From the NCBI GenBank assembly GCA_002737705.1, contig NSIM01000002.1, positions 1 to 64,000 of the forward strand: DNA of 64,000 nt. Reading direction: 5' to 3'. Source of the DNA: Flavobacteriales bacterium. Lineage in GTDB: Bacteria > Bacteroidota > Bacteroidia > NS11-12g > UBA955. The notes beneath the pieces were generated by a model. The model did no database searches, was not told the DNA's origin, and was given only the letters and a program-made list of their open reading frames with translations. Below are positions 1 to 64,000 of this stretch, one piece after another (position 1 is the first letter of the stretch; every line of letters starts with the position of its first letter). The translations under genes and the position numbers were made by a program.

Positions 1-559
1 CAGTGATTTCTTCCACAGCAGTGATTTCTTCCACAGCGGTGATTTCTTCCACAGCGGTGATTTCTTCCACAGTAGAATCGATAACAGTTGCATCAGAAAT
101 TACCTCTAGATTGCTTGACGTTGATTTTGATATGGCTCCACCTCGGCGAGATCGACGGGTAAAAGCTTTTTTCTTGTCAACATTAAATCCTACGAATAAT
201 TCGTTAAAATCAACCAATTCAATCATCGCCATTTCCGCATTGTCACCCGCACGGTTGCCCGTTTTTAAAATGCGGGTATATCCACCGGGGCGACTTGCAA
301 CCTTCTCTCCAACTATCGTAAACAATTCTGTAACTGCAACCTTATCTTTTAAGTAGGCAAATGCAGTACGGTAATTATGGGTAGTGGCATCTTTGCTACG
401 GGTAATGATCGGCTCTAGGAAAACCCTAAGGGCTTTTGCCTTTGCTACAGTGGTAACAATCCGCTTGTGCATTATTAAAGAAGAAGCCATATTCGACAAC
501 ATCGCAGCACGATGTGAAGAGGTTCTTCCCAAATGATTGATTTTCTTCCCGTGTCTCAT
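1..559 (-). CDS. rplQ: 50S ribosomal protein L17 (3' end outside window)
   Basis: Bacterial L17 of the large subunit, near the exit tunnel. The start is the ATG at 559, and the protein begins [17 protein letters not shown], the family signature. The L17 core ends near residue 120. It is followed by a basic stretch (FTRRSRRGG) and an acidic tail made of the hexapeptide AVEEIT repeated in tandem, still running at the window edge, so the stop codon is not seen. About 186 codons are visible, already longer than the usual 115-170. It is the last gene of the ribosomal super-operon, directly after rpoA as is usual. The core identity is certain; the tail length is unknown. Confidence 0.95.
2..73 (-). 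repeat. 18-bp tandem repeat inside rplQ tail
   Basis: Four consecutive 18-base units (2-19, 20-37, 38-55, 56-73) are nearly identical and differ by single bases. On the minus strand each encodes AVEEIT (the first reads TVEEIT). The array is in frame with rplQ and probably continues beyond base 1. Confidence 0.9.
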
Positions 560-566
560 TTCTTAA

Positions 567-1559
567 TTAATCTTCTGTGATATTGTATCTGGCTACGTCC
601 ATGCCAAAGTGCAATCCCTTGTCACGAACAAATTCTTCCAATTCAGACAATGACTTCTTGCCAAAGTTTCTGAATTTTAAAAGGTCATCAATATGATAAT
701 TTACCAATTCGCCCAATGTTCTAATTTCGGCAGCCTTCAAACAATTGTAAGCCCGGACAGAAAGATCCAAATCAGCAAGTGGTGTTTTTAATATTTTACG
801 CATTGATAAGAATCCCTCATCCACTTCTTCAACCGCCTTACTGGCTTTTGACTCGGGCATAATATTCTCATCGCTAAACAATACAAAATGTTGAATTAAA
901 ATTTTGGCAGCTTCTTTCATCGCCTCTTCGGGATGAATGCTGCCATCGGTATTCAATTCAATAATAAGTTTTTCATAATCTGTACGCTGCTCTACACGAA
1001 AATCCTCAACACTGTATTTAACATTGCGGATAGGTGTATAAATTGAATCAATTGCGATGGTTCCAATAATGGCGTCCTTGGATTTGTTTTCTTCAGCAGG
1101 AACATACCCGCGGCCTTTTCCAACTGTAATTTCCAATTCCAAATTGACAGTTGGCTCCATAGTACAGATAACCAACTCTGGGTTTAGAATATTGAAGGCA
1201 TTGGTATACCGACCGATGTCACCTGCCAAAAATTGATCTTTACCTTTGATATTGATAAAGATTTTTTCTTGGTCATCAGTTGAAGAGTTTGATTTAAAAC
1301 GAACTTGCTTTAAATTTAAAACCATTTCTACAGCATCTTCTAATACGCCCTTGATGGTAGAATATTCATGATCGACACCCTGAATTTTAGTCGAGGTAAT
1401 CGCATAACCCTCCAATGAAGAAAGAAGAATTCTGCGCATAGCGTTTCCAATTGTAACACCATACCCTTTTTCCAAAGGAGAGAATTCGAACAATCCATGA
1501 AAGTCGGTGGCTTTGTGCATCACCACTTTATTCGGTTTTTGAAAAGGTATAACACCCAT
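567..1559 (-). CDS. rpoA: DNA-directed RNA polymerase subunit alpha
   Basis: Alpha subunit (330 aa) that scaffolds RNA polymerase assembly. The N-terminal dimerisation domain (about 1-235) contains [20 protein letters not shown]. The C-terminal helix-hairpin-helix domain (about 255-320) contains [20 protein letters not shown] and FGKKSLSEL, which contact UP-element DNA and activators. It lies between rpsD and rplQ, the standard alpha-operon order, with 7-14 base gaps. The leader is A-rich with no clear Shine-Dalgarno sequence. Length and both domains are complete. Confidence 0.98.
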
Positions 1560-1573
1560 ATATTTTTTATTAA

Positions 1574-2179
1574 TTATTTGCTATAAAGTTCTACAATCAA
1601 TTGTTCTTTGATATTCTCAGGAATTTCTGAACGCTCTGGATAGGTCAAAAAAGTACCCGCCATCTCATTCCCATTCCAATCAATCCAGCTAAAACGGCTT
1701 CCCACCTTGCTTACAGAATCCGTAATCACCTCTAGTGATTTAGAGCGTTCACGGACTGCAACAACATCTCCAGGCTTCAATTGACAGCTAGGAATATTAA
1801 GCACTTCACCATTTACAATAATGTGACAATGAGAAACAAGCTGCCGAGCAGCACGGCGTGTAGGGGCTATTCCCATACGGTATACCGCATTGTCTAAACG
1901 CGCCTCTAAAAATTTTAACAAGTTTTCACCTGTGATTCCCTTTTTCGCAGCAGCGCGTTTGAACGTATTGCGAAACTGTTTTTCCAAAACACCATACGTG
2001 TATTTGGCCTTTTGCTTTTCAGCCAACTGAACTGAATATTCTGATTTTTTGGGTTTGCGACGAGAATTTCCGTGCTGACCTGGGCCGTAGGGCTTTTTTT
2101 CCAACGCCTTGTCTTTACCGAAAATCGCTTCTTTGAAACGACGGGCAACCTTTGATTTTGGACCTGTATATCTTGCCAT
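1574..2179 (-). CDS. rpsD: 30S ribosomal protein S4
   Basis: S4 (201 aa), a primary 16S rRNA binder and assembly initiator. It begins [15 protein letters not shown] and has the KPYGPGQHG loop and the S4 RNA-binding segment ([31 protein letters not shown], about residues 92-122). The N-terminal zinc-binding cysteines of some S4 proteins are missing, so this is the zinc-free form. It lies between rpsK and rpoA in the alpha block. The family's known autoregulatory role in the alpha operon is not visible in sequence here. Confidence 0.98.
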
Positions 2180-2196
2180 TGATTTTTCTAATAAAA

Positions 2197-2589
2197 TTAA
2201 ACTCTTCTACGCTTAGGGGGACGACAACCATTGTGGGGCATTGGTGTAATATCTGTGATAGACACTACCTCTAAGCCTACTGTCTGCAAATTGCGAATAG
2301 CACTATCTCTACCGCTACCGGGTCCTTTAACAAATACCTCTACTTTTCTCAAACCAGCATCGTACGCTACCTTAGCACAATTTAAAGAGGATACCTGGGC
2401 GGCATAGGGTGTGTTTTTCTTTGATCCCCTAAATCCCATTTTACCAGCAGAAGCCCAACTAATAACCTGCCCCTCAATATTGGTGACAGAAATAATAATA
2501 TTGTTGAAGGTGGCGCGGATATGCACCTGGCCGACTGAATCAACCTTGACCTTCTTCTTTTGTACTTTTTTCTTATTGGTATTTGCCAT
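2197..2589 (-). CDS. rpsK: 30S ribosomal protein S11
   Basis: S11 (130 aa), on the platform of the small subunit by the E-site codon. It begins with a lysine-rich stretch ([13 protein letters not shown]). The family core follows: [29 protein letters not shown], and the C-terminal [12 protein letters not shown]. It sits between rpsM and rpsD in the alpha block. Full length; start ATG at 2589. Confidence 0.98.
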
Positions 2590-2610
2590 ATCTATCTGTG
2601 ATACTATAAA

Positions 2611-2988
2611 TTACTTGGTAACTTTCTTCTTTCCAGCAACAGTTTTTCTTTTGCCTTTGCGGGTACGGGCATTTGTACTGGTTCTTTGTCCACGAACCGG
2701 TAGGCCTTTACGGTGTCTTTGTCCACGATAACAACCAATATCCATTAAACGCTTAATATTCAGCTGAACTTCAGAACGCAATTCACCTTCAGTTTTGATA
2801 TTTGAAGAAATAAAATTTCGTATTGAAGCCAACTCATCATCATTCCATTCATTTACCTTTTTATCGTGGCTGATTCCAGCCTGGTTTAAAATCTTCGCAG
2901 CGCGGCTGGTGCCTACACCGTAGATATAAGTTAGGCCAATAACGCCTCTTTTATTTTTTGGGAGATCAATTCCTGCTATCCTAGCCAT
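2611..2988 (-). CDS. rpsM: 30S ribosomal protein S13
   Basis: S13 (125 aa), in the head of the small subunit, contacting the 50S (bridge B1) and P-site tRNA. It opens [20 protein letters not shown]. It has the helix-turn-helix region [18 protein letters not shown] and the [16 protein letters not shown] basic motif, followed by a lysine-rich tail reaching the P site. It follows rpmJ by five bases. Confidence 0.98.
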
Positions 2989-2993
2989 ATCGC

Positions 2994-3110
2994 TTATCCT
3001 TGTCTTTGCTTAAAACGTGGGTTTTTCTTATTAATAACATACACCTTTCCCTTGCGGCGTACGATTTTGCAGTCTACACTGCGTTTTTTTACTGCTGTTC
3101 TTACTTTCAT
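2994..3110 (-). CDS. rpmJ: 50S ribosomal protein L36 (zinc-free form)
   Basis: A 38-codon gene between infA and rpsM. Translation from the ATG at 3110 begins [20 protein letters not shown] and ends NPRFKQRQG before TAA. L36 normally carries a Cys-Cys-Cys-His zinc ribbon. Here only Cys14 remains, so this is the C-minus form that does not bind zinc. The order infA-rpmJ-rpsM is the conserved start of the alpha block. It is found by position and motif despite its small size. Confidence 0.96.
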
Positions 3111-3114
3111 TGTC

Positions 3115-3333
3115 TTACTTATATCTATATGCAATACGACCCCTGGTTAAATCATAAGGTGACATTTCAACTTGTACGCGATCTCCAGGCAGGATACGGA
3201 TATAATGCATGCGCATCTTTCCTGAAATGGTTGCAATTATTTCGTGTCCATTTTGCAATTTGACACGAAACATGGCGTTGGACAACGCTTCCGTTATCAA
3301 TCCATCTTGTTTTATTGCATCTTGCTTGGACAT
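3115..3333 (-). CDS. infA: Translation initiation factor IF-1
   Basis: IF-1 (72 aa), an OB-fold factor that occupies the 30S A site during initiation. The typical segments are [53 protein letters not shown]. It begins [11 protein letters not shown] at the ATG at 3333. In most relatives map (methionine aminopeptidase) lies between secY and infA. Here only 33 non-coding bases separate them. Confidence 0.97.
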
Positions 3334-3366
3334 CTTTAAAGGGTTGCGAATTTACAATTTTTTTTG

Positions 3367-4734
3367 TTAAAAATCAACCTGACTATACTGATTCGTTATC
3401 CTTCCTTTCATTTTTCCTCCGCCGCTCATCAAACCATCGTATTTGCGCATAAGCAAATGGCTATCGATTTGTTGCAACGTATCCAATACAACACCCACTA
3501 ATATCAATAAACTGGTGCCTCCAAAAAACTGGCTAAACTCTGTATTGACCCCACATAAAACTGCCATGGTGGGCAAAATAGCCACCAAACTAATAAAAAT
3601 AGCTCCAGGCAATGTGATCTTAGAGATTACACCGTCAATAAAATTCGCTGTATTCTTACCGGGTTTAATTCCGGGTATAAACCCATTGTTTCGCTTCATG
3701 TCGTCTGACATTTGAACAGGATTAAATATGATCGCTGTATAAAAATACGTAAACACAACAATAAGAAAGACCAAGGTTACATTATGCCACAATCCATTGG
3801 GATTCATCAAACTTAAAAGCCACTCTGGAGCCCCTGTTTCGGCATAAAAACTTCCAATGGTTGCTGGCAAGAACAAAATGGCTTGTGCAAAGATGATTGG
3901 CATCACACCGGCAGAGAGAATTTTAATCGGCAAATATTGACGAGCACCCCCATATTGCCTGTTCCCCACAACCCGCTTGGCATAGTTGATTGTGATTTTA
4001 CGGGTTCCCTGTGTCAACATAATAACCCCCAAAATAACCATAAACCATATGACCATCTCAAGGATAAACAAAATAAAACCAGCACCTTGAAATTTGAATA
4101 TCAATTCGCTCAACAATGCAGAGGGCATTCTGGCGATAATTCCAACCATGATTAATAAACTTATACCATTTCCCAAACCCCTATCTGTAATACGCTCCCC
4201 CAACCACATGGTAAACATTGTTCCTGCGGTGAGAAGGAAAACGTTGGTAATCATAAACATTTCCTTTGATAACACATCTGAGTAATTGTACAATAAGGCA
4301 TTGCTGTTTCCGGGAGTATTGGCAATATTACCAAGGTATCCGAAGGCTTGAACCACGGTAAATGCAATGGTAAGAATACGGGTGTATTGGTTAATTTTAC
4401 GTCGGCCTTCTTCCCCCTCTTTTTGCATTCGCTGAAAAGCAGGGATCGCAATTGAGAATAATTGCATAAAGATTGAAGCTGAAATATAGGGCATGATACC
4501 CAAGGCAAAAATCGCACCCCGGCCAAAAGCACCACCCGCGAAGGTATTGATTAGACCAAGAATATTGTTTTTGGTTTGGTCGTTTAACCCTTCCAACAAT
4601 TCACTGTCAATACCTGGAAGTATAACATAAGAACCCAATCGGTAAATTACCAATAAAGAAATTGTATACACAATGCGCTTGCGGAGTTCCTCGATTGACC
4701 AAATATGTTTGATTGTTTCAATCAGCTTCTTCAT
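3367..4734 (-). CDS. secY: Protein translocase subunit SecY
   Basis: Central channel of the Sec translocon in the inner membrane, about 455 aa with ten hydrophobic segments. It begins MKKLIETIKHIWSIEELRKRI. Typical SecY pieces include GIMPYISASIFMQL, the cytoplasmic loop GLGNGISLLIMVGI, and the C-terminal GTSLLILVGVVLDTLQQIDSHL. The ATG at 4734 was chosen over the in-frame TTG at 4758 because it begins directly at the conserved MKK and has an AAGGA seven bases upstream. The TTG lies inside rplO. It follows rplO by 10 bases, as in the spc operon. Confidence 0.97.
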   Translation of the reverse strand: MKKLIETIKHIWSIEELRKRIVYTISLLVIYRLGSYVILPGIDSELLEGLNDQTKNNILGLINTFAGGAFGRGAIFALGIMPYISASIFMQLFSIAIPAFQRMQKEGEEGRRKINQYTRILTIAFTVVQAFGYLGNIANTPGNSNALLYNYSDVLSKEMFMITNVFLLTAGTMFTMWLGERITDRGLGNGISLLIMVGIIARMPSALLSELIFKFQGAGFILFILEMVIWFMVILGVIMLTQGTRKITINYAKRVVGNRQYGGARQYLPIKILSAGVMPIIFAQAILFLPATIGSFYAETGAPEWLLSLMNPNGLWHNVTLVFLIVVFTYFYTAIIFNPVQMSDDMKRNNGFIPGIKPGKNTANFIDGVISKITLPGAIFISLVAILPTMAVLCGVNTEFSQFFGGTSLLILVGVVLDTLQQIDSHLLMRKYDGLMSGGGKMKGRITNQYSQVDF

Positions 4735-4741
4735 GTTTTTT

Positions 4742-4746
4742 TCCTT
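4742..4746 (-). promoter_or_regulatory. Possible Shine-Dalgarno of secY
   Basis: The minus strand reads AAGGA seven bases before the ATG at 4734, overlapping the stop codon of rplO (4745-4747). Purine-rich Shine-Dalgarno matches are rare in this window, so it supports the chosen secY start. It may still be chance. Confidence 0.4.
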
Positions 4747-5245
4747 AAGCCTCACCAACTGTGGTTTCAGCAGTAATGGTTATTGGGGCATTCGAAAGTT
4801 TGATAATATGGGTAGTTCCTCCCGCATTTTGAATGGCAAGTTTGGCAGTATTGCTGAATTTGTGTGCATGCACTTCCAGCGCAAGGGTTATCTCGCCGCG
4901 ACCCAATACTTTGATCAATTCTCTTTTGTTTACCAAGTGACTTCCAATTAGAAACTGTTGGTCAATTTTCTTGACACCTCCCGTTTCGGCCAATTGCTGC
5001 AAAACATCCAAATTGATTGCCGCATATTCCATGCGGTTGATATTTTTAAAGCCCCCCTTGGGAATACGGCGTTGTAAAGGCATCTGACCACCTTCAAAAC
5101 CGATTTTTCGGCTGTACCCTGTGCGCGATTGCGCTCCTTTGTGACCTTTTGTAGAAGTTCCACCCCGACCAGATCCTTGACCACGGCCAATTCTCTTGCG
5201 GTTTTTAATAGATCCGTCTGCCGGTTTTAAATTGCTAAGATTCAT
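4745..5245 (-). CDS. rplO: 50S ribosomal protein L15
   Basis: L15 (166 aa), a late-assembling large-subunit protein. The glycine/arginine-rich N-terminal extension is visible (RIGRGQGSGRGGTSTKGHKG, RTGYSRKIGFEGGQMPLQRR). The globular domain after about residue 75 includes LGRGEITLALEVHAHKFS. It lies between rpmD and secY, the conserved spc order. Full length. Confidence 0.97.
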   Translation of the reverse strand: MNLSNLKPADGSIKNRKRIGRGQGSGRGGTSTKGHKGAQSRTGYSRKIGFEGGQMPLQRRIPKGGFKNINRMEYAAINLDVLQQLAETGGVKKIDQQFLIGSHLVNKRELIKVLGRGEITLALEVHAHKFSNTAKLAIQNAGGTTHIIKLSNAPITITAETTVGEA

Positions 5246-5253
5246 ATTCTTAT

Positions 5254-5436
5254 TTAATCAGCGTTTTCAACTTTTAATAAATGGGTTACCGTGCGCACCA
5301 TGCCTTGTGTTGAAGGATTTAACTCCAAAACGCGGCTCGCGTGCATCTTATTCAGTCCCAAAGCCTTGAGTGTAGCTTTTTGATTTTTGGGATATCCAAT
5401 GCCACTTTTTACTTGTGTGATTTTTACTTTAGACAT
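5254..5436 (-). CDS. rpmD: 50S ribosomal protein L30
   Basis: L30 (60 aa), a small large-subunit protein. It begins MSKVKITQVKSGIGYPKNQK and contains TLKALGLNKMHASRVLE, typical of L30. An upstream in-frame start at 5448 would overlap the end of rpsE (stop at 5441). The ATG at 5436 leaves a four-base gap and matches the family's N-terminus, so it is preferred. Confidence 0.95.
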   Translation of the reverse strand: MSKVKITQVKSGIGYPKNQKATLKALGLNKMHASRVLELNPSTQGMVRTVTHLLKVENAD

Positions 5437-5440
5437 AACC

Positions 5441-5956
5441 TTAACCATTAAATACTTTTTTCATAGTGATACCGCGCAACTGGGCGATAGTAATCGGATC
5501 CCTCATTTTGATTAGGGCGTCAAAGGTAGCTTTTACCACGTTGTGCGGATTGGAAGACCCTTTAGACTTTGCCAATACATCGGTAACACCTGCACTTTCT
5601 AATACTGCACGCATTGCACCACCAGCAATAACACCTGTTCCATGGGCGGCAGGTTTTAGAAAAATATGTCCCCCACCAAATTTCCCAATCTGATCGTGGG
5701 GGACTGTACCATTAATAACAGGAACCTTAATTAGATTTTTTTTCGCATCCTCAATTCCTTTATTAATTGCATCCATTACTTCACCCGCTTTACCCAAACC
5801 GTGACCAACAACACCTTTTCCATTTCCAACTACAACCAATGCAGTAAAATTAAAGGTTCGGCCACCCTTTGTTACCTTCGCAACCCGGTTAATGGCAACC
5901 ACCTTTTCCGTTAATATTAACTCATTGGGTCTAACCCTTACTATATTGTTCAACAT
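5441..5956 (-). CDS. rpsE: 30S ribosomal protein S5
   Basis: S5 (171 aa), involved in decoding fidelity and mRNA helicase action at the entry tunnel. The N-terminal double-stranded RNA-binding domain includes [19 protein letters not shown] and [20 protein letters not shown]. The C-terminal domain includes [19 protein letters not shown] and [19 protein letters not shown]. It lies between rplR and rpmD. Complete. Confidence 0.98.
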
Positions 5957-5968
5957 ATTTTTTATTTT

Positions 5969-6328
5969 TTAAAATTCTAGTCCACCCTCACGAGCACCCT
6001 CAGCCAAACATTTAACACGGCCGTGGTATAAATTTCCTCCACGATCAAAAACTACCGACTTGATACCCGCTTCAATGGCACGACTGGCAATGGTTTTACC
6101 CACGATGCCGGCAATTGCAACTTTTGTATCTTTTACAACCGTTATACTTGCTTCACGAGACGATGCTGCAGCCAATGTTACGCCGTTTGTATCGTCAATT
6201 ATTTGGGCATATATTTCAGCGTTGCTTCTAAAAACACTCAAGCGAGGTCGCGCAGCTGTACCAGACAGCCTGCCACGTATTCTGCGTTTAATCTTATTTT
6301 TCTTATTGATTTTCTTAGTGTATGCCAT
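5969..6328 (-). CDS. rplR: 50S ribosomal protein L18
   Basis: L18 (119 aa), which binds 5S rRNA with L5. Motifs are [58 protein letters not shown] and the C-terminal AREGGLEF. The N-terminus is strongly basic ([12 protein letters not shown]). Spc-block position between rplF and rpsE. Confidence 0.97.
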
Positions 6329-6342
6329 TTTACCTGTACTCC

Positions 6343-6897
6343 TTATTTTTTAGCAGCAGATTTTCCTGCCTTTTTACGCAATACCTCACCCGCAAAACGA
6401 ATACCCTTTCCTTTGTATGGCTCGGGCTTACGGAAAGAGCGAATCTTTGCCGCAATCTGACCCAAGAGTTGCTTGTCAGCACATTCCATCATAATCGCTG
6501 GGGGCTGACCCTTTAATGTTTCAGTAATCACTTTAATTTCCTTGGGGATTTCTAACATTATTTTGTGAGAATACCCCAAAACAAATTCTACACGATTTCC
6601 CTCGTTAGAAACTTTGTAACCAACACCAATCAACTCCTGACGAACATTATGACCCTGACTTACGCCAACGAGCATGTTGTTTATAAGGGCACGGTACAAG
6701 CCGTGAAGGGCTCTGTGCTGCTTACTTTCGCTGGGGCGATTTACTGTCAAAACACCATCAGTAATATCAATGCTGATACCGTCTGTGATTGCCTGTGACA
6801 CTTCTCCTTTTGGACCCTTGGCCACCACAACATCGTTTATTACATCAACTGTAACTCCGGATGGAATGGCAATGGGCATTTTTCCTACGCGTGACAT
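6343..6897 (-). CDS. rplF: 50S ribosomal protein L6
   Basis: L6 (184 aa), near the factor-binding site. Two related L6 domains are visible: residues about 1-80 ([27 protein letters not shown]) and about 85-175 ([31 protein letters not shown]). A lysine/alanine-rich tail ends it. It lies between rpsH and rplR. Confidence 0.97.
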
Positions 6898-6916
6898 TCT
6901 TATTTTTATTATTTAA

Positions 6917-7315
6917 TTATGATACAAAACATAAAATTTCTCCTCCAATACCCAATAATCGCGCCTCTTTATCGGTCATCACTCCTTTAGACGTGGTTAT
7001 AATGGCAACCCCCAATCCATTGAGCACCTTTGGAATATTTATCACATGAGAATACCGTCGCAAACCGGGTGTACTCACTCGTTTCAATGTGGTGATTGCA
7101 CATTGTTTGGTTTGGTTGTGATATTTCAATGCTATTTTAATTACCCCTTGGTGGTTGGTAGTTTCTTCGAATTTATATTTTAGGATATACCCTTTTTCAT
7201 AAAGAACACGGGTCATCTCCTTTTTAATATTACTAGAGGGTATTTCAACCACACGGTGATTGGCTTTTGCGGCATTGCGCAAGCGGGTTAGAAAATCTGC
7301 AATGGGATCTGTCAT
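6917..7315 (-). CDS. rpsH: 30S ribosomal protein S8
   Basis: S8 (132 aa), a central-domain assembly protein and, in other bacteria, the translational repressor of the spc operon. It begins MTDPIADFLTRLRNAAKANH. It ends with the family signature VLNGLGVAIITTSKGVMTDKEAR. It lies between rpsN and rplF with short gaps. Whether repression by S8 occurs here cannot be judged from sequence. Confidence 0.97.
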   Translation of the reverse strand: MTDPIADFLTRLRNAAKANHRVVEIPSSNIKKEMTRVLYEKGYILKYKFEETTNHQGVIKIALKYHNQTKQCAITTLKRVSTPGLRRYSHVINIPKVLNGLGVAIITTSKGVMTDKEARLLGIGGEILCFVS

Positions 7316-7328
7316 CTATTTGTATATT

Positions 7329-7598
7329 TTACCAACTTGATTTGGTTACTCCTGGAATTTTGCCTTCACTTGCCAATTGACGAAACTGATTCCGACAAAT
7401 GCCAAATATTCTCATATAGCCACGGGGACGTCCGGTCAACTTGCAACGGTTGCGCAAACGCACTGGTGAAGCATTGCGGGGAATTGCTTGCAAGGCATCG
7501 TAATTGCCCTCAGCTTTTAATTTGGCGCGCTTCTCAGCATAACGTGCTACCATGGTTTCACGTTTACGCTGTCTGGCCTTCATTGATTCTTTTGCCAT
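7329..7598 (-). CDS. rpsN: 30S ribosomal protein S14 (zinc-free form)
   Basis: S14 (89 aa), in the head of the 30S. It begins [20 protein letters not shown] and has the conserved C-terminal half [20 protein letters not shown]. This is the long form without the Cys-X2-Cys pairs of the zinc-binding form; the two cysteines seen are isolated. It lies between rplE and rpsH with gaps of 3 and 13 bases. Confidence 0.97.
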
Positions 7599-7601
7599 CT
7601 C

Positions 7602-8153
7602 TTATTTTATTTTAAAGGGAAACCCCAACAATTTTAACAACTCTAAACACTCTTCATCCGTTTTTGATGAGGTAACAATCGTTACATCCATACCCGTAAT
7701 TTTGTTTACTTTGTCAATGTCTATTTCAGGAAAAATGATTTGTTCGGTTACGCCCATGGTAAAATTACCCCGGCCATCAAATCCCTTAGAATTTAAGCCT
7801 TGAAAATCACGCACACGGGGCAATGAAATCGTAATCAATCGGTCCAAAAAATCATACATGCGGTCATTGCGCAAGGTAACCTTCGCACCAATTGGCATTT
7901 TTTCACGCAATTTAAAATTCGAAATTGCCTTTTTAGAAAATGTGGCTTGGGCTTTTTGACCCGTGATTTTTGACATCTCATCAACAGCGGCATCAACCAA
8001 TTTTTTATCATTTACCGCAGCACCTACCCCTTGATTGAGAACAACTTTCTGAATCTGCGGAATTTGCATGGCATTTTTGTAAGCGAATTTTGTCATCATC
8101 CCGCTCAATACTTCTTCTTTGTATTTTCTATGTAACCTTGGAACGTAGCTCAT
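7602..8153 (-). CDS. rplE: 50S ribosomal protein L5
   Basis: L5 (183 aa), which binds 5S rRNA and contacts P-site tRNA. It begins [15 protein letters not shown]. Typical stretches are [35 protein letters not shown] and [17 protein letters not shown]. The ATG at 8153 gives the family's usual N-terminus and avoids the overlap with rplX that the longer frame from 8192 would create. Spc order between rplX and rpsN. Confidence 0.97.
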
Positions 8154-8160
8154 GGTTTTA

Positions 8161-8496
8161 TCAATTAATATATTCTCCAGTGGTTTTTGCAAAACGCTGC
8201 AATTTACCAGATTCGTTTAACTTGCGACCAACACGGGTAGCATTCGTACCAAGAACCAATTTCAAATTAGATATGTGAATTGGTGCTTCGATTTTTGCGA
8301 TACGGCCGGCTGTGTTTTGTGCGCTGGGTTTATAATGTTTGGTAACAAAATTTACCCCCTCAACCAAAGCACGCTGTGCCGCAGGCAATACACGCAAAAT
8401 TTTGCCTGTTTTACCTTTATCATCCCCTGCTAACACTTTTACAGTATCGCCTTTCTTCAGATGCAATTTTAATTTGCGATTTACTTTTATAGCCAT
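8161..8496 (-). CDS. rplX: 50S ribosomal protein L24
   Basis: L24 (111 aa), an early assembly initiator with a KOW motif ([20 protein letters not shown], about residues 14-33). Other typical segments are [20 protein letters not shown] and IHISNLKLV. It lies between rplN and rplE. Confidence 0.97.
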
Positions 8497-8498
8497 TT

Positions 8499-8867
8499 TT
8501 ATAGTACTTCAGGGGCCAAAGAAACAATTTTCATAAACTGCTTGTCACGCAATTCCCTAGCAACAGGTCCAAAAATACGGGTTCCTCTAGGTTCATCAGT
8601 GTTGGTTAACAACACACAACTATTTTCGTCAAAGCGAATATATGATCCATCTGATCTGCGAATTTCTTTCTTAACACGGACAACCACTGCTTTAGACACA
8701 GATCCTTTTTTAACATTGCTACCCGGTATTGCCGCCTTCACTGAAACAACAATTTTGTCGCCAATACTGGCATACCTGCGGCCTGTTCCACCCAAAACAC
8801 GAATGCAAAGAACTTCTTTTGCTCCGCTGTTATCGGCAACTTTTAATCTTGATTCTTGCTGTACCAT
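8499..8867 (-). CDS. rplN: 50S ribosomal protein L14
   Basis: L14 (122 aa), at the subunit interface. It begins [20 protein letters not shown] and contains the classic pieces [37 protein letters not shown] and [14 protein letters not shown]. Gaps to rpsQ and rplX are 1-2 bases, suggesting coupled translation. Confidence 0.98.
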
Positions 8868-8868
8868 T

Positions 8869-9129
8869 TTATTTCGCTTTTTCTACGATTTCTATTAATC
8901 TAAACCGCTTTGTCTTACTCAAGGGACGGGTTTCCATTATGCGAACAATATCGTTCTCGGCACAGGTATTGGCCTCGTCATGAGCGGTATACTTCTTGGT
9001 CTTTTTGAAGTATTTACCATATTTGGGATGTTTTACGTTGCGAACTACAGAAACCACAATGGTTTTATCCATCTTGGCACTGGCCACAACACCTACAATT
9101 TCTTTTCTAGCGTTTCTTACCGTTTCCAT
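8869..9129 (-). CDS. rpsQ: 30S ribosomal protein S17
   Basis: S17 (86 aa), an OB-fold primary binder of 16S rRNA. It begins [20 protein letters not shown] and contains [20 protein letters not shown] and the C-terminal [16 protein letters not shown]. Its first base coincides with the last base of rpmC (9129), so the two genes abut with a one-base overlap. Confidence 0.97.
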
Positions 9130-9368
9130 TAGTTTTCTTGGCTTTGATTCATTTTCCTCTCTTGGGCATTCATTTCAGCCTCATGCCTACGGGCATTCAA
9201 CTCTGTCATAAAACGGGCTACGTCTTTTTTTGCTTCTTTCATCTTATGGGGATTCTCGATTTGAGAAACCGCATTTTGAAATCTCATTTTTATTAATCGG
9301 CTCTTCTCCTCCTTGTAGCGCTCTACAAGTTCTTTGTTGGGAAGTGCTTTTATATCTTCGTATTTCAT
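9129..9368 (-). CDS. rpmC: 50S ribosomal protein L29
   Basis: L29 (79 aa), beside the exit tunnel. The two-helix family core is [18 protein letters not shown] followed by [20 protein letters not shown] and [16 protein letters not shown] short charged tail ([18 protein letters not shown]) makes it longer than the usual 62-68 residues. It lies between rplP and rpsQ. Confidence 0.95.
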
Positions 9369-9371
9369 GGA

Positions 9372-9797
9372 TTAGTTCTCCTCATTATGGTCTGGACGTA
9401 CAACAAAATTGCAGGCAATGGGCAATTTTTGGGCAGCCAATCGCATGCCTTCCTTTGCAATCTCTAGTGGGATACCCCCTGCCTCAAACATAATTGTACC
9501 CGGTTTAACTACGGCTACCCAATACTCAGGCGCACCTTTACCCTTACCCATACGAACCTCTGCCGGTTTTTTGGTAATGGGTTTGTCTGGGAATATGCGA
9601 ATCCATACCTGACCTTCACGTTTTAAATAACGTGTGAGTGCAATACGGGCTGCTTCTATTTGACGAGAGGTAATCCAAGATGGTTCCAATGACTTCAAAC
9701 CAAAGCTACCATATGCAATAAGATGCCCACGCGTAGCGATTCCTTTCACACGTCCTTTGTGTTGTTTTCTAAATTTTGTTCTTTTCGGACTCAGCAT
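9372..9797 (-). CDS. rplP: 50S ribosomal protein L16
   Basis: L16 (141 aa), which positions A-site tRNA. It begins [20 protein letters not shown]. Conserved pieces are [40 protein letters not shown] and [10 protein letters not shown]. The arginine that is hydroxylated in some bacteria falls in the PAEVRMG region. It lies between rpsC and rpmC. Confidence 0.98.
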
Positions 9798-9813
9798 AGC
9801 TCAATTCTCCTTA

Positions 9814-10611
9814 TTAATTCTGCCTTTTACGGCGTTCTCCTGCACTGCGGTCGCCACCTGGGCCACCATTACGATCTCCACCTCTATTGCGATCTCCACC
9901 CCTGTCTCTGCGATCTGGTCTTCCGCCAGGTGCACCACCGCCTTCACGACGACGCTCTGGTTCTACTTGGGGTGACAAATCAACTTTGCCATAAATTTCA
10001 CCCTTGCACACCCACACCTTAATTCCAATTTTTCCGTAAACCGTTTGTGCTTCTGCCAATGCATAATCGATATTGGCACGAAGTGTATGCAGTGGGGTTC
10101 TTCCATCTTTATACATCTCGGAACGTGCAATTTCACCCCCATTTAAACGACCACTAATACGAACTTTAATACCTTCAGCACCCATTTTCATAGTGGTTTG
10201 AATGGCATTCTTAATAGCTCTTTTGTATGAAAAACGATTTTCGATTTGTTGTGCGATATTTTCTCCTACCAAGCGAGCATCCAATTCAGGACGTTTAATC
10301 TCGCTGATATTGATCTGTATATCTTTACCCGTAATCTTCTTAATTTCCTCGCGAATTGCATCCACTTCAGCACCACCCTTTCCAATAACAATTCCTGGAC
10401 GGCTTGTATGAATAGTAAGTGTTATCCGTTTCAGGGTTCGCTCTATCACAACCCGTGCAATACCCCCTCTTGGAATACGCACACGCATGTATTTGCGAAT
10501 TTTTTCGTCTTCAACGAGCTTATCACCGTAATCTTTTCCTCCAAACCAATTGGAGTCCCAACCACGGATGATTCCTAAACGCAATCCTATTGGGTTAATC
10601 TTTTGTCCCAT
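9814..10611 (-). CDS. rpsC: 30S ribosomal protein S3 with RGG-rich tail
   Basis: S3 (265 aa), at the mRNA entry tunnel. It has an N-terminal KH domain ([20 protein letters not shown]) and the C-terminal S3 domain ([34 protein letters not shown]). The core ends near residue 215. The remaining 50 residues are almost entirely Arg, Gly, Asp and Asn (for example [20 protein letters not shown]), a disordered tail about 30 residues longer than the E. coli protein. Bacteroidota S3 proteins often have extensions; the RGG composition is the notable point. Confidence 0.97.
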
Positions 10612-10631
10612 ATGTTATACTACTATTCTTA

Positions 10632-11006
10632 TTATTCGTTAACGGTTTCAACTTCATTTTTCTTCAAGCTATCAATCACAATGGTTACATGATTGGTGCG
10701 CTTGCGTTGGCGATGACCCCTTCCTTGGGGTGCTGTCCTGAGCCTTTTTACAACAATACCACCATCAACCATAATTGATTTAACAAATAAATTGCTGTCT
10801 TCAATTCGCTCACCCGTATTGGATTGTCCCCAATTCGCGATAGCGCTTTTGATTAACTTAGACAGGTATATGGCATAGGTTGGCTTTTGATTCCACTGAA
10901 GAATATTCAAGGCAAGCTCTACACGTTGTCCCCTTACTACGTCGGCTACCAAACGCATTTTGCGCGGTGATAACGGACAGTTTCTTAAAATTGCTTTTGC
11001 TTCCAT
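10632..11006 (-). CDS. rplV: 50S ribosomal protein L22
   Basis: L22 (124 aa), lining the exit tunnel. It begins MEAKAILRNCPLSPRKMRLV. Other typical stretches are ALNILQWNQKPTYAIYLSKL, the tunnel hairpin GGIVVKRLRTAPQGRGHRQR and KRTNHVTIVI. An ATG at 11006 is preferred over the GTG immediately before it at 11009. It lies between rpsS and rpsC. Confidence 0.97.
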   Translation of the reverse strand: MEAKAILRNCPLSPRKMRLVADVVRGQRVELALNILQWNQKPTYAIYLSKLIKSAIANWGQSNTGERIEDSNLFVKSIMVDGGIVVKRLRTAPQGRGHRQRKRTNHVTIVIDSLKKNEVETVNE

Positions 11007-11020
11007 CACTATTGTGTATA

Positions 11021-11278
11021 TTATTTACCGTGGCCTTTAAATGTTCTAGTTGGAGCAAATTCACCCAGTTTATGACCGACCATATTCTCTGTTACGTATA
11101 CAGGAATAAATTTATTGCCGTTGTGAACAGCAAATGTGTGGCCAACAAAATCGGGAATAATCAAACTTCTTCTAGACCAAGTTTTAAGGACAGATTTTTT
11201 ATTGCTATCATTCAATACTGCAACCTTGCTAAACAATTTTACGTCTACAAATGGACCTTTTTTTATGGATCTTGCCAT
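11021..11278 (-). CDS. rpsS: 30S ribosomal protein S19
   Basis: S19 (85 aa), in the 30S head near the A site. It begins [16 protein letters not shown]. It has the family signature [20 protein letters not shown] and ends [17 protein letters not shown]. It lies between rplB and rplV as in the S10 operon. Confidence 0.98.
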
Positions 11279-11293
11279 GGTTCTGTTTATTTA

Positions 11294-12127
11294 TTAATTG
11301 TTGCGAATTGATTTTCTTTTTTCGAGGATCATTTTACTGCTGTTTTTTTTGGAAGACCGCGTCTTTTGTCCTTGAGAATATATGAGGTTTCTAGATCTTG
11401 GCTGTCCGCCTTTGTTTCGGCCTTCACCACCACCCATTGGATGATCAACAGGGTTCATTGCAGTCGGACGAACACGGGGGCGGATACCCAACCAACGAGA
11501 ACGTCCTGCTTTTCCTTTGCGTTCTTGGCTATGCTCTTGGTTTCCCACTGAACCCAATGTTGCAAGGCAAGTGGCAAGTATAAGGCGACTTTCGCCTGAG
11601 GGTAATTTAATGGCAGCGTATTTTCCTTCACGGGCCATCAATTGGGCATAAGACCCTGCACTGCGGCAAATCTTAGCACCTTGACCTGGACTCATTTCGA
11701 TGTTGTGCACCAAGGATCCCAATGGAATTTCTGCCAAAGGCAAAGCATTGCCCACATCAGGAGAAACACCAGGACCTTGCTCAATTTTTTGACCTACTTT
11801 TAATCCAGCAGGTGCAATAATGTAACGTTTTTCATCATCGAATTTTACCAACGCAATAAATGCACTGCGATTGGGATCGTATTCAACGGTCAATACCTCT
11901 CCAACAACTCCATGGTTATTCCGCTTGAAGTCAATGATACGGTAACGACGCTTATGACCACCACCGATATACCGTGATGTAGTTCTTCCTTGATTGTTTC
12001 GACCACCAGACTTGCTCAATGATAACAACAAACTTTTTTCGGGCTTGCTGGCAGTGATTTCTGCAAACGCATTGGCAACCCTAAAGCGTTGACCTGGCGT
12101 GGTGGGATTTAGACGACGTACTGCCAT
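11294..12127 (-). CDS. rplB: 50S ribosomal protein L2
   Basis: L2 (277 aa), needed for subunit joining and peptidyl-transferase assembly. It begins [19 protein letters not shown]. It has the OB-fold part ([20 protein letters not shown]), the SH3-like part ([20 protein letters not shown]) and the C-terminal rRNA-binding loop [20 protein letters not shown] that approaches the catalytic centre. Full length; S10-operon position between rplW and rpsS. Confidence 0.98.
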
Positions 12128-12129
12128 GA

Positions 12130-12414
12130 TTAGATGTTTTGGTAAAAGTCTATGTTAAACCCTTCTTTCAGTGTGATAATTGCCTTTTTATACTTTGCAG
12201 TATATCCGGAGATTTGGCCTGTGCGACGGTTACGACGCGACTTCCCCCGTTGTATCATAGTGTTAACAGATGCTACCTCTACTGCATAGAATTGTTCCAC
12301 AGCTTTTTTAATTTCGTCTTTGGTTGACATCGTGTCAACAACGAAACCGTATTGTCCGCGTTTATCCATGAGGGTAGTCATCTTCTCACTAATCAATGGT
12401 CTTTTAAGTATCAT
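12130..12414 (-). CDS. rplW: 50S ribosomal protein L23
   Basis: L23 (94 aa), the docking site for trigger factor and SRP at the tunnel exit. It begins [20 protein letters not shown]. Typical features are [20 protein letters not shown] and the loop [20 protein letters not shown]. Its start overlaps the end of rplD by four bases (12411-12414), a translational-coupling arrangement. Confidence 0.97.
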
Positions 12415-13037
12415 TTTGTATGTGCCTCCTGAATTTTAGCAATGGAATTTTCGGTAATAATCAACTTTGCAGCCTTCATTACTTCATAGGTGTTTACATC
12501 GCAAGCACGCATGATTGTATTCCCTTCGATATTGCGGGCCGATAAAACAAGATTCTTTTGGGCATCGGGTGTAACAAAAAGCGTTCGTCCGCTTACATTC
12601 AGTGCCTTCAAAATATTCATGAATGCTGATGTTTTGGGAGTAGCCAAGTCGAAGTCCTCAACGACCAAAATATTGTTTGATGAGGCTTTGTATGAAAGGG
12701 CCGACAAACGAGCAACCCGCTTTAATTTTTTGTTTAATTTAAATGAATAGTCGCGGGGACGTGGACCGTGAATTCGGGCACCACCAACATAAATACCGGC
12801 TTTCAATGAACCGTGACGGGCACCACCAGTCCCTTTTTGACGCAGTACTTTGCGTGTTGAATGGTAAATTTCCTTTTTTTCTTTTGTTTTGTGGGTTCCT
12901 TGCCGCTGATTGGCCAAGAATTGCTTCACATCCAAATAGATTGCATGGTCGTTAGGACTCACCCCGAATACAGATTCGGAGAGAGTAACCGTTCTGCCTG
13001 TTTCGGCACCTTGATTGTTTAATACCTTGATTTCCAT
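12411..13037 (-). CDS. rplD: 50S ribosomal protein L4
   Basis: L4 (208 aa), with a long loop into the exit tunnel (KVLRQKGTGGARHGSLKAGI, then GGARIHGPRPRDYSFKLNKK). The globular part ends NTYEVMKAAKLIITENSIAK. In E. coli L4 represses the S10 operon; nothing in this sequence shows whether that holds here. It lies between rplC and rplW. Confidence 0.97.
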   Translation of the reverse strand: MEIKVLNNQGAETGRTVTLSESVFGVSPNDHAIYLDVKQFLANQRQGTHKTKEKKEIYHSTRKVLRQKGTGGARHGSLKAGIYVGGARIHGPRPRDYSFKLNKKLKRVARLSALSYKASSNNILVVEDFDLATPKTSAFMNILKALNVSGRTLFVTPDAQKNLVLSARNIEGNTIMRACDVNTYEVMKAAKLIITENSIAKIQEAHTK

Positions 13038-13041
13038 AAGA

Positions 13042-13659
13042 TTAACGCTCTATTATTATGGTTGAACCATTGTATCCTGGAACCGCTCCTTTGACTACGA
13101 GCAAGTTTCTTTCTACATCTATTTTCAAAACCTCTAGGTTTTGAATTTTTACACGATTGCCACCTGTACGGCCTGCCATGCGCATTCCTTTGAATACACG
13201 ACCGGGAAAAGAACAAGCCCCAATCGAACCTGGTGCACGTAAACGATTGTGTTGTCCGTGTGTAGCTTCACCCACTCCAGCAAAACCGTGGCGCTTAACA
13301 ACACCTTGAAACCCCTTGCCTTTGGCTTTTCCTACAACACTTACATATTCACCCAATTCGAATAAGCCAACATCAATAATAGAACCCAAGGTTGAACCTG
13401 ATTCAACATCTCGGAATTCAATTACCGTTCTTTTAGGAGAGGTTTTGGCTTTCGCAAAATGGCCTTTCATTGCAGAAGATGTATGCTTGTCTTTTTTATC
13501 TCCCCAAGACAATTGGATTGCCTCATAGCCATCTGTATCTAAGGTTTTTACCTGGGTAACAACGCAAGGACCCGCTTCAACAACAGTACAAGCTATCCGC
13601 TTGCCCGCTTCGCTGAAGATGGTGGTCATTCCCAATTTTTTTCCGATTATTCCGTTCAT
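13042..13659 (-). CDS. rplC: 50S ribosomal protein L3
   Basis: L3 (205 aa), near the peptidyl-transferase centre. It begins [20 protein letters not shown]. It has the signature [20 protein letters not shown] and the central extension [20 protein letters not shown]. The methylated Gln of other L3 proteins lies in the GQHNR region. It lies between rpsJ and rplD, 12 and 4 bases from each. Confidence 0.97.
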
Positions 13660-13671
13660 GGCTTCTTCTTC

Positions 13672-13980
13672 TTACAATTTAATTTCCACTTCAACACCGC
13701 TCGGCAATTCTATCTTCATCAAAGCATCAACTGTTTTGGTTGATCCATTAAATATGTCGATCAAACGCTGATAGGTGCAATACTGAAACTGCTCCCTGGC
13801 TTTTTTGTTTACGTGGGGTGAGCGCAACACAGTGAAAATTCTCTTTCGTGTTGGAAGTGGCACTGGACCACTTACCACGACCCCAGTGGTCTTAACGGCC
13901 TTCACAATCTTTTCGGCAGATTTGTCGATTAGATTGTGGTCGAAAGACTTGAGTTTTATTCTGATTCTCTGACTTAGCAT
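13672..13980 (-). CDS. rpsJ: 30S ribosomal protein S10
   Basis: S10 (102 aa), also known as NusE for its role with NusB in antitermination. It begins [19 protein letters not shown]. It carries the loop [20 protein letters not shown] and [20 protein letters not shown]. It follows fusA with 11 bases between them; tuf, which sits here in many bacteria, is absent. Confidence 0.98.
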
Positions 13981-13991
13981 TTTATATTTAA

Positions 13992-16094
13992 TTAACTACT
14001 AGCGTTTACTTTTTTTAAGACTTCTTCTGCAATTGCCTTTGGAGTTTCAGCATAATGGCTAAATTCCATAGAGGAGGTTGCACGACCCGAGGTAATGGTT
14101 CTCAATGTTGTAACATATCCAAACATTTCACTCAATGGCACCTTGGCTTTCACGATCTGGGCACCTGCGCGTTCATCGATACCCTCTAGTTGGCCACGTC
14201 TACGGTTCAAATCACCCATTACATCTCCACTGTTTTCATGGGGAGTAACAACTTCTAATTTCATTATTGGCTCCATTAATACCGGACCACACTTCTTTGC
14301 TGCATCTCTAAATCCCATACGGGCTGCAACTTCAAACGAAAGTGAATCAGAATCCACCGCATGAAAACTTCCGTCAAATAAGCGAACTTTAATCCGATCG
14401 ATCGGGAACCCAGACAATACACCATTAACCATGGCAGCCTTAAACCCTTTTTCTACTGAAGGAATAAATTCACGGGGGATAGACCCACCCACTACTTCAT
14501 TCACAAACTGAAGACCCTCACCAACGAAAGTTTCATCCGCTGGACCCAAGGTAAACTGAATATCTGCAAATTTACCACGACCACCCGTTTGTTTCTTGTA
14601 AGTTTCTCTATGGGTGGTGTTTTTGGTGATTGCTTCTTTGTAGGCAACTTGAGGCGCACCTTGATTGCATTCAACTTTGAATTCACGCTTTAGGCGATCC
14701 ACAATAATCTCCAGGTGTAATTCACCCATACCACTAATAATGGTCTGACCCGTTTCTTGGTCTGAATGTACACGAAACGTAGGATCTTCTTCGGCCAATT
14801 TAGACAATGCATTTCCTAATTTGTCTGAATCTACTTGTGTTTTAGGCTCAATGGCCAAACCAATTACAGGCTCAGGAAATACCATCGATTCCAATACAAT
14901 CGGAAATCCCTCCAAACAAAGTGTATCACCCGTTCTGATATCTTTAAACCCAACTGCAGCACCAATATCGCCAGCACCCAAATAATCTATAGGGTTCTGC
15001 TTATTGGCATGCATCTGAAACAAGCGAGAAATTCTTTCTTTATTGCCAGTACGCATGTTTACAACATACGAGCCTGCATCTAATTTGCCTGAGTAAGCAC
15101 GTAAAAAACACAAACGGCCAACATACGGATCGGTTGCAATTTTAAATGCCAATGCAGCAAAAGGTTCTTTATAATCTGGTTTCAAAATTAATTCGGATCC
15201 AGTATTGGGGTTGGTTCCTTTGGCACCACCCTTGTCTATCGGGGAAGGCATTAATTCCATCACCATATCCAACATGGTTTGAACCCCCTTGTTCTTAAAC
15301 GCTGAACCGCACATCATGGGAACGATTTTCATATCGATTACTGCAGGACGCAATGCATTTAATATTTCGCGCTCAGTAATAGAAGTAGGGTCATCAAAGA
15401 ATTTCTCCATGAGGGTATCGTCATATTCAGACACTGCCTCAAGTAGCTTTTCCCTCCATTCAGTGGCTTCTTCTACCAAATCGGCTGGGATATCTATAAT
15501 GTCATAGGTCATTCCTAGGTCACTGTCATTCCAAACCATACCTCTGAAATTGATCAGGTCAACAACACCCTTGAAATTGTCTTCAGCACCAATGGGAAGC
15601 TGCAAAGGAATTGCATTGCTACCCAACATGGTTTTTACCTGAGATACCACATTCAAAAAATCGGCACCCGCACGATCCATTTTGTTTACAAAACCAATAC
15701 GGGCAACATTATAATTATTGGCCAAGCGCCAATTGGTTTCAGATTGGGGCTCAACACCATCAACCGAACTAAATAAAAATACCAATCCATCCAATACACG
15801 CAGAGAACGATTCACCTCTACAGTAAAGTCAACGTGACCAGGCGTATCAATGATATTGATGTGGTAATTAGATCCACGGTAATCCCAAAAAACTGTCGTA
15901 GCAGCCGACGTGATCGTAATCCCTCTCTCCTGTTCTTGGGCCATCCAATCCATTGTAGCTGCACCATCATGAACCTCTCCAATCTTGTGGTTAACACCAG
16001 AATAATACAGAATACGTTCAGTCGTAGTGGTTTTACCTGCGTCAATGTGAGCGGCTATCCCAATATTTCTTGTAAGTGCTAAATCGCGTGACAT
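13992..16094 (-). CDS. fusA: Elongation factor G
   Basis: EF-G (700 aa), the GTPase driving ribosomal translocation. G1 is [19 protein letters not shown] (residues 15 onward). Switch II is [20 protein letters not shown] and G4 is [10 protein letters not shown]. Domain IV contains [20 protein letters not shown] followed by GGRGKFADI, and the C-terminal domain has [20 protein letters not shown]. The length is standard for EF-G1. Str-operon position rpsL-rpsG-fusA, with 17 bases to rpsG. Confidence 0.98.
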
Positions 16095-16111
16095 TCTATT
16101 GTATAATTCTA

Positions 16112-16582
16112 TTAAATTCTAAAGTGGGCAAATGCTTTGTTGGCCTCGGCCATTTTATGGGTATCTTCTTTTTTCTTAACGGCAGAACCTTCATTGCGAG
16201 ACGCCGACAAAATTTCTCCAGCCAATTTTTCAGCCATCGATTTCTCATTGCGTTTGCGGGCATATCCAATCATCCATTTCATTCCAACCGCCATGCGGCG
16301 ACGGGGTGAAACCTCTGTAGGGATTTGAAATGTCGAACCACCAACACGACGGGCTTTCACCTCAACTGTAGGCATTACATTGTTTAATGCTTTGCGGAAT
16401 GTCTCTATTCCTGGCTCTTCACTCACTTTTCCTTCAACAATGTCTAAGGCAGAATAAAAGATATTGTAGGCCAATGATTTTTTGCCATCGTACATCATAC
16501 CATTCACAAAGCGGCTTACCACCACGTCGTTGAATTTTGGGTCGGGTAATAATATGCGTTTTTTGGCGCGGGCTTTTCTCAT
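16112..16582 (-). CDS. rpsG: 30S ribosomal protein S7
   Basis: S7 (156 aa), the assembly initiator of the 30S head, contacting E-site tRNA. It begins [20 protein letters not shown]. It contains [40 protein letters not shown] and the C-terminal helix [19 protein letters not shown]. It is the second gene of the str block, 16 bases after rpsL. Confidence 0.98.
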
Positions 16583-16598
16583 TTTGTTGGGTTCTTAA

Positions 16599-16979
16599 CT
16601 ATTTTTTTGCCTTGGGCTTCTTGGTTCCGTACTTGCTTCTTCTTTGGTTTCGGCCCTCAACACCAGCGGTATCCAATGCACCGCGAACAATGTGGTAACG
16701 AACACCTGGAAGATCTTTAACCCTTCCGCCACGCACCAAAACAATACTGTGCTCTTGTAGGTTATGCCCTTCACCAGGAATATATGCATTCACTTCTTTT
16801 CCATTCGACAAACGCACCCTAGCCACCTTGCGAAGCGCAGAATTCGGTTTCTTCGGAGTGGTTGTATAAACGCGGGTACAAACCCCTCTGCGTTGGGGGC
16901 AAGAATCAAGGGCCGGCGACTTACTCTTCCAAAGAGTTTCTTGTCTACCCTTTCTAATTAGCTGTTGAATAGTTGGCAT
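16599..16979 (-). CDS. rpsL: 30S ribosomal protein S12
   Basis: S12 (126 aa), the decoding-centre protein. It begins [13 protein letters not shown] and has the [19 protein letters not shown] and [19 protein letters not shown] segments. The lysines whose mutation gives streptomycin resistance elsewhere (in KKPNSA and RVKD) are in the sensitive state. It is the first gene of the super-operon; the promoter box lies 22 bases upstream of its ATG. Confidence 0.98.
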
Positions 16980-17001
16980 AGTTTTTCCTAAAAAAGGACG
17001 G

Positions 17002-17032
17002 CAAAATTACGATTATTACTTGGCAAAATCAA
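17002..17032 (-). promoter_or_regulatory. Promoter of the rpsL ribosomal super-operon
   Basis: On the minus strand TTG (17030-17032) is followed by 20 bases and then TAATTTTG (17002-17009). This matches the Bacteroidota sigma-factor consensus TTG / TAnnTTTG with normal spacing. The box ends 22 bases before the rpsL ATG. It is the only full promoter match seen upstream of the 32-gene run. Basis: sequence match to an established consensus; no transcript data. Confidence 0.65.
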
Positions 17033-17184
17033 GACTCCATGAAAAAAAAATGCCTCGATTTGAAAAGAATTGAAAATAAATGCAAAAAACAGCCCATTTA
17101 CTCGCCTTAACACACTGCAATTTAAATATATGCTTCCTATGGGTAGAACCTTCAACTTTTTTTCTGCGTCTGTGAAATTGTGGT

Positions 17185-17192
17185 TATTTTTG
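17185..17192 (+). promoter_or_regulatory. Candidate -7 box (TATTTTTG) for the DUF1573 gene
   Basis: TATTTTTG matches TAnnTTTG and ends 28 bases before the GTG at 17221. No TTG lies at the expected -33 distance, so this is a half match. The rest of the 16980-17220 gap is AT-rich and shows no RNA gene or hairpin. Confidence 0.4.
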
Positions 17193-17220
17193 ACAAATTT
17201 TTTAACCCATCTATACCCTT

Positions 17221-18348
17221 GTGAAAATACAATTGCTATTTATATTGTTTCTTTTTGGACCGAGCAACAAGGGTGTGTTTGCCCAAAGCAAAGGGGCCGA
17301 AATTTCGTTCGACCACCACGCATACGATTTTGGTACACTATTGGAAAGCATCGGTTTCGCCAAACACCAATATCCCTTTACAAATACCGGAAACCAAGCC
17401 CTATTTATTCAACAAGTTCAAACCTCTTGCGGATGCACCACCCCCGATTGGACTAGAGACACGATTTTGCCTGGAAAAACAGGATTTATCGAAGCCAGTT
17501 ATGAAACGGTAAACCGCCTCGGGGAATTCAAAAAAACAATTACGGTTTATTCCAATGCCCTCTCTTCACCAATTGTTCATTTAGACATAGTAGGAAATGT
17601 GGTCAAAGAAGAATCTTCCCCCTTCGCAGCCAAAATCCCAGACTACGGAAAACTCAGCCTAAGCCAAGCCTCATTTTCTTTCAATCCAATTTATAGCAAT
17701 CAAACAGATACCCAGACGATTCGAATCATCAACGAAACCCCGTTTACCACAGTCTTTACCCCCATAGATCCCACACAAATACCGATTTTTTGCAAAATAC
17801 TTCGATTTCCTTCTAGCCTTGAACCCAATGAATCTGGGAAATTAACCCTCCAAATTGATGCAAAAAAAATCACACATTATGGTTTTAATGTCATTGAATT
17901 ACCCATCGTAAGCGACAATCCATCAACCCCCTATTTGGGTATTTATCTCAATTATTACCACAAGGAGTACTTTCCTAAAATGAATGCCAAACAATTGTTA
18001 AAACAAGCAAAATTGTTGGTCAACAAATTGGGACAAGATTTTGGCAAATTGGAGGCAGGAGATATTTTAACAACCGAATTTGTCTTTACAAATTCCGGGA
18101 AAAGCGAGCTATTGATTCACGAGATATCTCCAGACTGTGGATGCATCACACTCAAATATCCAAAAAAAAATCTGAAACCCGGAGAAAGTATGACAATCAA
18201 GGTATTGTTTGACACAGTGCTCAAAAAGGGCAATGCGAATCATGCTATTTGGGTTGTTTCCAATGATCCAGTAACCCCTGAACGCAGTCTTCTAATTCGA
18301 GCGCAATTTGATAAAAAAGTGATCGAATGCAAAACATGCCCGAAATAG
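17221..18348 (+). CDS. Secreted protein with two DUF1573 domains
   Basis: Function unknown. The protein (375 aa) starts at a GTG, with a signal peptide of about 22 residues (KIQLLFILFLF...VFAQ). Domain 1 (about 27-115) is an immunoglobulin-like DUF1573 with HAYDFGTLLESIGFAKHQYP, NTGNQALFIQQVQTSCGCT and Cys70/Cys72. Domain 2 (about 270-365) repeats the pattern with DFGKLEAGD and Cys306/Cys308 in DCGC. The paired Cys-Gly-Cys motif after a strand ending NTG or NSG is typical of the family, which is abundant in Bacteroidota and exported. It has no operon partner: divergent from rpsL and convergent with yebC. Confidence 0.85.
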   Translation: MKIQLLFILFLFGPSNKGVFAQSKGAEISFDHHAYDFGTLLESIGFAKHQYPFTNTGNQALFIQQVQTSCGCTTPDWTRDTILPGKTGFIEASYETVNRLGEFKKTITVYSNALSSPIVHLDIVGNVVKEESSPFAAKIPDYGKLSLSQASFSFNPIYSNQTDTQTIRIINETPFTTVFTPIDPTQIPIFCKILRFPSSLEPNESGKLTLQIDAKKITHYGFNVIELPIVSDNPSTPYLGIYLNYYHKEYFPKMNAKQLLKQAKLLVNKLGQDFGKLEAGDILTTEFVFTNSGKSELLIHEISPDCGCITLKYPKKNLKPGESMTIKVLFDTVLKKGNANHAIWVVSNDPVTPERSLLIRAQFDKKVIECKTCPK

Positions 18349-18387
18349 GCAATTTTTTACCTGTTCTCCAAACCAGATTGTTGTTTT

Positions 18388-19107
18388 TTACCTCAGGTTG
18401 TGGTATACATTCTGAACATCGTCATCCCCTTCCAATCGATCGATGAGATCCAATACTTCTTTTGCTTGGTCGTCATTTACGTCAACAAATGTGTTGGGTA
18501 TATATTGTAACTCAGAGCTTGTGATTTCAATCCCCTGGTCTTCAATATGTTTTTGAAATTGTCCAAATGCAGAAAAATCAGAATACAAATACACGTAATC
18601 ATCATCCGTTGCGATATCCTCCAATCCGCAATCAATAAGCGCCAATTCTAAATCATCTAAATCACGGACACCCAAACTTATAATTGCGATTTTTATAACC
18701 CCTTTTCTGGTGAATATAAAATCCAATGCTCCAGTTTTTCCCATTGCCCCTCCACCTTTATTAAAATGCATACGCACATTGGCAACTGTGCGGGTATTGT
18801 TGTCGGTTGCTGTTTCTACTAGAACCCCAACACCATGGGGAGCGTATCCTTCGAATCGAACTTCTTCATAATTTTCAGAATCACTTTTACTACTGGCGCG
18901 TTTGATGGCGGCATCTACCCTATCCTTGGGCATATTTACGGCTTTTGCGTTTTGTATAACTGTGCGTAATTTTGGATTGTAATCGGGGTTTGGACCTCCT
19001 TGTTTTACAGCGATTGCGATTTCCTTACCATAGCGGGTAAACTGCTTGGCCATGCGGTCGAATCGAGCAAACATGGTGTGCTTTCGTTTTTCAAATACCC
19101 TTCCCAT
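18388..19107 (-). CDS. YebC/TACO1-family DNA-binding or translation regulator
   Basis: A protein of 239 aa. The family N-terminus is MGRVFEKRKHTMFARFDRMA, followed by RYGKEIAIAVKQGGPNPDYN, LRTVIQNAKAVNMPKDRVDA and FEGYAPHGVGVLVETATDNN, and the acidic C-terminal domain expected of YebC proteins. Members are described as transcriptional regulators and, more recently, as factors that help translation of difficult motifs. The sequence cannot tell which applies. A TAnnTTTG box lies only 8 bases before its ATG. Confidence 0.92.
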   Translation of the reverse strand: MGRVFEKRKHTMFARFDRMAKQFTRYGKEIAIAVKQGGPNPDYNPKLRTVIQNAKAVNMPKDRVDAAIKRASSKSDSENYEEVRFEGYAPHGVGVLVETATDNNTRTVANVRMHFNKGGGAMGKTGALDFIFTRKGVIKIAIISLGVRDLDDLELALIDCGLEDIATDDDYVYLYSDFSAFGQFQKHIEDQGIEITSSELQYIPNTFVDVNDDQAKEVLDLIDRLEGDDDVQNVYHNLR

Positions 19108-19115
19108 TGTTGTCG

Positions 19116-19123
19116 CAAAGATA
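19116..19123 (-). promoter_or_regulatory. Candidate -7 box (TATCTTTG) 8 bases before yebC start
   Basis: The minus strand reads TATCTTTG, a perfect TAnnTTTG, ending eight bases before the ATG at 19107. TTTC sits 20 bases further upstream in the -33 position. If used, transcription would begin at or within a few bases of the start codon. Confidence 0.45.
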
Positions 19124-19165
19124 TGAAAGGAACCCTCACCATGGAAAGAGGCAACTTTAAAGAAC

Positions 19166-21448
19166 TCAAAATCGGTACCCTAGACTCAAGTTTATACTCC
19201 TGCCCGAAGCACTCATACCACTGGCAAAATACCGATAATGCAAATCAAATATATTGTCTAGCGACAAGGCGATGTTATAGCCTGATTTGGGTTGATACCC
19301 ACCCCGAATAGTCCAACACTGCCAAGACGGATTGAAACCGTCTGCGAGTTTATCTCCATTAATATCATTCAGTCCGATGGGTTGCATATTTTGGTTGTCT
19401 TCACCACTATTCGAATACTCTTCTGCCTTTTTCGTCCCATTGAATAAGCACTGTCCTTCTAAAAACCAGTCTTTTGCTTTCCATCGCAAAGACAATTGCC
19501 CAAAGACCGGCGGTATATGATCCAATGGCTGCTCATAGGCACCCAAGGCTTTGGCATATCTGCCTTTTGTATCAGAAATAGATCCCGAAAACCACAATTG
19601 TTTGTACAATCTAATTTTTGCATTGGCATAAAAACCGAAAATACGTGCCACCGCGACATTCACAATTTGATAGACTGGTGTCAAACGACCATCGTATAAA
19701 AAGGAATCCTTTCCATTAAATTTACCTGGCTGATCCAACAACAAATCTCGCACGTGGCTATGAAATAAACCAGCCTCAAACGCAAACCGGTTGTCTTTGC
19801 GCCACAAAAAACCCAAATCCACAGTGAGACTCTGTTCGGCCTTCAATGTTTCGTTTGGGACTACCAATTTACTCCCTGGCTGAGATTCAAAAACCTTGGT
19901 CATGTCATCTATATTGGGATTTCGATACGCCTGATTAATACTGGCCTTTAACATCAATCCCTTTTTCAATTCTTGGGTAATACCCAAATCATAGCTGGGA
20001 GCAATTGATTGAAACGAAATCGCTGAAAAAGGCAATTTCCAAGGATTTGATTTTGAGTATAAAGCCTCTAAACGATAATTGGCCATGCGGAACCCGACTT
20101 GAATCACTGTTCCGGTCTTTTGTATGGAGTAAACCATCTGCTCAAAGATAGAAAACATCTGCGTGGTGGCACCAGAATCGCTATACCTAGGCTGGGTTTC
20201 TGATAAAGTATTTGTGAGAATATTTCGATTTATTCCGGTAGAAATTACCCCATTAAAAACAAATTCTAATCCAGAATTCAAAATCAAGCCATTGGCAAGC
20301 TGATCGTGCCGATCCAGATTGAGCGTAAGCATTTTCACCTTGTCTAGCTGAGTCCGCTCATTTATATCCTTAAAATTGCGTGTTACCCTGGCCAATGCTG
20401 TATTCTGCCGCGCAAGAGACAAACGAATATTGTGTTTGTTTGTTCCTGTTTTCAATTGATATCCCAAAAATCCACGGCGCTGAGGGGCATAATCCCAGCG
20501 ACCATATACAGGCAAACCCATGGCATTAAACTGCGACAAACGGTCGTATCTTGGAATCAAACCCGAAAACGAGTTTTGGAAATTAATTGTGTGGTGAAAC
20601 TTTCCCATTTGGGCCGAAACTTTTGCAAAAATATCGGTTTGAGTATACCCCGTTCCCTGTTGAATTTTAGGATCTGGATTGACCAATACTGTATCGTTTT
20701 CATTAATTTGTGAGACATATTTTGGCAATAACCCAAATGTATCCCAATTTGAATAATTTTTGCTTCCGCTGCGCAAATCACCAAACTGACTGCGGGTGCA
20801 TGAAAATATAGCGCCTACTTTTTGGGATTGAAGCTGCAAGCCCGCATTGCCAATCAGCGAAGAGTTGGCCGAACTGTATCGAACTGTGGCACTCGGTTTA
20901 ACAAAAAAATTACCCACGGTCGCTTCACGGGTTTTAAAATACAATACCCCTCCCATCGCATCGGAACCATATAAGGTTGAACCCGATCCGAAATTCACTT
21001 CCATCCGATCCAAAATAAAGGGATCAATGGTAATAATATCCTGTGTATGGCCTGATCTATACGTGGCGTTATTGATTCGCACTCCATCCATCACCAACAA
21101 AACACGCGAAGCTTCAAAACCCCGCAAAATTGGCGAACCTCCACCCATCTGACTTTTTTGGACAAACACCTGTCCACTGTTTATCAAGGCATCTCCAAGG
21201 GTAGCGGGTTGTAACTCTGCCAAACGTTTTGCCCCCACAACCTCAATCTGACGTGGAGAGTATTTTCTTTTTTGATCGAACCGCTGACTAGAAACCAATA
21301 CCTCATCAAATGACTCTAAATCTGAGGTATCTGACGGGGTATCTAATACGATACTATTTTGTGCCCGGACAGTAACAAATAGAAAGAATATCAGTGTGGC
21401 AATTGTGGTTTTTTTAAACACTTTTTTAGGGATTATGCTCTTATGCAC
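19166..21448 (-). CDS. TonB-dependent outer-membrane receptor (haem/haemoglobin-type)
   Basis: An outer-membrane barrel importing a large ligand with TonB energy. After a signal peptide (KKTTIATLIFFLFVTVRAQ) the plug domain reads QIEVVGAKRLAELQPATLGD, GGGSPILRGFEASRVLLVMD, GVRINNATYRSGHTQ and GSTLYGSDAMGGVLYFKT. These resemble the haemin/haemoglobin receptor family; the actual substrate is inferred only. The barrel ends with the C-terminal Phe (NLSLGYRF) needed for insertion. There is no ATG in the upstream frame. The GTG at 21448 gives about 760 aa, and a TTG at 21499 is the alternative. No SusD partner is adjacent. Confidence 0.85.
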   Translation of the reverse strand: MHKSIIPKKVFKKTTIATLIFFLFVTVRAQNSIVLDTPSDTSDLESFDEVLVSSQRFDQKRKYSPRQIEVVGAKRLAELQPATLGDALINSGQVFVQKSQMGGGSPILRGFEASRVLLVMDGVRINNATYRSGHTQDIITIDPFILDRMEVNFGSGSTLYGSDAMGGVLYFKTREATVGNFFVKPSATVRYSSANSSLIGNAGLQLQSQKVGAIFSCTRSQFGDLRSGSKNYSNWDTFGLLPKYVSQINENDTVLVNPDPKIQQGTGYTQTDIFAKVSAQMGKFHHTINFQNSFSGLIPRYDRLSQFNAMGLPVYGRWDYAPQRRGFLGYQLKTGTNKHNIRLSLARQNTALARVTRNFKDINERTQLDKVKMLTLNLDRHDQLANGLILNSGLEFVFNGVISTGINRNILTNTLSETQPRYSDSGATTQMFSIFEQMVYSIQKTGTVIQVGFRMANYRLEALYSKSNPWKLPFSAISFQSIAPSYDLGITQELKKGLMLKASINQAYRNPNIDDMTKVFESQPGSKLVVPNETLKAEQSLTVDLGFLWRKDNRFAFEAGLFHSHVRDLLLDQPGKFNGKDSFLYDGRLTPVYQIVNVAVARIFGFYANAKIRLYKQLWFSGSISDTKGRYAKALGAYEQPLDHIPPVFGQLSLRWKAKDWFLEGQCLFNGTKKAEEYSNSGEDNQNMQPIGLNDINGDKLADGFNPSWQCWTIRGGYQPKSGYNIALSLDNIFDLHYRYFASGMSASGRSINLSLGYRF

Positions 21449-21538
21449 AGCGTTATTATGTGGTTTTAAGTTGCATTTATTGAACAAAAGCGAAGACAAA
21501 AAATGGGTAACTCAATACGAATAGCAGGCAAATTTAGG

Positions 21539-21602
21539 TTCTCCAGAATAAAATAAATGAATGAAATTATTGGCTCGGGAAAGTGGCTTAAGGGCAAATA
21601 TA
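21539..21602 (-). promoter_or_regulatory. Two candidate -7 boxes upstream of the TonB receptor
   Basis: The minus strand carries TAAATTTG (21539-21546) and TATATTTG (21595-21602), both TAnnTTTG. Neither has a TTG at the proper -33 distance. They lie 40-150 bases before the possible GTG/TTG starts, in the divergent gap shared with the thiolase gene. Confidence 0.3.
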
Positions 21603-21648
21603 AAATTTGTGGACTGCAATCATAGAAAAATGTTGAATTTTGTACTGA

Positions 21649-22851
21649 ATGAAAACAGCTGTATATGTAATCGATATTGTAAGAACGCCAGTAGGAAAAT
21701 TTGGAGGCATGTTGGCAAATACACGTCCAGATGACCTTGCGGCTCATGTTATCAAAGCCATTATGGAGCGAAATCCAAGTATCGATCCCACGGCTATCGA
21801 TGAAGTGATACTTGGCGCAGCAAACCAAGCCGGTGAAGACAATCGAAATGTTGCCAGAATGGCCACCTTGTTGGCCGGATTGCCCACAAGTATTCCTGGA
21901 TATACTGTAAACCGATTGTGTGCATCTGGTCTTCAAAGCATTATGAATGGCGCAATGTCCATCGCTTCAGGTCAATCCCATCTCATATTGGCGGGCGGAA
22001 CAGAAAGCATGACGCGTGCGCCTTTTGTAATGGCGAAAGCAGAAACCCCGTTTTCTAGATCACCAGAAATATACGACACCACCATAGGCTGGCGATTCAC
22101 AAACAAAACATTGTCTAACCTGTATCATCCCTATTCTATGGGTGAGACAGCCGAAAATGTAGCTGAACAATTTAAGATATCTCGTGAAGATCAAGACTTA
22201 TTTGCCTATCAAACCCAATTGAATTGGAAAAACGCACAGGATGCAGGGCGATTCTCACATGAAATTGTGGGTGTCCCCATCTCTCATAAAAAAAGAGAGT
22301 TGCTGGTGTTTGAAACGGACGAGCACCCCAGGCTGAGTGAGATCAACATATTGTCTGGGCTCGAAGCCGCCTTTCGTGAAGGGGGGACTGTTACAGCCGG
22401 AAACAGTTCTGGAATCAACGATGGTGCAGCCATTTGTATTTTGGCATCCGAAGAAATGGTAAACCAATTGGGGCTTAATCCCATGGCCCGCATTGCAGGA
22501 ATCGGGGCAGCCGGTGTCGACCCATCCATTATGGGCATGGGCCCTGTTCCAGCCACAAAAAAAGCGTTAAAAAATGCGGGTATTGGTGTCAAGGATCTAC
22601 ACGTAGCCGAACTGAATGAAGCCTTCGCCTCACAAGTTTTAGCCAGTATGATGGCTCTAGAAATAGACCGCAGTATTGTAAACCCAAATGGCGGCAGCAT
22701 TGCCATTGGACATCCATTGGGCGCGTCTGGGACAAGAATATCTGCCACCTTACTTCACCATATGAACCAAAACAAGCTATTGAAATATGGTTTGGCCACA
22801 ATGTGCGTCGGCGTCGGGCAAGGCTGTGCCATTGTGTACGAAAATATGTAG
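21649..22851 (+). CDS. Acetyl-CoA acyltransferase, 3-oxoadipyl-CoA thiolase type (PcaF/PaaJ-like)
   Basis: A thiolase of 400 aa. It cleaves 3-oxoacyl-CoA with CoA, or condenses two acyl-CoAs. The catalytic residues are visible: Cys91 in NRLCASGLQS, His355 in GHPLGASGTR and Cys386 in CVGVGQG. The segment ANQAGEDNRNVARMATLLAG (residues 58-77) is characteristic of the 3-oxoadipyl-CoA thiolases PcaF and PaaJ rather than plain AtoB/FadA. This suggests the last step of aromatic (phenylacetate or protocatechuate) breakdown. No other pathway gene is adjacent; a paaN gene lies 40 kb away. The substrate is an inference from family resemblance. Confidence 0.88.
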   Translation: MKTAVYVIDIVRTPVGKFGGMLANTRPDDLAAHVIKAIMERNPSIDPTAIDEVILGAANQAGEDNRNVARMATLLAGLPTSIPGYTVNRLCASGLQSIMNGAMSIASGQSHLILAGGTESMTRAPFVMAKAETPFSRSPEIYDTTIGWRFTNKTLSNLYHPYSMGETAENVAEQFKISREDQDLFAYQTQLNWKNAQDAGRFSHEIVGVPISHKKRELLVFETDEHPRLSEINILSGLEAAFREGGTVTAGNSSGINDGAAICILASEEMVNQLGLNPMARIAGIGAAGVDPSIMGMGPVPATKKALKNAGIGVKDLHVAELNEAFASQVLASMMALEIDRSIVNPNGGSIAIGHPLGASGTRISATLLHHMNQNKLLKYGLATMCVGVGQGCAIVYENM

Positions 22852-22852
22852 C

Positions 22853-23575
22853 ATGCGGTATAAAATTGAATTATCTTATATCGGAACCCCCTTTGGTGGC
22901 TGGCAAATTCAAACCAATGCTCCCAGTGTTCAAGAAACCCTACAAAAAGTTCTGGGTACGGTTTGCGATGAACCCATAGATCTTGTGGGATGTGGGAGAA
23001 CCGATTCGGGGGTTCATGCCTCACAGTTTTTTGCCCATTTCGAAACCGAGAACCCCATTCCAAGCAATATTCCCCACCGCGTAAACCGATTACTCCCCAA
23101 TGAAATTGCCGTTATTTCTTGCGAAATTTGTGAGCCAAGCTTCCACGCCAGATACAGTGCAATCCAACGAGAATACCAATACCATATCTGTTCACAAAAA
23201 AATCCATTTACAGCCAATACTTCTTGGTGGACTGCAAAAACTCCCAATATTGATAAGATGAATGAATGTGCAAACACCCTTCTTGGAGAGCATCCTTTCA
23301 CGGCTTTTTGCAAAGGAGAAATACCCAATGGAAATCCACTTTGTACAATTTTTAAAGCCGAATGGATTCGCACCGATACTGGATATACCTTCACCATTAT
23401 TTCAAATCGATTTTTACGAAATATGGTTCGTTCTTTGGTGGGTTTCTTACTTGAAGTTGGACTTGAGACAATGAGTAAAGAAGAATTTACGCGTGTGTTT
23501 ATGAAGGCAGAACGTGCAGAAAATGGACATTCTGTTCCTGCAGAAGGACTCTGTCTTAGTAGAGTTGTCTATTAA
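22853..23575 (+). CDS. truA: tRNA pseudouridine(38-40) synthase TruA
   Basis: Modifies uridines 38-40 in the tRNA anticodon stem. The protein (240 aa) begins MRYKIELSYIGTPFGGWQIQ. Its catalytic Asp51 lies in the signature GCGRTDSGVHA, and FLRNMVRSLVGFL is the conserved C-terminal helix. The ATG at 22853 lies one base after the thiolase stop (22849-22851) and gives the family N-terminus; a longer frame from 22787 would overlap the thiolase deeply. It probably forms a transcription unit with the thiolase. Its stop is one base from the convergent gene's stop. Confidence 0.96.
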   Translation: MRYKIELSYIGTPFGGWQIQTNAPSVQETLQKVLGTVCDEPIDLVGCGRTDSGVHASQFFAHFETENPIPSNIPHRVNRLLPNEIAVISCEICEPSFHARYSAIQREYQYHICSQKNPFTANTSWWTAKTPNIDKMNECANTLLGEHPFTAFCKGEIPNGNPLCTIFKAEWIRTDTGYTFTIISNRFLRNMVRSLVGFLLEVGLETMSKEEFTRVFMKAERAENGHSVPAEGLCLSRVVY

Positions 23576-23576
23576 A

Positions 23577-26500
23577 TTACTCTTCGAATCGCCGTAAAAA
23601 GCGATCTACTTGGCGATCTGTTGCTGGCCTTACAAAGAAATTGTCTGCTTTGATTTTGTCTGCAGTATTGGATAAAACTTGCTGCATATTTTGGTCTGAA
23701 CAATAGATATACGCAACTGTTTTGGTAAGATTGATATAGAGGTAATCATTGGCTCCCAAATCTAAATACATATACATATTCTGACCGCTTCGCTTATGCT
23801 CAAGCAACACAATCGCTTTCATGTCTTTATTGATGGGTTTGCCTGCAATGCTGGCTATAGAAATCAAATCATTGGAATACATTCCCCTGAGTTTACTGTC
23901 CCAACGAAACGTGGCATCACTGAGAACAAATTTGTATCCTGCTTCGTCTTTTCCTGTCAATTCTCCATTTTTCTCCACATTTGAAATCGCCTGACGGGCA
24001 TTTTTATCATTGTCCATCATTTCTCCCAAACACTGCTTAAAAAATGGGGTATTGATGGAGGTGGTATTTCCCCCATTGACTGCAATGAGTTCTACCAAGG
24101 CATTGCTATAATCAGGATGCATCGGAAAATCAAGCATCATGGCCAAATTGAAAACAAAAGAACTATCGCCGGCTTTTAGATCTGCAGTACCAGCATTTTT
24201 GAATTTAATATTGGCTGATTCAAGACCGAAATCTAGTGGCCCTTCCGCATGAATAGAATGATTTTTTTCATTAAATTGAATCCAGCTTCCTTTTAACCCC
24301 CCATGGAGTAAGCGTGATTCACTTCCAGCAAAAAAGCTTTCAGTTTTGTGGTCGTAATAAAAAATTCCTGTATCATTCGTAACATCATCATCAGAATAAC
24401 GGCGTTTCCAAGAATACATAAGTGGGTATACATAACTCGAATCGTTGGCCACAAACAATCCGACAAATTGTTTTTTATTGTCCTTATCACGCGGGTCATA
24501 GAGCGACAAAACAACATTTTTTGGGTCAACCCGGCTATTATAACGAAGCCAAACAGAAGGATAAATATTGTTAAACGTGTGCAAGGGTTTTACATACCCC
24601 GTAAAGCGAATGAGGGGTTCAGTGCTTTCGATTTGCGCAAATCCTTTGTATCCAATCTTGGTGTCAAGGGTAAACCCTTTTTCTTCGGAAATACGGCCAA
24701 TCCCTTCAACGCGTTGATTTTCATTTACAATAACACTATCCAACAGAAATTCTTGTCTACCCCCACGGCTGTTAACATACTGATAATAGCCCTTTCCTCT
24801 GATTTTGTTTTTTCCATAGACCTTAACGCGCAATTTATAAATTTCGTGGTACTTGTTTTCTTTACCCGCAAGCAATCGCGAACTATCCAAATGATCCATA
24901 TCTGCATTGGCTCGGATGGTAGCCTTGCCATCTTTTAAAAATAAACGAGAATCTGCGATGTCTATATAAGGAATCTCAGCAATTTTGAGGGTATAGTCTT
25001 CTAAACTGTAATCGGCTTTTCTTCCCTCATAACGCAAACCCCCTTGGGTTGGATTGGTACTTGAGAAAATCGGAGTTTGTGCACGAAGATTCGGACCCAC
25101 TTTGGCTTGAATGATCTTTTTGTCCATATCCCATTTATAGTCTGTGAGGTTTGTTTGATACATGTTATACGCAAAAGATGTCATAGAGCCAGAGTCGTTC
25201 TTTGTAAATAGTCCCATTCGTTTACTGAAATCCATGCTCGCATTGATATTGCTGGTTTCAAAAGCCATACGGGATGAATCGGCGGCATAAATAGATAGAT
25301 TTGCCTTCAGTGCACTGGTTTTCTTGGGAGAAAATACCATCTCTTGGCTACTGAATCTGGCCTGTTCCCATGCCAAAATACCATTCCCTTTCAGATGGGT
25401 TGGCGACTGGGTTAAGGTTCCTGTAAAATCATATCCCTTTGAAAAAACCTTGATTGGCGTGGCACCATTGCTGACATTAAATTGGTCTTGGTATGGGTTC
25501 CAAACCATTCCTGCGTTCAAGGCATGGACCTCTGGATATTTGGTGTTTTCGGTCAAATCATACCGATCAATTATGCCTTCTGCCTTTTTGGGCAAAAGCA
25601 ATATTTTTGAAAACTTACTATTGGATCCCTGGTATCCAAAACTTCCGTCGGTTCCATAAAAACCTTCCTCACTAAGATTCATGGTCATGTCTCCATTGCC
25701 TTTTCCTTTATACATGGCAAACCCTCCGGGTGGAGTGTGTTTGATAAATCCCAGAGAATAATCTTTCTGAATACTCACATAATGACGAAAATCAGGGAAA
25801 ATGCCATCAGAAATAAAATTGCCATCAAAATGCAATCCATCAATGGTAAAATTGTCCAAACTGTCTATTGTAAAAGGATCTACAACAAATTTAAATTTGT
25901 CTCCAGTATATGCTCCACCATGAATATGGGGTTTATTGTATAACACCTCGCTACCCTTATCACTCACGAAAATCGGATATTCAGGATAGTCTTTGTTTCC
26001 AGATTTGTTGTTCGGTTTGTCGATGTAAAGCGTCCCGCTCACATTTCTAAGTACCGACTTTATCGGAATCAAGCGTCGGCCTGTTGAGTCTGGAAAATAC
26101 ATTTGAAGTGAATCAACGCTCGAAAGAACAATGAAAAATTGGTCGTAATTAAACGTGTATTTATTGCCAAAAAAATCAAAACGCCCTGCCCGCAATTGAC
26201 CCCCAAATCGAAGATTTCGGTTCTTCAACAAAGTAACCTTTTGGTCTGTCGGCAATACGATTACATTTTGAGAATCTGAGAAAAAGAATTTAGAAACTCC
26301 TTCTAAATTCATTTCGTTACTCAATAAATTGAGACTGAAATTTGGACGTTTCCCTATGGTAGATGAAATTCGTATTACATCATAATCTCTCATTTTTTGG
26401 TGTGCTTGCAAATATTTAAAGGCTTTGGGAAGCAACGTAGCACTGTCTTTTTCTTGGTGATAATTGATATATCCCTGATCATGCAATTCTAAAAAAAGAA

Positions 26501-28088
26501 CCGTCAGGTATTCTTTTGGGGTATTTGAAAAAAAAGCATACTCGTCTAGAGAAAATTTAATTCGCTGTTCGGCTTTATAAAACTCCCTCATTTCATTTTT
26601 CCTCAATTGCAATTGTTTCAATTTTGCATCGGCCTTGATTTTGTCGGAAGGATTCTTTGAAAACAACAATTGTTTAATCTCATTTTCCATTGCTTGGGAA
26701 ATCTTATCTTCAGGCTGTCGGTTATAAAATGCAATCATCCCTTCAAGCGGATTCGATTGTAATGGTCCTTGAAGTCTTGCGAATAAAATTTCACGGTAAA
26801 AATCGTCGGAAGAAATACGGGCTTCCAATTCATTGTTTACATTGTCGAAATCAACAAAAGGATCCGTTATTTTCCATCGAACCTGCTGAACATCTATGCC
26901 CACCTTATGATAGCTATCGCTGAAAGGAACCCGCATCAAACCACTCTCTCCCCGATCTATAACAAGCTTGTTGTCTTTGAAAATAAAATTAACCTTCACG
27001 AAAGGATGGTAAATCATTGTATTGCTGTCGAGATACAAGGTGAATTCACTTTGCAAAGTGCCAGCGACTCCATCGGCTATTTTGAAGGATTTACTTTTCA
27101 GAGTAACCTTCTTCTTGCCTTTATAAAAAACATCAATCAGGGTAGGCTCCCCATTTGCTGTAGCCGTTGTTATGGAATGTCCTTGCATGGAAAACCCACC
27201 CCTAAAAAAGGACTCAGGACCCACTATCCCCTGAACCAAAAGTTCATTGTTGTATGAATTAAATTGGGGATAACCCGAATGCTTAACAAACATTGAATCT
27301 GAAGATGTACTTAATTTGTCGACGAACTTGCCCACGACAGGCCGATTAAAATAGCGGGAATAGTGCAAGATTGCAGAATCAACTGAATAGGTATTTTGTT
27401 CTAGTTCAAAGGTGTATTTCCCGAATGAAACCGAAACCGAATCGTCGGGTAAACAACGCGAAAAATCGGCAGTCCCATAATTTCCAATCCATTGTTTTTT
27501 TGCAGGCCGATAAATGGCTTTTGTTGATTTAATAAGCATTTTATCCAATAAACCCTGACAGGTTAAATTCACATTTCCAAAATGGATTTCTATCTCTCCA
27601 TTGTAAACAATATCAAAATCAAGGGTATCTATTGACCAAATGGCTGTGGGTGATTGATTGACAATTTTTTCTGAAAACAAATTTTTGGTTGTTTGCAAAA
27701 ATTCTAGGTATTCTTTATTGGAATTCCCCAACAGGGATTGGGTAATATTCTGCCATTGAAAAAGCACTTTGTCAGGCAATTTGTTTTTTAAAAAAGCAGA
27801 CACTGTAGACAATAATAATTCGAAATGGGGTTGCACCGCCATTTTCTCGACCAACATTTGATTGGCAATGTCAATAATAAATTTTTGTTGGGTTGGGGAA
27901 AACCTTCCCATCTGCCAATTTTCTTTGAAAATAGCAAAATCCTTACTTAATTGTTTGTCAGCCGGACGGTTTGCAAAGGATTCAAACTCAACAATAAAAG
28001 TTGAGGGCATTGGACTAAAACTTCCGCTCTGGGCAGACAGTTTTAGGGCTAAAAAAGTAAATATACAAAGCCAATACTTAAGAACCAT
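23577..28088 (-). CDS. Large exported protein of unknown function (1503 aa)
   Basis: Not recognised. The ATG at 28088 begins MVLKYWLCIFTFLALKLSAQ, a signal peptide ending in a typical A-Q cleavage site. The mature protein is about 1480 residues, rich in short beta-strand patterns (alternating hydrophobic with N, D, G, K), with few cysteines and no transmembrane helix beyond the signal. A helical stretch rich in K, Q and E near residues 470-510 may be a coiled-coil. No T9SS-type C-terminal domain is evident (it ends RQVDRFLRRFEE). The all-beta appearance would fit a periplasmic or surface scaffold; that is inference. It is transcribed alone, convergent with truA. Confidence 0.85.
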   Translation of the reverse strand: MVLKYWLCIFTFLALKLSAQSGSFSPMPSTFIVEFESFANRPADKQLSKDFAIFKENWQMGRFSPTQQKFIIDIANQMLVEKMAVQPHFELLLSTVSAFLKNKLPDKVLFQWQNITQSLLGNSNKEYLEFLQTTKNLFSEKIVNQSPTAIWSIDTLDFDIVYNGEIEIHFGNVNLTCQGLLDKMLIKSTKAIYRPAKKQWIGNYGTADFSRCLPDDSVSVSFGKYTFELEQNTYSVDSAILHYSRYFNRPVVGKFVDKLSTSSDSMFVKHSGYPQFNSYNNELLVQGIVGPESFFRGGFSMQGHSITTATANGEPTLIDVFYKGKKKVTLKSKSFKIADGVAGTLQSEFTLYLDSNTMIYHPFVKVNFIFKDNKLVIDRGESGLMRVPFSDSYHKVGIDVQQVRWKITDPFVDFDNVNNELEARISSDDFYREILFARLQGPLQSNPLEGMIAFYNRQPEDKISQAMENEIKQLLFSKNPSDKIKADAKLKQLQLRKNEMREFYKAEQRIKFSLDEYAFFSNTPKEYLTVLFLELHDQGYINYHQEKDSATLLPKAFKYLQAHQKMRDYDVIRISSTIGKRPNFSLNLLSNEMNLEGVSKFFFSDSQNVIVLPTDQKVTLLKNRNLRFGGQLRAGRFDFFGNKYTFNYDQFFIVLSSVDSLQMYFPDSTGRRLIPIKSVLRNVSGTLYIDKPNNKSGNKDYPEYPIFVSDKGSEVLYNKPHIHGGAYTGDKFKFVVDPFTIDSLDNFTIDGLHFDGNFISDGIFPDFRHYVSIQKDYSLGFIKHTPPGGFAMYKGKGNGDMTMNLSEEGFYGTDGSFGYQGSNSKFSKILLLPKKAEGIIDRYDLTENTKYPEVHALNAGMVWNPYQDQFNVSNGATPIKVFSKGYDFTGTLTQSPTHLKGNGILAWEQARFSSQEMVFSPKKTSALKANLSIYAADSSRMAFETSNINASMDFSKRMGLFTKNDSGSMTSFAYNMYQTNLTDYKWDMDKKIIQAKVGPNLRAQTPIFSSTNPTQGGLRYEGRKADYSLEDYTLKIAEIPYIDIADSRLFLKDGKATIRANADMDHLDSSRLLAGKENKYHEIYKLRVKVYGKNKIRGKGYYQYVNSRGGRQEFLLDSVIVNENQRVEGIGRISEEKGFTLDTKIGYKGFAQIESTEPLIRFTGYVKPLHTFNNIYPSVWLRYNSRVDPKNVVLSLYDPRDKDNKKQFVGLFVANDSSYVYPLMYSWKRRYSDDDVTNDTGIFYYDHKTESFFAGSESRLLHGGLKGSWIQFNEKNHSIHAEGPLDFGLESANIKFKNAGTADLKAGDSSFVFNLAMMLDFPMHPDYSNALVELIAVNGGNTTSINTPFFKQCLGEMMDNDKNARQAISNVEKNGELTGKDEAGYKFVLSDATFRWDSKLRGMYSNDLISIASIAGKPINKDMKAIVLLEHKRSGQNMYMYLDLGANDYLYINLTKTVAYIYCSDQNMQQVLSNTADKIKADNFFVRPATDRQVDRFLRRFEE

Positions 28089-28138
28089 TGAATAGATTTT
28101 AACAAATAACGCACAATACGCCCATAGATTTTTGAATG

Positions 28139-28903
28139 TTAACGCATTGCTTTTACAATGTCGATAAAATCCCTGGCTCTTAGACTCGCACCACCAATTA
28201 AACCGCCATCGATATCGGGTTGCAAAAACAATGAAGTTGCATTCTCTGGCTTAACACTCCCCCCATAAAGTATGGGTATTAACGATGAAATTTCTTCTGT
28301 GTATTGATTGGCGATTAACTTACGGATATAGGCATGTATTTCTTGGGCTTGGTCGCTAGATGCTGACAAACCAGTGCCTATCGCCCAAATGGGTTCGTAT
28401 GCGATGATTACTTGTGCAAATTCTTTTCTATCCAAATGAAACAATCCCTGGACAATTTGTTCCTCAATTTCCCGAAAATGCCGCTTGTTTTGGCGTTGAT
28501 CTAAGGTTTCTCCAATACAAAATATGGGTTTTATACCAAGTCGAATGAGCGATTTAACCTTGTTTGCGCATATTTCATTGGTTTCTCCAAAATATTGACG
28601 GCGCTCACTATGGCCTACCAAACAATATTGGACCCCAATGGCTTGTAACATACTGGCCGATATTTCTCCCGTAAATGCACCTTGGTCTTCGCTGTGTGCA
28701 TTTTGGGCACCCACACACAAACCAGTTCCTTCCAGCAAGCGCACCGCTGAAGGCAAAGCCAAAAAATTGGGAATGAGTACCACTTTCCCTTCGCCCCTGT
28801 ATTCATCGCGAACAATGCCCCTGACCTCTGCAATTAACGCATGACTTTCATCCAATTTCTTATACATTTTCCAGTTGCCTGCAACAATTTTCTGCCTCTT
28901 CAT
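28139..28903 (-). CDS. tpiA: Triose-phosphate isomerase
   Basis: Glycolytic enzyme interconverting DHAP and glyceraldehyde 3-phosphate (254 aa). It begins MKRQKIVAGNWKM. Active-site residues are Asn10, Lys12, His98 in GHSERR and Glu170 in AYEPIWAIGTG; the phosphate loop includes ILYGGSVKPEN. An in-frame start at 28993 would add 30 residues unlike any TIM. The ATG at 28903 gives the family N-terminus. Confidence 0.97.
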   Translation of the reverse strand: MKRQKIVAGNWKMYKKLDESHALIAEVRGIVRDEYRGEGKVVLIPNFLALPSAVRLLEGTGLCVGAQNAHSEDQGAFTGEISASMLQAIGVQYCLVGHSERRQYFGETNEICANKVKSLIRLGIKPIFCIGETLDQRQNKRHFREIEEQIVQGLFHLDRKEFAQVIIAYEPIWAIGTGLSASSDQAQEIHAYIRKLIANQYTEEISSLIPILYGGSVKPENATSLFLQPDIDGGLIGGASLRARDFIDIVKAMR

Positions 28904-29127
28904 AATCTTTGCAAATAAACACAATCTACAAGCATTTTTATGCTTAAAATATGAACCCATGAAGATTGTGGAGAATCCGATTGTCATAGCCAATAAAAAA
29001 ATCGAGCTAAATGGATCCGTGTTGTTATTGTATTTTTGTCAAACCCACCTGTTGCACACCCATCGTATTCATGAGATCGGCTTTCACTATCCTACTCGAA
29101 ACGAGCTATTGTCTGGGCAATACCCAC
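28904..29127. other. Gap between tpiA and cmk
   Basis: 224 bases without an assigned gene. The plus strand has a TATTTTTG box at 29031-29038 and open reading through the region (28875-29138), giving a protein without family resemblance that begins inside tpiA antisense. No tRNA, hairpin terminator or full promoter is recognised. Confidence 0.5.
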
Positions 29128-29844
29128 TTATGAATTGACAGAATTCAAAGCATCATTTACCCATTTGAGGGCTATTTCCAATTGTTTTTCTTTGCTAAGG
29201 TCTGAATTGTCTAGAATACAATAATCGGATGTGCGTGACAAGGGACTGTGTTCCCTTGATTCATCGATGCTGTCTCTGTGTTCAAGATTTTTTCTCACTG
29301 TTTCCAAAGACACAGCATCTCCATTGGCAATGAGTTCCTCAAACCTTCTATTGGCCCTCACTGCAGAATTTGCAGTCATAAATATTTTTACTTCCGCCTG
29401 CGGGAAAACCACTGTCCCAATATCTCTTCCATCCATTACAACCCCTTTGTTCATTCCGATTTCTTGTTGAATGGCTACCAATTTATTGCGTACTGCTAGA
29501 ATTTTAGACACTTCACTCACTTTCGATGCCACCAAAAGTCCCCGAATCTCCGACTCAACCCCTTTGCCATTGAGTATAATTTCAGTTTGTTTCTGCTTAT
29601 TGATTGAACAGGACAATGTTACACCCTGCAAGGCATCCATCACGGCCGTTTCATTCAGAACATCTACCCCCATTCGCATCATATGCAAGGTAACGGCTCG
29701 ATACATTGCACCACTATCAATGAAAATATAGTCCAAATGTTTGGCGAGGGCTTTGGCTAGTGTACCCTTACCACAGCTACTATAACCGTCAATGGCAATG
29801 TTTATCTTATGTTGGCTCCGTCGGGTTGCTTTGTCTTGAACCAT
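29128..29844 (-). CDS. cmk: Cytidylate kinase
   Basis: Phosphorylates CMP and dCMP (238 aa). The P-loop is IDGYSSCGKGTLAKAL at about residues 18-33. DSGAMYRAVTL and VVMDGRDIGTVVFPQAEVKI are the NMP-binding signatures, and DSIDESREHSPL is the lid region. The first dozen residues (MVQDKATRRSQHK) are extra; the true start could be slightly later. Its neighbour is porQ, an arrangement seen in other T9SS-bearing Bacteroidota. Confidence 0.95.
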   Translation of the reverse strand: MVQDKATRRSQHKINIAIDGYSSCGKGTLAKALAKHLDYIFIDSGAMYRAVTLHMMRMGVDVLNETAVMDALQGVTLSCSINKQKQTEIILNGKGVESEIRGLLVASKVSEVSKILAVRNKLVAIQQEIGMNKGVVMDGRDIGTVVFPQAEVKIFMTANSAVRANRRFEELIANGDAVSLETVRKNLEHRDSIDESREHSPLSRTSDYCILDNSDLSKEKQLEIALKWVNDALNSVNS

Positions 29845-29892
29845 GACTATTTGATTTGACTATTGGTAAAAATAGATTTGACTCCCACCGAA

Positions 29893-30972
29893 TCAAAGTT
29901 TCTTTCTAAATTGAAAAGGATTAAAAACAATCGACACCATATTGGAATTCTGGTTTGTGAAATAGGCAGCACTCGAATAGGTTATATCACATTTGACCAT
30001 TCTAAATTTTATACCCCATCCAAAACCGGAAGTGCCCCTATGATCTGCGGTAGCCATTTCCATCCTTCGTTGAAGATTGTAACCAAACAGCAATCCCATA
30101 TTCTGTCCGAGTGCCAATTCTGTTCCAAAGGCAAAATGTCTTGCCAATTTTTCTGTAAACCCTGCTTTCTTCGCAACCATTTGCTTGCCATTTAAATCAA
30201 TCTCGCCTGGCATTGTCAAATATTGGTTATAGGTTAAATCCCAACGCTGGAGGCTATGGGCAGTAATGTGAAAACGAAATGGCATGTGTTTGGGTTTAAA
30301 TGCGATAGCCGCTTGAATCGTAAAAGGCAAAGCCTCTCGGCCTACCCCTTGGTATGCTATAATTTGTGTTCCCATATTCTTACAAACAATACCAAAACTT
30401 AATCCAGAATCTACGCTAATATAGTGGGCGCCAAGGTTTACATATACTCCGTTTCCGATATACGGACCCAAAACACTGTATACCATGCCCAATTGCGAAC
30501 CCCAACGCCAGTGTTCGTTAATGTCCATCGAAACACCAATACCAATATTTGTTTCGTTGGCTGACACCTTCCCAGTGGGATTTCCCCCAGCGTCGTAAGC
30601 ATCCATGGTGCCATAGTCTATGTGTTGTGCAAATCCCTGAAAAATTGGAATTGAAAGGGCTTTGTTCTGTTTTTTATTTCTCAGCGTATCTCCGACTGTA
30701 AATCCAAAGCAAAAATTGGCTGTCAGCACACCAGGCAATATTGTTCCAACCCCCAATCCCACGTTGCGTTTATGAGAGGAATTTAACATGGCTGGATTAT
30801 TGGTTGTTTGCAAGACGTCAGCGGAAGATTGGGCAAGCAAGTATCCACTCCATGCCAATGCTTTGCTGTGCATGGGAATATTGAGAATTGAAAAAACACC
30901 ATTTCCCCCTGTTTGGGCAGACACAACAGAAATTGTTGCAAAAAAGACAAGCAAAAATCGACACTTGCGCAT
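29893..30972 (-). CDS. porQ: Type IX secretion system outer-membrane protein PorQ
   Basis: A predicted outer-membrane beta-barrel of 359 aa belonging to the PorQ/PorP-like group. In P. gingivalis PorQ works with PorU, PorV and PorZ in the surface attachment complex. A signal peptide (MRKCRFLLVFFATISVVSAQ) is followed by GGNGVFSILNIPMHSKALAW, the family's typical opening, and glycine-rich strands (FGYNLQRRMEM, GFGWGIKF). The ATG at 30972 is preferred over an upstream non-ATG start at 30996. Adjacency to cmk supports the call. Divergent from ribF with about 65 bases between them. Confidence 0.85.
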   Translation of the reverse strand: MRKCRFLLVFFATISVVSAQTGGNGVFSILNIPMHSKALAWSGYLLAQSSADVLQTTNNPAMLNSSHKRNVGLGVGTILPGVLTANFCFGFTVGDTLRNKKQNKALSIPIFQGFAQHIDYGTMDAYDAGGNPTGKVSANETNIGIGVSMDINEHWRWGSQLGMVYSVLGPYIGNGVYVNLGAHYISVDSGLSFGIVCKNMGTQIIAYQGVGREALPFTIQAAIAFKPKHMPFRFHITAHSLQRWDLTYNQYLTMPGEIDLNGKQMVAKKAGFTEKLARHFAFGTELALGQNMGLLFGYNLQRRMEMATADHRGTSGFGWGIKFRMVKCDITYSSAAYFTNQNSNMVSIVFNPFQFRKKL

Positions 30973-30978
30973 GGCCAA

Positions 30979-30986
30979 CAAAATTA
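30979..30986 (-). promoter_or_regulatory. Candidate -7 box (TAATTTTG) 6 bases before porQ start
   Basis: The minus strand reads TAATTTTG, a perfect TAnnTTTG, six bases before the ATG at 30972. There is no TTG at standard -33 spacing. It supports the shorter porQ start and predicts a leaderless or nearly leaderless mRNA. Confidence 0.45.
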
Positions 30987-31037
30987 GTTCAAGCAAAGCA
31001 ACATGTGATGCATATTTTCTTGAAATTTGCAGACGCT

Positions 31038-31976
31038 ATGACGCAAACGCTATTTTACAATCCTTCAGAAGTTCCAATAGATAGACGATTGGTCATTACT
31101 CAAGGAACATTTGATGGTATCCACTTGGGTCATAAAGAAGTATTGCAACATTTGGTTTCATTGGCAAAAGAAAAAAACACACGCAGTTTATTGCTCACTT
31201 TTCATCCCCATCCACGGCTTGTTATTGAGCCAAACAATTCGGAATTGCAAATGCTAAGCAGCATACAAGAAAAATCAGCGGCAGTATTTGCTCTTGGGGT
31301 TGATTATATCCTTGTATTGCCATTTACCCAAGAATTTTCCCAAAAATCGCCCCGCGAATTTGTTTCTGATGTATTGGTGAATCAATTGCATGTTGATACA
31401 ATTGTAATTGGCTATGATCACCGCTTTGGAAAAAACAGATCTGGTGGATTCGAAGACCTACTGGTATTGGCAAAAGAATTCCAATTTACAGTCCATGAAA
31501 TTCCTGCATCGGTAGTATACGAAATCGCCATTAGCAGTTCCAGAATCCGAAAGGCTTTACAAAACAAGCAATTAAAAGAAGCCAATGAGTTATTGGGCAG
31601 GCCTTATGCGATTACTGGCACCGTGGTAGAGGGTAAACATATTGGCCGAAGCATTGGATTTCCGACGGCAAACATACTGATTGATGATCCGTACAAATTG
31701 ATTCCTCCCAACGGTGTGTATGCCGGAACTTGTACCATTCAGCATAAAACATATAAAATGATGTGTAATATCGGAGTGAGACCAACATTCAAAGGAAGCA
31801 TACGAACCATCGAAGCCCATATTTTAAATTTTGACAATTCTATCTACTCAGAAACAATTCAACTGCATTTGGTACAGTATTTGAGAAATGAACAAGAATT
31901 TGATTCGATAGAATCACTCAAATCTCAACTGGTATTGGATGCAAAACAAGCACAGATTTTGGTCAGTTTACCCTAG
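31038..31976 (+). CDS. ribF: Bifunctional riboflavin kinase / FAD synthetase
   Basis: Makes FMN and then FAD from riboflavin. The protein (312 aa) has an N-terminal nucleotidyltransferase domain with VITQGTFDGIHLGHKEVLQ (residues 19-37), VIGYDHRFGKNRSG and ISSSRIRKAL. The C-terminal flavokinase domain has GRPYAITGTVVEGKHIGRSI, GFPTANI and NIGVRPTFKG. The ATG at 31038 was chosen since upstream residues show no family similarity; the in-frame ATG at 31008 is possible. GAAATTTG, one base from the -7 consensus, ends eight bases before 31038. Confidence 0.94.
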   Translation: MTQTLFYNPSEVPIDRRLVITQGTFDGIHLGHKEVLQHLVSLAKEKNTRSLLLTFHPHPRLVIEPNNSELQMLSSIQEKSAAVFALGVDYILVLPFTQEFSQKSPREFVSDVLVNQLHVDTIVIGYDHRFGKNRSGGFEDLLVLAKEFQFTVHEIPASVVYEIAISSSRIRKALQNKQLKEANELLGRPYAITGTVVEGKHIGRSIGFPTANILIDDPYKLIPPNGVYAGTCTIQHKTYKMMCNIGVRPTFKGSIRTIEAHILNFDNSIYSETIQLHLVQYLRNEQEFDSIESLKSQLVLDAKQAQILVSLP

Positions 31977-32760
31977 ATTATTGATCATTTTCTTGTGTCT
32001 ATCTTCTGCACAATTTGCTTTTGCACAGGTTGATCCCGATGAAACCATCGAAGAATCAGACTGGGTTTCAGAAGATTCAATATCCGAGAATTTGTCTGAT
32101 AGCATTCAATTTTACTACGAAGAAGGAGAGGTTTTCATTCCCGGAATGCTGCCTGAATATGATTTTTATGCCTTTTGGGATACCCTGCATGCAGATGCTT
32201 ATCGGTTTGATATGCGCAAATTAAAAGAAGGAATCTCGCTTGCTATTTTAGAACCTGATTGCAATTTTGCGATGCCCGTTTATGGAAGAACCAATTCTCC
32301 ATTTGGCTGGAGGCGAGGCGGGGCGCATACGGGAATAGATCTACAACTGCGAACAGGCGATTCTGTTTTTGCTGCGTTCGATGGGGTTGTGCGTATGAGC
32401 CGTTATTATGGTGGATATGGAAACTGCGTCGTTCTTCGCCATTTCAATGGCTTGGAAACCCTTTATGGTCACCTGAGCAAATTACTCCTTACATCGGGAA
32501 TGCTTGTCAATGCGGGTCAAGTCATTGGGTTGGGTGGGTCTACTGGACACAGCACAGGGCCACATTTGCATTTTGAAATACGATTTTTGGGACGTCCATT
32601 AAACCCCGCTTTACTCATTGACTTTTTAGAAGAAACAATTAAATCAGATACATTTGTTATTGAGCCAAGCGTTTTTGTTCTACCCTATACAAAATACACA
32701 AAAAAGAAACGCCGATTCTACAAAAATCGAAGGAGCCGTTACAGAAATAAAAGACATTGA
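31939..32760 (+). CDS. M23-family (LytM-type) peptidoglycan endopeptidase
   Basis: A secreted zinc metallopeptidase of 273 aa, expected to cut peptidoglycan cross-links. The signal peptide covers residues 1-30 (PRLLIIFLCLSSAQFAFAQ), followed by an acidic linker. The catalytic LytM domain (about 115-235) has all zinc and catalytic residues: His130 and Asp134 in HTGIDLQ, His178 in YGHLS, His209/His211 in HLHFEI. The last 20 residues are very basic (KKKRRFYKNRRSRYRNKRH). It starts 38 bases inside ribF in another frame, so the two are probably co-transcribed. It may serve the envelope near the gliding machinery, but that is only proximity. Confidence 0.9.
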   Translation: MQNKHRFWSVYPRLLIIFLCLSSAQFAFAQVDPDETIEESDWVSEDSISENLSDSIQFYYEEGEVFIPGMLPEYDFYAFWDTLHADAYRFDMRKLKEGISLAILEPDCNFAMPVYGRTNSPFGWRRGGAHTGIDLQLRTGDSVFAAFDGVVRMSRYYGGYGNCVVLRHFNGLETLYGHLSKLLLTSGMLVNAGQVIGLGGSTGHSTGPHLHFEIRFLGRPLNPALLIDFLEETIKSDTFVIEPSVFVLPYTKYTKKKRRFYKNRRSRYRNKRH

Positions 32761-32776
32761 ATACGATACCAGACCA

Positions 32777-32795
32777 AAGCACTTTAAAAGTGCTT
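32777..32795. repeat. Short perfect inverted repeat downstream of the M23 gene
   Basis: AAGCACTTT A AAAGTGCTT forms a nine-base perfect palindrome in the 193-base gap before gldA. No T-run follows on either strand, so it does not look like a Rho-independent terminator. It could be an operator. Nothing else is recognised in the gap. Confidence 0.4.
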
Positions 32796-32937
32796 CTGCT
32801 TCACCCCCCATTGTCTTTGAAATTACCAAACCAGAGGTAGCTTTCCGACAAACCTTCGAATCCGCTCAATGAAGGATTTGAAATTGATCAAGAGCATTAA
32901 TCCAAAGACAGGATATAAAAGGTTGGCTCGATTCAAC

Positions 32938-32945
32938 TATTTTTG
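32938..32945 (+). promoter_or_regulatory. Candidate -7 box (TATTTTTG) 8 bases before gldA start
   Basis: TATTTTTG matches TAnnTTTG and ends eight bases before the GTG at 32954. There is no matching TTG 20 bases upstream. If used, it would start the gldA-gldF-gldG-ruvA transcript at about the GTG. Confidence 0.45.
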
Positions 32946-32953
32946 TGCCATAA

Positions 32954-33676
32954 GTGAGCATAAAAGTTAATACTCTATCCAAACGTTATGGAGCCCAATG
33001 GGCTGTAAATGCTATTAGTTTCTCTGTATCACCGGGTGAAATCGTTGGCTTCTTGGGTCCAAACGGAGCAGGGAAGTCTACAACAATGAAAATCCTTGCT
33101 GGATTTATCCCCCAAACTGCAGGAGATGTAACGATGTGTGGATTAGACCTGAAAGAACACAGCTTGGAAATTCGCAAAAAAGTGGGTTACCTCCCCGAAA
33201 ACAATCCCCTTTATTTGGACATGTATGTAGCCGAATTTTTGCTATTTTCCGCTGAACTGGCCGGGGTGAAAAATACAAGAACTGCACTCGAAAAAGCCAT
33301 AGAGCTCACCCAAATAGTAGATGAAAGAAAGAAGAAAATTGGGCAACTTTCCAAAGGATACCGACAACGCGTAGGATTGGCTCACGCCTTGATTCACGAC
33401 CCAAGTATACTTATCCTAGACGAGCCCAGCAGCGGACTAGATCCAAATCAAGCCATTGAAATGCGCTCTGTTATTAAACAATTGGGTACCGAAAAAACCA
33501 TTTTGCTCAGTACACATATTATGCAAGAAGTAGAAGCCATGTGCGGTCGTGTTATCATTTTAGACCAGGGGAAAATTATTGCCGATGACACATTAATTGG
33601 CTTAAAGAAAACTGCAAAAGGTCAATCACTTGAAGATATATTTCGAAATTTAACCAACCATGTGGGCAGTATTTAA
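32954..33676 (+). CDS. gldA: Gliding-associated ABC transporter ATPase GldA
   Basis: ATP-binding subunit of the GldAFG transporter (240 aa). Walker A GPNGAGKST is at residues 35-43. The signature is QLSKGYRQRVGLAHALIHDP and Walker B is ILILDEPSSGLDP; the H-loop is STHIMQEVEA. The start is a GTG with no ATG at the family N-terminus. GldA is assigned over a generic ABC ATPase because gldF and gldG follow directly, overlapping gldF by 17 bases. In F. johnsoniae GldA is needed for gliding; the transported substrate is unknown. Confidence 0.9.
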   Translation: MSIKVNTLSKRYGAQWAVNAISFSVSPGEIVGFLGPNGAGKSTTMKILAGFIPQTAGDVTMCGLDLKEHSLEIRKKVGYLPENNPLYLDMYVAEFLLFSAELAGVKNTRTALEKAIELTQIVDERKKKIGQLSKGYRQRVGLAHALIHDPSILILDEPSSGLDPNQAIEMRSVIKQLGTEKTILLSTHIMQEVEAMCGRVIILDQGKIIADDTLIGLKKTAKGQSLEDIFRNLTNHVGSI

Positions 33677-34388
33677 AAAAGAAATCCGGAGTTTCCTGGG
33701 ATCATTCATCGCCTATATCGTAATGGGGGTATTTCTGCTCATTACGGGACTGTTTATCTGGGTAATCGAGGGAACCAATGTGATGGATATTGGCCTGGCG
33801 AACATGCAGGTACTGTTTAATATCGCTCCCTATATATTAATCTTTCTGGTTTCTGCCATCACCATGCGAAGTCTAAGTGAAGAAAAACGATTGGGAACCA
33901 TAGAAATTCTGAGCACCCGACCGGTGAGTGATTTTTCGATTCTCATGGGAAAATATTTGGCAGCATTGGGACTCATTGTTTTTACTCTCTTGCCAACCCT
34001 TTTTTATTATTATACCATTTCAACACTAGCCGACCCACTCCAAGGAACAGATATTGGGGCTACTTGGTCATCGTATTTTGGGTTAATTTTGCTTGCAGCC
34101 AGTTATGCCAGCATAGGATTATTTGCCAGTGCTCTCAGCGACAATCAAATTGTTTCACTGGTTGTAAGCATGGTGCTGTGTTTTTTCTGGTATGGTATTT
34201 TGGGTTTGTTGGGCGATATCAAAGCACTGGATACCATTGGCAAAAGCCTGGGATGGTTTGGACTAGACTTTCATTACAAATCGATTAGTCGTGGGGTTTT
34301 TGACACACGTGATTTGTTGTATTTCTTGGGCTTCATAGCAAGTTTCATTGGGGCAAGTAAACTGGTATTTGAAAGCAGAAAATGGTAA
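33660..34388 (+). CDS. gldF: Gliding-associated ABC transporter permease GldF
   Basis: Membrane component of GldAFG (242 aa, about six transmembrane helices). It begins MWAVFKKEIRSFLGSFIAYI. The cytoplasmic segment SAITMRSLSEEKRLGTIEIL, then STRPVS, is typical of ABC-2 permeases and GldF. The first 17 bases lie within gldA, and its stop overlaps the start of gldG (TAATG). Tight packing implies one co-translated unit. Confidence 0.9.
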   Translation: MWAVFKKEIRSFLGSFIAYIVMGVFLLITGLFIWVIEGTNVMDIGLANMQVLFNIAPYILIFLVSAITMRSLSEEKRLGTIEILSTRPVSDFSILMGKYLAALGLIVFTLLPTLFYYYTISTLADPLQGTDIGATWSSYFGLILLAASYASIGLFASALSDNQIVSLVVSMVLCFFWYGILGLLGDIKALDTIGKSLGWFGLDFHYKSISRGVFDTRDLLYFLGFIASFIGASKLVFESRKW

Positions 34389-36154
34389 TGGATAATCATA
34401 TAAAACAACGGCAATCCATTTTCTCTTTCCTATTGGTGATGATCGGTGTACTATTGGTAAACGCCCTGGGTAGTATTTATTACAAGCGAATCGACCTGAG
34501 CTCGGAAAATCGCTATACATTGAGCGAAACCAGTGCCAAATTATGTACTTCCCTCAAAGAAAAATTGTATTTCCGTTTATACCTTGATGGTGAAATGTCG
34601 GCCCGATTTAAGAATCTCCGAAATGAAATTCGCGATATGGCCTATGAATTTAGAGAACAAAGCGGAAGAAAAATTGAAATTGAAATCATCAATCCATTTG
34701 CAGGAAAACCCATTTCTGAGGTGTCGGGATTGTTGAAAGATTTTAACGACCGCGGTTTACTCCCCCAAAGAGATATAGATGCTGAAAGCAACAACAGTAC
34801 TAGCATCAAAAATATCATTCCTGGAGCCGAATTGAGCTACGCGGGCAAAACAGTCACGGTAAACTTTTTTGAGTATGATGTGGCCTTGGATGCAGATGAA
34901 AACATCAAACGTGCCATGGACAATGTAGAATATGAAATTGCCAATGGATTGCGACAGTGCACACTCAAAAAACCCAAAAATATTGTAGTAGCCGATGGGT
35001 CGGGTGAGATGATCGATAGACGTGTGGAAGCCTTTGCCGCAGAATTATCGAAATACTACAACATCACATCCCTGAACCTCAATGTTTCAGATCCCGCCTG
35101 TGCGGAACCCTTTATCGACAAACTCAAGGCCCTTGAAAATACAGAAAATGCTGGTGAACTTCTACTTGCAAGTTTGCAAAATCGACTCAAAAACAACGAC
35201 CTTCTATTGGTTGTTAAACCCCAACAAGATTATACCCCATCGGAATTATACCTCATCGACCAATTTGCCCTAAACGGGGGAAAAGTAATTTGGATGATTG
35301 ACCCCGTAAATATTGAAATTGACAGTTTTGAAACAAGTGGCTCGATAATGGCATTCGATAGGCAATTAGAAAATATCACCGCATCCCTCTTCCATTATGG
35401 CGTCAAACTAGAATCTACACTGTTGATGGATGCCAATTGCAATAGCATTCCTATCCCAGTAGGCAATCGTCCAGAGATGATTGATTTTTATTATTTCCCT
35501 GTTTTTATGTCTGCCTCGTCTCCCCATATCATCAACAAAAATGTTGGACCCGTATGGACACAATTCCCCGCAACCCTTGTAGCAAAAAGCCGAAAAAAAA
35601 TGAACATTACTCCTTTGTTGTCGAGCAGCCGATATACCAAAACAATTCAGGCTCCTGCCACTGTCGATTTAGAAACGGTGTATATGCAATCTCGGGATGA
35701 CAAATTTAGAAGTGTCCTGCGGGGGGGCAGCAAACTCTCTGGCATACTCATGGAGGGAGAATTTCAATCGCCATTTGTTTACCAAAAACACTTTAGTGGA
35801 TTGCCTTTTTTGGCTTTGGGTACTTCGAAGATGATCGTGCTTTCTGATGGTGATATTATGCGAAATGGAATCAGTGGACGGGGGGGGATTTACCCAACCG
35901 GTTACGATCGTTTTAGCAAAATCACCTTTGCCAATCAGAAATTTTTACTCAATTGCATTGATTATTTAATTGATGACAATGGCTTAATCGAGATTCGTGC
36001 GAAAGAAAAAATACTGCGCTTGATGGATCCTGAAAAACTCCGACTGGAAAGAACCTTTTGGCAATGGTTTAATATGATCATCCCCATTGTTAGCATTTTG
36101 CTATTTGGCATCTGTAACAACCAGTTTAGAAAGTACAAATACCAAAACCCATAA
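34388..36154 (+). CDS. gldG: Gliding-associated ABC transporter component GldG
   Basis: Large membrane-anchored periplasmic component of GldAFG (588 aa from the ATG at 34388, which overlaps the gldF stop as TAATG; an ATG at 34382 is the alternative). There is an N-terminal transmembrane helix (FSFLLVMIGVLLVNALGSIY), then the periplasmic ABC-type-uncharacterised domain (RYTLSETSAKL, FEYDVALDADENIKRAMDNV, VVADGSGEMIDR, GGKVIWMIDPVNIEIDS). A C-terminal helix (FNMIIPIVSILLFGICN) closes it. It resembles GldG of Flavobacterium in layout. ruvA follows after five bases. Confidence 0.88.
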   Translation: MDNHIKQRQSIFSFLLVMIGVLLVNALGSIYYKRIDLSSENRYTLSETSAKLCTSLKEKLYFRLYLDGEMSARFKNLRNEIRDMAYEFREQSGRKIEIEIINPFAGKPISEVSGLLKDFNDRGLLPQRDIDAESNNSTSIKNIIPGAELSYAGKTVTVNFFEYDVALDADENIKRAMDNVEYEIANGLRQCTLKKPKNIVVADGSGEMIDRRVEAFAAELSKYYNITSLNLNVSDPACAEPFIDKLKALENTENAGELLLASLQNRLKNNDLLLVVKPQQDYTPSELYLIDQFALNGGKVIWMIDPVNIEIDSFETSGSIMAFDRQLENITASLFHYGVKLESTLLMDANCNSIPIPVGNRPEMIDFYYFPVFMSASSPHIINKNVGPVWTQFPATLVAKSRKKMNITPLLSSSRYTKTIQAPATVDLETVYMQSRDDKFRSVLRGGSKLSGILMEGEFQSPFVYQKHFSGLPFLALGTSKMIVLSDGDIMRNGISGRGGIYPTGYDRFSKITFANQKFLLNCIDYLIDDNGLIEIRAKEKILRLMDPEKLRLERTFWQWFNMIIPIVSILLFGICNNQFRKYKYQNP

Positions 36155-36159
36155 GACTT

Positions 36160-36762
36160 ATGTATAACTACATCGAAGGAACTCTCGAATCGCTAAGCCC
36201 TACCCATGCCGTAATTGGAAACCAAGGAATGGGATATATTGTCACCATTAGTCTAACAACTTACGAAAAAATCAAAGGCCTCAAAACCGTTCGACTATTT
36301 GTTGACTTATTGTTTAAGGTTGAGAACCAAAATCCGGTTTCTATGGCTTTGTATGGCTTTTGGGAACCCGATGAAAGACATATGTTTAGGATGTTGACCT
36401 CTGTTTCAGGGGTTGGAAATAATACCGCAATGCTTATGTTGTCGAGTTTGGATTCCGAAGAGGTGGCTTCTGCCATTATGAATGGAAATGTAGGATTGCT
36501 AAAAAGCATCAAAGGAATTGGCGAAAAAAGTGCCCAACGGATTGTTCTCGAATTACGAGACAAAATGAATGGTCGAAAAACTTCGGGTTTCTCATCAGGA
36601 ATAGCGGGTAACAGCGACAATTTTTCTGAAGCCTTAGCGGCACTAATCACATTGGGATATGCAAAGAATGGGGCCGAAAAAGCCTTGTTGTCGGTGAGCA
36701 AAACATTGGGTGGAACAGCGACAATCGAAGAATTGATAAAGAATTCACTAAAAATTTTGTAA
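36160..36762 (+). CDS. ruvA: Holliday junction branch-migration protein RuvA
   Basis: Binds four-way DNA junctions and loads the RuvB motor (200 aa). The N-terminal OB fold begins MYNYIEGTLESLSPTHAVI. Domain II has paired helix-hairpin-helix motifs (MLTSVSGVGNNTAMLMLSSL and LKSIKGIGEKSAQRIVLELR). Domain III, which contacts RuvB, is SEALAALITLGYAKNGAEKA. It is cotranscribed with gldAFG by spacing and followed by sprA; ruvA-sprA neighbourhoods are common in Bacteroidota. Confidence 0.97.
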   Translation: MYNYIEGTLESLSPTHAVIGNQGMGYIVTISLTTYEKIKGLKTVRLFVDLLFKVENQNPVSMALYGFWEPDERHMFRMLTSVSGVGNNTAMLMLSSLDSEEVASAIMNGNVGLLKSIKGIGEKSAQRIVLELRDKMNGRKTSGFSSGIAGNSDNFSEALAALITLGYAKNGAEKALLSVSKTLGGTATIEELIKNSLKIL

Positions 36763-36830
36763 CTTGCCACTTCTGCATTAATACAATAGCCTATTCGCCA
36801 ACTGCTACGCAACGATTAGAAGGATTTAGA

Positions 36831-39800
36831 ATGAAATTTATCGTAGACCAATTGCTACGCATAAAACCTATTCAACTCGGTTTTGCGCTGCTGCTGTATG
36901 TTGTTCACATACCTGTATCAGTATGGGCACAAACTGATACCCATAGATTACATTACAAAGTGGGTAAAGATGGGGGTAAAGGCAGCAAAATAGACCTGCA
37001 GAATCCCCTCAAAACAGAATGGCGTTATAATGCCCGAGAAAACAGGTATGAAGGATATCGACAAATCGGAACCTTACGCTACCCTACTGGTGAAATTATT
37101 TCGGTGACTGACTATTTTCAACAACAGGCAAAACAAATCAAGGAAGATTATTTCAGAACAAAAACCCAAAGTGCTTATTCCCTCAGTGGAAATAACAAAA
37201 GTGTAAGTGACTTAATCAAAGCCGAATTAAACAACCCAACCGTTTCGAAAATTTTTGGTGCGGGCGGAGTAGACTTCCAACTAAATGGCAGTGCTATGGT
37301 AAAATTGGGAGGCAATATTAATGTAAACCGCAACCCCAGTTTTTCGAAACGACAACAACGCTATTTCGTACCTGTTTTTGACCAGCAAATTCAAATTAGT
37401 GCCAACGGAAGTATTGGCGAATATGTAAAGTTGGGAATCAACTACGACACTGAGGCGGCATTTGAATTCGACAACCAAACCAATTTGGGATGGAAAGGAA
37501 AGCCCGATGGTATTTTAAAGGACATTCAGGTGGGCAATGTCAATCTCAATCTGCCCACCCAATTGATCAAACCCGCAAACAATTTGTTTGGATTTTCCAA
37601 TACAATGCAATTTGGAAAAACAACTGTTAAAACAGTTTTTTCTCAAAACAAAGGACAAAGTACCGAGACTGTATTAAAGGGAGGTGCGCAATTAAATGAG
37701 TTTAAAATCACCGCAGACAACTACGACCAAAACAAACATTTTTTTCTTTCCCAATTTTTTAGAGAGAATTTCAATGCCTCATTGCAAAATCTTCCCATCG
37801 TTGCAAGTGGTGTGATTGTGAATCGTGTAGAAGTTTGGGTAACCAATAAAAATGCCAATGTCGAAACGCCACGCGACATCCTTGCCTTCCAAGATTTGGG
37901 AGAATCAAAGCCTTATCGCACCTCATTGGGCGGATCAACGAACCCCGTTCCAGACAACAATTCGAATTCTCTATACAGTAAGATCATTGCCGACCCTGCC
38001 ATTCGCAGCATCGGGCAGGCCATTGACAAAGTCTATAATGCCATGCCAAATTTTGAACAAAGTGTTGATTTTGACATGTTGAACTACGCGAGACAGTTAA
38101 ACGAAAAAGAGTTCGCATTGAACGCCCAACTTGGCTATATATCACTCAATCAACCCCTGAACAATGATGAAATCCTGGCCGTCTCTTTTGAGTACACGTT
38201 CAATGGTGAAGCCTTCCAAGTGGGTGAATTTTCTCGAGACATCGCTCCGGGAAATCAACAATTATTGTTCCTGAAAATGTTAAAATCCAATACCATTAGA
38301 ACCCGATTGCCAATATGGAGGCTAATGATGAAAAATATTTATGCGCTCAATACCTATAGTCTTAGTTTGGAAGATTTTAAACTGAATGTTATCTATTCTG
38401 ATGACACAACCGGTGCTGATTTCAATTATTTACCCGTTGGGAATGCCAATGCCCCTGCTTTGGCAAATGGAAACCCTTTAATCCGGGTATTTGGATTAGA
38501 CAAGCTTAACAGACAGCAAGAAGGCAAACCCGATGGTATTTTCGATGCCATCGAGGGAATCACAGTAAATACCCAATTTGCACGCATCATTTTTCCTGTT
38601 ACCGAACCTTTTGGCACTTATCTCAGGACACAGTTTAATGGACGAAATGACCTAGGAGATTATTATTGTTTCGACGCATTGTATGACAGTACGAAATGGC
38701 TTGCCCAACAGGATGTGAAACACAATAAGTATTTTTTACAGGGCAGTTATAAAAGTAGCAATGGAACAGAATTGTTTTTGGGAACAACCAACCTGCAAAG
38801 AGGATCTGTTCGTGTTACCGCAAATGGAAGACCCCTTACTGAAGGAGCAGACTATGAAGTGGATTATGCACTTGGAAGAGTGCGTATAACCAACCAGGGA
38901 TTGTTGCAGGGCGGAGCCGAAATTCGGGCAAGTGCCGACGGTCAAAGCTTTTTTAATATCCAACAAAAAACATTATTGGGTGGACGACTGGAGCATAAAT
39001 ACAACCCCAGACTGCTCATGGGAGTCACTGCGTTGCACATGTATGAAAGGCCACTCACCACGAAGACAAACTTTAACGAAGAACCCCTGTTAAATTCGAT
39101 CATTGGTGCCGATTTTTTGTATAGTTCGAAATCTCGTTTCCTGACAAGAATGGTAGATAAATTGCCTTTTTTAGAAACAAAAGAAGTCTCAAACATTACT
39201 GCATATGGTGAATTTGCCCGTATCTTTCCGCACAATCACAAATCGCAGGGAGGCGAACGAGGCATTTCGAATCTGGAAGATTTTGAGAATGCCGAATTGT
39301 TAAACGATTTTAAAATGGTTTCAAATTGGGTGGTGGCTGCTGTGCCACAGAAACAACCCGACAAATTTCCAGACACCAAGAATTTGGATAAATTGACATG
39401 GCTCAACCACCACGCAAGCCTTAGCTTTTATACTATAGACCAACTTTTTTACCGCGATAACGACATGCCCGATAACATCAACAAACGGGTAGATGCCATA
39501 TTGAGCAATCCATTTATGCGCCAGGTAGACCAACGCGAAGTCTTCCCACAACGAAACTTTCCCCAAGGGACACCTACTATTTTGCCGACACTAGACTTGT
39601 TTTATCGGCCAAAAGTGAGGGGCATGTATAATTTTAATACGAATCCTTCACAAATTAACACAGATGGAAATTTGACAACACCTGAGTTGAGTTGGGCTGG
39701 GATAACCCGCAAGGTAGACCAAAACGATTTCGAAGCAGCAAATATTGACTATATTGAGATTTGGATGCTTGACCCGATGAGTGAAAATCCAAATCTAAAA

Positions 39801-42800
39801 GGAGACCTTTTATTGCATTTGGGAAATGTGAGTGAAGACATATTGCCCGACCGAAGGAAATCCTTTGAAAATGGCCTCGCTTCTATGGGATCGAGCAATA
39901 CTGATTTAGACACAACCCAATTTGCCATGGTACCCAATGCCCCCCAAATCAACTTTGCTTTTGACAACAACAATACAACCCTCAAATCACAAGATTTAGG
40001 ACTCGATGGTATGGATGATGTCGAAGAACGCCTGCATTTCGATTCTGTTTTCTTAAAACGTGTTAAATCGGAATTTGGCCAAGGTTCTAACTATTATCAA
40101 AATGCCACCAAAGACCCTTCCAACGACAACTTTATACATTACCTTGATGATGGCTATAATTCTTCGGATGCTGATATTGCAGGGCGCTATACACATTTTC
40201 AGGGATTACAGGGAAATTCTAACCCTGAGCAGTATACAGGAAAATATGCAGGCATGCCAAAATCTTCAACTTCAATGCCTTCAGATGAAGATGTTAACCG
40301 AGACTTTACCCTAAACCAAAGTGAAGACTACTATCAATACCGGATTAAAATCAATGCTGCCGATATGCAATTGGGGAAAAACTATGTTTCTGATATAGTA
40401 AAAAACACTGTGAAGATGCGCAACGGGAAAGACCGCCAAATAACCTGGTACCAGCTTAAAATTCCCATTCGAGAATTCGAAAAAGCTGTCGGAAACATTT
40501 CTGATTTTAAGAGCATTCGATTCATGCGCATGGTCATGACCAATTTTAATGATTCTGCCATACTGCGATTTGGCTATATTAATATGGTAAGGGCCGATTG
40601 GCGCCGCTATACAAATTCGTTAAAAACTCCAGGTATTGTTGTGCCAATCGACCCAAATGACGGAACCAAGTTTATTGTGAGTACTGTCAATATAGAAGAA
40701 AATAGCAAACGTCTACCCATTGCCTATGTATCTCCCCCGGGGATAGATCGGGTTCAGAACATGGCGAGTTTAGGCACTGTTTTAGAGAACGAACAAGCCC
40801 TTTCTGTTGAGGTTTGCGACTTAAATACAGGAGATGCCCGCGCGGCCTTCAAAACAACAACCTTTGATGCCCGCAATTACAAACGCATGCAACTGTTTGT
40901 TCATGCTGAAGAAAAAAATTCACTTCCTGTAAACGATGGCGAAGTTTCTGCATTTATCCGTTTTGGAACAGACCTTACATCCAACTATTATGAATATGAA
41001 ATTCCCTTGAAAATGACACGGGGATTTGTGAATATGAATTCTTCCAATGCAGATAAAACAATTTGGCCAGACGAAAACTTTATTGATATTCCGTTTGACT
41101 CATTCTATAACCTTAAAATTATTCGACAAAATGCTGCATGGCCGATGACTGCTCCCTATATCAAATTCATGGGCAAAGGAAAAATTACGGTTATGGGACT
41201 GCCCGATATTGGAAATTTGCGGGTGATGATGGTGGGTGTTAAAAACAATGCCAGCAGTCCAAAATGCTTCGAAGTGTGGTTTAACGAATTGCGTGTAAAA
41301 GAAATTGCCAATTCTGGTGGCTGGGCTTCCCTGGCGAATGTGCAAATGCAGTTGGCAGATTTTGGTCAACTTAATGTCGGTGGAACCATCCGAACCATTG
41401 GTTTTGGAGATGTAGACAAAAAACTCAATGACCGAAGTTTGAGTTCGAATTACAACTACGACATTGCATCCAATCTCGAGCTTGGAAAGTTCTTTGCGCA
41501 AAAAGCAGGCATTAGTATTCCAATGTATATCGGATACTCTGAAAGTTATATAAGGCCAAAATACAATCCCCTAAATCCTGACCTAGAGCTATCTCCTTTT
41601 CTTGCGCGAATTTCTGATGATGGCATTCGAAAGGCGATCCAAAAAGCGGCCGAAGAATTTAATTCCTTGTACAGCATCAACTTTAACAATGTCAGGGTAG
41701 CGAATGGAACAGGAAAGACTGCAAAACCCTGGTCGATCTCTAATTTTGTCTTGGGATATAGTTATCAAAACAACTACCGACGCAACCAACAAATCGAAGA
41801 GTACTTTGTAAAAACAACACAAGCAACCCTCGGCTATGTGTATGCCAAAAATATCCAATACATCCGTCCATTTAACAAAATACGCAGCAAAAACTTGACA
41901 CTTCTGCGTGATGTAAATTTTAATTTATTGCCATCAAACCTCAGTGCCCAAATGCAAGTAAACCGATTGTACAGCGAACAACAATCGAGAAATAACAACA
42001 AGTTTATTCAGGTTAATCCCCGAATGTTTGACAAAAATTTTGTGCTTTTGCGAAACTTTAATGTTTCTCTTCCTTTAGCCCAATCAATCAATATTACCTA
42101 TTCTGCCAATATTTCTTCACGTATCCAGGAACCCTATGGCAGACTAGACGAAAAATTAAAAATTGATTCTGTACGCAAAGAATTTCTTACTTTGGGCAGA
42201 ATGACAAAATTTTACCAAAGCATGAATGCCAATTACAACCTCCCATTTTCAAAGATAAAATGGATACGTTGGATGACTGGCACCGTAACCTATGCCTCGA
42301 GTTACGAATGGCTCCAAGCGCCCCCTGTGTTTGAAAGCTTGGGTAACCGGATTCAAAATGGACAAGACATTAATTTTACTGGGCAAATGAATTTCACCCA
42401 ATTGTATCAGCAAATTCGTTGGTTGCGCGATCTTGAAAAACCCAAACAATCCAAATCCGTTAAAAAAGAAGGAGATGAAGCTACCACCTTTAACAATGCC
42501 CTAGAAAAAGGTGCGGAAACAAAAAAAGCAAACCCTGTGAAAATATTCGTAGGAAATATATTAAGTATGCTTAAGAATGCCAGCTTCAGTTATCAATACA
42601 AGGAAAATACCGAATTGCCTGGATTTGCATACAAACCCGATTATTTTGGAACAAACTTTAAACATATGCAACCCGGAATGGGTTTTGTTTTCGGATTACA
42701 GGATCCCAATTTACGTTACAAACTAGCCAGTGATGGCGCGTTGAAAAATGATGCCAGACAATCGAATTTCTACCGCAAAAACACCACAGACAATGGTACA

Positions 42801-43895
42801 GGAAATATTACCATTGAGCCCATTAAAAATCTGAGGATACGATTGGATTTTGCCAGAAACAGCACACAAGGAACACAGTCTATTTTTAAATATGATGGGG
42901 CAAATTGGGTGGATCAGGGTCTGACACAAACCGGCAATTACAATATTACGGGGTGGTTTTTTTCTACCCACTTTGTTAAAGACAAATCGATCTCAGACAA
43001 CCATACCAATCCTGTTTTTGATCAATTTATAGCCAATCGATATACAACATCCCAGCGATTGTCATTGCAACGCATTGGCGGATCCTATATCGACACAATT
43101 ACAAAATGGCCCATCGGATACACAAAAAATTCACAAGATGTTTTATTGGGTGCATTTTATGCTTCATATTCTGGCCAAGATGTTGGCATATCTGATATCA
43201 GCGGATTCCCAAAATTGCCTTTGCCGAATTGGAATATCAATTACAATGGACTCACAAAAATAAAATTCTTGGCAGAATATTTTAGCAATATCAACATTAA
43301 ACATGCGTATTCTGGTCGATACTCCATTGGCAATTACACCCAAAATCTCAAATACTCTCCTACGCAATCCGTTGAAATGGGTAAAGATTTACTACCCAAA
43401 TACCAAATTGCCGATGCCACAATAACCGAAGGATTCTATCCTATGATCGGCATTAACCTGACAACCAAAAACAACTGGACAATTGGAGTTGATTACAAGC
43501 GTTCGAGGGTGCTAAAATTGTTTGCAGCCAGTTTTAATCTCACCGAAATGCGGAACAATGAATTTCAATTAACTGGAGGATATCGCAGCACTGGTATCAC
43601 AATGCCTTTTCGCAGAAATGGAAGATGGGTATACCTCCCCAATGACTTCAGATTCGATTTGACAGTGGGTATAACAGACAATGTTACAGTGATTCGAAAA
43701 ATAGATTTAAACGTCAATAAATACATTGCAGGAATGCGAACCATTAGAATGAGTCCGGCGATAACATACCAAGTAAACCAAAAAATAAATGTAGCCATTA
43801 AATATAATCGTGTTATAATGGAACCGAAAGTTTTTTCCCAGTTTTATACTGCCCTAACAGACTTTGGAATTGAAGCACGCTATACCTTTAACTAA
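36831..43895 (+). CDS. sprA: Type IX secretion translocon SprA (Sov)
   Basis: The giant outer-membrane beta-barrel of the T9SS, 2354 aa, close to the family's size. In F. johnsoniae SprA is a 36-strand barrel that exports folded cargo. A signal peptide (LGFALLLYVVHIPVSVWAQ, ending at about residue 34) is followed by the N-terminal SprA/Motility domains (ELNNPTVSKIFGAGGVDFQL, NGSAMVKLGGNINVNRNPSF, EYVKLGINYDTEAAFEFDNQ, VGNVNLNLPTQLI). Long stretches of barrel strands and loops run to a C-terminus ending GIEARYTFN. No frameshift or internal stop is present. It lies between ruvA and porZ with 68 and 12 base gaps. Confidence 0.95.
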   Translation: MKFIVDQLLRIKPIQLGFALLLYVVHIPVSVWAQTDTHRLHYKVGKDGGKGSKIDLQNPLKTEWRYNARENRYEGYRQIGTLRYPTGEIISVTDYFQQQAKQIKEDYFRTKTQSAYSLSGNNKSVSDLIKAELNNPTVSKIFGAGGVDFQLNGSAMVKLGGNINVNRNPSFSKRQQRYFVPVFDQQIQISANGSIGEYVKLGINYDTEAAFEFDNQTNLGWKGKPDGILKDIQVGNVNLNLPTQLIKPANNLFGFSNTMQFGKTTVKTVFSQNKGQSTETVLKGGAQLNEFKITADNYDQNKHFFLSQFFRENFNASLQNLPIVASGVIVNRVEVWVTNKNANVETPRDILAFQDLGESKPYRTSLGGSTNPVPDNNSNSLYSKIIADPAIRSIGQAIDKVYNAMPNFEQSVDFDMLNYARQLNEKEFALNAQLGYISLNQPLNNDEILAVSFEYTFNGEAFQVGEFSRDIAPGNQQLLFLKMLKSNTIRTRLPIWRLMMKNIYALNTYSLSLEDFKLNVIYSDDTTGADFNYLPVGNANAPALANGNPLIRVFGLDKLNRQQEGKPDGIFDAIEGITVNTQFARIIFPVTEPFGTYLRTQFNGRNDLGDYYCFDALYDSTKWLAQQDVKHNKYFLQGSYKSSNGTELFLGTTNLQRGSVRVTANGRPLTEGADYEVDYALGRVRITNQGLLQGGAEIRASADGQSFFNIQQKTLLGGRLEHKYNPRLLMGVTALHMYERPLTTKTNFNEEPLLNSIIGADFLYSSKSRFLTRMVDKLPFLETKEVSNITAYGEFARIFPHNHKSQGGERGISNLEDFENAELLNDFKMVSNWVVAAVPQKQPDKFPDTKNLDKLTWLNHHASLSFYTIDQLFYRDNDMPDNINKRVDAILSNPFMRQVDQREVFPQRNFPQGTPTILPTLDLFYRPKVRGMYNFNTNPSQINTDGNLTTPELSWAGITRKVDQNDFEAANIDYIEIWMLDPMSENPNLKGDLLLHLGNVSEDILPDRRKSFENGLASMGSSNTDLDTTQFAMVPNAPQINFAFDNNNTTLKSQDLGLDGMDDVEERLHFDSVFLKRVKSEFGQGSNYYQNATKDPSNDNFIHYLDDGYNSSDADIAGRYTHFQGLQGNSNPEQYTGKYAGMPKSSTSMPSDEDVNRDFTLNQSEDYYQYRIKINAADMQLGKNYVSDIVKNTVKMRNGKDRQITWYQLKIPIREFEKAVGNISDFKSIRFMRMVMTNFNDSAILRFGYINMVRADWRRYTNSLKTPGIVVPIDPNDGTKFIVSTVNIEENSKRLPIAYVSPPGIDRVQNMASLGTVLENEQALSVEVCDLNTGDARAAFKTTTFDARNYKRMQLFVHAEEKNSLPVNDGEVSAFIRFGTDLTSNYYEYEIPLKMTRGFVNMNSSNADKTIWPDENFIDIPFDSFYNLKIIRQNAAWPMTAPYIKFMGKGKITVMGLPDIGNLRVMMVGVKNNASSPKCFEVWFNELRVKEIANSGGWASLANVQMQLADFGQLNVGGTIRTIGFGDVDKKLNDRSLSSNYNYDIASNLELGKFFAQKAGISIPMYIGYSESYIRPKYNPLNPDLELSPFLARISDDGIRKAIQKAAEEFNSLYSINFNNVRVANGTGKTAKPWSISNFVLGYSYQNNYRRNQQIEEYFVKTTQATLGYVYAKNIQYIRPFNKIRSKNLTLLRDVNFNLLPSNLSAQMQVNRLYSEQQSRNNNKFIQVNPRMFDKNFVLLRNFNVSLPLAQSINITYSANISSRIQEPYGRLDEKLKIDSVRKEFLTLGRMTKFYQSMNANYNLPFSKIKWIRWMTGTVTYASSYEWLQAPPVFESLGNRIQNGQDINFTGQMNFTQLYQQIRWLRDLEKPKQSKSVKKEGDEATTFNNALEKGAETKKANPVKIFVGNILSMLKNASFSYQYKENTELPGFAYKPDYFGTNFKHMQPGMGFVFGLQDPNLRYKLASDGALKNDARQSNFYRKNTTDNGTGNITIEPIKNLRIRLDFARNSTQGTQSIFKYDGANWVDQGLTQTGNYNITGWFFSTHFVKDKSISDNHTNPVFDQFIANRYTTSQRLSLQRIGGSYIDTITKWPIGYTKNSQDVLLGAFYASYSGQDVGISDISGFPKLPLPNWNINYNGLTKIKFLAEYFSNINIKHAYSGRYSIGNYTQNLKYSPTQSVEMGKDLLPKYQIADATITEGFYPMIGINLTTKNNWTIGVDYKRSRVLKLFAASFNLTEMRNNEFQLTGGYRSTGITMPFRRNGRWVYLPNDFRFDLTVGITDNVTVIRKIDLNVNKYIAGMRTIRMSPAITYQVNQKINVAIKYNRVIMEPKVFSQFYTALTDFGIEARYTFN

Positions 43896-43907
43896 AATGA
43901 CCGGCCC

Positions 43908-46178
43908 ATGAACCCATTGGTAAAATATATCCTTCTTCTGGCAATGGGATTGGAAATAAGCAATTCCCAGGCACAATTAATCCAAACAGGTCAATGGCGA
44001 AGCCACTTGAGTTATAAAGATGCAAAAATCTGCGAAGCGAGTAATCGCTATGTGTATGCCGCATCACAACAAGGGTTTTTTAGGGTTCTAAACGCCTCAA
44101 ACGAGATTGAAAAACTGGGCAAGTCAGAAGGTTTTCATGGAGCCGGAGTATGCGCATTGTTTTATTTTAAAGACAAAGACATTCTATTGATCGGATATAC
44201 CGACGGAAATATTGATTTGTTGAAAAACGACCAAACCATTGTCAATATTCCCGGTTTTTATGCCAAATTGTTACAAGGCAATAAAAGTATACTCCATGCA
44301 TATTTTTCGGGCAACAATGCGTTGGTTTCAACCTATTTTGGACTATTGGTCATAGATTTAACCAACAATGAAATCAATGATAGTTATAGTTCAATTGGTC
44401 CAAATGGTACATCAATTCCGGTATTGTCGAGTTTGATAGTTGGAGATTCGGTCTATATTGGAACCGATAAAGGCATACGATTTGCGAAATGGAGTCGATT
44501 GGTAAATCTCAATGACTATACACAATGGAATTGGTTGTTTGAAGGAAAACCATGCACATTTCTTAGCCCTTTTGGAAAAAAAATTGTTTTTGAAAGTGAC
44601 AGCTTTGTTTATTCTATTGAAAAGGGTATTTCGACATTGCTTCTCCCCGAAAAAAGAGGAGTTGCCCGCATTTGGAACAATGAATTTGGCACCCATGTCG
44701 TGCGGGGTGGAGACATCTACACCTATCACAATGCAACGGTTGTAAAAGAAAGCATCAACTTGGTTGTAAGTGCAACCCAGTTCAAAGACAAACTATTTTG
44801 GTTTTGTACAGGCATAGGACCTGGACTTATAAAAAAAGCCCCGGGAGGAGAAATCGCCTTTATGCCCGATGGGCCAGCTGATCCCTCTATTTTTAAGATG
44901 ACACAAACTGCCCCTAACATACTGGCTTCAGGTGGCGGTGTGAGTTCGACTTTTGGCAATACATTCAATAACGCGGGATTCTATATTTATTTACCTGGGG
45001 GTTGGAAAAACAACCTTTCGTCTTCATTCAATACCAATATGTACGATTTTACTTATGTACATTTTCAAAAATCCAGGGGATGGTATTTGGCTGCCACCCA
45101 TTCGAATGGCATCTTGGTAATGCGGGCACTAAACAATGGAAAAGGGGAAAGCGAAAATTTTGAAATTATCAACCGCTTTGATGATGTAAATTCCCCCTTA
45201 AAACGACTTCCACCGCTCAATTTAATCAGGGTTTCAGGGATGGCCGAAGACAGCAAGGGCAATTTGTGGATAGCCAATTATGGAAGTACCAATCCACTGA
45301 TTTGTTATACCAAATCTGGACAATGGAAAAGTTTTGATTTACCCAGTAATGAAGTAAAAAATCTGGTAATAGACAACTTAGACCGGAAATGGATGATTCT
45401 ACAATCAGGTGGAATACAGGTATTCGATGAAGGGAAATTGATGGACAACATGTCTGATGATCGGTCTGTGATTATTGGCACCAAAAATGGATTGCTTTCG
45501 AATGATATACTTTCGATTCAATCGGACAAACTAGGATATGTATGGATCGGAAGCAATCAGGGACTAAATGTATATACAGGATCTTCTCTTTTATTCACAA
45601 ACCCAAAAATAGACCGATTTATTGTGGAACAAGACGGTCTGGTTGGTTATCTGATGGGGGAAGAAAGCATCAATGACATTTGTGTAGACGGCGGAAATCG
45701 AAAATGGATGGCTACAAACAATGGGCTGTTTTTGGTTGAGCCCTATGGTCAAAGTGTAATTCTGCATTTCAACAAAGAAAATAGTCCCTTGCTTTCAGAC
45801 CGAATTAACTGTTTAGGGCAAGTCAGCAGTACCGGAGAAATTTTTGCCGGCACAGACCGCGGCATTACTTCTTACAGGAGCGATGCCAATGATGCCAAAG
45901 AAAATTTTGAAAAAATAAAGGTGTATCCAAATCCTGTTTCTCCCTCCTACGAGGGCCTCATTACAATCGAGGGGCTTACTTCCAATGCGGAAGTGAAAAT
46001 TACAGACGCGACTGGCAAACTCATTTATCAAACCAAGGCCAATGGTGGCAAAGCCACATGGAATGGGTTAAGACACGATGGAACCAAGCCCAATAGCGGC
46101 GTTTTAATTGTATTTGCGGTTAACAGCGATGGCTCAGAAACGGCCATGGGAAAATTTATTTACATGCATAAAAATTAA
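43908..46178 (+). CDS. porZ: Type IX secretion surface protein PorZ
   Basis: In P. gingivalis PorZ is part of the attachment complex and binds A-LPS. This protein has 756 aa, with a signal peptide of about 23 residues. Then comes the PorZ hallmark GQWRSHLSYKDA, two beta-propeller domains with two-component-regulator-like blades (AEDSKGNLWIANYG, SDKLGYVWIGSNQGLNVYTG, KWMATNNGLFLVE), and a C-terminal type IX sorting domain of about 80 residues (KIKVYPNPVSPSYEGLITIE, VKITDATGKLIYQ, WNGLRHDG). It follows sprA by 12 bases, so likely co-expressed. Confidence 0.92.
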   Translation: MNPLVKYILLLAMGLEISNSQAQLIQTGQWRSHLSYKDAKICEASNRYVYAASQQGFFRVLNASNEIEKLGKSEGFHGAGVCALFYFKDKDILLIGYTDGNIDLLKNDQTIVNIPGFYAKLLQGNKSILHAYFSGNNALVSTYFGLLVIDLTNNEINDSYSSIGPNGTSIPVLSSLIVGDSVYIGTDKGIRFAKWSRLVNLNDYTQWNWLFEGKPCTFLSPFGKKIVFESDSFVYSIEKGISTLLLPEKRGVARIWNNEFGTHVVRGGDIYTYHNATVVKESINLVVSATQFKDKLFWFCTGIGPGLIKKAPGGEIAFMPDGPADPSIFKMTQTAPNILASGGGVSSTFGNTFNNAGFYIYLPGGWKNNLSSSFNTNMYDFTYVHFQKSRGWYLAATHSNGILVMRALNNGKGESENFEIINRFDDVNSPLKRLPPLNLIRVSGMAEDSKGNLWIANYGSTNPLICYTKSGQWKSFDLPSNEVKNLVIDNLDRKWMILQSGGIQVFDEGKLMDNMSDDRSVIIGTKNGLLSNDILSIQSDKLGYVWIGSNQGLNVYTGSSLLFTNPKIDRFIVEQDGLVGYLMGEESINDICVDGGNRKWMATNNGLFLVEPYGQSVILHFNKENSPLLSDRINCLGQVSSTGEIFAGTDRGITSYRSDANDAKENFEKIKVYPNPVSPSYEGLITIEGLTSNAEVKITDATGKLIYQTKANGGKATWNGLRHDGTKPNSGVLIVFAVNSDGSETAMGKFIYMHKN

Positions 46179-46209
46179 GAATTCAATCACCACCAATTCT
46201 CTGCCCCGA

Positions 46210-46971
46210 CTAGAGATTGACCTCGAGCCCGTCATAGGCAAGGTCGATACCATCGGGCAATTCGGCACATACTAGATCATGTAAGCCCATCTGATGACTC
46301 ATGTGTGTAAAATAGGTTTGTTTGGCGCCCAATTCTGTTGCAAGGGCTACTGCCTGCGCCAGGGTAAAATGGGATATATGTTCTTCGCGGCGGAGGGCAT
46401 TTAGCACCAGTACGTCCAAGCCTTTTAATTTTTCTTTTTCGATTTCAGAAATAAAATTGGCATCTGTTATGTAAGCGAACTTATGAAAAACAAATCCCAA
46501 TACCTGCAATTTATGGTGTAAAACAGAAACGGGCTTGATTTCACAATCACCCAATAAGAAATTCTTGTTTTCGATTATATGCCAATCAATTTGTGGAATT
46601 CCTGGATAGGGTGCAGGGTTAAAAATATAATCATATTGGCTTTGAAAAACTTCGTATACCCTTTGTTGGAGATATACCGGCATACTTTTTTTTTGAATAA
46701 AATTAAAGGTCCTAACATCATCCAGACCCGCAGTATGGTCTCGGTGTTCATGGGTAAACAAAATAGCATCCAATTGATTAATTCCTGCACGAATCATTTG
46801 ATATCTAAAATCAGGTCCACTATCGATTACGATACTTTTGCCTTTCCACTCCAAATGAATCGATGCACGCAATCGTTTATCGCGGGAATTTGAACTCAAA
46901 CACACTTCACTTTGGCAACCGATGGGTGGAACTCCCTGAGATGTTCCCGTACCTAGAAAAGTAATTTTCAT
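46210..46971 (-). CDS. MBL-fold metallo-hydrolase, PhnP-like
   Basis: A metallo-beta-lactamase-fold hydrolase of 253 aa. The metal motif HEHRDH lies at residues 74-79, and LGTGTSQGVPPIGC at the N-terminus is the PhnP-type start. YITDANF and HMSHQMG carry further probable ligands. PhnP hydrolyses cyclic phosphate esters in phosphonate use, but many relatives have unknown substrates and no phn genes are here. It follows the isomerase gene by 10 bases on the same strand and ends convergent to porZ. Confidence 0.85.
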   Translation of the reverse strand: MKITFLGTGTSQGVPPIGCQSEVCLSSNSRDKRLRASIHLEWKGKSIVIDSGPDFRYQMIRAGINQLDAILFTHEHRDHTAGLDDVRTFNFIQKKSMPVYLQQRVYEVFQSQYDYIFNPAPYPGIPQIDWHIIENKNFLLGDCEIKPVSVLHHKLQVLGFVFHKFAYITDANFISEIEKEKLKGLDVLVLNALRREEHISHFTLAQAVALATELGAKQTYFTHMSHQMGLHDLVCAELPDGIDLAYDGLEVNL

Positions 46972-46981
46972 GCTCTTTGGG

Positions 46982-47965
46982 TTAAATTCCTTCGAGATAT
47001 TCTTTCAATCTCATAATAATACCCACCTGCATATTGTCTACCCCTTTATCATTAGATGCCCAAACACTGAACCAATCGGTTGCGTGAATGACTTCAAACT
47101 GAGAAAGTAAGGATGCATTTTGAATCGGGTAAACATAGATGGTATTGCCAGCATCCATGAGCAGGGTTTTTAAGAATCCAAAGCGCACATTTACCCTTGC
47201 ATTCTCCCCGCTATTGAGAAAAATGAAATTTGTATCCCTTTGAGAATAATAACTTTCGATCATATTGTGATTCGCCTCAGGCAAAACACAGACAAACCCC
47301 TCTCCTTTTGCATTCTCTTGAATTTGCTGACAAAAACGGATCCCTACAGCTTCATATGACAAATCACATACAACAACAAATTTTTGGAAAATGGATGGCT
47401 TAAAAGTTGCATACATTTCTTTGGCCTTTGAAACGATTGCGGACGGGGAAAGCAGCATTTTTTGAATCTCTGTTAATACTGGAGTCATGTCTTTTTCCAA
47501 TAACTCACCCAAAATTAGCACCAGTGTGGCCAGTCCAAATCCGAGTGTCATTCGGGGTTGATAACCCAAGGCGATACTGTAATAAGGAAGATTTTGTTCT
47601 ACAGCCAATGCCTTAAGCTTACCTGATGCAGCAACACAGATTATATCTGATCCCCGCCTTTTAGACTCCGAATACATCGACAAGGTTTCTTCGGTATTGC
47701 CACTATAACTACAAAGTATAACAAGGGTATTTTTATCGGCATAGGCGGGTAAATTGTATTCACTGTATACTTCTACTGGAATGGGCATTTGTTTCATAAA
47801 TGCCAAGCGGGCAATTCGACCCCCAATTCCACTGCCACCCAAACCACCAATAATGATATTATGGTAAGCCCCAACCTTTTTATTGTGTGGATGATAATGG
47901 TCTACTACATAGGTGATCTGTTCATGAAAATTTTCCAATGAAGATTCGTGGGTAATCCCTGTCAT
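46982..47965 (-). CDS. Bifunctional phosphoglucose/phosphomannose isomerase (SIS family)
   Basis: A sugar-phosphate isomerase of about 327 aa. The SIS-domain motifs are IIGGLGGSGIGGRIARLAF, NTLVILCSYSGNTEETLSMY and GDLSYE-like strands. GEGFVCVLPEANHNMIESYY has the catalytic His/Glu region of the archaeal-type PGI/PMI family, which interconverts Fru6P with Glc6P and Man6P. The ATG at 47965 is preferred over 47980 because a full promoter ends four bases before it. Confidence 0.88.
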   Translation of the reverse strand: MTGITHESSLENFHEQITYVVDHYHPHNKKVGAYHNIIIGGLGGSGIGGRIARLAFMKQMPIPVEVYSEYNLPAYADKNTLVILCSYSGNTEETLSMYSESKRRGSDIICVAASGKLKALAVEQNLPYYSIALGYQPRMTLGFGLATLVLILGELLEKDMTPVLTEIQKMLLSPSAIVSKAKEMYATFKPSIFQKFVVVCDLSYEAVGIRFCQQIQENAKGEGFVCVLPEANHNMIESYYSQRDTNFIFLNSGENARVNVRFGFLKTLLMDAGNTIYVYPIQNASLLSQFEVIHATDWFSVWASNDKGVDNMQVGIIMRLKEYLEGI

Positions 47966-47969
47966 GGTG

Positions 47970-48000
47970 CAAAAATACACAAACTACTCAAAGCCGACAA
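47970..48000 (-). promoter_or_regulatory. Promoter of the PGI/PMI gene, 4 bases before its ATG
   Basis: On the minus strand TTG (47998-48000), 20 bases, then TATTTTTG (47970-47977): a full Bacteroidota promoter. The box ends only four bases from the ATG at 47965, so transcription should begin at the start codon itself. This predicts a leaderless mRNA. Confidence 0.6.
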
Positions 48001-48027
48001 TGATTTGTTCTAAGGGCTGAAAATACG

Positions 48028-48052
48028 AAAAAATAAGGGGAGTGAAACCCCT
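48028..48052 (-). terminator. Rho-independent terminator downstream of ppiD
   Basis: The minus strand forms a five-pair stem AGGGG/CCCCT with a seven-base loop (TTTCACT), followed by TATTTTTT. It would end transcripts coming from ppiD before the isomerase promoter. Confidence 0.65.
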
Positions 48053-48055
48053 GAA

Positions 48056-48225
48056 AGTATTTGAGTGTGGCTGTAAAAAGAATCGCCGACATCAGGATCT
48101 ACCAGGCAAGCGGTTGTGATGAAAGGTCACATCACTGCCAATACAATGTGTAATTAATCCTTGGCCCTGTTATTTTTATTGCCTGCAGACAGAACCTAAT
48201 GAATAAAATTTGAATTTTATAGGGG
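48056..48225 (-). ncRNA. Possible structured 3' UTR or small RNA after ppiD
   Basis: 170 non-coding bases between the ppiD stop and the terminator. A six-pair stem GTGATG/CATCAC (48116-48135) is nested inside GGCA/TGCC (48106-48139), indicating structure. No promoter of its own is visible, and the sequence does not match SRP RNA, tmRNA or tRNA signatures. It may simply be a 3' UTR. Confidence 0.3.
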
Positions 48226-50388
48226 CTAAAACCACTCAAATTTATAGCGATAATCTTGTATTCCCGCTTTCTTGTTAATGGCATCTTGAATCGGCTGAAT
48301 GATGTATTGGGCACCACTGTACGCCTCCATCATATCTGGAGAATTTGCAACCGATTTGGGCACGATAACAGGCTCACGTTTGGTAATCCACATAACCCCA
48401 GTATACCCAGAACCGATTACAGGAACCGAAAATTTCTTGGGCTGTACGCCAAATAACGAACCCAGAATACCCATTTCAGAAGCAAGCTGGGGAATAAAAT
48501 TTTGCGACATTTTGAGTCCCTCAATTGGAATCAACAAGGCACCAGATTTTGTCGCCAATTCTTTTGGAGACTTCGCTGTAGTAGAGAATTTTTGTAATTT
48601 ATCACCAATTTTTTTTCCTTTCAATTCTTCACGAACCAAAGGCTCAATGATACTTCTGGAATCATCGATGGTGGCATAACCCACATGCTTAATCTCATCC
48701 ACTTGAATGATAACATGCTTTGTGGCGAATGCAAAAACATCGGAAACCTCTCCCTTTACCCGTTTTTCACCAAACAGCCAATACATAATTGTTTTTACGT
48801 CAGCCGCTTCCTCTATACCAGCGATCATTTTTACATCTGTCTTAAGGTCTTTCATAATGCGGGGAATCAGGGCCATTTTTTCAATTGCCTTCTCGAACGA
48901 GCCAACCTGGGCTTTAATACTGTTTTTAAAATTGCGACTTTTCTTGTCTATTACACCAACGGTTGTAGCACTTGCCGAAACTTCAACAGAGGATTGTGTG
49001 TATTTAATCTTCTTAAACTCTGGTTCTTCCATCATTTTAATTACATGAAATCCAAATTGCGTCTTAACCATGCCAACCTGGCCTTTTTTGGCAGTAGAAC
49101 AAAATGCGGCAAATTGGGAAACATAATTACTGGCTAAACTCCAACCCAAATCACCCCCTTTGCTGGCAGAACCTTGGTCGCCAGACAATTTACTAGCGAA
49201 CATAGATATTTCGGCACCAGACAGTACTTTGCTTTGTAAATCTCTGGCTATCTGTTCTGCCATCACTGAATCAACTACGATGGTACCATCTGGAAGTGGA
49301 CCCGACAAAGGAATCAAAATGTGTGAAACTTTTACTACCGGAACAGAATCATTGGCTTCTTCAACCTTCTGAAATATATGATATTTTCCATTGTCGTAAA
49401 CAGGGCCTACGACTTCGTTGATACTGGCAAACCACACCAAATTCGAAACAGCCGAAGGGGCGTCCTCGGGTAGGGTTGATTTATTGAAAAAACCCAATGC
49501 GCCAAAGGTATCGGGTGAAGATTGCATGCGCAATCCTTCGGCCAAGCGAATAGCCTGTTCTTTAGAATACGCCGAATCTTCTGCTGTTGGAATCACATCC
49601 CATAAAACATATTTAAGGGTGCGCATTTCATTGGTATACTTATACTTTTCCTTATGCTTATCAAGATAATTCTTCAAATCTTCATCCGTTGGCTTCACAT
49701 CTTTGTCTGGAATAGAAGAATGTGCCAAATAAACGATGCTGCCATCTACCGATTGATTGGACACTATATATTCATATTCCTTTTCGGTTTTGGTTTTACT
49801 ACTAGACTTGGCAATGTATGTGGCATAACGAGACAGGCGTTCGTATGATTTCACACTTTCCACCAAACTTATCAATTGGGCTTTCAACATAGAATTGGTT
49901 TTTCCTTGCTTGAAAATCATTTTGACTTTTTCCACATCATAGGCGTTATCGGTTTGAAAATCGGGAATTTGCGTCATCGATTCACTGGGATGTTTCCCAA
50001 ACAACAGTTCATTTACATCCGCATCAGAAAGGGCAATACCCGATTTTTCAATCTCTTTCATGATGATTTCCTGTTTCACCAATTGCTCCCATGCACTCTG
50101 GTAGATTTCTTTTACCGTTGCAATCCGAAATTTTTCATCTTGCTGCATTTTTGCACCCAACTTTGAATCAGATGCCAATTTTTGCTGGTATAATTTTTCA
50201 ACAATGGGCTCCAGGTCTTTCTCCTTGTAATCTTTGTCTAAAAAATTGGCGATGACATCCCCATCACCAGAATTGTTTCCCGAACTATTTTTGGGGCTCA
50301 GGATATCTCCAATTGCAAATATTATCAGGGCGGCTACAACCACAATTACAACCATTCCTGAATTTCTTAACTTTTGTATTACTGCCAT
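48226..50388 (-). CDS. ppiD: Peptidyl-prolyl isomerase / chaperone, PpiD type
   Basis: A membrane-anchored periplasmic folding factor of about 720 aa. Residues 1-35 (MAVIQKLRNSGMVVIVVVAA, then LIIFAIGDIL) form the single transmembrane anchor. A SurA_N-like helical domain follows (about 40-270). A parvulin domain (about 350-450) contains VVKVSHILIPLSG, KGGDLGWSLASNYV and QFGFHVIKMMEEP. A C-terminal helical region ends it. The ATG at 50388 gives the usual MAVIQKLR-type N-terminus; an in-frame start at 50445 would lie upstream of the promoter. Confidence 0.9.
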   Translation of the reverse strand: MAVIQKLRNSGMVVIVVVAALIIFAIGDILSPKNSSGNNSGDGDVIANFLDKDYKEKDLEPIVEKLYQQKLASDSKLGAKMQQDEKFRIATVKEIYQSAWEQLVKQEIIMKEIEKSGIALSDADVNELLFGKHPSESMTQIPDFQTDNAYDVEKVKMIFKQGKTNSMLKAQLISLVESVKSYERLSRYATYIAKSSSKTKTEKEYEYIVSNQSVDGSIVYLAHSSIPDKDVKPTDEDLKNYLDKHKEKYKYTNEMRTLKYVLWDVIPTAEDSAYSKEQAIRLAEGLRMQSSPDTFGALGFFNKSTLPEDAPSAVSNLVWFASINEVVGPVYDNGKYHIFQKVEEANDSVPVVKVSHILIPLSGPLPDGTIVVDSVMAEQIARDLQSKVLSGAEISMFASKLSGDQGSASKGGDLGWSLASNYVSQFAAFCSTAKKGQVGMVKTQFGFHVIKMMEEPEFKKIKYTQSSVEVSASATTVGVIDKKSRNFKNSIKAQVGSFEKAIEKMALIPRIMKDLKTDVKMIAGIEEAADVKTIMYWLFGEKRVKGEVSDVFAFATKHVIIQVDEIKHVGYATIDDSRSIIEPLVREELKGKKIGDKLQKFSTTAKSPKELATKSGALLIPIEGLKMSQNFIPQLASEMGILGSLFGVQPKKFSVPVIGSGYTGVMWITKREPVIVPKSVANSPDMMEAYSGAQYIIQPIQDAINKKAGIQDYRYKFEWF

Positions 50389-50408
50389 AGCATTGTTTAA
50401 AAAGAGAG

Positions 50409-50441
50409 CAAAAGTAAGATTTTCAATTGTATTTATACAAA
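50409..50441 (-). promoter_or_regulatory. Promoter of ppiD
   Basis: On the minus strand TTTG (50438-50441), 21 bases, then TACTTTTG (50409-50416), a full match to the Bacteroidota consensus. The box ends 20 bases before the ATG at 50388 and rules out the longer frame from 50445. Confidence 0.65.
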
Positions 50442-50474
50442 TCAAAAGACCAATTTCCGATACTCTTTTTTTAT

Positions 50475-52130
50475 TTAGTACAAATAAAACCCTTGTTTTA
50501 CCTTTTTCCCCTTCATTCTCAAAACAATTTCGTATGCACCGGGGCTAAATCGACTCGCTGGAAGGCAGAAATCAACTTTAGAATCCTTCAAATTTTCAAA
50601 TACGTGTTCAAACACAATCTGCTTACCCAATTTAAATTCTAGGGTAAAACTTGTAGCATCTGGCCAAGCGGCCCAAATGGCTATTTCCTTTGGGCTTAAT
50701 CTGCTTGAATCGGTGTCTATTGTGCTGGATTTAATGGCTGTATTTTCGATCAAATTTACAATTAAATCGGGATGCTCAATATCGAGATACCCCCATATTT
50801 TACCTGGCTTTGTTTGATGCTCAATACAAACAAATTGAATGGTTGGGTGCTGCTCCACCACATCGAATCCCGTATAGGCGATATGTATATTCTTTTTCCA
50901 ATCAAGTCCTATGTAATCTCCCATAAAAATAGCATTCCCTGGTGCCACACTACTTGTAGATGTGAGCCGAATATTGCGAATATCGTGGTCTGTATTTTGC
51001 CAAGAATATCTTTTATTGGTTCCCAATTCTGCGCCATACAAATCATAAAAATATCCTGTTTCACTTCTTCGACGATCATGCCAAACTACAAAAACTCTTG
51101 ACTTATCGGGGTTTATAGCAATCATCGGCGAATATTGTTCTGCCATTCCTTTGTCATTGTTGATTTTTTGTGGTTCTTCGAATATACCCGTTCGGGCATT
51201 GCCCTTGATTGCATAAATATTTCGCTCCTTACAATCCATTAACAACTGATTGGCGCAAGCACCACCTGAATAGACTATGCGTAAATTATCGAAGCGGTCG
51301 GCCACGATAAAGGGCATTCCATTAGACCTCATGGTGCCCAATAAATCTTCATGGCTCCATCCACCATTTTGAACAGCAATACAACGATCCCTCCCCCAAG
51401 TCAAACCAAAATCAATGCTGCGATCGTACCAAATAGTATCATTCCTAGACCAAACCGCATGCAAAACTCCGTCTTGACTAACAGCGATATTGGCTCCTTC
51501 AGCAGTAGCATCCCCATCTTTTGAGTCGCCAGAAACATCACTTACAATCACGGGTTTTTCAAAAGTTAGACCTGCGTCAGCACTCTTAGCAAACCATATT
51601 CTGCTTGAATCACTTTTAGCAACACTCCCATATGTATCAAACTCTGTCCAACTTAAGTAAATGTTTCCATTCCCTTTGCTTTTGGGCCATTCATCGATTT
51701 CAAACCAAGGTTTGTCTTGCATTTTACCTTGCCGAAACCCCACATCTGAAGACGCAAAGGTTTTTCCTTGGTCAACACTTCGTTCAAATACAATTCGATC
51801 AAAAAAATCGGGCCAATTTGCGTTTTTATTGTGTGCCAAATGAGCCAAGAAAATCGACCCGTTTTTGGCTGTTTTTATCACTGGATCACCATAAAAACCT
51901 TGGGGCGGATCCAATAAAATAGGAGACCATGCTTTTCCTCCATCAAGGGTAATGTAAAGTTGGTTGGTATTGAATCCAACAATGCCACATTTGGAATTGT
52001 GAAGGTCGAATGAAATACTGGGTTCATTTCCATTTACCGAAGGTGTTCCCAAAACCGAATGGCTAATTTGCGCTACCAATCCCTGGTAGAAAAAAACAGC
52101 AAGTACCCATATATAGTTGCAACCCTTCAA
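50475..52130 (-). CDS. Secreted Asp-box (BNR/sialidase-fold) propeller protein
   Basis: A protein of about 551 aa with a signal peptide (LKGCNYIWVLAVFFYQGLVAQ, first residue read as Met). At least four Asp-box motifs (S-x-D-x-G-x-T-W/F) are visible: TLDGGKAWS, SVDQGKTF, SADAGLTF and SIDFGLTWG, marking a six-bladed sialidase-like propeller. The sialidase arginine triad and FRIP motif cannot be confirmed, so enzymatic activity is unproven. The last about 90 residues (FSPGAYEIVLRMKGKKVKQG) look like a T9SS C-terminal domain, making it a possible T9SS cargo. The TTG at 52130, eight bases after the trxB stop, is the only start that gives a signal peptide outside trxB. Confidence 0.75.
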   Translation of the reverse strand: MKGCNYIWVLAVFFYQGLVAQISHSVLGTPSVNGNEPSISFDLHNSKCGIVGFNTNQLYITLDGGKAWSPILLDPPQGFYGDPVIKTAKNGSIFLAHLAHNKNANWPDFFDRIVFERSVDQGKTFASSDVGFRQGKMQDKPWFEIDEWPKSKGNGNIYLSWTEFDTYGSVAKSDSSRIWFAKSADAGLTFEKPVIVSDVSGDSKDGDATAEGANIAVSQDGVLHAVWSRNDTIWYDRSIDFGLTWGRDRCIAVQNGGWSHEDLLGTMRSNGMPFIVADRFDNLRIVYSGGACANQLLMDCKERNIYAIKGNARTGIFEEPQKINNDKGMAEQYSPMIAINPDKSRVFVVWHDRRRSETGYFYDLYGAELGTNKRYSWQNTDHDIRNIRLTSTSSVAPGNAIFMGDYIGLDWKKNIHIAYTGFDVVEQHPTIQFVCIEHQTKPGKIWGYLDIEHPDLIVNLIENTAIKSSTIDTDSSRLSPKEIAIWAAWPDATSFTLEFKLGKQIVFEHVFENLKDSKVDFCLPASRFSPGAYEIVLRMKGKKVKQGFYLY

Positions 52131-52137
52131 GTATCTA

Positions 52138-53082
52138 TTATTGTAGCGAAGCGTGTTTTGTGCCCAACCACCGCTCTGCATCCAAAGCCGCCATACATCC
52201 ACTTCCTGCAGCAGTCACCGCTTGCCGATACACTTTGTCTTGGGCATCTCCAGAACAAAATACCCCCTCTATATTTGTATACGATGTGCCTGGCTTGGTT
52301 AGGATATAGCCTTGTTCGTCCATACTGAGATAAGGTTTAAAAATATCTGTATTGGGATGGTGTCCAATGGCTACAAAAAATCCTTTGATTGCAAATTCGC
52401 GAAACTCACCTGTTTTATTATTCTTTACCCGTACTGCTTCCACTCCGGATTCACCCAGAATTTCATCGGTTTCAGTATTAAAAAAAACCTCTATGTTGGC
52501 GGTATTTAGCACCCTGTGTTGCATCGCTTTTGACGCACGAAACCCCTCTTTTCGAACAAACATATACACCTTACTACAAATTTTTGCCAAATAGGTAGCT
52601 TCTTCACAGGCAGTATCTCCAGCACCAACGATGGCTACATCTTGACCACGGTAAAAAAACCCATCGCAGACAGCACATGCACTTACGCCGCTGCCATTCA
52701 ATCTTTGTTCTGAAGGGATTCCCAACCATTTGGCACTTGCTCCAGTTGAAATAATAACAAGCTCTGCAGAAATTTCATGGGTTCCATCAATGATTACTTT
52801 TTGTGGTCCTCCATTTGTAAAGGTCACAGCCGTTGCCATTCCATACCGAACATCTGTTCCCAATCGAACGGCTTGTTGTTTAAACAAGTCCATCATTTCA
52901 GGACCCATTACACCCTCGGGAAATCCTGGATAATTTTCAACATCGGTTGTAATGGTTAACTGCCCTCCAGGTTGTAATCCTTCATACATAACTGGCCTCA
53001 TATCTGCACGCGCAGCGTAAATGGCCGCAGTATATCCAGCGGGTCCACTGCCAATAATTAAACACTCAACTTTTTCAATCAT
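52138..53082 (-). CDS. trxB: Thioredoxin reductase
   Basis: NADPH-dependent flavoenzyme reducing thioredoxin (314 aa). The FAD-binding motif is LIIGSGPAGYTAAIYAARAD (residues 9-28). The redox-active disulfide is CAVC (Cys136, Cys139), the NADPH motif GAGDTACEEATYLAK and the C-terminal FAD motif GVFCSGDAQDKVYRQAVTAA. The ATG at 53082 gives the family N-terminus (MIEKVECLI). The in-frame start at 53184 lies upstream of the terminator and promoter box. Confidence 0.96.
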   Translation of the reverse strand: MIEKVECLIIGSGPAGYTAAIYAARADMRPVMYEGLQPGGQLTITTDVENYPGFPEGVMGPEMMDLFKQQAVRLGTDVRYGMATAVTFTNGGPQKVIIDGTHEISAELVIISTGASAKWLGIPSEQRLNGSGVSACAVCDGFFYRGQDVAIVGAGDTACEEATYLAKICSKVYMFVRKEGFRASKAMQHRVLNTANIEVFFNTETDEILGESGVEAVRVKNNKTGEFREFAIKGFFVAIGHHPNTDIFKPYLSMDEQGYILTKPGTSYTNIEGVFCSGDAQDKVYRQAVTAAGSGCMAALDAERWLGTKHASLQ

Positions 53083-53088
53083 ACACTG

Positions 53089-53096
53089 CAAAAATA
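53089..53096 (-). promoter_or_regulatory. Candidate -7 box (TATTTTTG) 6 bases before trxB, inside a terminator T-tract
   Basis: The minus strand reads TATTTTTG ending six bases before the ATG at 53082. The T-run is also the tail of the hairpin at 53102-53113. No TTG stands at -33 spacing. If used it gives a leaderless trxB mRNA. Confidence 0.45.
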
Positions 53097-53120
53097 AAAA
53101 ATCCCAAGCGGGAGTTTTTA
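53096..53120. terminator. Bidirectional terminator between glnA and trxB
   Basis: A stem TCCC/GGGA with loop AAGC is flanked by A-runs on the left and T-runs on the right on the plus strand, so both strands end in a T-tract. On the minus strand it follows glnA (stop at 53219) and would end that transcript. Confidence 0.55.
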
Positions 53121-53218
53121 TTTTTTTGTTCACACAGAAAGAAATTGAAAAATTTCGAATGGGACTTAAGATGAAAGATCTCAAGCAAAAAAATATCGGA
53201 ATGTGAAACCGCTATTCT

Positions 53219-55387
53219 CTAATTCAAGGCCAACAATTCTCGGTATTTTGGCAAACCCCATAAAGCATCATCACAAACCCTTTCTATTTCATCACAACAC
53301 TCCCGAATCTGATCAAAAAGGATTTTTACTTTGTTGCAATATGCCAGTGCCTTTTTCTCGGCGTTTTCGATATTGTTGGCCTCTGCACGTTCGGCAGTCA
53401 TTTTTTTGTCTAATTCAAATACCGTATTGATTTGGGTTGCCAAAAATTCAATGATTTCGATTTGTGACTTACACAGGGCCTTCTTGACCCCTATCGACAA
53501 CATTGCTTGCACATTGTCTGCCAAAGTTTTTTGATAGTTTACAGCAGAAGGTATTACATAACTACTGACCAACTCATTCAATACACGTCCTTCAATCTGC
53601 AAACGCAGAACATAGGTTTCAAAGCGAATCTCTGTGCGTGCTTCCAACTCACGGTGTGAGAAAATACGATTGTTTACAAATAATTCTATTGATGGTTTGC
53701 TGAGATAGGCTTTCAAGGCCTCTGGGGTAGTAGTGATATTGCTTAATCCCCGCTTTTTGGCTTCCTTTTTCCATTCCTCACCATATCCATTGCCACCAAA
53801 CAGTATATGCTTGCTGCCGGATACATAGTGTCTTAGGATAGTTTTCATTGCATCCTCTGCATTGATAGAAGGGTCTACTTTCAATGCTTTTTCAATCTCT
53901 GCCTTAAAATTCTTCAATTGATTGGCAACGATGGTATTGAGAACCACCATGGAGCTAGAGCAATTGTCCGAGCTACCAACAGCCCTGAATTCGAATTTGT
54001 TACCCGTAAATGCAAAAGGCGATGTTCGGTTTCGGTCGGTATTGTCAAATAAAATGGCAGCAATATTGGGCACATTAATCGGCGAAAAGGAATCGGTCTT
54101 TTTACCCGCTTTGGCATTGATTTCAAAATCATTCAACACTTTTTCTAAAGCCTGTCCAACAAAAACACTCATAATTGCAGGGGGAGCCTCGTTGGCACCC
54201 AAACGGTGATCGTTGCCAGCAGTTGCAATGCTGGCCCTAAGCAAATCGCGGTGATCGTGCACTGCTTTGATGATATTGATAAAAAAAGAGAGGAATTGAA
54301 GATTTTTTTCGGGATTATTTCCTGGCGAGAGTAAATTAACACCCGTATCGGTAATGATACTCCAATTGTTGTGTTTGCCACTGCCATTGATCCCCTTGAA
54401 AGGTTTTTCATGAAGAAGAACCTTAAGATCATGATCATGGGCAACGCTCTCCATTAAATCCATAAGCAAAGAATTGTGGTCTACGGCCAAATTCATATCT
54501 TCGAACTGCGGAGCACACTCAAACTGTCCGGGAGCCACTTCATTGTGGCGGGTTCTCAAAGGTATTCCCAAAAGATGGGCACGCTCTTCGAAGTCGGCCA
54601 TAAATCCCAATACACGGATTGGAATGCTACCAAAATAATGATCTTCTAATTGCTGACCTTTTGCCGGACTATTTCCAATGAGCGTTCTACCCGCAAACAA
54701 CAAATCGGGTCGACCCTTAAATTGTTGTGCATCCACCAAAAAATATTCTTGTTCAATACCCAATGAAATGCTACAAGCCTGAACCTTTTTATCGAAATAG
54801 TGACAAATATCCAAGGAGGTTTGCTTCAAAAAAGCCACAGATTTTAACAAGGGTGCTTTATAATCTAATGCTTCACCGGTATATGAAATAAAAATTGTTG
54901 GAATACACAGGGTTTTGGCACCGGCTTTTGACATAATAAAAGCGGGAGAACTGGGATCCCACGCGGTATAACCCCGGGCTTCAAACGTATTGCGTATGCC
55001 TCCACTTGGGAATGAACTTGCATCGGGTTCTTGTTGGGCCAGGGATTTTCCATTGAATTTTTCAATCCCTGTATCAATGCCTGTTGGCTCAAAAAATGAA
55101 TCGTGTTTTTCGGCAGTGGTTCCTCGCAAGGGCTGAAACCAATGGGTATAGTGTGTAGCCCCCAACTCCAATGCCCATTCTTGCATGCCTTTGGCTACCT
55201 CGTTGGCAGTGTCCTTGTCTATAAGTTGTCCATGACCAACCGCATTCGCGATTGCATTTTGACTGATTTTATTCAGATATTTGGCTTGTGCTTTGGGGCC
55301 AAATACCCTGTCTGCGAAATAAGAACTGATTGCATTATACCCGATTGAATAATCAGATAAATCTGCTGTTTCGGTTTTTTGGGTCAT
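53219..55387 (-). CDS. glnA: Glutamine synthetase, type III
   Basis: ATP-dependent ammonia assimilation to glutamine. The protein (722 aa) has the length of GSIII (GlnN), the large form common in Bacteroidota, rather than the 470 aa of GSI. Motifs are WFQPLRGTTAEKHDSFFEP (about 80-98), GIEQEYFLVD and GINGSGKHNNWSI near residue 337, which is the ATP/glutamate binding region. FGGNGYGEEWKKEA and the C-terminal helical domain follow. The ATG at 55387 begins MTQKTETADLSDY. The upstream gap to kup (219 bases) has no obvious promoter on this strand. Confidence 0.95.
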   Translation of the reverse strand: MTQKTETADLSDYSIGYNAISSYFADRVFGPKAQAKYLNKISQNAIANAVGHGQLIDKDTANEVAKGMQEWALELGATHYTHWFQPLRGTTAEKHDSFFEPTGIDTGIEKFNGKSLAQQEPDASSFPSGGIRNTFEARGYTAWDPSSPAFIMSKAGAKTLCIPTIFISYTGEALDYKAPLLKSVAFLKQTSLDICHYFDKKVQACSISLGIEQEYFLVDAQQFKGRPDLLFAGRTLIGNSPAKGQQLEDHYFGSIPIRVLGFMADFEERAHLLGIPLRTRHNEVAPGQFECAPQFEDMNLAVDHNSLLMDLMESVAHDHDLKVLLHEKPFKGINGSGKHNNWSIITDTGVNLLSPGNNPEKNLQFLSFFINIIKAVHDHRDLLRASIATAGNDHRLGANEAPPAIMSVFVGQALEKVLNDFEINAKAGKKTDSFSPINVPNIAAILFDNTDRNRTSPFAFTGNKFEFRAVGSSDNCSSSMVVLNTIVANQLKNFKAEIEKALKVDPSINAEDAMKTILRHYVSGSKHILFGGNGYGEEWKKEAKKRGLSNITTTPEALKAYLSKPSIELFVNNRIFSHRELEARTEIRFETYVLRLQIEGRVLNELVSSYVIPSAVNYQKTLADNVQAMLSIGVKKALCKSQIEIIEFLATQINTVFELDKKMTAERAEANNIENAEKKALAYCNKVKILFDQIRECCDEIERVCDDALWGLPKYRELLALN

Positions 55388-55583
55388 TGTTGTGAATGGT
55401 CTGAATGCGTATTCTGGAATAGGGAACAAAGGTCATGCTTTCAGAATAGAAATCTTCCTGAAATAAAATCTTAATTTCACCCATTTGCCAACATCTGAAT
55501 CCTTTATCCTGTCGAACTTCAACTTTTATTAACAATCTGAACACAATATTGAATTCTAGTGCCGACAGCATCCATTTTCTAAT

Positions 55584-55591
55584 TAATTTTG
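55584..55591 (+). promoter_or_regulatory. Candidate -7 box (TAATTTTG) for kup
   Basis: TAATTTTG ends 15 bases before the ATG at 55607. No clear TTG lies 19-21 bases upstream. The box sits just downstream of the only other in-frame start, so it supports the ATG. Confidence 0.4.
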
Positions 55592-55606
55592 CCCCTAATA
55601 CACACC

Positions 55607-57571
55607 ATGAGTCAATCAGATTTAAGCAAGGTTTCTGGCGCAGGCCTATTGATTACACTCGGCGTCATTTTTGGTGACATCGGTACTTCTCCGCTTTACG
55701 TAATGAGCACCCTCATTGGCAAAGAAAGCATCAGCCGAGAGCTTGTTTTGGGCGGATTGAGTGCTGTCTTTTGGACCCTCACAATCGTAACAACGATTAA
55801 ATACATATTTTTGGTGCTTCGCGCAGACAACAAGGGGGAAGGCGGAATATTTTCGCTCTACAATCTGTTAAAACGCCGCTATCCAAATTTGATCATTGGT
55901 GCTGTAATTGGCGGAGCGATGCTCATGGCCGACGGGATTATTACTCCTCCACTTTCTGTTTCTTCTGCTGTAGAAGGATTAAGATTGCTGGAAGATGGTT
56001 CATTTGGCGGAAACGATTGGAAAAACATCGACACCATGCCCATCGTTATTACGATCTTGGTTGCATTGTTTCTCATGCAAAGAGCAGGTACAAGTTTTGT
56101 TGGAAAATCGTTTGGCCCTATTATGCTCGTTTGGTTTATTCTACTGACGATTTTGGGTGTTTCAGGAATCATTGCCCATCCAGAAGTATTGCAAGCGATT
56201 TCTCCCCACCATGCGATTCAATTATTGCTCAATGACAAATACGATTTCTTCATCATTCTAGGGGCGGTTTTTTTGTGCACCACAGGAGCAGAAGCTCTTT
56301 ATAGCGATATGGGACATTGTGGAAGAAAAAATATACGGATTTCTTGGGCATTTGTAAAAATTGCATTGTTGGTAAATTACTTCGGTCAGGGAGCATGGCT
56401 ATTGTCGTTGGAAGGCCAAACCTTAAATGGACAAAGACCCTTTTATGCATTGATGCCCGATTGGTTTTTGCCGATAGGTATAGTAATTGCCTCAATTGCA
56501 ACAATTATAGCCAGTCAGGCCTTAATTACCGGTGCATTCACATTGGTGTCAGAGGCAATTCGCTTACATCTTTTCCCAAAATTTACAGTCAAATACCCCA
56601 GCGATGTAAAAGGACAAATTTACATTCCCTTTATAAATACTGTATTGCTTATAGGTTGTATTAGTGTGGTTGTTATTTTTAGAGAATCAGAAAAAATGCA
56701 AGCAGCGTATGGCCTGGCAATTACCTTAGACATGATTATGACAAGTATATTGTTGTATTATTTTCTAAAATACAGAAAACACAATCTGTTTTTTTTGTCA
56801 TCGCTTATACTCATTTTCCTGTCTATAGAAGGAACATTCTTGATCGCCAATTTGTCTAAATTTTCTGAAGGTGGATGGTTTACCTTGCTGATAGGCGCAA
56901 TCTATCTTGTTGTGATGTATTCAACGCTCAAGGGAGGAAAAATTAAAAGTTCTGCCATCAAAAGTGAAAAATTGACATTATACCGAGACAAACTTCGGTC
57001 TTTGAGTCGCGACACAACCCTGCCCAAATATGCCACCCATTTAATTTATCTGGACAAAGCAAAATCGATTCACGATGTTGAATCACCAATTATCTATAGC
57101 ATTCTGCACAAACGACCCAAACGTGCCGACTTTTATTGGTTTATTAATATTGAAATTACGGATGAACCCTATACACTCGATTACCGAATCAATACAATAG
57201 AAAAAAATGATATTTATAAAATTCAATTCAGATTGGGCTTTCGTATTGAACAAAAAATAAGCGTTTATCTCCGCAATGTAATCAAAGAAATGGTCGAGGA
57301 AAAAGAAATTGATTTAGACCAACACTACCATGCTTTTGTTGATAAAAAATCGATTGGTGACTTCCGTTTTGTCTTGGTGGAAGAAGAAATGAGCAATGAA
57401 AATAATTTGACAATACTTCAATTTGCTGTCATGAAAATATACAATGCTCTTCGGATTTTCGCTGGCAGGCCCGAAAAATGGTTTGGCCTTGATGGATCAT
57501 CTGTGAGTAAAGAACTGGTTCCCATTCTCGTTTCTTCTAAAAATACCCATGAATTAAAACGCATCCGATGA
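55607..57571 (+). CDS. kup: KUP-family potassium uptake protein
   Basis: Inner-membrane K+:H+ symporter of 654 aa. It has the family opening FGDIGTSPLYVMSTLIG, GEGGIFSLYNLLKRR, ALYSDMGHCGRKNIRISWAF and TGAFTLVSEAIRLHLFPKF. About twelve membrane segments run to residue 440, followed by the C-terminal cytoplasmic domain. The ATG at 55607 fits the family better than the upstream TTG at 55589. Its stop overlaps the next start (ATGA), coupling it to the peptidase gene. Confidence 0.95.
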   Translation: MSQSDLSKVSGAGLLITLGVIFGDIGTSPLYVMSTLIGKESISRELVLGGLSAVFWTLTIVTTIKYIFLVLRADNKGEGGIFSLYNLLKRRYPNLIIGAVIGGAMLMADGIITPPLSVSSAVEGLRLLEDGSFGGNDWKNIDTMPIVITILVALFLMQRAGTSFVGKSFGPIMLVWFILLTILGVSGIIAHPEVLQAISPHHAIQLLLNDKYDFFIILGAVFLCTTGAEALYSDMGHCGRKNIRISWAFVKIALLVNYFGQGAWLLSLEGQTLNGQRPFYALMPDWFLPIGIVIASIATIIASQALITGAFTLVSEAIRLHLFPKFTVKYPSDVKGQIYIPFINTVLLIGCISVVVIFRESEKMQAAYGLAITLDMIMTSILLYYFLKYRKHNLFFLSSLILIFLSIEGTFLIANLSKFSEGGWFTLLIGAIYLVVMYSTLKGGKIKSSAIKSEKLTLYRDKLRSLSRDTTLPKYATHLIYLDKAKSIHDVESPIIYSILHKRPKRADFYWFINIEITDEPYTLDYRINTIEKNDIYKIQFRLGFRIEQKISVYLRNVIKEMVEEKEIDLDQHYHAFVDKKSIGDFRFVLVEEEMSNENNLTILQFAVMKIYNALRIFAGRPEKWFGLDGSSVSKELVPILVSSKNTHELKRIR

Positions 57572-59871
57572 GGACAACAATTTTCGGATTGTCTTATTGT
57601 CTTTTGGTACATTGTTTGGCGCAAAACAATCAAGCCATCACAACAATCCCTCTGAAAATTTCAAATACAGATTTTTTTCACCCTATCCATTCCGATCGCC
57701 TCGATACAACAAAAGGGAATCCCCTGTATTCTCTCGACGACATATTTAACGACCCCACCCTGTATCCATTACCCGCAAAATTTGACGAATTTTCTCCCGA
57801 TGGCAAGCATTTCTTAAAACGCAATCAAATTGGAGAAAATTGGTATTTGTTTTTGCAAAACATTGAAACTTTAGACTCCGTTTCTGTGGTGTTTGATTCG
57901 CGTTGGTTCGATACGATACCCAGCCTAGGTCAATACACACTGAGTGGCGATGGACAGTTTTTGGTCGGACAATATGAAATGCAACAAGTGTACAGGCATA
58001 GCTTCACTGCGCGCTGCTATGTAGTAGACCTACACAGCAAAAAAATTACATACATCCCCGGACATATTCGCTACCCCAGCCTCTCTAAAGACAATAAAAG
58101 ATTGGCTTATGTAAAAGAGAATAATGTTTACATTTTAAATTTATCTACCAAAAAAGAAACCCAAATTACCCTGGATGGATCCATAAACCAAATCATCAAT
58201 GGAGCCGTAGATTGGGTCTATGAAGAAGAATTCTCTATGAGTAATGGATTGCGTTGGAGCCCATCTGGAAATTTTTTGGCATTCTACCATTTTGATGAAA
58301 GTAAAGTAAAAGAATTCTCTATGGACTTGTTTCCCAGTGGTGAATTATATCCTAAACAAGAACATTGGAAATATCCGAAAGCCGGGGAAGACAATGCAAG
58401 GGTAGATGTTCTCATTTACAATACCGCCACCGGAAAAACCATCACGGCAAAAACAAACAGTGAGAAAGACCAATATCTGCCCAGAATCAGCTGGAGTCAA
58501 ACGGATGAATCCTTGTCTATCCAGCGATTAAACCGCTGGCAAAATCATTGGGAATTGTTCTTTTGCGAGCCAAATACAGGGAAATGCGAATTGATTCTCG
58601 AGGAGAAAGATTCTGCCTATATAGACATTACAGACAACCTATTGTTTTTGGAAAATAGCACTTCATTTGTTTATACCAGCGAAAAATCGGGGTATAACCA
58701 TTTATACTTATTCGACTATAAAAAGAAAAAAGAATTTGCCATCACCAAAGGGAATTGGGAAGTGATTGCACTTTTGGGATATGCCGCAGGCAACAACACC
58801 TTGGTTTATTCTGGAACTGAACAGTCTACTGTCGAAGACCATGTGTATACTGTACATTTAAATGGAAAAGAAAAAACCCAAATCAGCACACCAGGCTTTA
58901 ATTATTCTGTCGCATTGGCACCCCAAGGACTTTACTATTCTGAAAGCAGAAGCACCTTTAGTGCTTATCCCCAAATGCAACACCGCATCAAAAAGTTGGG
59001 AAGCCATTGGGCTCGGGATATTGAATTGAATACCACGTGGAGTCAGAAAATGGCTGCCTTCAATTTGGGCGCCATAGAATTTCGATTCTTTAATAGCGAT
59101 AGCATTTCAACATCCTATCCAGACAAGGACAATGCAAAAAAAATCATACCCCTCAATGCATGGATTATGAATCCCCCCCATTTTGATCCCACAGAAAAAC
59201 ACCCTGTTCTGATGTATGTTTATGGTGGGCCCGGGATCAATACGGTACGGAATCAATATGGAGGCCGCAACTTCCTATGGCACCAGTACCTTGCCTCTAA
59301 GGGATATATTATTGTAAGTGTAGACAACCGTGGAACGGGACGAAGGGGTGCTGCATTTAAAAAATCAACCTATTTACAGTTGGGCAAATTGGAAACCCTT
59401 GACCATACTTCGGTTGCAAAACAATTGGGTATGGTTCCCAGCGTAGATGCAAACAGAATTGGAATTTGGGGATGGAGTTTTGGAGGATATATGAGCAGTT
59501 CGGCCATTGCCAAAAGCGGAAATGTATTTTCTACTGCCATTGCTGTTGCACCGGTTACACACTGGAAATTTTACGACAATATTTACACCGAACGTTTCTT
59601 GCGTAAACCCTCAGAAAACCCCATTGGTTACGAGTCTAATTCACCCATAAATTTTACAAACGGAATCAAAGGAAACTATCTGCTTATTCATGGCACAGCC
59701 GATGACAATGTTCATTGGCAAAATTCAGCAGCAATGATCAATGCAATGATAAAATCGGGTGTTTCTTACGACAGCGAAGTTTACCCCAACCGCAACCATG
59801 GCATTGGAGACAGGGCTGCTGGTATTCATCTGTATAAAAGAATGACACGCTTTATTTTAGAAAAGCTTTAA
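57568..59871 (+). CDS. Dipeptidyl peptidase IV-type serine peptidase (S9B)
   Basis: Exported prolyl dipeptidyl peptidase of 767 aa with a short signal peptide (GLSYCLLVHCLAQ). The N-terminal beta-propeller contains DWVYEEEFSMSNGLRW, including the paired glutamates (219-221) that bind the substrate amino-terminus in DPP-IV. The catalytic triad is Ser637 in GWSFGGYMSS, Asp712 in HGTADDNVHW and His744 in NRNHGIG. It therefore most likely removes X-Pro dipeptides. Translationally coupled to kup through ATGA. Confidence 0.92.
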   Translation: MRTTIFGLSYCLLVHCLAQNNQAITTIPLKISNTDFFHPIHSDRLDTTKGNPLYSLDDIFNDPTLYPLPAKFDEFSPDGKHFLKRNQIGENWYLFLQNIETLDSVSVVFDSRWFDTIPSLGQYTLSGDGQFLVGQYEMQQVYRHSFTARCYVVDLHSKKITYIPGHIRYPSLSKDNKRLAYVKENNVYILNLSTKKETQITLDGSINQIINGAVDWVYEEEFSMSNGLRWSPSGNFLAFYHFDESKVKEFSMDLFPSGELYPKQEHWKYPKAGEDNARVDVLIYNTATGKTITAKTNSEKDQYLPRISWSQTDESLSIQRLNRWQNHWELFFCEPNTGKCELILEEKDSAYIDITDNLLFLENSTSFVYTSEKSGYNHLYLFDYKKKKEFAITKGNWEVIALLGYAAGNNTLVYSGTEQSTVEDHVYTVHLNGKEKTQISTPGFNYSVALAPQGLYYSESRSTFSAYPQMQHRIKKLGSHWARDIELNTTWSQKMAAFNLGAIEFRFFNSDSISTSYPDKDNAKKIIPLNAWIMNPPHFDPTEKHPVLMYVYGGPGINTVRNQYGGRNFLWHQYLASKGYIIVSVDNRGTGRRGAAFKKSTYLQLGKLETLDHTSVAKQLGMVPSVDANRIGIWGWSFGGYMSSSAIAKSGNVFSTAIAVAPVTHWKFYDNIYTERFLRKPSENPIGYESNSPINFTNGIKGNYLLIHGTADDNVHWQNSAAMINAMIKSGVSYDSEVYPNRNHGIGDRAAGIHLYKRMTRFILEKL

Positions 59872-59924
59872 CGCCAAGCTATACCCCACCCCAAATAAAT
59901 ATTCAATATAAATACTTACACACA

Positions 59925-60392
59925 ATGAAACTTAATATCGGACATACCGCTCCCGCATTTTGCGCAAAAAATCAAAAAGGCAAACCCATTTCTTTGGACC
60001 ATTTCAAAGGTGAAAAATTGGTATTGTATTTTTATCCAAAAGATGATACCCCCGGCTGCACAGCTGAGGCTTGCAGTTTGCGTGATCATTATGCAACCAT
60101 GATTGCCAAAGGATACGCTATTGTTGGCGTGAGCCCAGATACCGAAGCGAAACACCAAAAATTCATTGCCAAATACAATTTGTCCTTCGATTTATTGGCC
60201 GATACAGACAATTCCATCGCTTTGGCTTATGGTGTTTGGGTTGAAAAAAGCATGTACGGTCGAACCTATATGGGTATTGCGCGCACAACATTCATCATAG
60301 ATGAGAATGGCCTATTACTCGAAATATTTACGAAGGTAGACACCAAAAATCATGCCTTGCAAATTTTAGGGTTACCTTTGCAACATGGGTAA
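59925..60392 (+). CDS. bcp: Thioredoxin-dependent peroxiredoxin, BCP type
   Basis: Peroxide-reducing enzyme of 155 aa. YFYPKDDTPGCTAEACSLRD carries the peroxidatic Cys45 and the resolving Cys50, the C-x4-C arrangement of BCP peroxiredoxins. The Thr and Arg of the active site are in place (ARTTFIIDENG). Electrons probably come from thioredoxin (trxB lies in the same window). It overlaps gpsA by eight bases. Confidence 0.95.
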   Translation: MKLNIGHTAPAFCAKNQKGKPISLDHFKGEKLVLYFYPKDDTPGCTAEACSLRDHYATMIAKGYAIVGVSPDTEAKHQKFIAKYNLSFDLLADTDNSIALAYGVWVEKSMYGRTYMGIARTTFIIDENGLLLEIFTKVDTKNHALQILGLPLQHG

Positions 60393-61383
60393 TACCAAGA
60401 AATCTATTGGCATTATTGGAAGTGGTAGTTGGGCTACTGCTTTGGTTAAAATGATTTCCGATGCCCAAGAACCCGTAAATTGGTGGATTCGAAAACCTGA
60501 AAAAGCAGCATACATTGCATCGCATCACCACAACCCAGATTATCTTTCGGGCGTAGAAATTCATCCAGAAAAAGTGGATATACTCACAGATTTACAGGAT
60601 ATTCTTGATAGGTCAGATATACTTATTCTTGCGATTCCATCGGCTTTTCTCCACCAAAGTCTATCGGGGGTGACACTACCGAAAGACCGAATCTATGTCT
60701 CGGCAATCAAAGGCATTGAACCCTTTAGCAATAAAGTTATTGCCCGCTATTTAGAAAGCCACCACGGAATTAGTCCCGAACAAATAGCCATTATATCAGG
60801 TCCGTGTCATGCAGAAGAAGTTGCAGAAGAAAAATTAAGTTATTTGACGATTGCTTCAAGCCCTTTATCCCTTGCAGAATCTCTGAAAAAATTCCTGGAA
60901 GGACCTTTTATTAAAGTTAGCTGCAGCGAAGACCCCATCGGTGTAGAATACGCTGCAGTGATGAAAAATATATACGCCATTGGAGCAGGCATTGCACATG
61001 GATTGGCTTATGGCGACAATTTTCTGGCACTGTACACTTCCAGTGCAATTCGGGAAATGAATGTGTTTTTACATGCTGTCGAACCTGCAGAACGCAATAT
61101 AAACGAAGCGGCTTATTTGGGAGATTTGCTGGTAACTTGTTATTCCCAATTTAGTAGAAACCGAATGTTTGGAAATATGCTTGGGAAAGGATACAGCGTA
61201 AACGCTGCCCAACTCGAAATGAATATGATAGCCGAAGGCTACTATGCAGCCAATTTAGTAAACAAAAAATTTACAGCACTCAATGTAACACTGCCCATTG
61301 CCAATGCGGTGTATAAAATTATTTATGAGAAAGCCAGCGCAAAAAAAACCTTTCAAGAATTGAGCAATAACCAACTTCACTGA
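60385..61383 (+). CDS. gpsA: NAD(P)H-dependent glycerol-3-phosphate dehydrogenase
   Basis: Makes sn-glycerol 3-phosphate for phospholipids (332 aa). The nucleotide-binding motif GSGSWATALVKM is at residues 12-23. IISGPCHAEEVAEEKL, the catalytic-Lys segment YAAVMKNIYAIGAGIAHGLA and NRMFGNMLGKGY are typical. Its first eight bases lie inside bcp, so the two are co-translated. Confidence 0.95.
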   Translation: MGNTKKSIGIIGSGSWATALVKMISDAQEPVNWWIRKPEKAAYIASHHHNPDYLSGVEIHPEKVDILTDLQDILDRSDILILAIPSAFLHQSLSGVTLPKDRIYVSAIKGIEPFSNKVIARYLESHHGISPEQIAIISGPCHAEEVAEEKLSYLTIASSPLSLAESLKKFLEGPFIKVSCSEDPIGVEYAAVMKNIYAIGAGIAHGLAYGDNFLALYTSSAIREMNVFLHAVEPAERNINEAAYLGDLLVTCYSQFSRNRMFGNMLGKGYSVNAAQLEMNMIAEGYYAANLVNKKFTALNVTLPIANAVYKIIYEKASAKKTFQELSNNQLH

Positions 61384-61451
61384 TAAAAATGAGATAAAAA
61401 TATCTTGATGGCGCAACAATAGAAAAAAAACAGTTGTAATATATACGAACA

Positions 61452-62009
61452 ATGGGATTCAAAATTTATACAAAGGCAGGCGACGATGGCAAAACTGGAT
61501 TGATTGGGGGCGAAAGGGTATCCAAACACCATATTCGGGTTGATAGTTATGGCACGGTAGACGAATTAAACAGCCATATTGGAATGATTCGTTGTTTTGT
61601 CAAGGGCGAGAAAGAAGAAATACTCTTGTCAGAAGTTCAAAATGATTTGTTTACCATGGGTTCTTTTTTGGCTTCAGGCCCAGGATCAAGTATTGCTTTG
61701 CCGGCACTGGGAGAAGAAAAAATACTGTGTTTAGAATCTGAAATAGACAGACTTACCCTGGAATTACCCGAATTACAGAATTTTATATTGCCGGGAGCTT
61801 CCTTGCAGGGGTCTCAGGCCCATATTGCCCGTTGCGTATGCAGACGCGCCGAAAGACTGGTTGTTAATCTTTCTGAAAATGAAAGTGTTCCTGGATTTGT
61901 CGTAAAATACTTGAATCGCTTAAGCGATTACCTGTTTACACTGGCCCGATTTTTGGACCACAAAAATGGTGGTATTGAAATTATCTGGAAACCTGAAAAA
62001 CCTGTATAA
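61452..62009 (+). CDS. Cob(I)yrinic acid a,c-diamide adenosyltransferase, PduO type
   Basis: Attaches the adenosyl group to cobalamin (185 aa). The ATP-binding N-terminus is KIYTKAGDDGKTGLIGGERV and DSYGTVDELNSHIGMIR. The C-terminal helix bundle has CVCRRAERLVVNLSENESV and LNRLSDYLFTLARFLDHKNG. The stop codon lies within a 29-base tandem duplication shared with the end of the convergent paaN. No other cobalamin gene is nearby. Confidence 0.94.
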   Translation: MGFKIYTKAGDDGKTGLIGGERVSKHHIRVDSYGTVDELNSHIGMIRCFVKGEKEEILLSEVQNDLFTMGSFLASGPGSSIALPALGEEKILCLESEIDRLTLELPELQNFILPGASLQGSQAHIARCVCRRAERLVVNLSENESVPGFVVKYLNRLSDYLFTLARFLDHKNGGIEIIWKPEKPV

Positions 62010-62059
62010 TCATATTTTACGATTTCCCACCTGTATAATCACATTTTACGATTTCCCAC
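62002..62059. repeat. 29-bp tandem duplication at two convergent gene ends
   Basis: Two head-to-tail copies (62002-62030 and 62031-62059) differ at one base (T at 62013, C at 62042). The left copy holds the adenosyltransferase stop (62007-62009) and the right copy the last codons and stop of paaN (62039-62041). Confidence 0.95.
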
Positions 62060-63682
62060 CCACACAAACCTTCTGTTTACAAATTGTGCATCGGTAAAAG
62101 TAGCATTTCCACTGGGATTTCCCCCAGTAACATGAAAATCACTGAACGCTGCATGTTGGTTTACAAAAGCTGAACCCGTAAAATTAAAACTCACTGGGGT
62201 AAACACCTTGTTCATGGTAGATTCCACTTCGTTCATGTAGGCTATATCATTGCTATAACACAAGCATGTAATGGCACCCAAACTTTCGGCAGATTCTGAG
62301 GCCAACTGCAAGCTATGCGCCGCATCAAGTGTTTTGACAACAAACAAAATTGGACCAAAACACTCTTGTTTCCAGGTAGTGATATCGTCAGCTTCAACCG
62401 CAATAACAACAGGTGAAGCCGTCCGGGCATCCGCAAATTCCGCATTGGGGACAGGCATCGACTGCAAGGCTATGCGCTTTCCCAAGGAAATAGCTTTGAT
62501 GCGTTTATTGGTTGCATCATTTTGAATTGCCCCCAAGATACCAGAACCCATTTTGGGGTTTTCAACCAAATTTTGAATGGCATTTGCAATGCCAGAAAAC
62601 ACTGCATCATAAGACATAATACCATCAGGAGTATGAATGCCAGCAGAAGGCACAAAAATATTTTGTGGGGCTGTGCACATCTGCCCACTATACAGAGATG
62701 CAGAAAAGGCGATATTTGAAAATACCGCAGCTGCATCAGAAACACTTTCAATAATCACGGAGTTGACACCCGATTTTTCGGTAAATACCGTTTTACCCTG
62801 AAGAGATTCTATATACTCACCAAATGCAGAACCACCGGTGTAATCGATTATTTTAACAGCACTGTGTTCTGCCAATTTTTTGGCAATGGGATTTGCCAAA
62901 GTATCAACACCCAATTGAACCACTGAAGCAGGTAAACCCGCGGCCACAAGAGCCTTTTGCATTTCAGCTACAACAATGGCAATGGGCAACACACTCTTTG
63001 GATGTGGTTTTACGATACCCACATTACCCGTCATCAAACTACCAAACAAACCTGGTACTGTATTCCACGTCGGAAAAGTTGAACAACCAATCACCAACGC
63101 CACACCCTTTGGAATTGCCTTGTAATTTTTTTGCAACGTAAGATCAAACTTTCCCATATTCTTAACCCAATTGATATCGGAAGGAAACCGGTTTAATTCT
63201 TTAAACGCCATCGCCAAGACTTCCAAAGCACGGTCGTTGGCATGGGGACCACTGGCTTGAAATCCCATCAAAAAACTTTGGCCAGTGGTATGCATGGTAG
63301 CATACGCAATTTCAAAAAAACGATTTGCCACTCTATCTAGCGCATCGATCAAAATAGTAGCACGCACATCAATAGGGGTGGAAGACCAAATTTTCTGTGC
63401 CGATTCCGCATTCTGAATAAGGGTGTCGGGAGAAAAGGCAGGGTATTTAATTCCCAATCCGGTCATTAAATAGGGGCTTATTTCCTCTCCAAGCCAGCCT
63501 TCACATCCCTGGGTCTGTATTCCCACAAAATTTTGTATTAACAATGACTGAAAAGCCAATAATCCCGATTGCATACCATCTTCGGCATACGCCCTGGGAG
63601 ATTCTGGCCAAGCCGAGTAAAATGTTCTACTTTCTTGGGCCGCATAAGCAAGTTGCAATCTTTCATTTGTTGTAGTATTCAT
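62039..63682 (-). CDS. paaN: Phenylacetic acid degradation protein PaaN (aldehyde dehydrogenase family)
   Basis: An aldehyde-dehydrogenase-fold protein of 547 aa, matching the separate PaaN family rather than PaaZ. Signatures: YATMHTTGQSFLMGFQASGP and HANDRALEVLA in the N-terminal half, PKGVALVIGCSTFPTWNTVP and IVKPHPKSVLPIAIVVAE in the cofactor domain, IDYTGGSAFGEYIE, and the catalytic Cys336 in SGQMCTAPQNIF. The predicted role is in aerobic phenylacetate catabolism, but no paaABCDE genes are in the window. It is monocistronic as far as can be seen. Confidence 0.88.
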   Translation of the reverse strand: MNTTTNERLQLAYAAQESRTFYSAWPESPRAYAEDGMQSGLLAFQSLLIQNFVGIQTQGCEGWLGEEISPYLMTGLGIKYPAFSPDTLIQNAESAQKIWSSTPIDVRATILIDALDRVANRFFEIAYATMHTTGQSFLMGFQASGPHANDRALEVLAMAFKELNRFPSDINWVKNMGKFDLTLQKNYKAIPKGVALVIGCSTFPTWNTVPGLFGSLMTGNVGIVKPHPKSVLPIAIVVAEMQKALVAAGLPASVVQLGVDTLANPIAKKLAEHSAVKIIDYTGGSAFGEYIESLQGKTVFTEKSGVNSVIIESVSDAAAVFSNIAFSASLYSGQMCTAPQNIFVPSAGIHTPDGIMSYDAVFSGIANAIQNLVENPKMGSGILGAIQNDATNKRIKAISLGKRIALQSMPVPNAEFADARTASPVVIAVEADDITTWKQECFGPILFVVKTLDAAHSLQLASESAESLGAITCLCYSNDIAYMNEVESTMNKVFTPVSFNFTGSAFVNQHAAFSDFHVTGGNPSGNATFTDAQFVNRRFVWVGNRKM

Positions 63683-63739
63683 CGTATATACTCTCTAAGT
63701 TTAGTAAAAAATGTGATTTATAATGGTAAAAACCATTCT

Positions 63740-64000
63740 CTATGCTTGTCCGGTAGGACCTCCAAAACCGAGAGGCAGCATATTATGAGGCATAATACCT
63801 TCTTCAATGGGTATTTCACCAAAATTGTCTTCATATCTACCCAAATTGTCTCCCAATGCCATAATCAAACGCTTGGCATGTTGGGGGGCTAATATGATGC
63901 GACTTTTCACTTTTCCTTTCGGAATACCTGGCATCATTCGAACAAAATCGATGACAAATTCTGTTTGCGAATGGGTGATAATGGCGAAATTACTATAAAT
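63740..64000 (-). CDS. DUF3467 family protein (5' end outside window)
   Basis: Function unknown. About 87 codons are visible and remain open to the right edge. They include YSNFAIITHSQTEFVIDFVR, PGIPKGKVKSRIILAPQHAK and a C-terminal LPLGFGGPTGQA, the hallmarks of DUF3467, a small protein of about 100 residues common in Bacteroidota. It ends 58 bases before the paaN start on the same strand. Confidence 0.85.
   Translation of the reverse strand: MYSNFAIITHSQTEFVIDFVRMMPGIPKGKVKSRIILAPQHAKRLIMALGDNLGRYEDNFGEIPIEEGIMPHNMLPLGFGGPTGQA

Follow-up and report, generated by a model that had tools for sequence, protein, structure and literature searches.

Gene X of a Flavobacteriales genome: a candidate periplasmic lipid carrier with a winged-helix-like domain

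The route by which phospholipids reach the outer membrane remains under debate, and known candidates in Bacteroidota are few. The described proteins closest to the one reported here are LptA, LptC and the N-terminal groove of LptD, together with the TamB/AsmA-like proteins, and for TamB a role in protein assembly has also been proposed. One report describes TamB as anchored in the inner membrane (PMC12045153). Here we analyzed a large protein, called X, encoded in a 64,000-nucleotide stretch of DNA from a Flavobacteriales bacterium (the window). Like the Lpt proteins, X is predicted to be exported, and residues about 140-300 of its low-confidence model superpose on their open antiparallel grooves. 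In contrast to them, it is far longer, has no detectable sequence homology and no visible membrane anchor, and carries a helical domain before the groove and a winged-helix-like domain interrupting its beta part. With TamB it shares a similar size (the TamB frame of its own genome has 1493 residues) and, as judged from coevolution, a long antiparallel meander. Unlike TamB, it has a predicted cleavable signal peptide, no N-terminal anchor and no other hydrophobic segment; its host genome encodes TamB separately, and no sequence homology between the two was found.

Gene X, its neighbors and its family

Gene X is real. It is an uninterrupted 1503-codon open reading frame on the minus strand, second in length in the window after one of 2354 residues, and our reading of the frames confirmed the extent, length and rank given in an earlier note on this DNA. 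That note had placed X alone beside truA; truA does adjoin it, but convergently and across a 1-base gap, and "alone" was misleading, as X lies 50 bases behind tpiA, which is upstream on the same strand. The two genes likely share a transcript.

22787..23575, plus strand: truA, convergent with X
23577..28088, minus strand: gene X, whole open reading frame with stop, from the reading frame and its homologues
28139..28993, minus strand: tpiA, from Pfam TIM (E 3.5e-91) and the neighbor tally

Among relatives, the nearest recognized upstream gene within 600 bases was a same-strand prmA or tpiA at 116 of 161 loci, and the nearest recognized downstream gene was a same-strand plsY, a phospholipid-synthesis gene, at 87 of 194 loci, with related genomes counted separately. 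Loci where X was split into several pieces or had a frame below 3800 bases were left out of this tally, and exact duplicates were removed. In the window, plsY is absent from that place.

Neither Pfam nor NCBIfam assigned X to a family at its cut-off; VP4_2 (E 0.32) and pseudoazurin (E 0.021, far under its cut-off) were rejected as noise. With X alone as query, a sequence search of the PDB gave no match at E up to 1, and the description of X as unrecognized therefore holds, with no strong match to a characterized family. The family profile matched two PDB chains, 8ugc (E 0.16) and 3cta (E 0.23), of which 8ugc was set aside because the chain has internal repeats and its match consisted of four overlapping copies.

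Relatives of X were present in all 58 genomes drawn from the host order and in 324 of 395 drawn from the host class, and every match in the phylum-wide draws fell in one class. The earlier note had suggested a Bacteroidota-specific envelope scaffold, but neither the specificity nor the scaffold role is established, and 71 of the 395 class genomes lack X. Beyond the phylum, genome contigs were scanned for close relatives and viral contigs with the family profile; the latter scan gave 69 pattern-matching stretches, with no relative among them. A divergent X after prmA in genomes lacking X was also considered and rejected: the 17 loci read gave no X match (one ends 281 bases past prmA), and their sole open reading frame above 1300 residues, 1487 aa at locus L118, is a DUF5112/DUF5113 histidine kinase.

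The family alignment comprised 211 rows, in which X is present twice (once as a stop-to-stop frame) alongside five further near-duplicate pairs. Merging rows at 99% identity left 205 distinct members, on which the member counts below are based. Members were translated stop to stop, without chosen starts. Frames of 1763 and 1747 residues raised the question of a PrmA-X fusion, and the first was rejected: at locus L273, the extra N-terminus is out-of-frame prmA and X has its own ATG, the prmA stop overlapping the X start as ATGA. When five long members were scanned for extra domains, the only match was a weak one to Fe_dep_repress, which is of winged-helix type.

Export and domain layout

The N-terminus of X is hydrophobic and continues into KLSA/Q, with Gln20 at the predicted mature start. 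At position 20, 186 of the 205 distinct members have Gln, 8 a gap and 11 another residue. A Q-rule is reported for Bacteroidetes signal peptidase sites (PMC5837995, PMC10653852). Because Gln20 is conserved in this way, the predicted export of X, which the earlier note had also proposed, is well supported, and it would proceed by Sec and signal peptidase I. X has no second strongly hydrophobic stretch, its best 19-residue hydropathy window past residue 40 being 0.88, and the hydropathy scan showed no membrane anchor; hydropathy exceeds 1.6 past residue 60 in 6 of 209 alignment rows.

The following layout, all on the minus strand, is based on coevolution and a partial, low-confidence structure model.

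28032..28088, minus strand: predicted signal peptide, residues 1-19, cleaved just ahead of Gln20 (sequence, Gln20 conservation and the Q-rule papers)
27669..28004, minus strand: helical domain, residues about 29-140 (modeled as six helices; i+3/i+4 coevolution)
26724..27641, minus strand: beta section 1, residues about 150-455, predicted antiparallel meander (model, fold comparison, coevolution)
26589..26717, minus strand: K/Q/E-rich helical insert, residues about 458-500, lineage-specific (19 of 205 members; model helix)
26388..26555, minus strand: winged-helix-like domain, residues about 512-567 (profile matches; Gly539 conservation)
24159..26363, minus strand: beta section 2, residues about 576-1310, predicted antiparallel meander (coevolution; model unusable)
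23949..24131, minus strand: helical segment, residues about 1320-1380 (i+4 coevolution; low-confidence model)
23580..23936, minus strand: C-terminal domain, residues about 1385-1503, with strands followed by helices (model and coevolution, low confidence)

AlphaFold models built from 11 close sequences reached a pLDDT of 46.3 for residues 20-640 and 31.8 for residues 500-1503. The earlier description of the body as apparently all-beta needs correction, given the predicted helical stretches at about 29-140 and 1320-1380 and the winged-helix-like domain. The K/Q/E-rich patch noted near residue 490 is present, but only as the insert of a minority of members.

Coevolution was computed on the 211 alignment rows. 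In a test designed after two poorly separating tests were known, antiparallel hairpin lines above 1.0 made up 2.2, 3.6 and 3.1% of centers in three beta sections. Far from the diagonal their shares were 0.21, 0.27 and 0.10%, the helical section gave 0.8%, and parallel lines above 1.0 in the same beta sections made up 0.8, 1.5 and 1.3%. Mean hairpin and parallel scores were nearly equal (0.079/0.059, 0.093/0.093 and 0.106/0.081), and only the tails differed. In the two earlier tests, 5-cell lines at residues 900-1310 numbered 533 antiparallel and 551 parallel above 1 (190 and 141 above 1.4), and top-pair lines at residues 950-1310 numbered 42 and 44. Between residues 150 and 257, all five hairpin centers lay within 2 residues of a model turn (rigid-shift control, p 0.047). 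Coevolution fits an antiparallel meander in the beta part after section 1 as well, less clearly at residues 900-1310.

Likeness to Lpt grooves and to winged helices

The N-terminal model was searched in the structure sets "pdb" and "pdb_via". The top Foldseek match was LptC (6mjp_C, E 0.031, probability 0.99, TM 0.46 on the target), with no match at E 0.001, unrelated proteins at ranks 2-10, and further LptD, LptF and LptG chains at probability 0.10 or less. In a second structural comparison, rows 1-13 were all LptA, LptC or LptD, at Z 8.9 to 6.3, where Z below 8 can mean a common arrangement and two rows exceed 8. The LptD matches span chain residues 73-247, which we take to be mostly the LptD N-terminal groove and not the main barrel. 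A likeness of residues about 140-300, the first half of beta section 1, to the LptA/LptC/LptD groove is thus partly supported by the model. It comes from the N-terminal model only, because the model of residues 500-1503 is too poor for a fold search. The earlier note had held that a long beta-groove would suggest lipid transport; the outcome is favorable for beta section 1, at low model confidence.

Sequence comparison gave no homology to these systems. Using hhalign, the probability was 0.1% against 20 OstA_2 proteins and at best 0.4% against 26 TamB proteins, the latter being truncated frames of 490-1009 residues because their loci are cut. Pfam scans of 28 X members had no OstA, LptC, TamB or AsmA match at E up to 1, and the TamB model PF04357 matched neither X nor these members.

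A sub-profile of the winged-helix region matched PDB chains over about residues 500-560, with a best E of 0.0052 and a next of 0.011. The likeness is to winged-helix domains such as those of 3cta riboflavin kinase, TFE (1q1h), IclR, PadR and MarR. As a contrast, the helical-domain sub-profile returned 8ugc again (whole-sequence E 1.2e-6, no single stretch passing alone) and otherwise nothing under 0.1, and the C-terminal sub-profile returned nothing under 0.2. TFIIE_alpha matched 1 of 28 members in Pfam (E 8.7e-6), Gly539, before the predicted wing, is kept in 203 of 205 distinct members, and this reading is in line with the model, itself of low confidence, and with a hairpin seen by coevolution at 547. 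Based on these profiles, residues about 512-567 look like a winged-helix fold. Unlike known winged helices, this domain sits in a protein predicted to be exported, and its mean net charge is not positive (-0.8); for these two reasons DNA binding is unlikely.

Possible functions of X

Our preferred, tentative reading is that X is a periplasmic protein whose groove carries lipids and whose exported winged helix serves for docking. Its two long antiparallel meanders would make up a hydrophobic groove in which acyl chains are shielded while lipids pass from the inner to the outer membrane, as in LptA/TamB-type carriers; we infer the groove beyond residue about 300 to 1310, its cargo and its route. 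At about 16 residues per strand, some 65 strands spaced at 4.8 angstrom would extend roughly 30 nm, enough for the periplasm. The helical N-terminal domain may be a docking domain that substitutes for the inner-membrane anchor seen in TamB and LptC, and the winged helix would bind a protein partner, not DNA. Glycerophospholipid would be the most likely cargo, since X is often followed by plsY.

We consider it unlikely that X instead helps outer-membrane or surface proteins to assemble, as a dedicated factor or a platform akin to a chaperone, its beta body guiding client strands and its helical domain and winged helix binding the machinery. X does carry two modules of protein-binding type, and unusual outer-membrane protein machinery is reported for Bacteroidota (PMC12611786, PMC12578637), which would suit this role. 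However, we found neither homology to a known assembly factor nor an outer-membrane assembly gene among the conserved neighbors. SprA accompanies X in 127 of 149 genomes, whereas 16 of the 149 have SprA without X, so that the strict T9SS link raised by the earlier note as a profile check is not supported. As that note had stated, X has no T9SS sorting tail (Por_Secre_tail went unmatched up to an E of 1); the same library finds Por_Secre_tail in PorZ of the window.

A bridge specific for LPS or another glycolipid, acting as a parallel or partner of Lpt and not as a phospholipid carrier, appears quite unlikely. The structural likeness is specifically to LptA, LptC and LptD, and the NCBIfam name of PorZ is anionic LPS delivery protein, but 25 of 30 relatives' genomes keep a separate OstA-like gene in addition to X, no LPS genes appear among the conserved neighbors, and hhalign gave no homology. 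A purely structural role for X in the envelope or at the surface, moving no lipid and built as an outer-membrane barrel or as stacked beta domains, is improbable: meander pairing would also fit a closed barrel or other beta folds, with models of low confidence and no usable one for beta section 2, but beta section 1 matches open grooves, the last predicted element of the chain is a helix (low-confidence model) and not a strand, and a sorting tail is absent.

Returning to the lipid-carrying groove, it is conceivable, if somewhat unlikely, that X represents a lipid bridge of a class of its own, spanning the periplasm and exported as a whole rather than anchored in a membrane, with a docking clamp of winged-helix type in mid-chain. 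It would share an operon with tpiA and, in many cases, plsY, and would serve much of the class, although it is missing from several well-sequenced families. A winged helix that is exported would be unusual by itself. If the lipid-carrier reading is true, X would be a directly testable missing lipid carrier with a groove-like fold, present almost throughout many families of the class, undetected by Pfam and NCBIfam, and adjacent to plsY in many genomes.

Genomic setting of the gene

The gene for the 1503-residue exported protein lies on the minus strand, and the plus strand across the same interval carries many stops.

The gene and its surroundings in the window
22787-23575, plus strand: truA, convergent with the gene and ending one base short of it
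28088 to 23577, minus strand: open reading frame of the protein, 1503 codons with an ATG start
28139-28993, minus strand: tpiA, upstream of the gene with 50 bases between
29128-29844: cmk, beyond tpiA
29893-30996, minus strand: 367-residue open reading frame without a Pfam match, beyond tpiA with cmk
34382-46178, plus strand: GldG, ruvA, SprA (2354 aa) and PorZ, consecutive, a gliding/T9SS cluster

The earlier note had described the gene as standing alone beside truA. This description does not hold, because tpiA is so close upstream on the same strand that the gene is likely part of the tpiA transcript. In several relatives belonging to the same family, the 367-residue open reading frame is likewise found next to cmk.

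Of 20 distant loci (12.9-20 kb), 16 had prmA immediately upstream and 9 had plsY immediately downstream. The order formed by the recurrent neighbours was folP, DUF1599, BT_3928, tpiA, prmA, the gene itself, plsY and clpS, and one locus (L080) retained it nearly whole, with one large unknown open reading frame separating plsY and clpS. For non-redundant loci with a flank of at least 500 bases, we then tallied which recognised gene came closest on each side, up to a distance of 600 bases; recognition covered the gene types seen in the window and in those 20 loci. The upstream neighbour (n = 161) was prmA on the same strand in 83 loci, tpiA on the same strand in 33, prmA on the opposite strand in 1 and another in 44; downstream (n = 194), it was plsY on the same strand in 87, truA on the opposite strand in 17, truA on the same strand in 1 and another in 89. 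In one locus (L273), the prmA stop and the start of the gene overlap as ATGA. Among the loci read that lack the gene, one each showed tpiA-prmA-clpS, prmA-clpS and prmA-plsY, so the order of the neighbours is stable and the gene has either dropped out of it or entered it. Separately, large open reading frames of one related cluster occur beside the gene or plsY in three relatives: L079 (12580-17988, 1803 aa), L080 (809-7132, 2108 aa) and L363 (10082-13999, 1306 aa, cut at the locus end).

Distribution across the class

The gene is present in one copy in its own genome, and all 58 relatives' genomes drawn (own genome counted) contained a match. Two draws from the class found it in 128 of 149 genomes and, with a larger sample, in 324 of 395; many families carry it almost without exception, and others lack it. 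Draws from the phylum yielded 10 of 198 genomes with a completeness limit and 14 of 395 with no such limit, all matches falling within the same class; among the rows listed, a minority of the total, these draws held very clean genomes of few families, so the class and phylum draws sample different things.

All 11 named loci lie in metagenome-assembled genomes, whose titles read Bacteroidota, Bacteroidetes or Flavobacteriales except for Chryseobacterium gleum in one case (L006). We doubt this last label, since its protein is 78% identical and its gene order is that of the window. Two tandem copies on one strand in L085 (5199-14554, genome G083) represent either a duplication or a paired complex, and a copy split across three reading frames in L362 (4609-9227, genome G138) is either a decayed gene or the product of assembly errors.

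Export and domain architecture

The hydrophobic N-terminus is followed by Gln at position 20 in 186 of 205 distinct members (8 gaps, 11 other residues), and 188 members have Ala, Ser or Gly immediately before that position. Published reports state that most signal peptidase I substrates of Bacteroidetes expose Gln (PMC5837995, PMC10653852). Hydropathy revealed no second hydrophobic segment, and a 19-residue window exceeded 1.6 past residue 60 in only 6 of 209 rows. The cysteine of a lipobox is normally preceded by Gly, Ala or Ser; the sole Cys close to the N-terminus, at residue 8, comes after Leu, making a lipobox unlikely. As the earlier note had stated, the protein is unrecognised, being covered by no Pfam or NCBIfam family model, and it carries no T9SS sorting tail matched by the corresponding models.

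AlphaFold models built from 11 sequences (73-92% identical to the protein over residues 20-640, 80-94% over 500-1503) gave pLDDT values of 46.3 and 31.8, respectively, the better-modelled stretches of the N-terminal part being the six helices at about 29-140 and the first strands. Because of these low values, we ran windowed mean-field coevolution on a 211-row alignment (205 distinct members; effective number 99 at 62% identity). Signals peaked at i+3 and i+4 (0.58, 0.68) for residues 24-145 and reached 0.52 at i+4 for 1320-1380, whereas in 150-455, 576-900 and 900-1310 they were highest at i+1 and i+2 and fell to 0.25 or less by i+4; residues 1385-1500 were highest at i+2 (0.81).

In these three beta sections, antiparallel hairpin lines above 1.0 accounted for 2.2, 3.6 and 3.1% of centres. 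Well away from the diagonal the values were 0.21, 0.27 and 0.10%; parallel lines gave 0.8, 1.5 and 1.3%, and hairpin lines in the helical section, the control, 0.8%. The separation lies in the tails only, the means being nearly equal. Hairpin peaks had a median spacing of 16 residues. Two cruder tests were less clear, and for 900-1310 they were neutral or spoke against antiparallel pairing. At 150-257, all five hairpin centres fell within 2 residues of a model turn (p = 0.009 when compared with random positions and 0.047 with rigid shifts).

The beta sections are interrupted by a predicted winged helix at about 512-567. Among 28 whole members, Pfam matched TFIIE_alpha in one (9.7e-5; 8.7e-6 in one of 28 when the members were trimmed to residues 436-580), and HTH_Crp_2, Fe_dep_repress, GntR and IclR models gave weaker matches in single members, as did unrelated families. 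A sub-profile of the region matched seven PDB chains at E up to 10, four of them transcription factors by title: riboflavin kinase 3cta (0.0052), whose N-terminal part is a winged helix, transcription factor E (0.011), Lmo0651 (0.077), IclR (0.17), PadR (0.18) and MarR (0.87) regulators, and Fur6 (1.4). The same comparison with the PDB for the two remaining domains outside the meanders gave no such winged-helix pattern. Almost all members (203 of 205) retain Gly539, at the expected wing start, and a hairpin centre lies at 547. The net charge of residues 505-570 averages -0.8 (s.d. 2.2; +3 or more in 17 of 205), so DNA binding is unlikely, in line with a non-cytoplasmic location. The K/Q/E-rich patch noted earlier is present, but as an insert before the winged helix in 19 of 205 members rather than a family-wide feature.

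Groove resemblance and possible function

In a Foldseek search with the N-terminal model, none of 249 matches reached E < 0.001. LptC (6mjp_C) ranked first (E 0.031, probability 0.99), ranks 2-10 were unrelated proteins, and LptD chains (11, 16, 27, 48) and LptG and LptF chains (24, 35) each had a probability of 0.10 or less. In a second structural comparison, rows 1-13 were all LptC, LptD or LptA (Z 8.9 to 6.3), with alignments beginning at model residues 79-131 and ending at 239-286, roughly residues 140-300 of the protein; rows 14 and 15 (Z 6.1, 5.9) matched on the helical insert.

A putative periplasmic lipid carrier is tentatively the best explanation. The protein is long, exported and antiparallel beta, its first part resembles the Lpt groove in the model, and tpiA and often plsY adjoin it; the enzymes encoded by these two genes act around dihydroxyacetone phosphate and glycerol-3-phosphate. 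The reading stays tentative because the fold is backed in part and the function is putative.

Three rival readings are each less likely: a role in protein assembly, an LPS-specific role close behind it, and a purely structural role, the least probable.

SprA, encoded in the window together with PorZ and GldG, occurred in 143 of 149 class genomes; 127 genomes had both genes, 1 only ours, 16 only SprA and 5 neither (Fisher p = 0.0002, uncorrected for shared ancestry). No T9SS gene was a recurrent direct neighbour among the 20 distant loci. Relatives' genomes matched OstA_2 in 25 of 30 cases and TamB in 27 of 30. When the family was compared by hhalign with proteins of these relatives, 20 of them OstA-like and 26 truncated TamB, no homology was indicated (best probability 0.4%). 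The own genome encodes a TamB, so the protein is no TamB substitute there, and has an OstA_2 match at a contig edge.

The titles and abstract openings of the literature searched, with subscription papers and preprints mostly outside, describe no such protein, which is not proof of absence. As a kind, the putative carrier is a variant of the lipid carriers of groove type, unusual in two respects: it lacks a membrane anchor and has an exported winged helix in mid-chain.
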